Virus record (IMG/VR): IMGVR_UViG_3300042294_004471
Coordinates: 1 to 25,501 of that record
Length of the DNA: 25,501 bases
Strand: one strand, 5' to 3'
Source of the DNA: a virus
The notes under the pieces are model-generated. The model saw only the letters and a program-made list of their open reading frames with translations. It was not told where the DNA came from and searched no databases. Position numbers and translations under genes: made by a program. Positions within the stretch are counted from its first letter, which is position 1. Each line of letters starts with the position of its first letter. This document shows positions 1-25,501 of the stretch, in pieces.

Positions 1-1232
1 AATCTAATATCACTTGTATTCAATAACTTAGCAATATCAGATAGAGTAGCTGTAGGTTTAATATCTTGAAGATTAATTCTCACAACTTCAGAAGGTGTTT
101 GTGCAGCTCCAGAAACAAACTTTTTAAATCCTTCTATATCTTGTTTATTTCCTAATATATGGATTTGTTCTGGATTTTTAATTCCAATATTTGTACTTGG
201 TAATTTACCAACATCTCCTTCTAAAACATTTTCTATTATTAAAGCATCTACTTCTTTATTTTTTATTTTTTCTTTAGCTTGTTTAATAGTTTCATATTCA
301 TTTTTACCATCTATTTTATAATCTCTATAAGATTGGTTATTGGCATTTTTTATTAAAGGGGTTTTTACATTTACAACAGCAGCTATAAAATTTTTAGGTC
401 CTCTAACTAATCCTTTTGATTCATCAGGTTCATATTCTGAAGTTAAGGTTAAATTTCCAAATTCGTCTTTTTTATAAATAAACTCTGAAAAATCACTATA
501 ATACAATGTGTTTTTAGCTACTTCTTTATTAGTAGATAAAAACAATAAATCTTTTCTTTCACCTTTTAAAAATTGAGTTACACCATTTATAGTTTTGGAT
601 TTATCTCCTCTATAAACAATATCTTTTACTTTACTATCAGGAAATATAGTATCTAAGTATTGAGAATAAGCTTGTAACGCTTGTTGTTTTTGCTTAGGGA
701 TTATTTGGTTATTATAATTTAAAACTCTAAAGTTATCGCCTTGTTCTATATCAACTATTCTTTTAGCACTTCCCTCTTTTTCTAAAGAGTCCCACATTTT
801 TTTTGCAGAGTTTGAATTATCAATAGTTCCCTCACTCCACTCTTGGATCTCTACATTAAATTTACTTGAAATTAATTTATATAAATCTTTACCGTATCCT
901 TTACTAGTAATACTTAATTTAGGGTGTAGTATAACAGATTTATCTCCCCTATATTCAATAACAACATTTCCTATAGGATTGTTATTTTCATCCAATACTT
1001 CATATTGTTTAAAATCTTTTAATCTACTTTCTGATACATACGCATCTTTGTACTGAAGCTCTTTTCCTAAAGAAACCTTTAATCTAGTATCAAACCCTAA
1101 AGCTTCATATACTTGATTAGCAAGATTACTATTACTTTCAAAAAGCTGATTAATAGCAATGTACCTTTCTATCTGATTTTTAAAATCAGATTCATCATAA
1201 CTTATTCCTTTATATATTATTTTACAACTCAT
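1..1232 (-). CDS. Polyvalent-type protein with GNAT-like and ADP-ribosyltransferase-like domains, C-terminus cut off by window edge
   Basis: The frame opens at an ATG (1232-1230) and stays open to base 1, giving about 410 residues without a stop. Residues 28-47 hold QLFESNSNLANQVYEALGF, a stretch I know as a recurring linker of phage polyvalent proteins. Residues 88-160 look like a GNAT acetyltransferase fold: a possible acetyl-CoA loop SKGYGKDLY (110-118) and NSNSAKKMWDSL (139-150), like the usual N..A..LY segment. Residues 189-198 (YSQYLDTIFP) lead into an ADP-ribosyltransferase-like domain with VYRGD (206-210), FLSTN (231-235), VKTPLI (289-294) and VDALIIEN (328-335), then PEQIHILGNKQDI, the usual end of such domains. 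R208, S233 and perhaps E334 would be the catalytic triad, by inference. It overlaps the upstream endonuclease gene by 11 nt, implying translational coupling. Targets are unknown; delivery into the host with the DNA is inferred. The open frame and length are certain, the ART assignment good, the GNAT assignment weaker. Confidence 0.8.
   Translation of the reverse strand, partial: MSCKIIYKGISYDESDFKNQIERYIAINQLFESNSNLANQVYEALGFDTRLKVSLGKELQYKDAYVSESRLKDFKQYEVLDENNNPIGNVVIEYRGDKSVILHPKLSITSKGYGKDLYKLISSKFNVEIQEWSEGTIDNSNSAKKMWDSLEKEGSAKRIVDIEQGDNFRVLNYNNQIIPKQKQQALQAYSQYLDTIFPDSKVKDIVYRGDKSKTINGVTQFLKGERKDLLFLSTNKEVAKNTLYYSDFSEFIYKKDEFGNLTLTSEYEPDESKGLVRGPKNFIAAVVNVKTPLIKNANNQSYRDYKIDGKNEYETIKQAKEKIKNKEVDALIIENVLEGDVGKLPSTNIGIKNPEQIHILGNKQDIEGFKKFVSGAAQTPSEVVRINLQDIKPTATLSDIAKLLNTSDIR
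1171..1191. repeat. Perfect 10-bp inverted repeat with 1-nt centre
   Basis: ATCTGATTTT and AAAATCAGAT face each other around a single T. The repeat lies inside the start of the ART-like gene (codons 14-21), about 30 nt downstream of the endonuclease stop. No T-run follows on either strand, so it is not an intrinsic terminator. It could be an operator, an RNA hairpin near the translation start, or chance: at this AT content I estimate about 0.15 perfect repeats of this exact geometry per 25 kb. Confidence 0.5.
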
Positions 1233-1890
1233 TTGTTAAATATTTATGTTTATAATTTCTATAACCTGCTGATGTTAGGTTTAATTCATTCATAATTTCT
1301 ATTCTTGATTTATTTTCTTTGTACATAAGTAAAAATGAATCTTTTTTAGAAAGTTGTTTTTCTAATACTCCCTTTGTAATAGCTTGACTTTTTAATAACC
1401 AAAATTCTTGTCTTGTTTTATTTAAAATAGCACATATTTCTTTTTGAGATTTACCTTCATTTATTAAATCAGCAACTTTTTTATAGTCTGAGTATCTATT
1501 TTCAAAATATTGTTTCTTACCTTGTTCTAATGTAATAAGTACATCTCTGTTATAATTATTTCTCATTTTAATTAAAGACTCTTCTTTGTGTTTATAACCT
1601 AATGTATTACCTGCTATTTTTAAAATATTGTATTTAGGTTTTAAGTTGTTTAAAAACCATTGTTCTAACTTAATGCAATATTCAGAAGGACAAGTCGCTA
1701 TTATTTGAAATTCTAATGATTCTTCTCCGTATTTTAAATAAACATTTTGTAAATAGGTATTTACATGTTTATTATGCTTTAATTTATTAAAATGATTCTT
1801 TTTTCTTAATGGCAAATTTGTAGAGCTTCCTATATAAAAATCTCCATTTTGAATATTAATGATTTTATATATACCTGAATTTAACTGCAT
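1222..1890 (-). CDS. Free-standing GIY-YIG homing endonuclease
   Basis: A 222-aa protein. The N-terminal nuclease domain (about 1-92) has the family hallmarks: GIY at 6-8, YIGSS at 19-23, catalytic R29 with H33 four residues on, the HxNxxLQ-type segment HVNTYLQ (42-48), KYG (53-55), and the metal-binding glutamate E76 in KLEQWFLNNLKPKYNI. A NUMOD3-like piece follows (GYKHKEESLIKM, 98-109). Two helix-turn-helix-like segments come next, at about 138-168 (VADLINEGKSQKEICAILN) and 185-218 (MNELNLTSAGYRNYKHKYL); they probably bind the target DNA. All expected active-site residues are present, so it should be active. It starts inside the end of the 400-aa gene (10-nt overlap) and ends inside the start of the ART-like gene (11-nt overlap). 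It is a selfish mobile gene that has settled between two effector genes. Role in phage biology beyond self-spread: none evident. Confidence 0.93.
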   Translation of the reverse strand: MQLNSGIYKIINIQNGDFYIGSSTNLPLRKKNHFNKLKHNKHVNTYLQNVYLKYGEESLEFQIIATCPSEYCIKLEQWFLNNLKPKYNILKIAGNTLGYKHKEESLIKMRNNYNRDVLITLEQGKKQYFENRYSDYKKVADLINEGKSQKEICAILNKTRQEFWLLKSQAITKGVLEKQLSKKDSFLLMYKENKSRIEIMNELNLTSAGYRNYKHKYLTNEL

Positions 1891-3083
1891 TTTTTTTCTA
1901 TTATGTTGTTAGCTAAAAGCTTAGTGATAACTTCTTCAGCATTTTTCGCTTCTGTAAATATAAGAAAATTAGATTCAAATAGTTCTGCTACTCCTGGTTT
2001 AACTTCTGTAGATTTAACTTGTTCAAAACCTTCTTCTTGTTCCATCAAAGCCTGATCACCTTGATAATAAGAAATATCTCTTTTAAAAAAAGGTATGTCA
2101 TTACCTGTAATATATTTATGAAGATTGTTTATAATACCAGCAAACCACTCTAAAAACTCTTTTACTCTTTCTTTAAAAGTTTTAGTTGGATTTTTCTCAT
2201 ATTCTTTTTTGAAGTGTCTTGTTAATGCTTGTGTAACAAGTTCAAGATCTCTATATGTTTGATTAAATCCAAATTTATTACTATATGAATCTTTAATTTG
2301 TTGATTTAATACAGGAAACATGATCTTAGCTTCTGTCAATAAAGAATCAAACAAAGCTTTATTATCTACAAATAAAGCATCTGTAAATGGATGAAGCATT
2401 TCTTCAATAGCTGTTTCATCTGTAACTCTACCTTTGATAAGTTTAACTGTATTATTAACCGGATCAAAATAAGATTTTACTTTGTTAAATGAAACATTTG
2501 ATTTTTGCCATTCGGGTAAATTATCATAATATTTTTTAGCTTCAAATACAGATACTAAATCAACTTGAATAGTTGGAAATAATTTCATTAAATGAGCAAT
2601 AACATGTCTGCTTTTTTCTTTATTCCAAGATCTAGAAGATTCTAATAAATCTTTTGGTGTAAATAAAGATTCATTAACTGTAATTTTAATAGATTTTCTT
2701 GTTGGCGTAAATTGAACTGCATCTATTGGAATATTATTAATAGCAAGATATCTTTTAATTTTATTTACATTACTTTGCAAAACAGTTGCATCATAAACTT
2801 TATTAAGTTTATCTGAATTATTTACATAATAAACATCTTTATATTTACTTATAAGATTTTTATTAGATAAATTTGATAATAAAGTTTCTGAAAAATCTTT
2901 TGTTTTAAGATTAAAAAGCGTTTTTTTATTTTTTAATAATTGCTTTGCTTCATTAACTGATGGTAATTTATCACTTTTATTAATTTTTTGCCAAGATACA
3001 ATTATACTATCAACTTGCATGTTGTTAGCAAAAGTATTTAATAAATTTTTATATTCTTGAGTATTTCTATTATAACAGGCCAT
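1881..3083 (-). CDS. Polyvalent-type protein with variant zincin-like domain (EEMLH)
   Basis: A 400-aa protein of no named function. Residues 1-150 are Asn/Lys-rich and unassigned. A region at about 155-330 resembles the metallopeptidase segment of the giant protein encoded just upstream: IEEMLHPFTDAL (226-237) lines up with HEAFHGVF there, YRDLELVTQAL (277-287) with the third-ligand helix, and EFLEWFAGIINNLHKYI (309-325) with its FFNRIIEWIKSLFNRY. The first histidine of HExxH is a glutamate (E227), so zinc binding may be lost or changed; H231 and a candidate third ligand E281 remain. The protein ends with PGVAELFESN (363-372) and a short tail. LFESN recurs at 30-34 of the ART-like protein across the endonuclease gene, which suggests the two were once closer or joined. 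The gene begins 3 nt after the giant gene's TGA. It may be packaged and injected, but that is inference. Confidence 0.8.
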   Translation of the reverse strand: MACYNRNTQEYKNLLNTFANNMQVDSIIVSWQKINKSDKLPSVNEAKQLLKNKKTLFNLKTKDFSETLLSNLSNKNLISKYKDVYYVNNSDKLNKVYDATVLQSNVNKIKRYLAINNIPIDAVQFTPTRKSIKITVNESLFTPKDLLESSRSWNKEKSRHVIAHLMKLFPTIQVDLVSVFEAKKYYDNLPEWQKSNVSFNKVKSYFDPVNNTVKLIKGRVTDETAIEEMLHPFTDALFVDNKALFDSLLTEAKIMFPVLNQQIKDSYSNKFGFNQTYRDLELVTQALTRHFKKEYEKNPTKTFKERVKEFLEWFAGIINNLHKYITGNDIPFFKRDISYYQGDQALMEQEEGFEQVKSTEVKPGVAELFESNFLIFTEAKNAEEVITKLLANNIIEKKCS

Positions 3084-3086
3084 ATA

Positions 3087-6000
3087 TCAAAGATAACAAT
3101 TATTAAAATGATCTAAAAATTCTTGTTCATTTGTGAACTGACTATTTTCAAACAACTCAATAAAATCTTTAAGATTTTCCACTTTAAGTTTTATATTTGG
3201 ATTGTTTCTGTAAGCTTTAAGTTTGTTTCTATTATCTAATGCCGTTTGACTAAACGGATCATCAATATTAATTTCCCACCATTCTGTTAATTCAGAATAT
3301 GTATTTTCTAAAGTATCAGCAAGCAAATCGTTAAAAAATGAATTAGCAGAAATATCAATTGCTCCACTAAGATCAATTAAATCTTCACTGCTAGTCTCAT
3401 CAACTTCAGGTTCTACAAAATTTTGATTATTGAATTCAGCAGATTCACTTACTTTACTAATATTTTCGCCATTAACTTGAATACCTTTTTCAGTAGCTAC
3501 TACACTAGAACCTGCTGAAATTTTTATACCTTTCTCCAAATTAATATTATCTAATGCTAAGTCAATATCAATTGAATCAAACGCTACATCAAAAGGATCT
3601 GAAGAGTTTATACTATTTATAAAGTTTTTTAATTCTTTTGTAGTAGGTCTTTCTCCAAACATAAAACCAATTGGATTTTGTGCGTTTGAACCTTTAATAT
3701 CTACTTGAATGTACTCAGCATAACTACCAATAGCTTTATTGTTAAAGTTGATTAGATTTTCAGCCGGGAATAAGCTTTGTGTTTTTGCAAGAACATAGTA
3801 TCTATACTCAGCTTTGTATTCTGATCCAACATTCTGTCTAACAACCATTGGAAACTCTACCTCAGTATGATAGTCAGAACCTTTTTTAAGATTAATTATA
3901 TTCTTAAAACCTGCTCTGCTTAATGCTTTTTTATTTTTAGCAAAAGTATCTGCCAATTGCTTGGTTAATTTAGAAGCTGCTGGAGTGTTTCTTATTGAAG
4001 AAACAGCATTTGTTTTATCAAGTCTTGAAATACCTGCATATAAATCTACAACTAATCTTGGTACTAAGCTTGACGCATTTACATGAACAGGAGCTCTTAA
4101 GATAGCAGGATCTGCAATTCTTGCAGCTTTCTTTTCTTCTGCAGACTTCTTAGCTTTAGGATCAATGTTATATTGAAGATCTTGTAAAAGTTTTGCTTTC
4201 ACATATTCAAATACAACTGGGCTGTTCTTTTTAAAGTCAGCTAGTTCCGAAGTTGAAATTAAATCTTTTGCAAAGATAACTTGCTTTCCTTCAGCAATCA
4301 TATTTGTTAATTGCTCTACTTGCTCATCAAAGATTGTAATAAAATCTCCTGCTTCAGCATTTGTATAGTAAGAAGACTCTGTTCTATTCATATCCTTTTT
4401 AAAGAACAAGCCAAATGCATTATCCAAACCTCTTACTGAGCTATTACCAACTGTACCTTGTTTTGCAACGTTATCTCCAAATACATAAATGGCTTCAGGA
4501 TTAGATGTTGCAAGTGCTTTGGTAAATACCTTAGGTTCAATAGTAATACCTTTTGTTTCTGGAGCATAGATTGCAGCTCTTACTTTTTTAATTACATAAG
4601 CATTAGGAGCTGAGGTCAAATAACCTTGCATGAAATCAATAACCAAGTCATCCAGCTTCATGCCAAATGTTGACTGGAATACAGTATCATTAGGTCTTTC
4701 CATTGCTGCTTGTACTGTATCAATATGAGATAGATAACTATCAAGAGCAATTGGAGCTACAGATTCAACAATAGATTTGTAACCATACTGCAAACCATCT
4801 TTAACCATCATGTAATGAACAAGAGTCTTTGCATCAGATCTTGTTAAAGGATTTGCGTACAAAGTCATAAAGCCATTTTGGATATCCAGCTTTTGTGAAT
4901 CATTATATCTTAAGAATGTATTTGCTCCCGCTAAATTTAAACCAGTCTTATTACCTTTCAAACTTGCTTTCTCTGTGATGATGAAAGAGTTTAAGAAATA
5001 ATTGTTAGCACCTTCTTCAGTTGCTCTAAGTCTATCTACTACCGCTGTTATATTCTCAACACCCTCTTGATTATAAATTAATCCATTGGTAAGAGTAGCT
5101 ACAGACTGTGAGTTATTAACCAAACCATTTTGCATGTAAGCTTTAATTGTCAAGTAAGACAAGAAGTCTCTAGCAATTTTTGTTTTAGTTTTGTCTCTTA
5201 ACTCATAAGGCAAACTATTTACAGTACTTTGATATACTACTTCATCAGTTACTCTTCTAAATAGGGGACTTGCTGAAAGAACTACTTTAGGTAATAGGAA
5301 ATTAGTAAACTCTTGGAATCTTTCAAGATAACCAGCTTGCCATGTATCACCTTTAAATATAGGTCTAGCATCAATCATAGGTTTATTATTACCTAATGCT
5401 ATAAATTCTTTGTCAGATAGGTTAAGACCTAGGTTTTCTATTGCTTCATTTCTTTTATCAATTGCTTCAAGACCTTGACCTAAACCATTAGTAAGATTTA
5501 TGATATCTCCCATGTATCTTGTAGTATTAGATAACATAGCAGCATTCAAGAACTGTTCTAGAATTGAAATTTCTTCAATGACTTGCATTTTTGTAATCTC
5601 ACCATTTTCTCTAAGCTCAGCCATATCACCTTCAGTAGCAGTTGCTTTAATTAGAGGAGTTTCAATTGCTTCCATCAAAGAGTTTTGAGTAACAGAAGTT
5701 CTCATTTTTCTTTCTTCATTCTCAAGGAATGTTCTTTGTAGTGCACTAATTCTTTCTTGTACAACGGTTTTTACAGATACTTTTTTATCCGCTGAAGCAT
5801 TAGCTTCCATAAAGTAAGCTTGTCTAATAACAGGGTGATTAACCAAAAGAACTGAAGTCTTTACAGGAACACCTAAAGCTGTTAGATTAGCTACAACAGA
5901 AAGAGCATTAATATTAAGACCAAGCTTAGCTAAAAGTCTTTCTTTAGCATTATCCGTTGCTGCAGTAATTAAAGCAGATAAGATATACTGAGTTCTTTGA

Positions 6001-9000
6001 CCTTGACTACCATCTTCATTTAACTCAAATGTATTTCTAAAGTTGCTAAATGTAACTCCTCCAAATTCAATTTGAGGTAATACTTCTTCACCGTTAATTT
6101 TAGTGCTGGCAATTTTTACATCATACTCTTGAAGAAGATTTAAGTAAAGGTTAGGTAATACAACCGCACCAATTGATCTAGAACCTTCTTTGTTGTTAGC
6201 AAACATTCTGAGCTTGCCGTATAAGTTGTCTACATCAATACCTTCTTCTTCAGACAAGGCAGCCCATTCAGGAAGTTCTGTTTTAAGTTCATCCCAAAGA
6301 TCCTTTAAGACTTCCATGTCAGCAGCCTCATATGAAATTGCTACAGAAGTTTTTTGCTTGCCATTTTCATCTAATGCAGGTTTACCTGTATTGACAGTAG
6401 TGATTCTACCGTTCTTATCCAAGAACAAAGGTTTTCTTTCAGTAACATGATCATTACCCATAAGAGCAACTTTGTAATCAAGAATATCATTGTTGATTGC
6501 TGCAGCATATGGCTCATGTCCAAACTTCTTTCTATAGGTAGAGTACTCAGCATAGAAGCGTGGCATACCTAAAACAGATAATGCATTGATAGCTTCTTCA
6601 CTAAATCCTTGAGCTCTTGCACCAACAGGTTGTTCTGGAGTTAATGCATTTGTTGTACCTCTACCATTGTACTTGTATAAAGCTTCACCGTATACTGAAT
6701 CAGTATCTTGTACCTTTTTGTTTACATACTGTACGTAATCTTCAAACTGTTCTTTCTCAGTTTTCTTTTTACCATATTCAAAGAACTCTCCATTCTTTTC
6801 ATAAAACTCTTTGAACTGCATGTAAACCTTGTCAATATCAAAGTCAGCTCCTGATATCTCAATAAGTTCTCTTGCAAACACACCAGAAGAACCATAAGCG
6901 GCAGGCATAAAGTCTACCCACTTAACATTGTAAGTTGAATGGTTATCTTGTGAAGGAATACGTACAGCAAACATTTTACCTACAACATCAGGAATAGATT
7001 TTCCTTTGAGTTGTAACTCTTCCATTACTTCTTTATGATGAGGTGGTAATAACATCTCACCATACTTTTGTCCAGTTGCTTTTCCTTTTGAGTCATACTC
7101 TTTCATGTTATGTCTCAAGCGGTCAATAATAACAACACCGGCACCTTTAGATTTTTTTACTGCATCTTTAAGACCGGCAATGTTTTCATCATTACCAGGA
7201 TAAGAACCTTCATCAATATTAAATGCAATATCAGGCTTATTAGCCATAGCCTCATATTGAGCTTCAGTAATAATTTCATGCTTATCAGGCATTCCATTTT
7301 CATCTACAGAAAGAACTCTTCTGTAAACTCTTACACCATAATCAGATACTAATGATACTGTTGCACCAGGTACCTTTTCATTAAATACACTCTTACTGAA
7401 ATAGCTCATGAATAAGTTCAAGAACTTATCATAGGTAAGAGGATTATTAAGATTGTACTTTTGATTTCCTGATTCATCTAAAGAGAACAGTTCCATTAAG
7501 TGACTAGATGAACCTGTAGACGCAAGACTGGCTTCGGCATACCTCAAGTATGTATAAAGATCTGCAGTAATAGCATTTTCTTTAATACTCTTCTGAAGTT
7601 CATCCATAGCATAGTCTACATCAAAAGAGAATACTAAATTTCTCTTATTGATATAGTTTAAGTTACCTCTATCTCTAGTTGCCTTGTGATAAGCAGCTCT
7701 TACCTCACCTAATGTTAATTTCTCACCATTGATGATTACTTCTGTTGAATCATTTTGTTCTGAAGTAACCAAGGTCTTAACCTGAGTAGGATCTGTTATA
7801 ACAATTTTGTTAGATGGGTTTATTACTTGCAATCCTAAGTAGTTAGCATTAAGAGTAACAGACTGATTTTTTCCTAAAGGAGTTGTTGTTCCAGTAACAC
7901 CATGAATATTAGATACATTCTTTTGCATCATCTTCAAGGCTGATCTTGGAGCAGCTACCGATACAGTATTATTCTCTTGTTCAAATGCTTCAAGCTTAAC
8001 TCTTAAATTATGTAGAGCTACTTTGTTAGGTTTAGGAATAGTATAGTTACCTTCAGAATCTTTCAATGAAGTAAACTGTGGCAATAATGGGAAGGCAGAC
8101 ATCTTAACAAATGTTTTACCATCTGCATAGACAAGCTTTTGAGAGTTGAGCATTTCTTGCCTCTTAGCGTATCCTGTAGATTCTTCTGTCCCAAAAATAT
8201 CCTCAGCACTAATATCCTCACCTCTTTCAATTCTATCAAACAATTCTGCTTGAGCTGGAGTAAGTTTACCAAATCCATATTGGAAATGACGGAATGCTTT
8301 GGTAGTCATCCACAACTGAGCATCCGCATTCTTAACTTCACCAGCATTGTATGTTGCATTAACAATGGGTTCTGTCAATTCAAACAAAGAAATTTCTTGC
8401 AATGGTTTGAAAATACCATACTCTGGTGCAGCTACTGTACTTGCAGCACTGTAGTAAGATGCAGATTGTGCTTTTGCTCTTTTAATTTCATCAACAGCAT
8501 CCTTCAAACTATAAGCACTATCACCTAATAAAATCTGATTGATAGCTGTGGTATTAATATAATCATTAAAGAAGATCTGCTTTAAGTTGTATGCACTATC
8601 TTCAGGAATAATGTTTAGTAATCTACCAGATCTTTGTGCATCTCCAGTTACTGCACCACCTGCTGTCTGAATACCATTTGTTAGGAAGTTTGCTAATCCA
8701 CCTTGTGAACCAACAAGTTCATCTAGTGTAATGTTAAACTCTGCAAATTCTTGGTCCATTCTATTTTGCAAGAATGCTTTCAACTCTGATTCCTTTATAC
8801 CAAGTTTTTGGATAGCTTCAGCAAATGTCAATCCTGCAAACTCTGGAGAACGTGCAGCTTCAGTTAGTTTATTTAAATAACCTTCTACTTCAAACCCACC
8901 AACAAGGCCTGCAATTTGTTCCATTACATCTGCCTCTCCAGCTTCCATCAAATCATACATGTACATAGGTTTCTTACCTTGTAAGAACTTCTGCTCATTG

Positions 9001-12000
9001 ATTGATTCTACATAGAATTTCTTAGTTCCAATACGTACTTCATATTTGAACTGATCATTTTGAACAAGTGAAATAGAACCCTTAAGATCTTCAAAGATTC
9101 TTTCTCTGTTCTCAGGAGTAACTCTTACCAAACCTCTACCAATAATTCTCTTTGGTACATTCTTATCTCCCTCTTTAGTTTTTACAATAGCATCACGGAC
9201 AACACCCGTAGATGTAAAACCAATAAACTGTTCTGCAGCTTTTTGATCATATACAAGTGCAGTCTGATCCCCTTTTTCAATTCTCTCTAACTTGATGTCA
9301 GAAGTTTGAATTGTAACAATACCTTGACGGCTTTCTTTCTTCTGACCTAATGGACTTAAAAGAACACCTGTCTTATGGAAATTGAAAGCTCTAGCTTTAT
9401 TTACACTATCACTTGTTACATTGATAGGAATAATTTCTTCAGTTCCTGTCTCTGCATTTGGAATTGCAAGTGCGTTATACCCAACATGTAACTCTTGAGT
9501 TGCAGTTTCAGGATTAGATTCTTTCTGTATTCTTGCAAATTCTGCAGCAACATTATTTAATATAGCATCAAGAGCTTCTTCTGTTAAAATAGTTTTCCCC
9601 CCTTTTTTATCTACAGCTTTAAATACAGGAAGACTAATCATGTCACCAGTATTTGATGCTTCAAGTACACGTAAAAGTACTGGAGCTAATGCGGCAACCT
9701 CTATAGTTCCATCTTCTTTTGTCCAGGAAATAGTATTAACTTTTCCACTCACAGAATCTACAGCATATGTATAAGAGTTAATCAAGTTAAGAATAAACTC
9801 TCTTGGAGTTGAATCACCATAGGTTGTGCCTGATGAAGGAGTTCTGCCTGAAGTTTCAGACATCAAACCATCTTCATCCATATCTATATTTCCTGTCTTT
9901 GAACCGGCAATTCTTAGGATTCTTAATCTACCTTCTGCAGAAAGCTGTTTGAAAGCTTCACTGTTTAATAAAAAGTTATTTACAAGATACTCATCAGACT
10001 TTTTAAGTTCTTCAATCTTGGAACCATTATTGGCAACATCATTCAATGCAGCTATTTGTTTCAGGTGAAATGAAGGTAATTGGTGAGCATATACCAAGTC
10101 TCCATTTGGATTCTTAAATACAGATGCTCCAACATTCTCATCAAATGCTGCATTACCTAATGCAATTTTTCTAAGTCTATTTCTTGCACCCTCATCAGCA
10201 GTAAATAAATCTTGCTTACCTTCTACAATCAATTTAATTTCTTTGATATCTTTATAGTTCAAAGCCTTTTCATCAGCATTAGCATTTAATAAAGCTTTTT
10301 GATACCTTGTAGGTCTTTCAATATTTTTAGCAACACTGAATTCAATAAACTTAGGACTTAATGAAATACCCAAGTTTTCTTCAAGAATTTTTGTAGTTTC
10401 ATGTGCAAACTCAGAAAGCTTTTGATCATCATATTTCTTAACCGATGTTTTACTAGTTTCTTCATCTTTAACAAATTGCAATCTTTGTAATAGACCTTCA
10501 AAAGTGTCAACAACAAGATTTCTTATTCCCTCATCTGTATTTAATACTTTTGACTTCTGAATATAAGCTTGACCCCATCTGTCAACTTGAGTATTTGCGT
10601 CATCCCTGTTTGCCGCAGTATAAGTATATACTTGGTCACCAGTACTTCTATGTATAAAGAGATAGTCAACACGTGCATTTTCAAAACCTTTCAATACAGC
10701 TTGTAAAAGCAAAGGTCTCTTAACACCTTGTCTTAATTCTTTTTGAGTCAGCGGCTTACCACTTCTGAACTTTTCAATCACTTTTGCAGTATACTGAGGA
10801 AGCTGTCCATTCTCAAGTTGATCTGCCCATTTAATACCTAAGTCAAGGAATAATTTATTTACAACTGCTTCTGTTTGTGGATTATTAATTCCAAAGAAGT
10901 AAAGCTGTTGTAAAATCTGAATAGGATCATTCAAGTTTTTAACAGCCTTTAAGAAACCATTGTAAGCTGTAGCAAAGTCTACAGTAATCATTAATTTCTC
11001 TCCAGTGCCTTCTATATCCTCTCCATTCTCGTCTTTTTCAGCATCAATCAAAAAGTCATTACCAAACTGATCCTTTTCTGAAATAGGAGTTGTTCCAATA
11101 TATTTTCTCAAGAAAGAAGACAAAGAAGAGAATCCACCAATGCTGGTTACATCTTTATCATACTGATCAGTAGTTCTAAGTCTATCTCCTACTTGATCAT
11201 CTGTATCTTCAAGATCTTCTTCAATCTTTCTTGATTTAATTTCATAGTATTTTAATTCATCATAAACAGCTTCCTTAATAAAATCAGAGAACTCAGAGAA
11301 AGCTTTTTCAATATCTCTAAGATTTCTTTTCTGTTCAGGAGTAAGCTCCATAGTTTTATAAGCTTCTCTTCTAGTACTATAAAGAGCTTTGAATCTATTA
11401 AAAGAATCATTAACTGCTTTTTTTATATTAAAATTAGAATTTTTATTTTCTTGCTCAAGCATAATAACTCTTGCAGAAATAGAAGATACTATACTTCTTG
11501 CAAAATTATTATCTAAAGTCCTATATCCAAAAGCACCTGTCTCACTTTCAATCATCTCTACAGGAATAATCTTATTGGCAAGAGTAATACCAGTTGCAAG
11601 ACTATCTGTAAATCTGTTATTGATTGGTGATGCTGATTTAAATTTACCAGAATCAATATCTTTAAATAACTGTTGAAGCTCATTAGGAGTATATCTATTA
11701 AACAAAGATTTAATCCATTCAATGATTCTATTAAAGAAGTTCTTAATAGCTGAATCAGTTTTTGTAGATCTAGGATCTTTCTTAAACTTCTCAAACTCAT
11801 CAGCCATGTATTCTTCATAAAACTCTTTCTCAAGAGCTTTTCTGCTCATTGCTTTATATGAATCTGCAGAGTTTCTAAACTTACCAAGCTCTTCTTCAAA
11901 CTTATCACCAAGCTTTCTTTTTACTTCTGCTTCAGCAATCTTGTAAAGTTTGTCCTGTTGTGCATTAGAAAGTAAAGATCTAAACACACCATGGAATGCT

Positions 12001-15000
12001 TCGTGATATTTGTATGGAGATTTAGCACCGGTGTACAATGTACCTTTCACAGTCATTCCACCAGCAATTTGATTCATTGATAAAACAAAAGCACCAACAC
12101 GTACACCATTAGTAACAAGGTTATCTCTAAGATTAGAAATATCCTCAATGCTAATAAAGTCTGGCAAATTATCATTAGCCCAAATTACAAACTCATCAAT
12201 GTCAGCAACTTCTTGTTCACTAAGTGTTTTACTTACAATTTTGTTAGCAAGCAATTTTCTTTGAATTTCTCTATTCCGCGCAATTAACTTTTGTCTTTCC
12301 GCATTATCTTCCATTAATTCACTTGCCTTAACTATATCTGGTTCAGCAGTATCAATCTCTGTTTCAATTTCTTTAATTCTTGCTAAGTTCTGTTGCAACT
12401 CTTTTTTAAGAGGTGTTGTAACTTCTTGAGTAGTTACAGCAATTGGTGCAGGTTTAGCTTCTAAAGCAGCTAGTTCTGCGTCATGTTTAGCAATAATATC
12501 AAAAGCTTGTTTTGGTGCATTAAGTTTTTCAGCAATTGCATAACCAACGGGATTAGCATTTTGCAACCAACTGACATAAGTACCTTTTGATAAGTCTTCA
12601 GTAAACTTAGGTATGCCTAATACTTCTGCAAAGTAATCAAGAAGCTTTTGAGTTACAGGCGTTCTAGTATTAGCTTGTGTATCTGGAAAATCTTCTCTTT
12701 TATATTTAGTTTCTATATCAGCTTTAGCATCTGTAGGAGTAGTAGATGAGTCAATAATTTTTTCACTTATTTTGGTTAATGAACCTTTAGATAAACTTGT
12801 AAAGTTTTCTACAGGAAGGTTGAGTTGATCATCTTTAATACGTTCTGGTGGAAAAGGAATTTTATCTCCTTTAATTTTTTCTTGTATTATTTTAGAACCA
12901 TCTGCCATAGTACGTACTGTAACAACGTGGGTTTCTCCAGTATCTTCATAAACACCTTCATAAGTTTCTATTTTAACTGTAATGTCTTTAGCATCTGTAG
13001 AAACAGGAGCTGTTAAAGTTTCCTCAATAACTACTTTATTTTCTTGTTGAATAACAGCCGGCGTTGCAGCAAATAATAAAACTTCTTGAATAACATTTGA
13101 ATCTGCAGTTAATCTAAGTTTGTAATTAGTTCTTACATTTTCATTAAGAGTTGTTACAGTATTATCAAGAATTGTATCAATGTTTGCATCTTCAACAAAA
13201 CTTGCTCTTACATTATTAATAGAAAGTTTTAACTTAGTCCATTCAGGAATTTCTACAGAAGAATCTTTTTTCTTCTTTTCTTTAAATTTCTCAGCAGCTT
13301 TATCAATACCTAACTTTTGAAGATTATCTAAAAGTCTTTCAATGATATCTGGTTTCTCAGCACCTTGATAATCAAGAGTACCTTGTCTACCTTCATCCAA
13401 ATATGAACTACCTACAACAGATTTACCTTTCTTATCATAAAGTTCAGCTCTAAATGTACCATCAGCGTTAACATTAATCTCAACAGTGTATCCTTCAATA
13501 TTAGTTGTAATATAAAGTTTCTTGTTAAAGGCCTGATTAAACTCTACGTTAAAGTTTTTGTCTTTAATCTTTTTTGTTTCAACAGAACCTTCACCATCTA
13601 AGTTTTCATTGATAGTTCTAACACCTTCTTCAACAAGTTCACGGCTTAAGTTAAAAATTTCTTCTTTTTCTAGTTGTCTAGTTTTTAAAGGAGCACCTGT
13701 ATAAATGCCATTTGGTGTTTTAATTATAGCAAAATATCTTTGTTCTTTTTGAAAGCTTTCAAATAAACCCGGTTGTGATGCAGCCAAATCTTGTTTAAGC
13801 TTTTTAATAAATGCTTCTCTTTCATCAATATCTTCAATGTCAGTTAATATACGTGTTGATCTAGTGCCATTTTTAAGTGTGTCATTAATCATAACAACTT
13901 TAACACCATCAACAGTATTATACTTAAGTTCTTTTACTGGCTTTGGATTGCTTTTTAAATCAACACTTGATCCAAGATTAAAACCAAACTCTGTAAATTC
14001 AGAAATGGGAATAACCGCAGCATCTTTACCTTCCATTTTATCTGCAACTTGTTCAAAAAAAGCTTGTTGAATTGCATAGTTGTTTATAATAGTATTTACA
14101 GCATTAGCTTGCTGTTTTGGATAGATTGTAAACGTATTCTCAATAATCTCTTTAGTAATATTAAGCGGGTTTATAACCTCATTTTTATCATTTACAAATT
14201 GAATAGATTGATTAGGAATAAAAGCAAAAATATTTTCTTGAGTTGGTTTTAAACCTGCATTTATAATAATTGAATTAATTTCATCAAATGATTCAAGACT
14301 GATACCTATAGAAAATGGTTCATTTAATTTATTAATATACGGATTTGGATTTTTATCTCCGATTTTAAATTTTCCTTTAGGTTTATTACTTTCAGAATTT
14401 CTTTTAATTATTAATTTAAGATTTTTTCTTTGTTCTGGTGTTAAATTTTCTAAAATTAATTGCAATCTTTTATTTGCTTCTTCAATTAATTCAAATTGCG
14501 AACCGCTTCTATTTACATAAGGATAAACACTAACAGCATCATCTAATAAAAGTCTTGATGTATTTTCTGTAACTTCATTAAAATTAAGAGTTTCTTTTTT
14601 ATATTTGTTTTTAAATTCACTTTCTGTGAGTTTTTTAGCTAATTTATTTTTTTCTTGTTTTGATTGTCCTTCTTTAATGTCTTCAAAAGCTAATAAAAAT
14701 AATTTTTTACCTTTTGCTACTTCCGCAGGTGTGCCAAGTACTAAATATTTTTTATTTTTAGAATCAATAAGTACAGTTCCATAGGAAAGCTCCATTCCTC
14801 CAAATGTAAATAAATCTGTATTTGCATTACTTTCATCTAATTTTTTAGCAGCTGATTTAGCTTTATTTATATCAGTGAATGCGAGATATGAGCCTGCGTC
14901 ATCTTGAGTAATAAGATTACCTTTTTTATCTGTAATTGTATATAACGGTACAAAATTTCCTTCATCATCAGATGTTATTTTTTCAACAATTTGAACATTA

Positions 15001-18000
15001 TTAAATGTGTCATTTACTATTCTACCTGATGATTCTGGGATATTTTCTTCATCAATTTTTACATTAATAAAATCTGAAATTTTTGTTTCTGTATCAAAAA
15101 ATATTTTTTCAATAGTAATATTCTCTTTTTGACTTTCTAACCAATTATCAAATCCAATATCATTATTAAAATTATATTCTTTATTTGTTTCTGGAAGAGT
15201 TTGATACCATAATGCCTTTAATTTTTTATAAGCACTAATATAATTTAATGCTTCTTTTTGTTTGCGCCAATCATTTATTGAAATAGGAAGTTTGTTTAAA
15301 TTATTTTGTTTTAAAACATATTTATTATATTTATTATTAAGAACTTCTTTAATTTTGGGATTATTTTCTTCATTTGTAATTTGTACTGGCGGCGTATCTT
15401 CGACAATATCTAAAATATCATCTAAAAAATCATCAACTTGTTTAACTGGCGTTTCTTTTGTTTCAGTTGTTTTTAAATTAGACTCTTTATAAATATTTAT
15501 TAAAGTTAAAATATTTACAGGCATTTCATTTATCAAACCATTTTCATCATAAAAACTTTTTAAAACATCTACATTATCTGTATTTATGAACTCTTGTATT
15601 TCAGTTGGTTCAATTATTATTCCTAAATCATGTATTTTATTTAATAATTGATTTTGTTCTGTTTTAGTTACATGATTTTTAATTGAATTTTTAAAAATTT
15701 CTAATCTATTTTTAAAAGCATTTTTATATACAATTTTAGTTCGCTCTGTTATTTCTTTAACTCTATTTGGATTATTTAAATATTCTATAGCTTTAGCATA
15801 AGAACTTGCTCTTGCAGATAATGTATAATAATCTAAAATTTGTTCAAAAGCTTCCTGTATTTTATTATCAAATACAAATTCATCTTGAGATAAATTTTTT
15901 ATATATGATGTAAAAGCTTTATTTTTTTGATCAATATCTTCTGATTCAAAAGCGCTTGTTAAATTTATTAAATCATTTAATTTTTGTTTTTTTGCTTTTT
16001 TTAATTCTGGATCATCTATTAAATTTATCTCAGATTCAAGCATTTTTAATTCTTTCAATAATGTTTTAGAATTAAGTAAAACTGTTATATCACTAGCTGT
16101 TATTTTAGATGATATTGGATTAGTAGATAAATTTTGAAAAATTGAATTTACACGCTCTAAAGATCTATTAAATGAATCTTTAGTAAACATTCTTAAATAA
16201 CGAGCATGCTCAAATGCAAAAAAGTTTATTTGTTCAGTATGATAATCTGCTGTTCCGGGTTTATATATATTTGGATTAAATGGATTTACATATTCATTTT
16301 TATCATTTACAAATTGATTTTCTAATAAATCAATATTATTAATCATATCTGTAAATCTACCCCTCATTTTTCCAGATTGTATTTCCTCTTTAAATGTAGG
16401 AAATGCTTCTAATAATTCTTGATCTGACAATTTAGATAAATCTTCAAATTGTTCTCTAAAAAATGAAACAGAATTATTATTTAATACTTTATATATACTT
16501 GAAAATTTAGAAAAATCTTTAGCGTCAATAAAATCTAAAACTGAATCTTCATTTATAGAATTAAACATATCTTGCGATGCGTTTTCTTGAGCCGATAAAT
16601 CAAATTTAATAGGATTAAAAATAGATTCTAATGGATTAGTTAAATTTTGTTCATAAGCATTATTTAATTCATCAACAAGTGAAGAAACAAGGTTATTTTT
16701 TTGTTCTTTAAATTGTTCAAATTCTTCTTTATTTGTAATTTGATTATAAATATTAGGGACTGATTGAAATAACATTTTTTGAGGAAGTTGTGCTAAACCA
16801 CCCATTAAAAATCCCGTCATAAATGTTTCAAATCCTTGAGAATTTAATTGAGATGCAATTCCAGATGTAATTGATGCATTTAATAAATCATAATTTTCAG
16901 AAGAAGGATTTTCTAATACAGCATTAAAATAATCTTCAACACCTTTAGATATAGCTTCTTGAGAAACTTCTTGAATACCTTCTGCAAAATTAGCCGCAAA
17001 ATATCTCAAAGAAGCATGAGCACCACTTTTAATACTACCTTTTACTCCTGCATTTTTTAATCTTTTTAAATATGCACTAAATCCTTCACCAGCATCAGAA
17101 AATGGTCGTGAAATTATTTTTCCAGTTTTATCTTTAAAAGATGTTTTTAAAACCCTACCAGCTATTCCTGATGGTACTTCTTTTAAAGCTCGACTTAAAC
17201 TTTTATTATACGAACCAAAAGCGTTTCCTAAAACAAGTTGATTTGAAAAATAAATTAACGGCGCATTTAAAATTGTTGTTCTAAAAGATGCTCGTTCTGC
17301 TTGTTGAATAATTTCATTTATATGATTATCATCAAGGTTTTCTCCATATAAATTTGTTTTTATTGCAAAACCATTTGCTATTTGATTATTATATGTAAGC
17401 CCGCCTTCCATTTTTGATTCAGCAAGCGCATAATTTAAAGAACGTAAATCTCTATAAAAACCACCAAATGTTTTAGAAGCTTTTGCTAAATTTGTTAATC
17501 CTTGATATGCATTTTGTGTTGAATTTAAAGTCTTAATAGCCTTCACTGTTTCTGGTAAAAATAAACCAGCTACTTTAGCACCATTTAATCCTCGCCAAAA
17601 ATTTTTTGCAGCATCTGCTGTTTTAATATTTTGAAGCATGGATCTTGTAAATTTTGCCATTCTTCCTACCGCAAATGAATCAGCGATAGTATCTCCTGCT
17701 TTATATAAATTTTGAAAAAATTTTGGAGCAGTTATTGTTGCACTTGATGGCGCAATGCTTGTAAGACCAGCTATTGCTAATTCTTCAGCAGCTATACTTC
17801 CAATAATACCTGTAGTATATCCAAATTGTAATAAAAGATTATTTGTAAAACTTCCTATACCACCTCTTGTTGAATTTCCAATTTTAACTGCATTTTCAAA
17901 TTCAGAAGCAGATTCTAAATCAGGAGATAAATAGTTTCCACTAAATAAATCACCTATAGCTCGATAACTTGAAACAAATCCTGTTTTAGTAAGTTTTCCA

Positions 18001-18449
18001 AATTGATTAAACATTCTAGAATAATCATCCCAAATTGTAGAATTTTCATTATAATATTCTTCATTATTAGCATATGGATGCCATTTTAATTTTGAAAATT
18101 TTGGATGAGCATAATATCTGTCAAAATTAGTTTCTTTTACACTAAAAAGTAATGGCTGTAAAACTTTTGGATTTCCACTAGGAATAGAACCAATTTGGGA
18201 TAATTCTTTTTTAAGTATGTCATCTTCAGAAAGTTTTTCTGGATTTTTTAAAACATTAAAACTAGGAACAGCGGGAATAAATTTATTTATAGAATTAGCA
18301 TGTTCTTTTAATAAATTATCATATTCCGGACTTACAATTTCTGCAGTACTAGATAAATTTAATGGATTAAATAATGAATCATCAAAAGTAAAAGATTCAA
18401 GATTATTTGATAAATTTTCTGTAATACTTGAAAAATTATTATCTAGCAT
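3087..18449 (-). CDS. Giant virion RNA polymerase fusion protein (5,120 aa) with embedded metallopeptidase
   Basis: One uninterrupted frame closed by TGA. Order of regions: 1-620, with hydrophobic or amphipathic stretches at about 202-234 and 534-557 and the motif EGIQEVSQEAISKG near 490-503; 620-1000, helical; 1000-2000, mixed and unassigned; 2010-2070, likely coiled coil; zincin metallopeptidase with H2149-E-A-F-H2153 and E2212/E2213; polymerase region from about 2290; candidate first barrel near K3449 (VKMSAFPL); second double-psi barrel from RIPSQDNHS (R3830) to the metal-binding loop D3869-F-D-I-D3873; VFGDN domain (4656-4660); acidic C-terminus. The DFDID loop preceded by an RxP segment matches the two-barrel polymerase shown in crAss-like phage phi14:2 (gp66), which is packaged in the virion and transcribes early genes after injection. 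In crAss001 this locus is several genes; here it is one. Cleavage by the internal zincin is possible but unproven. The start overlaps the upstream gene by 11 nt. The catalytic part is GC-richer than the N-terminal third. Confidence 0.93.
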   Translation of the reverse strand: MLDNNFSSITENLSNNLESFTFDDSLFNPLNLSSTAEIVSPEYDNLLKEHANSINKFIPAVPSFNVLKNPEKLSEDDILKKELSQIGSIPSGNPKVLQPLLFSVKETNFDRYYAHPKFSKLKWHPYANNEEYYNENSTIWDDYSRMFNQFGKLTKTGFVSSYRAIGDLFSGNYLSPDLESASEFENAVKIGNSTRGGIGSFTNNLLLQFGYTTGIIGSIAAEELAIAGLTSIAPSSATITAPKFFQNLYKAGDTIADSFAVGRMAKFTRSMLQNIKTADAAKNFWRGLNGAKVAGLFLPETVKAIKTLNSTQNAYQGLTNLAKASKTFGGFYRDLRSLNYALAESKMEGGLTYNNQIANGFAIKTNLYGENLDDNHINEIIQQAERASFRTTILNAPLIYFSNQLVLGNAFGSYNKSLSRALKEVPSGIAGRVLKTSFKDKTGKIISRPFSDAGEGFSAYLKRLKNAGVKGSIKSGAHASLRYFAANFAEGIQEVSQEAISKGVEDYFNAVLENPSSENYDLLNASITSGIASQLNSQGFETFMTGFLMGGLAQLPQKMLFQSVPNIYNQITNKEEFEQFKEQKNNLVSSLVDELNNAYEQNLTNPLESIFNPIKFDLSAQENASQDMFNSINEDSVLDFIDAKDFSKFSSIYKVLNNNSVSFFREQFEDLSKLSDQELLEAFPTFKEEIQSGKMRGRFTDMINNIDLLENQFVNDKNEYVNPFNPNIYKPGTADYHTEQINFFAFEHARYLRMFTKDSFNRSLERVNSIFQNLSTNPISSKITASDITVLLNSKTLLKELKMLESEINLIDDPELKKAKKQKLNDLINLTSAFESEDIDQKNKAFTSYIKNLSQDEFVFDNKIQEAFEQILDYYTLSARASSYAKAIEYLNNPNRVKEITERTKIVYKNAFKNRLEIFKNSIKNHVTKTEQNQLLNKIHDLGIIIEPTEIQEFINTDNVDVLKSFYDENGLINEMPVNILTLINIYKESNLKTTETKETPVKQVDDFLDDILDIVEDTPPVQITNEENNPKIKEVLNNKYNKYVLKQNNLNKLPISINDWRKQKEALNYISAYKKLKALWYQTLPETNKEYNFNNDIGFDNWLESQKENITIEKIFFDTETKISDFINVKIDEENIPESSGRIVNDTFNNVQIVEKITSDDEGNFVPLYTITDKKGNLITQDDAGSYLAFTDINKAKSAAKKLDESNANTDLFTFGGMELSYGTVLIDSKNKKYLVLGTPAEVAKGKKLFLLAFEDIKEGQSKQEKNKLAKKLTESEFKNKYKKETLNFNEVTENTSRLLLDDAVSVYPYVNRSGSQFELIEEANKRLQLILENLTPEQRKNLKLIIKRNSESNKPKGKFKIGDKNPNPYINKLNEPFSIGISLESFDEINSIIINAGLKPTQENIFAFIPNQSIQFVNDKNEVINPLNITKEIIENTFTIYPKQQANAVNTIINNYAIQQAFFEQVADKMEGKDAAVIPISEFTEFGFNLGSSVDLKSNPKPVKELKYNTVDGVKVVMINDTLKNGTRSTRILTDIEDIDEREAFIKKLKQDLAASQPGLFESFQKEQRYFAIIKTPNGIYTGAPLKTRQLEKEEIFNLSRELVEEGVRTINENLDGEGSVETKKIKDKNFNVEFNQAFNKKLYITTNIEGYTVEINVNADGTFRAELYDKKGKSVVGSSYLDEGRQGTLDYQGAEKPDIIERLLDNLQKLGIDKAAEKFKEKKKKDSSVEIPEWTKLKLSINNVRASFVEDANIDTILDNTVTTLNENVRTNYKLRLTADSNVIQEVLLFAATPAVIQQENKVVIEETLTAPVSTDAKDITVKIETYEGVYEDTGETHVVTVRTMADGSKIIQEKIKGDKIPFPPERIKDDQLNLPVENFTSLSKGSLTKISEKIIDSSTTPTDAKADIETKYKREDFPDTQANTRTPVTQKLLDYFAEVLGIPKFTEDLSKGTYVSWLQNANPVGYAIAEKLNAPKQAFDIIAKHDAELAALEAKPAPIAVTTQEVTTPLKKELQQNLARIKEIETEIDTAEPDIVKASELMEDNAERQKLIARNREIQRKLLANKIVSKTLSEQEVADIDEFVIWANDNLPDFISIEDISNLRDNLVTNGVRVGAFVLSMNQIAGGMTVKGTLYTGAKSPYKYHEAFHGVFRSLLSNAQQDKLYKIAEAEVKRKLGDKFEEELGKFRNSADSYKAMSRKALEKEFYEEYMADEFEKFKKDPRSTKTDSAIKNFFNRIIEWIKSLFNRYTPNELQQLFKDIDSGKFKSASPINNRFTDSLATGITLANKIIPVEMIESETGAFGYRTLDNNFARSIVSSISARVIMLEQENKNSNFNIKKAVNDSFNRFKALYSTRREAYKTMELTPEQKRNLRDIEKAFSEFSDFIKEAVYDELKYYEIKSRKIEEDLEDTDDQVGDRLRTTDQYDKDVTSIGGFSSLSSFLRKYIGTTPISEKDQFGNDFLIDAEKDENGEDIEGTGEKLMITVDFATAYNGFLKAVKNLNDPIQILQQLYFFGINNPQTEAVVNKLFLDLGIKWADQLENGQLPQYTAKVIEKFRSGKPLTQKELRQGVKRPLLLQAVLKGFENARVDYLFIHRSTGDQVYTYTAANRDDANTQVDRWGQAYIQKSKVLNTDEGIRNLVVDTFEGLLQRLQFVKDEETSKTSVKKYDDQKLSEFAHETTKILEENLGISLSPKFIEFSVAKNIERPTRYQKALLNANADEKALNYKDIKEIKLIVEGKQDLFTADEGARNRLRKIALGNAAFDENVGASVFKNPNGDLVYAHQLPSFHLKQIAALNDVANNGSKIEELKKSDEYLVNNFLLNSEAFKQLSAEGRLRILRIAGSKTGNIDMDEDGLMSETSGRTPSSGTTYGDSTPREFILNLINSYTYAVDSVSGKVNTISWTKEDGTIEVAALAPVLLRVLEASNTGDMISLPVFKAVDKKGGKTILTEEALDAILNNVAAEFARIQKESNPETATQELHVGYNALAIPNAETGTEEIIPINVTSDSVNKARAFNFHKTGVLLSPLGQKKESRQGIVTIQTSDIKLERIEKGDQTALVYDQKAAEQFIGFTSTGVVRDAIVKTKEGDKNVPKRIIGRGLVRVTPENRERIFEDLKGSISLVQNDQFKYEVRIGTKKFYVESINEQKFLQGKKPMYMYDLMEAGEADVMEQIAGLVGGFEVEGYLNKLTEAARSPEFAGLTFAEAIQKLGIKESELKAFLQNRMDQEFAEFNITLDELVGSQGGLANFLTNGIQTAGGAVTGDAQRSGRLLNIIPEDSAYNLKQIFFNDYINTTAINQILLGDSAYSLKDAVDEIKRAKAQSASYYSAASTVAAPEYGIFKPLQEISLFELTEPIVNATYNAGEVKNADAQLWMTTKAFRHFQYGFGKLTPAQAELFDRIERGEDISAEDIFGTEESTGYAKRQEMLNSQKLVYADGKTFVKMSAFPLLPQFTSLKDSEGNYTIPKPNKVALHNLRVKLEAFEQENNTVSVAAPRSALKMMQKNVSNIHGVTGTTTPLGKNQSVTLNANYLGLQVINPSNKIVITDPTQVKTLVTSEQNDSTEVIINGEKLTLGEVRAAYHKATRDRGNLNYINKRNLVFSFDVDYAMDELQKSIKENAITADLYTYLRYAEASLASTGSSSHLMELFSLDESGNQKYNLNNPLTYDKFLNLFMSYFSKSVFNEKVPGATVSLVSDYGVRVYRRVLSVDENGMPDKHEIITEAQYEAMANKPDIAFNIDEGSYPGNDENIAGLKDAVKKSKGAGVVIIDRLRHNMKEYDSKGKATGQKYGEMLLPPHHKEVMEELQLKGKSIPDVVGKMFAVRIPSQDNHSTYNVKWVDFMPAAYGSSGVFARELIEISGADFDIDKVYMQFKEFYEKNGEFFEYGKKKTEKEQFEDYVQYVNKKVQDTDSVYGEALYKYNGRGTTNALTPEQPVGARAQGFSEEAINALSVLGMPRFYAEYSTYRKKFGHEPYAAAINNDILDYKVALMGNDHVTERKPLFLDKNGRITTVNTGKPALDENGKQKTSVAISYEAADMEVLKDLWDELKTELPEWAALSEEEGIDVDNLYGKLRMFANNKEGSRSIGAVVLPNLYLNLLQEYDVKIASTKINGEEVLPQIEFGGVTFSNFRNTFELNEDGSQGQRTQYILSALITAATDNAKERLLAKLGLNINALSVVANLTALGVPVKTSVLLVNHPVIRQAYFMEANASADKKVSVKTVVQERISALQRTFLENEERKMRTSVTQNSLMEAIETPLIKATATEGDMAELRENGEITKMQVIEEISILEQFLNAAMLSNTTRYMGDIINLTNGLGQGLEAIDKRNEAIENLGLNLSDKEFIALGNNKPMIDARPIFKGDTWQAGYLERFQEFTNFLLPKVVLSASPLFRRVTDEVVYQSTVNSLPYELRDKTKTKIARDFLSYLTIKAYMQNGLVNNSQSVATLTNGLIYNQEGVENITAVVDRLRATEEGANNYFLNSFIITEKASLKGNKTGLNLAGANTFLRYNDSQKLDIQNGFMTLYANPLTRSDAKTLVHYMMVKDGLQYGYKSIVESVAPIALDSYLSHIDTVQAAMERPNDTVFQSTFGMKLDDLVIDFMQGYLTSAPNAYVIKKVRAAIYAPETKGITIEPKVFTKALATSNPEAIYVFGDNVAKQGTVGNSSVRGLDNAFGLFFKKDMNRTESSYYTNAEAGDFITIFDEQVEQLTNMIAEGKQVIFAKDLISTSELADFKKNSPVVFEYVKAKLLQDLQYNIDPKAKKSAEEKKAARIADPAILRAPVHVNASSLVPRLVVDLYAGISRLDKTNAVSSIRNTPAASKLTKQLADTFAKNKKALSRAGFKNIINLKKGSDYHTEVEFPMVVRQNVGSEYKAEYRYYVLAKTQSLFPAENLINFNNKAIGSYAEYIQVDIKGSNAQNPIGFMFGERPTTKELKNFINSINSSDPFDVAFDSIDIDLALDNINLEKGIKISAGSSVVATEKGIQVNGENISKVSESAEFNNQNFVEPEVDETSSEDLIDLSGAIDISANSFFNDLLADTLENTYSELTEWWEINIDDPFSQTALDNRNKLKAYRNNPNIKLKVENLKDFIELFENSQFTNEQEFLDHFNNCYL
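4216..4550 (-). other. VFGDN (macro-like) domain near the C-terminus of the giant protein
   Basis: Within the giant protein, IYVFGDNVAKQGTVGNSS (from about residue 4654) runs into VRGLDNAFGLFFKKDM and a YYTN segment. This is the pattern (VFGDN, glycine-rich turn, R-N-A-x-G) of a small phage and bacterial domain of unknown function, DUF7831 or similar by memory. It recalls macro-type nucleotide or ADP-ribose binding folds. The boundaries are approximate. No catalytic claim can be made from sequence alone. Confidence 0.55.
6831..6962 (-). other. RNA polymerase active-site barrel: RxP segment to DFDID loop
   Basis: Codes residues 3830-3873 of the giant protein: RIPSQDNHS at the upstream end, then VFARELIEISGADFDIDK. 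It mirrors the arrangement in beta-prime subunits, where RQP is followed about 40 residues later by NADFDGD. The three aspartates D3869, D3871 and D3873 would hold the catalytic Mg2+. The isoleucine in place of glycine (DFDID) is characteristic of the crAss-like enzyme. Confidence 0.92.
11811..12005 (-). other. Zincin metallopeptidase active site (HEAFH ... EEYMADEF)
   Basis: Codes residues 2149-2213 of the giant protein. H2149 and H2153 are the first two zinc ligands, E2150 the general base, and E2212 or E2213 in EEYMADEF, about 60 residues on, the likely third ligand, giving a gluzincin-like pattern. The following segment FFNRIIEWIKSLFNRY is shared in form with the 400-aa downstream protein. 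Zincin domains are known in polyvalent proteins and in large crAss-like proteins. The substrate is unknown. Confidence 0.85.
14179..14202 (-). repeat. 24-nt direct repeat, copy B (codes QFVNDKNE)
   Basis: Identical over 24 nt to 16294-16317 and in the same reading frame. It codes residues around 1417-1423 of the giant protein; the context is QFVNDKNEVINPLN. A shorter related string occurs in the 956-aa gene near 18995-19010 (FTNDKNETLN). Confidence 0.7.
16294..16317 (-). repeat. 24-nt direct repeat, copy A (codes QFVNDKNE)
   Basis: Partner of 14179-14202, 2,115 nt away (a multiple of three). It codes residues around 712-718 of the giant protein, context QFVNDKNEYVNPFN. Protein similarity extends a few residues beyond the identical DNA (NEYVNPFN against NEVINPLN). 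Confidence 0.7.
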
Positions 18450-21309
18450 ATTGTTGTCGGTTAGTATTTTCTTTTTGTTCTTGATTTATTGCGTTATTTT
18501 CTAATATTTTTATAGCCTGTAATACATAAGTGTCAATCATATTTTGATTTTCATTTTTATTTCTTAATAAATCACTTAAATTTATTTTATTTTTAAAACG
18601 ATCTTCAAATATACCATTTTTATATTCATAAGGTGTAGTATAAAGTATATAATCACCACTTGAATTTTTTTGAACACTTATTTTTCCACCATTTGGTATT
18701 TCTTTTGTATAAACACTATTATAATTAACTTCAGAAACAACAGTTGAATAATTAAGATTTGGATTATTACGTTTAGGATTTATATCTTGATCTTGTGGAA
18801 AAGATACAACTATAGATTTTATAGGATTATCTTTTGTAAATTCATTGTCAAAAATAATTTTATATCCTGCTTTTTTACCATTTAAATTAAACTCCGGCAA
18901 ATATTGCAATTGCATTCCTGCATTTTTATCTTCACTTTGTAACCTTATAAAATATTGATTTAAAATTGCTTTAGCATCATCTGAATTTAATGTTTCATTT
19001 TTATCATTAGTAAAAGTTACTTGATTTTGAAGTTGTTTTATCAAACTAAAAAAATCATCAGATATATTATCAGGATTTATATAAGTTTCATAAACAGGGT
19101 TATACAATAAACTACCATCATTTGTTGGTGTTAAACCTTCCATCATTATTTTAGGATTAACATATTTATATGGAGATACTGTAGTTTTTTCTTCTGCTGT
19201 TGCTTCTTGTTGAAAATTTAATGTAAAATTTATTAATTCTTTTTGTGCATTATATGCATTTTTAAGTTGATTAGTAAGACTAGAAGTAATAGCGTATTTT
19301 GAAGAAGATTTTGGCATAGGTTTTCCAGTAATTGTTTTTTCTGGCGTAAATGTTTTTTCAAAATCTGTAAGAAGAGAACGATTTTTTTCATCAAATTCTA
19401 CTACCGAAGAAGAATCAAAAATTTGTTTTCCAAATTTGTTTTCATATTCTGCTTTAAACTCTTCAAAACTTTTCATTCTAGAACCATCTGCAACAAATAT
19501 TGAAGGTATCCCTTTATCTAAAGCTTGCTTTATTTTTTTTCCATTATTTGTTTTTAATGCTAAATTAAAATTATAAAAATAATTTTTATTTACATCATCG
19601 TACATTCTATTGTAACTATTTATTTTTCCATCCAAATTAAACATTTCACTAGTAAGTCTACTTATAGTATTTTCATTTAAATTTTTTGGATTTTTACTTT
19701 TAATATCTTCAAAACTATCTTTATAATAATTATATATAGGAGCAAGTTTTTTTATACTTAAATTATTTAATTTTGATTTAAGATCAGTTATATTTCCACT
19801 AAACTTTAATTGCGGTAAATTATATATTAAATCATCACCATTTATTTCTTCTGCTAATTGTAAAGTTAAATCAACAAGATTATTTCTTAAATCTACTCCT
19901 GTATTAATTACTTCAGTATTAATTTCATCAACTGAAATTGTTTTAGTAGTTGGTTCAGCATAAAAATCACTACTAAATAATTGATTTAAATTATTTTTAA
20001 GTTTATTTTTTGAATCATTTTCCGCTTTAAATTTTTCTAAATTTAAATCATATAAATATTCTTGTTCTTTTAAAGCTAAATCATATTTATATTCAGCTTG
20101 CATTTCTTGCATTTTAAAACTATGATCTAATCTTGCTTCAAATTCTTTAAGTTTAAATTCATCAACTTTTAATTTCGTATAAGTGTCTTTATTAGAATAA
20201 CTTAAAGCAGCGTTATATAAATCATTATTTAAATTAGAATTTATTAAAAGATTTGATGCTTTATTTAAAGCTGATTCATTACTTTCTTGTTCTAAAATAT
20301 TATTATTAGCCATGGCTTCTCGCCTTTTTTCTAAATGCGTTTTGATTGCTTCTAATCTAAATTCTTTATCATTTAACATTCTTTCAAATTCACTGCCTGG
20401 AACAACACCTTTTTTACTTTCTTTTTTAAAAAGATTTAACTCTCTTTCTAATTCTTTTATTTCAATTTCATCCTTTACATTAGATTCAGCTAATTTTAAA
20501 TTAATTTCTTGAACTTTATCAATAGCCCATTGTCTTTGTCCTTCATCAAGAGATTTAAATTTTCCTTCTTCTAATCCTTTTTGTGCGTAATTTCTAGCTT
20601 TTACATAAGCATCTATTGAGTAAGCTTGTATAATTGAAGCATCATCTAATAATACATTTCTTACCATTTCATATGCGGGTGTAGTTATTAAATTTCCATT
20701 TTTTTGTTCAACAATAAAATTTCCACTAGGAAATTCCATTATTTTTTGCAACCCTGATTTATTTAAAATATCCAACGCTTTTTCATATAAATTTGGATTA
20801 GGTACATATTTTGCCATAGGCATTTTTATAGCTTTATCTGAATCCGCATTTATAAAATCTTCCATTTTATAATTTAAATATTGAACGCCTTCATTCCAAT
20901 ATAATTTTCTTTTTTCAGGATCTGTAGAATTTAATAAAGAATTTGCATATTCAATGTTTTTTTTATAATCTTTAGTATGCAACATATCAGATACAATCAA
21001 ATTATCTTCAAAAAATGGAGTAAATAATTGTTTAGCTTCAAAAACATTTTCTTCTAAAGAAAAATCTAATCCTGATATTTTTTCAAGTTGCTTACTTAAA
21101 TTATTAGTATATTGATCTCTCTTTAATTTTGTATCATTTCTAGATAAATCAGCATATACTATTTTACTATACAAATCATTTAATCTGTTATAATTTGTAT
21201 TATACTTGTTTGTTCTTGCATCTAAAACATTAGATAAAAATTTATAATCTGGAACAAACGGTTGCCAGTTTGGAAAATAACTTTGTTTTCCGGGAATATA
21301 TATTGCCAT
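18439..21309 (-). CDS. crAss-like virion structural or internal cargo protein (956 aa)
   Basis: Begins MAIYIPGKQSYFP and continues with WQPFVPDYKFLSNVL and NDLYSKIVYADLSRND, an N-terminal pattern I recall as strongly conserved in crAss-like phages directly before the polymerase gene. Residues 85-125 (FEAKQLFTPFFEDNLIVSDM) continue that conserved block. A charged, heptad-like stretch at about 380-435 (LKEFEARLDHSFKMQEMQ, ALKEQEYLYDLNLEKF) is a probable coiled coil. The C-terminal half is Asn/Lys-rich and unassigned. No enzyme motif, signal peptide or clear membrane span is seen. Its position immediately upstream of, and 11-nt overlap with, the injected polymerase gene fits a packaged cargo protein or scaffold for it; in crAss001 cargo proteins are coded near the polymerase locus. 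It starts 3 nt after the 676-aa stop. Structural class is fairly sure, exact role is not. Confidence 0.75.
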   Translation of the reverse strand: MAIYIPGKQSYFPNWQPFVPDYKFLSNVLDARTNKYNTNYNRLNDLYSKIVYADLSRNDTKLKRDQYTNNLSKQLEKISGLDFSLEENVFEAKQLFTPFFEDNLIVSDMLHTKDYKKNIEYANSLLNSTDPEKRKLYWNEGVQYLNYKMEDFINADSDKAIKMPMAKYVPNPNLYEKALDILNKSGLQKIMEFPSGNFIVEQKNGNLITTPAYEMVRNVLLDDASIIQAYSIDAYVKARNYAQKGLEEGKFKSLDEGQRQWAIDKVQEINLKLAESNVKDEIEIKELERELNLFKKESKKGVVPGSEFERMLNDKEFRLEAIKTHLEKRREAMANNNILEQESNESALNKASNLLINSNLNNDLYNAALSYSNKDTYTKLKVDEFKLKEFEARLDHSFKMQEMQAEYKYDLALKEQEYLYDLNLEKFKAENDSKNKLKNNLNQLFSSDFYAEPTTKTISVDEINTEVINTGVDLRNNLVDLTLQLAEEINGDDLIYNLPQLKFSGNITDLKSKLNNLSIKKLAPIYNYYKDSFEDIKSKNPKNLNENTISRLTSEMFNLDGKINSYNRMYDDVNKNYFYNFNLALKTNNGKKIKQALDKGIPSIFVADGSRMKSFEEFKAEYENKFGKQIFDSSSVVEFDEKNRSLLTDFEKTFTPEKTITGKPMPKSSSKYAITSSLTNQLKNAYNAQKELINFTLNFQQEATAEEKTTVSPYKYVNPKIMMEGLTPTNDGSLLYNPVYETYINPDNISDDFFSLIKQLQNQVTFTNDKNETLNSDDAKAILNQYFIRLQSEDKNAGMQLQYLPEFNLNGKKAGYKIIFDNEFTKDNPIKSIVVSFPQDQDINPKRNNPNLNYSTVVSEVNYNSVYTKEIPNGGKISVQKNSSGDYILYTTPYEYKNGIFEDRFKNKINLSDLLRNKNENQNMIDTYVLQAIKILENNAINQEQKENTNRQQYAR

Positions 21310-21312
21310 AGA

Positions 21313-23343
21313 TTAATTTCCAATTTTACCAATATAAAAAGGTATTATGCCTCCTTTTCTTTTTGGATTCATACTTTTATATTCTCTTTGTAGATTTGTT
21401 TCAAAATTTGTTTCAGAATTTGCTTGATTATTATTAAGAAAATAATCAATCAATTCAGGTGTAGGATTTGCAATTCCAAGTTCTTTTAATTTTTCAATAG
21501 CTTTTGTAATTTTTTCAGATCTATTTTCTGAAACAACAGGATCAAATGCTCTTTCTCCAAATTTTCCTATTGTACCACCTGTAGTAGGATCAATTTGAAA
21601 ATAATCTTGAAGTTGATTTAAATTATATGTATTAGCCCGATTAGTCATTGCATTTGATATAGCTTCTGCTAATTGCTCTCTATCAAAATTTCTTTCATCC
21701 ATATAATTTTGAAGAACTTCTTGTGTATCATCATATTCTTTTGTTAAATTTTTTCGTCTTTCAGCATCTAAAATCATATCAATTTGAGCTTGTTGAGATT
21801 CAGCTCTATTAATTGTATTTATATTTCTTTGATTTACTCTAGCTATTTCATTTGCAATTTGAGAAGCTGCTTCTCCTTGCATTTGAGAAATTCTTGCATT
21901 CATAGATTGTGGTCCAGCAAATGCTCCTATTACATCCGTTTGCATCCCAAGTTGTTCATTAATAGCTGCAATAGCTCTAGTTGGATCTTCTAATGTATAA
22001 TTAATATCAATTGGTAATATTGGTGGTTGCCATGGAAAAAATTTATCTCTATTTCGCGAAGCTATTGCTGCTGTTTTAATGGCATCTTGTAACCAAAATT
22101 TTGGCGGTAATCTATTATTTTTAGGTTGTTTAAATTCAAAAGCAAATTCTTCTTCTGGTAGTGTGTAATTTTGAGGACCAAATGGAGTATCATATATTTT
22201 TAATTCTTCGGGTTGTATTACTATTTCTGGACCAGTTTGTAAACTTATACCTAAAGGTAAATGCCCAAGTGTATATGGGCCTAATTTACCGTCTTGTTTT
22301 GCGTTATTTTTATTTCTTGAAAAACCATATATATTAGAGTATTCATCAAGTAACTTTTTTTGTTGTTCTGGTGTATAAGTTGCGCCTTGATTTGATAAAC
22401 CTCTTACTTTAGCAGGTAAATATGATTCATCATACCATTTTTGAAATTTTTTTACATGTGGATTTTCTTCAAATCCATATTTATTAATAGTTTTTTCTAT
22501 ATCATCTAATATTGTTATTAATTGATCACCTTCTTTTGTTGTTGCTCTCCAAGCATTTAACCAATTATTAAAATCATTTGATGTAACATTTCCCCACAAA
22601 CCTTTATTTGGTTGCAATTTAGTATTGTAATCTTTTGCGGGTTCTCCTGTTAATCTATCACCTGTTTCAATTCCTTCTTGAGCTTTAAAAGATTTATTAG
22701 ATTTAATGGAATTAATAAATTCAAAAGGATCTATATTATTAGATAATAAAAACGGATAAGCAGTGGAAGGAACACCATCTGAAAAATTTTTTTTAAGTTC
22801 TTGCATAAACGCAAGTTTTGATAACCCCATTCTATTTTTATCCATCATTAATTCCGCACTTCTTACTTTTATATCATCAGCAAATTCATCTTGTATAGCC
22901 GCAAAATAATTATTTAAATCATATTTTTTAGAAACTTTTGCTGGTGTAATTTTTTTTCTAGATTTAATATTAAATTCAGAAAGTTCTTTTGGAGAAAGTT
23001 TTAAACTTTGAGTGTCAGAAAAAACAAATGATTCATCTGGAAGATTTAAAGGTACACCTCCATTAGAATGTCTTGAACCTTTAATTGTATACAAATTAAA
23101 TAACCCATCATTATTTAAATCGGTTAGTACAGTTTCTCCTCCTTCAGCTTCAAGATTTGCTTCATCTCTAGGAACAGCAGAAAGTGTATGCCTTACATTT
23201 TTTTTAGTTGAAAAATCAACAATGTTATTAGGATATTGTACTAATTGATAATTAGATTGATTTCCTGTTTTTCCTCCTTTTTTTGCTTTTGGAACATTTT
23301 TAAAATAAAAACCTTCTGGCAAATTTTCTATTAATACTTTCAT
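21313..23343 (-). CDS. Virion-type protein with EAEGGE / GGVPLNLP module (676 aa)
   Basis: The N-terminal part holds LEAEGGETVLTD (64-75) and KGSRHSNGGVPLNLPDESF (89-107), a paired glycine motif I recognise as a common module in virion-associated proteins of Bacteroidota phages; its function is unknown to me. Other landmarks: KKGGK (21-25); KAQEG (220-224), shared in form with two neighbouring proteins; W-rich NNWLNAWRATTKEGD (259-273); DGKLGPYT (351-358), weakly like a peptidoglycan-binding repeat; a long helical, Gln/Asn-rich region 480-580 (MQGEAASQIANEIARVNQR); and a basic C-terminus with RKGGIIPFYIGKIGN. No catalytic motif is seen. The start ATG forms a 4-nt ATGA overlap with the upstream 388-aa gene's stop, so the two are translationally coupled. 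Likely a structural or internal virion protein; alternatives such as a tail or ring component cannot be excluded. Confidence 0.72.
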   Translation of the reverse strand: MKVLIENLPEGFYFKNVPKAKKGGKTGNQSNYQLVQYPNNIVDFSTKKNVRHTLSAVPRDEANLEAEGGETVLTDLNNDGLFNLYTIKGSRHSNGGVPLNLPDESFVFSDTQSLKLSPKELSEFNIKSRKKITPAKVSKKYDLNNYFAAIQDEFADDIKVRSAELMMDKNRMGLSKLAFMQELKKNFSDGVPSTAYPFLLSNNIDPFEFINSIKSNKSFKAQEGIETGDRLTGEPAKDYNTKLQPNKGLWGNVTSNDFNNWLNAWRATTKEGDQLITILDDIEKTINKYGFEENPHVKKFQKWYDESYLPAKVRGLSNQGATYTPEQQKKLLDEYSNIYGFSRNKNNAKQDGKLGPYTLGHLPLGISLQTGPEIVIQPEELKIYDTPFGPQNYTLPEEEFAFEFKQPKNNRLPPKFWLQDAIKTAAIASRNRDKFFPWQPPILPIDINYTLEDPTRAIAAINEQLGMQTDVIGAFAGPQSMNARISQMQGEAASQIANEIARVNQRNINTINRAESQQAQIDMILDAERRKNLTKEYDDTQEVLQNYMDERNFDREQLAEAISNAMTNRANTYNLNQLQDYFQIDPTTGGTIGKFGERAFDPVVSENRSEKITKAIEKLKELGIANPTPELIDYFLNNNQANSETNFETNLQREYKSMNPKRKGGIIPFYIGKIGN

Positions 23344-24506
23344 AATATTTTAATTTTAGCTCCAGCTTTAATTAATTCACTAATTGTTTTTAAATCTAAA
23401 TTAAATACATTTGAATCATTTGTTTTTCCACCATATTCCATTTTAGTCATTGAATCTATTTTATTATTTAAATAATTTTGCATAAACATATCTGGTTTAG
23501 AAAAAACATTATTTACATTTATTTCTGAATAATCAGGTGATGAAAAATATGAAAAATGTCTATTTTGATTTTCATCATTATATGAACGATTAATTTCACC
23601 ATCAGTTATTTGTTTATTATAATCTTGAAATACATTATTTAATGTTGAATTTTTTTCTAAAGTATTATTAATAGCATTATTATATACTGTAGTACCACCA
23701 GTTTGATAATTTATTAATCCTGTATTTATATCCCAATTTCCTCTTTTATTTTTTGGGTTTTCATAATATGCAAAATTTCTATCTGCAGAATAAGATCTTA
23801 ATTTTTCTCTTTCTTTTTTATTATTTGCATCAATAAAAGTTTGATTAAGTAATCTTGAACCTTTTACTAAAGCATCACTAATATTAGCATAAGTATTTAA
23901 AAAGTTATTTTGTTTAGATTTTAATTCTTGATTTAACATTTCGTCTGTTATCTCAGGATTATAAAATTGATTATATTGATAACCTACATTAAATTCTTCT
24001 GGAATAGATTCTTCTTTTACATTATCCCACCAATTTGGTAAAACAGAATTATTACTTTTATCATATGGCATTGGTCCCGACATATTATAACGATTTAACA
24101 TTTCGTCTGTTATTTCAGGATTATATTGATAAAATTGTTCTATAATAGGTTCTTCTTCTAAAAATTCTTTTTCGTCCCCAAATTGAGCTTTTTTTAAATC
24201 TAAAATAGAATCTACAAAATTTATAAGCGATGGACCAAAATTTGATTTTTCATAATTTGTTTGAAATAATGCTCTTGGATCTATAATACCACCATCATCA
24301 AATGATGGAAATAAATCAGCATACTGATATTCTTGAGGAACATTTTGAGAAATATTTTGAAATTCATTTAAATCAATATTTAAATTTTCAAAAATTTTAT
24401 ACGTTTCTTCTTCAGAATAACCTTGTTCTAATAAATTATTAGCAATATCTAATGGGTTATGTCCTTGTTCAATAAGTTCTTGAATTTCTTGCAAAAGTTG
24501 TTCCAT
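23340..24506 (-). CDS. Virion-type protein with UBA-like N-terminus and internal repeat (388 aa)
   Basis: Residues 1-45 (LIEQGHNPLDIANNLLEQGY, then SEEETYKIFENL) form two short helices like a UBA/CUE-type three-helix unit; I have seen similar N-termini in crAss-like phage proteins. A duplicated unit YNPEITDEMLN occurs at 128-138 and 182-192, exactly 54 codons apart. Short glycine-pair motifs occur at FDDGGIID (69-76), YQTGGTT (267-273) and MEYGGKT (356-362), and KAQFG at 106-110. The C-terminus LIKAGAKIKIL resembles endings typical of other proteins in this phage group. It is acidic and Asn-rich, with no signal peptide or membrane span. It starts 18 nt after the upstream stop in a purely AT-rich leader without a Shine-Dalgarno sequence, and overlaps the next gene by 4 nt. 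No function can be named; a virion role follows from context only. Confidence 0.65.
   Translation of the reverse strand: MEQLLQEIQELIEQGHNPLDIANNLLEQGYSEEETYKIFENLNIDLNEFQNISQNVPQEYQYADLFPSFDDGGIIDPRALFQTNYEKSNFGPSLINFVDSILDLKKAQFGDEKEFLEEEPIIEQFYQYNPEITDEMLNRYNMSGPMPYDKSNNSVLPNWWDNVKEESIPEEFNVGYQYNQFYNPEITDEMLNQELKSKQNNFLNTYANISDALVKGSRLLNQTFIDANNKKEREKLRSYSADRNFAYYENPKNKRGNWDINTGLINYQTGGTTVYNNAINNTLEKNSTLNNVFQDYNKQITDGEINRSYNDENQNRHFSYFSSPDYSEINVNNVFSKPDMFMQNYLNNKIDSMTKMEYGGKTNDSNVFNLDLKTISELIKAGAKIKIL
23930..23963 (-). repeat. 34-nt direct repeat, downstream copy
   Basis: Matches 24092-24125 at 33 of 34 bases, 162 nt apart, in frame. It codes the second YNPEITDEMLN-type unit of the 388-aa protein (residues about 182-192). 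The single difference is C against T on the plus strand and is silent in the shared peptide. Confidence 0.85.
24092..24125 (-). repeat. 34-nt direct repeat, upstream copy
   Basis: Partner of 23930-23963. It codes residues about 128-138 of the 388-aa protein. The 54 codons between copies hold dissimilar sequence apart from further Tyr/Gln/Asn-rich residues, so this is a spaced duplication rather than a tight tandem array. Confidence 0.85.
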
Positions 24507-24524
24507 AGTATAATATACGAATAA

Positions 24525-25501
24525 TTATTTAATTAAAGACATTATATAATTAGGAACTGATTTATTAGCATTTTTTGCTTCTCTATAATACTTTCTATTT
24601 AATTTATCATAAACTTTAATAGCATCTTTTTCTTTTTCTGTATTTGTGTATACACCATTTATATAATTTTTATAAACATCAAGCATTTCATTTGTAATAC
24701 CACCCATTTTATAATATTCATCAACTAATTTTAAAAATTCTGAATTTTGTTTTAAAACATTGTCTCTAATATCAACAATTTGTTTGCCATATAATGGATT
24801 TTTTTTCATATCTATTCCAGATTTAGGAACAGGGACACCATATATTTTTTTCATTCTAAATCCATGATAATCCTTTTCTGTATTTGGTGTTACTTTACCT
24901 AAACCATTATACACTTGAAGTCTAGTATATTCATCTGACAATTTAAGTCTATTAGCAGTTTCTTTTGATCTTAAATAAGCATTTATAAAATTTTCTGCCG
25001 GAGATATTGTAGAATTATTTCCATATAAAACATGCCCCATATGATCGTCTGTTTCTCCCCATCTTGTTTCTTGTAAGTCCATAGCTGCTAAAGTTAATGC
25101 GTCATTTTTAGATAAACCTCTATTTTTTGCAGTATTTAAAATAGATCTAAGTGCTTTAGTTGAATAAGATTTACCAACAAGATCTGTATTAGGATTTATT
25201 GCTTGTCCAGTAGTAAGTCTAATTTTTCTACCATCTTTAATAGTAATCATTTCATCAGGAACAGTTGTATTAACTTTTATTTTAGGTAAATTATCAACTT
25301 TTTTAGAAGTAACAACATTTTCTTTTTGTGGCATAAATGGTGGAGAAGTTGGTATAGTTCCAAAAGCACCAAATTGAGCTTTTAATAATGCTCCGCCTAG
25401 TTGTTTTTTAGAATTTTTTTTCTGCCAATCTTCTAAAGCAGCTTTAGTTTCATCTCCTAATATTCCATCTAATTCACCATCTTTATTAATAGATTTAGGA
25501 A
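24525..25501 (-). CDS. Peptidoglycan hydrolase, lysozyme/transglycosylase-like, N-terminus beyond window edge
   Basis: The frame is open to the right edge, so the methionine at 25334-25332 is internal and the gene is at least 324 residues long. The most upstream residues, KDGELDGILGDETKAALEDW, match the end of a peptidoglycan-binding domain (DGxxGxxTxxAxxxxQ). After a linker with LGGALLKAQFGAFG comes a lysozyme-like catalytic region: counting from the internal methionine, LAAMDLQETRWG (82-93) holds the likely catalytic glutamate E89, HMGHVLYGN (98-106) the substrate groove, and LQVYNGLGKV (139-148) the QxYNGxG motif of transglycosylases. YGVPVP and MKKNPLYGKQIVDIRDN follow, as in related phage enzymes. 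No holin or signal peptide is visible. Next to virion genes, it is more likely a virion-associated entry enzyme than the late endolysin, though the latter is possible. The C-terminal 60 residues (YKMGGITNEML onward) are unassigned. Confidence 0.82.
   Translation of the reverse strand, partial: PKSINKDGELDGILGDETKAALEDWQKKNSKKQLGGALLKAQFGAFGTIPTSPPFMPQKENVVTSKKVDNLPKIKVNTTVPDEMITIKDGRKIRLTTGQAINPNTDLVGKSYSTKALRSILNTAKNRGLSKNDALTLAAMDLQETRWGETDDHMGHVLYGNNSTISPAENFINAYLRSKETANRLKLSDEYTRLQVYNGLGKVTPNTEKDYHGFRMKKIYGVPVPKSGIDMKKNPLYGKQIVDIRDNVLKQNSEFLKLVDEYYKMGGITNEMLDVYKNYINGVYTNTEKEKDAIKVYDKLNRKYYREAKNANKSVPNYIMSLIK

Follow-up and report, generated by a model that had tools for sequence, protein, structure and literature searches.

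The window, the whole stretch of DNA analyzed here, is a 25,501-bp IMG/VR fragment that holds the end of a gene cassette only. Most of it is taken up by one giant gene on the minus strand. The same-strand neighbors overlap this gene or lie a few bases from it (an overlap upstream, 3 bases downstream), and the gene run therefore reads as one operon. The features are given below; residue numbers are those of the giant protein unless another protein is named.

Positions 23340 to 24506, minus strand: 388-aa protein, upstream in this gene run and free of cysteine.
Positions 21313 to 23343, minus strand: 676-aa protein, upstream in this gene run and free of cysteine.
Positions 18439 to 21309, minus strand: upstream 956-aa protein, no cysteine, overlapping the start of the giant gene by 11 bp.
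Positions 3087 to 18449, minus strand: the giant gene, a single frame of 5,120 codons with an ATG start.
Positions 13170 to 18449, minus strand: N-terminal module (residues ~1-1760), helical, a virion or ejection protein related to crAss001 gp47.
Positions 12210 to 13169, minus strand: hypervariable linker (residues 1761-2080), 34-47% identity with ~150 gapped residues.
Positions 11646 to 12044, minus strand: zincin-type metallopeptidase (residues ~2136-2268), with HEAFH at 2149-2153 and EE at 2212-2213.
Positions 4560 to 10952, minus strand: two-barrel RNA polymerase (RNAP) catalytic region (residues ~2500-4630), a span inferred from alignment to gp66.
Positions 6831 to 6845, minus strand: catalytic DFDID (residues 3869-3873, equal to gp66 D1361-D1365), invariant in 41 rows.
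Positions 4194 to 4532, minus strand: DUF7831 (residues 4640-4752; E=8.8e-19), an optional C-terminal accessory domain.
Positions 3096 to 3098, minus strand: codon of C5118, the sole cysteine in the giant protein, third from the C-terminus (..HFNNCYL).
Positions 3075 to 3077, minus strand: codon of the N-terminal Cys3 of the next protein (MACYNRN..), facing C5118.
Positions 1881 to 3083, minus strand: first 400 aa of the downstream gp49/g065-type RNAP-associated protein, 60% identical to the 1,909-aa protein of relatives over 386 aa.
Positions 1887 to 1889, minus strand: codon of Cys399 (..EKKCS), at the C-terminal end of the split first half.
Positions 1222 to 1890, minus strand: GIY-YIG homing endonuclease in the break (PF01541 1.1e-8, PHROG 1.5e-15).
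Positions 3 to 1232, minus strand: second half of the split gene, at least 410 aa and cut by the contig end, with a new ~370-aa head (MSCKIIYK) followed by downstream-protein homology.
Positions 102 to 2079, minus strand: ~1.98-kb insertion relative to the related assembly G001, splitting the downstream gene (blastn: window 2080 = G001 36335, window 101 = G001 36358).

The giant gene encodes a product of ~575 kDa. An earlier note on this DNA had described a complete single 15.4-kb ORF of 5,120 residues, and that span is exact, though the gene is on the minus strand; the plus strand at 3087..18449 is stop-rich. The chance of 5,120 open codons at 31% GC is ~10^-180. Four other assemblies contain the frame without interruption: G001 and G004, which are nearly identical to each other (5,139 aa each), G002 (5,112 aa), and G003 (5,156 aa). 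A further 50 IMG/VR contigs come from other metagenomes and are 44-61% identical in the catalytic domain. A DFDID-bearing open frame of 4,232-6,253 aa, measured stop to stop, is present in 47 of them. Two of the other three have one frame break each, at different places, and one ends at the contig edge. HEAFH and DFDID share one frame in 48/48 relatives, and purifying selection is observed across all segments of the giant.

Fusion is the rule in this large clade, and 5,120 aa is below the clade maximum. In L053 / G012, the frame reaches up to 6,253 aa, with large inserts between the zincin and DFDID that include a DUF7831-like motif. The literature treats RNAP genes reaching ~6,000 aa as a hallmark of crAss phages (PMC10136315), and fusions of virion RNAPs (vRNAPs) to large proteins have already been described (PMC10770324). 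Fusion and size themselves are thus known, and the giant fused vRNAP of the window is one more of its type rather than an exceptional case. The earlier note's description of the fusion as complete calls for a qualification: the RNAP-associated protein (gp49/g065 type) comes from a separate next gene, split here by the homing-endonuclease insertion.

The giant protein is composed of a gp47-like virion protein, a zincin peptidase, an RNAP of the gp66/gp50 type, and an optional DUF7831 tail. Residues 392-906 of the N-terminal module match crAss001 gp47 374-830 (HHalign, probability 96%, E 1e-9). By profile, the module also matches a protein of 1,552 aa that stands alone in Leptolyngbya phage Lbo-JY46 (E 2e-18). 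No RNAP of the gp66/gp50 type is detectable in Lbo-JY46 by a search that finds 4/4 known crAss phages. Since the module is present there without a detectable RNAP, it is a separable virion protein and not a polymerase part. Lbo-JY46 (L128) is a cyanophage; its major capsid protein is the closest annotated one (28%), and its large downstream protein begins MSNC.

The AlphaFold2 model of residues 1-1190 is mostly helical and weak (pLDDT 65, pTM 0.37). Its top viral matches include structural proteins of phi4:1 and phi14:2, at low TM-scores that give a hint only; its PDB matches were discarded as meaningless. The N-terminal region had been proposed to be membrane-like, a reading that hydropathy does not support. 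The best 19-residue window scores 1.41, and windows of this kind are more numerous in shuffled N-termini (mean 2.5). The region is instead helical and gp47-related.

Most of the chain beyond the linker is about 80-90% identical among relatives, in contrast to the 34-47% of the linker itself. The protease that had been predicted in the chain is the zincin, and its ligand residues, HEAFH and EE, are invariant in 52/52 sequences. This region matches crAss001 gp47 2150-2293, and the peptidase appears intact from its residues. The predicted extra C-terminal domain is DUF7831. It is found in 12/48 tails, and NADAR occupies the same position in one relative, which makes the C-terminal slot an exchangeable accessory slot. 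PHROGs and Pfam searches of the giant returned nothing above the cut-off except DUF7831.

A phmmer search of the RNAP part against PDB sequences gave no match, and a structure model was therefore required. The AlphaFold2 model of residues 3284-4469 (pLDDT 81.7, pTM 0.85) was compared with the PDB using Foldseek. The first match is 6VR4, the phi14:2 gp66 (E=1.6e-25, TM 0.60 of the query), and the next is QDE-1 (4e-3). The fold is of the gp66/QDE-1 type, not the T7-like single-subunit type. A profile built from 41 relatives matches gp66 853-1004 and 1317-1838, crAss001 gp50 1393-2043, and p-crAss gp44. A genome-wide profile search gives E 1e-17 to 1e-26 in 4/4 known crAss phages. The earlier note's RNA polymerase core is borne out by these matches; it had made the likeness to gp66 a point on which its reading would stand or fall, and gp66 ranks first. 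The near relative G003 has the crAss genome context (portal, TerL, MCP, and a cassette near tail/cargo genes). Sequence and model together indicate that the giant is a virion RNA polymerase of a crAss-like phage, of the gp66/gp50 type, and it would be injected.

In L040 (cr116_1) and L041 (bajarodcaudo virus 1), the DFD of the catalytic motif is itself the point at which the RNAP gene is interrupted. An endonuclease-like ORF separates the RNAP parts, as expected of an intron. The Spirosoma isolates S. terrae (L135, NZ_JAAFZH010000004.1) and S. oryzae (L132, NZ_PVTE01000009.1) encode crAss-like RNAP ORFs of 3,599 and 3,367 aa, respectively. TerL and portal genes are located ~50 kb from the RNAP ORF on the same long contig, and these are apparently integrated crAss-like proviruses.

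Phage phi14:2 shares with the giant a two-barrel single-chain RNAP with DFDID (gp66, PDB 6VR4). Its gene order, g067-g066-g065, is that of N-terminal module, RNAP, and RNAP-associated protein. Cys is at the end of the g067 protein; g066 starts with MAC and finishes with ECK, and g065 starts with MSC. These are three separate genes, whereas in the giant the first two are one chain. The phage crAss001 has the zincin region, RNAP, and associated subunit in gp47, gp50, and gp49, with Cys at the facing ends. The gp47 protein ends ..RCNS, gp50 begins MSKRC.. and ends ..ICGANTLYEL, and gp49 begins MAKKC... They are separate genes, in agreement with the earlier description of this locus as split. Because gp47 is encoded on the other strand, the order of genes does not always give the order of the chain.

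The Suoliviridae phage cr4_1 encodes gp26 (4,491 aa), which unites zincin, RNAP, and a long N-terminal part in a single CDS and is accompanied by a separate downstream protein. Unlike the giant, it is shorter and TAG-recoded (in-frame TAG codons), and its N-terminal part is weakly alignable. In a catalytic-region tree with long branches, cr4_1 is placed beside the unfused phi14:2 and apart from the window's clade (41 rows). This tree weakly suggests that the gp47-RNAP fusion may have more than one origin. The p-crAssphage gp45 and gp44 also include a giant RNAP fusion (4,070 aa), but there the RNAP is fused to a gp49-type part and the zincin protein gp45 is separate.

More distant systems are similar in part. 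P23-45 gp96 (5,002 aa, PMC10770324) is an injected giant chain with a two-barrel vRNAP and a metallopeptidase. Its RNAP is at the N-terminus of a tape-measure protein and is without a gp66-like clamp; the RNAP of the giant, in contrast, is in the C-terminal half. The N4 vRNAP (3,500 aa) is also a giant ejected RNAP, with MPTase domains in its family (PMC5512222) and a beads-on-a-string model (PMC12633501). It differs in being a T7-type RNAP with no partner RNAP chain and 0 Cys in 3,500 aa; the co-ejected gp51 and gp52 have zero cysteines as well. Polyvalent proteins (Iyer 2017) unite several unrelated domains, among them a zincin MPTase, in one injected chain. The giant carries a zincin, an RNAP, and DUF7831 (NADAR in a relative) and may be of this kind.

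The position of C5118 recurs throughout the clade. The 42 nonredundant relatives whose C-terminus is complete (193,660 aa) contain 45 cysteines in all; 3 are internal and 42 are located 2-5 residues from the C-terminus, one in each relative (42/42). Other ORFs of the same phages contain 1.16% Cys, with Cys at residues 2-6 in 0/94 and in the last five residues in 4/94. In a second, smaller control drawn from ORFs of the fetched loci, 6/42 have Cys within the last ten residues and 7/42 at residues 2-7. The next protein opens MAC, MAKC, MATC, or similar in 53/53 relatives (internal ATG allowed in two). Among the gp49-type downstream proteins, 65/87 contain one Cys in all.

The pattern was spotted post hoc in the window's clade and then tested on later-fetched contigs of the alpha and beta groups. 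Fusion class was assigned by zincin homology; motif position misfiled six beta-type ORFs with N-terminal inserts. Counted over all 127 catalytic ORFs, which are related sequences and not independent events, the C-terminal Cys is present in 94/98 ORFs with a separate gp49-type protein and in 0/24 when that protein is fused on (Fisher 1e-21). The downstream protein has an N-terminal Cys in 84/88 cases and the upstream gp47-type protein a C-terminal Cys in 23/23. At the N-terminus of the catalytic ORF, Cys is found in 43/45 free ORFs and in 0/20 that are fused to the N-terminal module. Five more ORFs with an N-terminal Cys carry their own zincin and have no N-terminal module. The outer ends differ: Cys is present at 0/87 gp49-type C-termini and at 1/5 gp47-type N-termini, the latter scorable in five cases only.

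Out of sample, in the alpha and beta groups, the counts are 23/23 for the upstream C-terminal Cys, 34/37 for free catalytic C-termini, 0/24 for fused ones, and 26/29 for the downstream N-terminal Cys. The exceptions are L153, L171, L283, and L134 at the C-terminus and L171 and L212 at the N-terminus. The C-terminal Cys of crAss001 gp50 is 9 residues from the end. Alpha-group proteins contain 6-27 other Cys yet keep those at the ends, so the pattern is not depletion alone. Nearly throughout the cassette (gp47 type, catalytic, gp49 type), Cys marks the free ends that face a partner and not the outer ends. In the window's clade, ends lost by fusion leave no Cys behind. No paper on the terminal cysteines of these proteins was found in the open-access literature, and the pattern is apparently new.

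The split downstream gene of the window follows the same pattern. Its 400-aa first part has cysteines at residues 3 and 399 only, that is, at both ends, and the sole Cys of the second half is residue 3 in the 410 residues visible. The GIY-YIG endonuclease, presumably not cargo, has three internal cysteines (67, 72, 153). The split gene is thus a third Cys-flanked joint, with the same facing pair at the new ends and none elsewhere. Among the fetched loci, the new head of the second half is matched only distantly (about 30% identity across 218-248 aa); it may be an enzyme module brought in from elsewhere.

The earlier note had asked how such a chain is packaged and threaded through the tail. The question is apt, and the terminal cysteines offer a testable answer. 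Facing cysteines would form a disulfide in the virion, making the cargo one end-to-end thread; in the window, C5118 would be joined to Cys3 of the next protein in the released virion. The thread would be drawn N to C through the tail, partly unfolded. Reduction in the host cytoplasm would undo the joints, the zincin may also cut, and the RNAP would then transcribe early phage genes. In the window's clade, a peptide bond made by gene fusion would stand in place of the gp47-RNAP joint while the C5118-Cys3 joint remains, and the insertion in the downstream gene would leave a further Cys-flanked joint. The scarcity of cysteines fits a chain that must avoid wrong bonds while unfolded. From its sequence, the giant is probably an injected crAss vRNAP in a cargo whose proteins are disulfide-joined head to tail, with fusion replacing a joint.

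Phage assembly takes place in the reducing cytoplasm, and the disulfide would therefore have to form late. Published work on crAss001 gives the setting for such a thread. The proteins gp47, gp49, and gp50 are present in virions by mass spectrometry and are not resolved by cryo-EM of the virion (PMC10172136). Tail constrictions below 50 A require partial unfolding of the cargo, and ejection of the cargo protein gp45 was modelled N to C (PMC10172136). For phi14:2, the vRNAP is reported to transcribe early genes (PMC10136315). Native chemical ligation via the N-terminal Cys was considered and rejected by reasoning, as the Cys is at residue 2-7 and not always directly after Met.

The giant could alternatively be a polyprotein. 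Its own zincin would cut between residues ~1761 and 2080, giving an ejection protein and an RNAP, and the terminal Cys would be unrelated. In keeping with such a cut, the zincin is intact in 52/52 sequences, the linker where the modules meet is hypervariable, other crAss families encode the parts as separate genes, and autoprocessing has been proposed for N4-like vRNAPs (PMC5512222). This account leaves the cysteine pattern unexplained, and as a replacement for the disulfide thread it is doubtful. Zincin cleavage is, however, compatible with the thread as an additional step.

It is less probable that the giant is an ordinary crAss vRNAP whose terminal Cys join like ends, through homotypic disulfides or an inter-copy metal site, or tether it to the virion. 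Like ends could meet in the capsid, which may house about six copies of each RNAP protein together (PMC10172136), and one thiol per facing end is enough for a homodimer. A homotypic role, however, would not lead one to expect matched facing ends or a Cys pair where the downstream gene is split. Cys is present on both facing ends, is absent from the outer ends of gp49-type proteins and from fused C-termini, and is lost with fusion in the clade. This makes the reading an unlikely one. Chance, or a by-product of general Cys avoidance in ejected proteins, is close to refuted: ejected proteins are indeed generally Cys-poor, as in N4 and in the four upstream proteins of the window, but avoidance predicts zero Cys and not one at the same end in 42/42, and the alpha-group proteins keep their end cysteines among many internal ones.

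An assembly artefact that joined separate genes has next to no probability, because the same single frame is present in the four near relatives and in 47/50 distant contigs from other metagenomes, which rules out a chimera. The contig is nevertheless mosaic, as synonymous divergence from G001 falls sharply at residue ~1440. At fourfold sites, residues 1-1440 diverge by 0.46-0.59 and those after by 0.11-0.20, the linker excepted; the G001-G003 comparison is without such a step. In the same part of the gene, further along the giant, GC at third positions climbs from ~0.07 to ~0.2. Natural recombination accounts for the mosaic, with a breakpoint at window ~14130. By these sequence measures, the polymerase half of the gene has been exchanged between phages, and the exchange began within the N-terminal module. 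Although fused in one chain, the modules can be separated in evolution.

CrAss-like phages are among the most abundant human gut viruses. Their huge RNAPs and partner proteins have to be stored, ordered, and passed through tail constrictions of <5 nm. There is an even chance that the early-transcription proteins of Crassvirales as a whole form one covalently continuous thread, held by single terminal-Cys disulfides, with fusions in various lineages replacing joints. If gp47, gp50, and gp49 are one disulfide-linked chain, this would explain the differing fusion combinations across families and would give annotators a simple rule to locate true gene ends. The cysteine pattern makes the giant more interesting than its size does and is directly testable on cultured phages. 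Such a thread, if real, would represent a new means of keeping a multi-protein cargo in order and injecting it through a phage tail.
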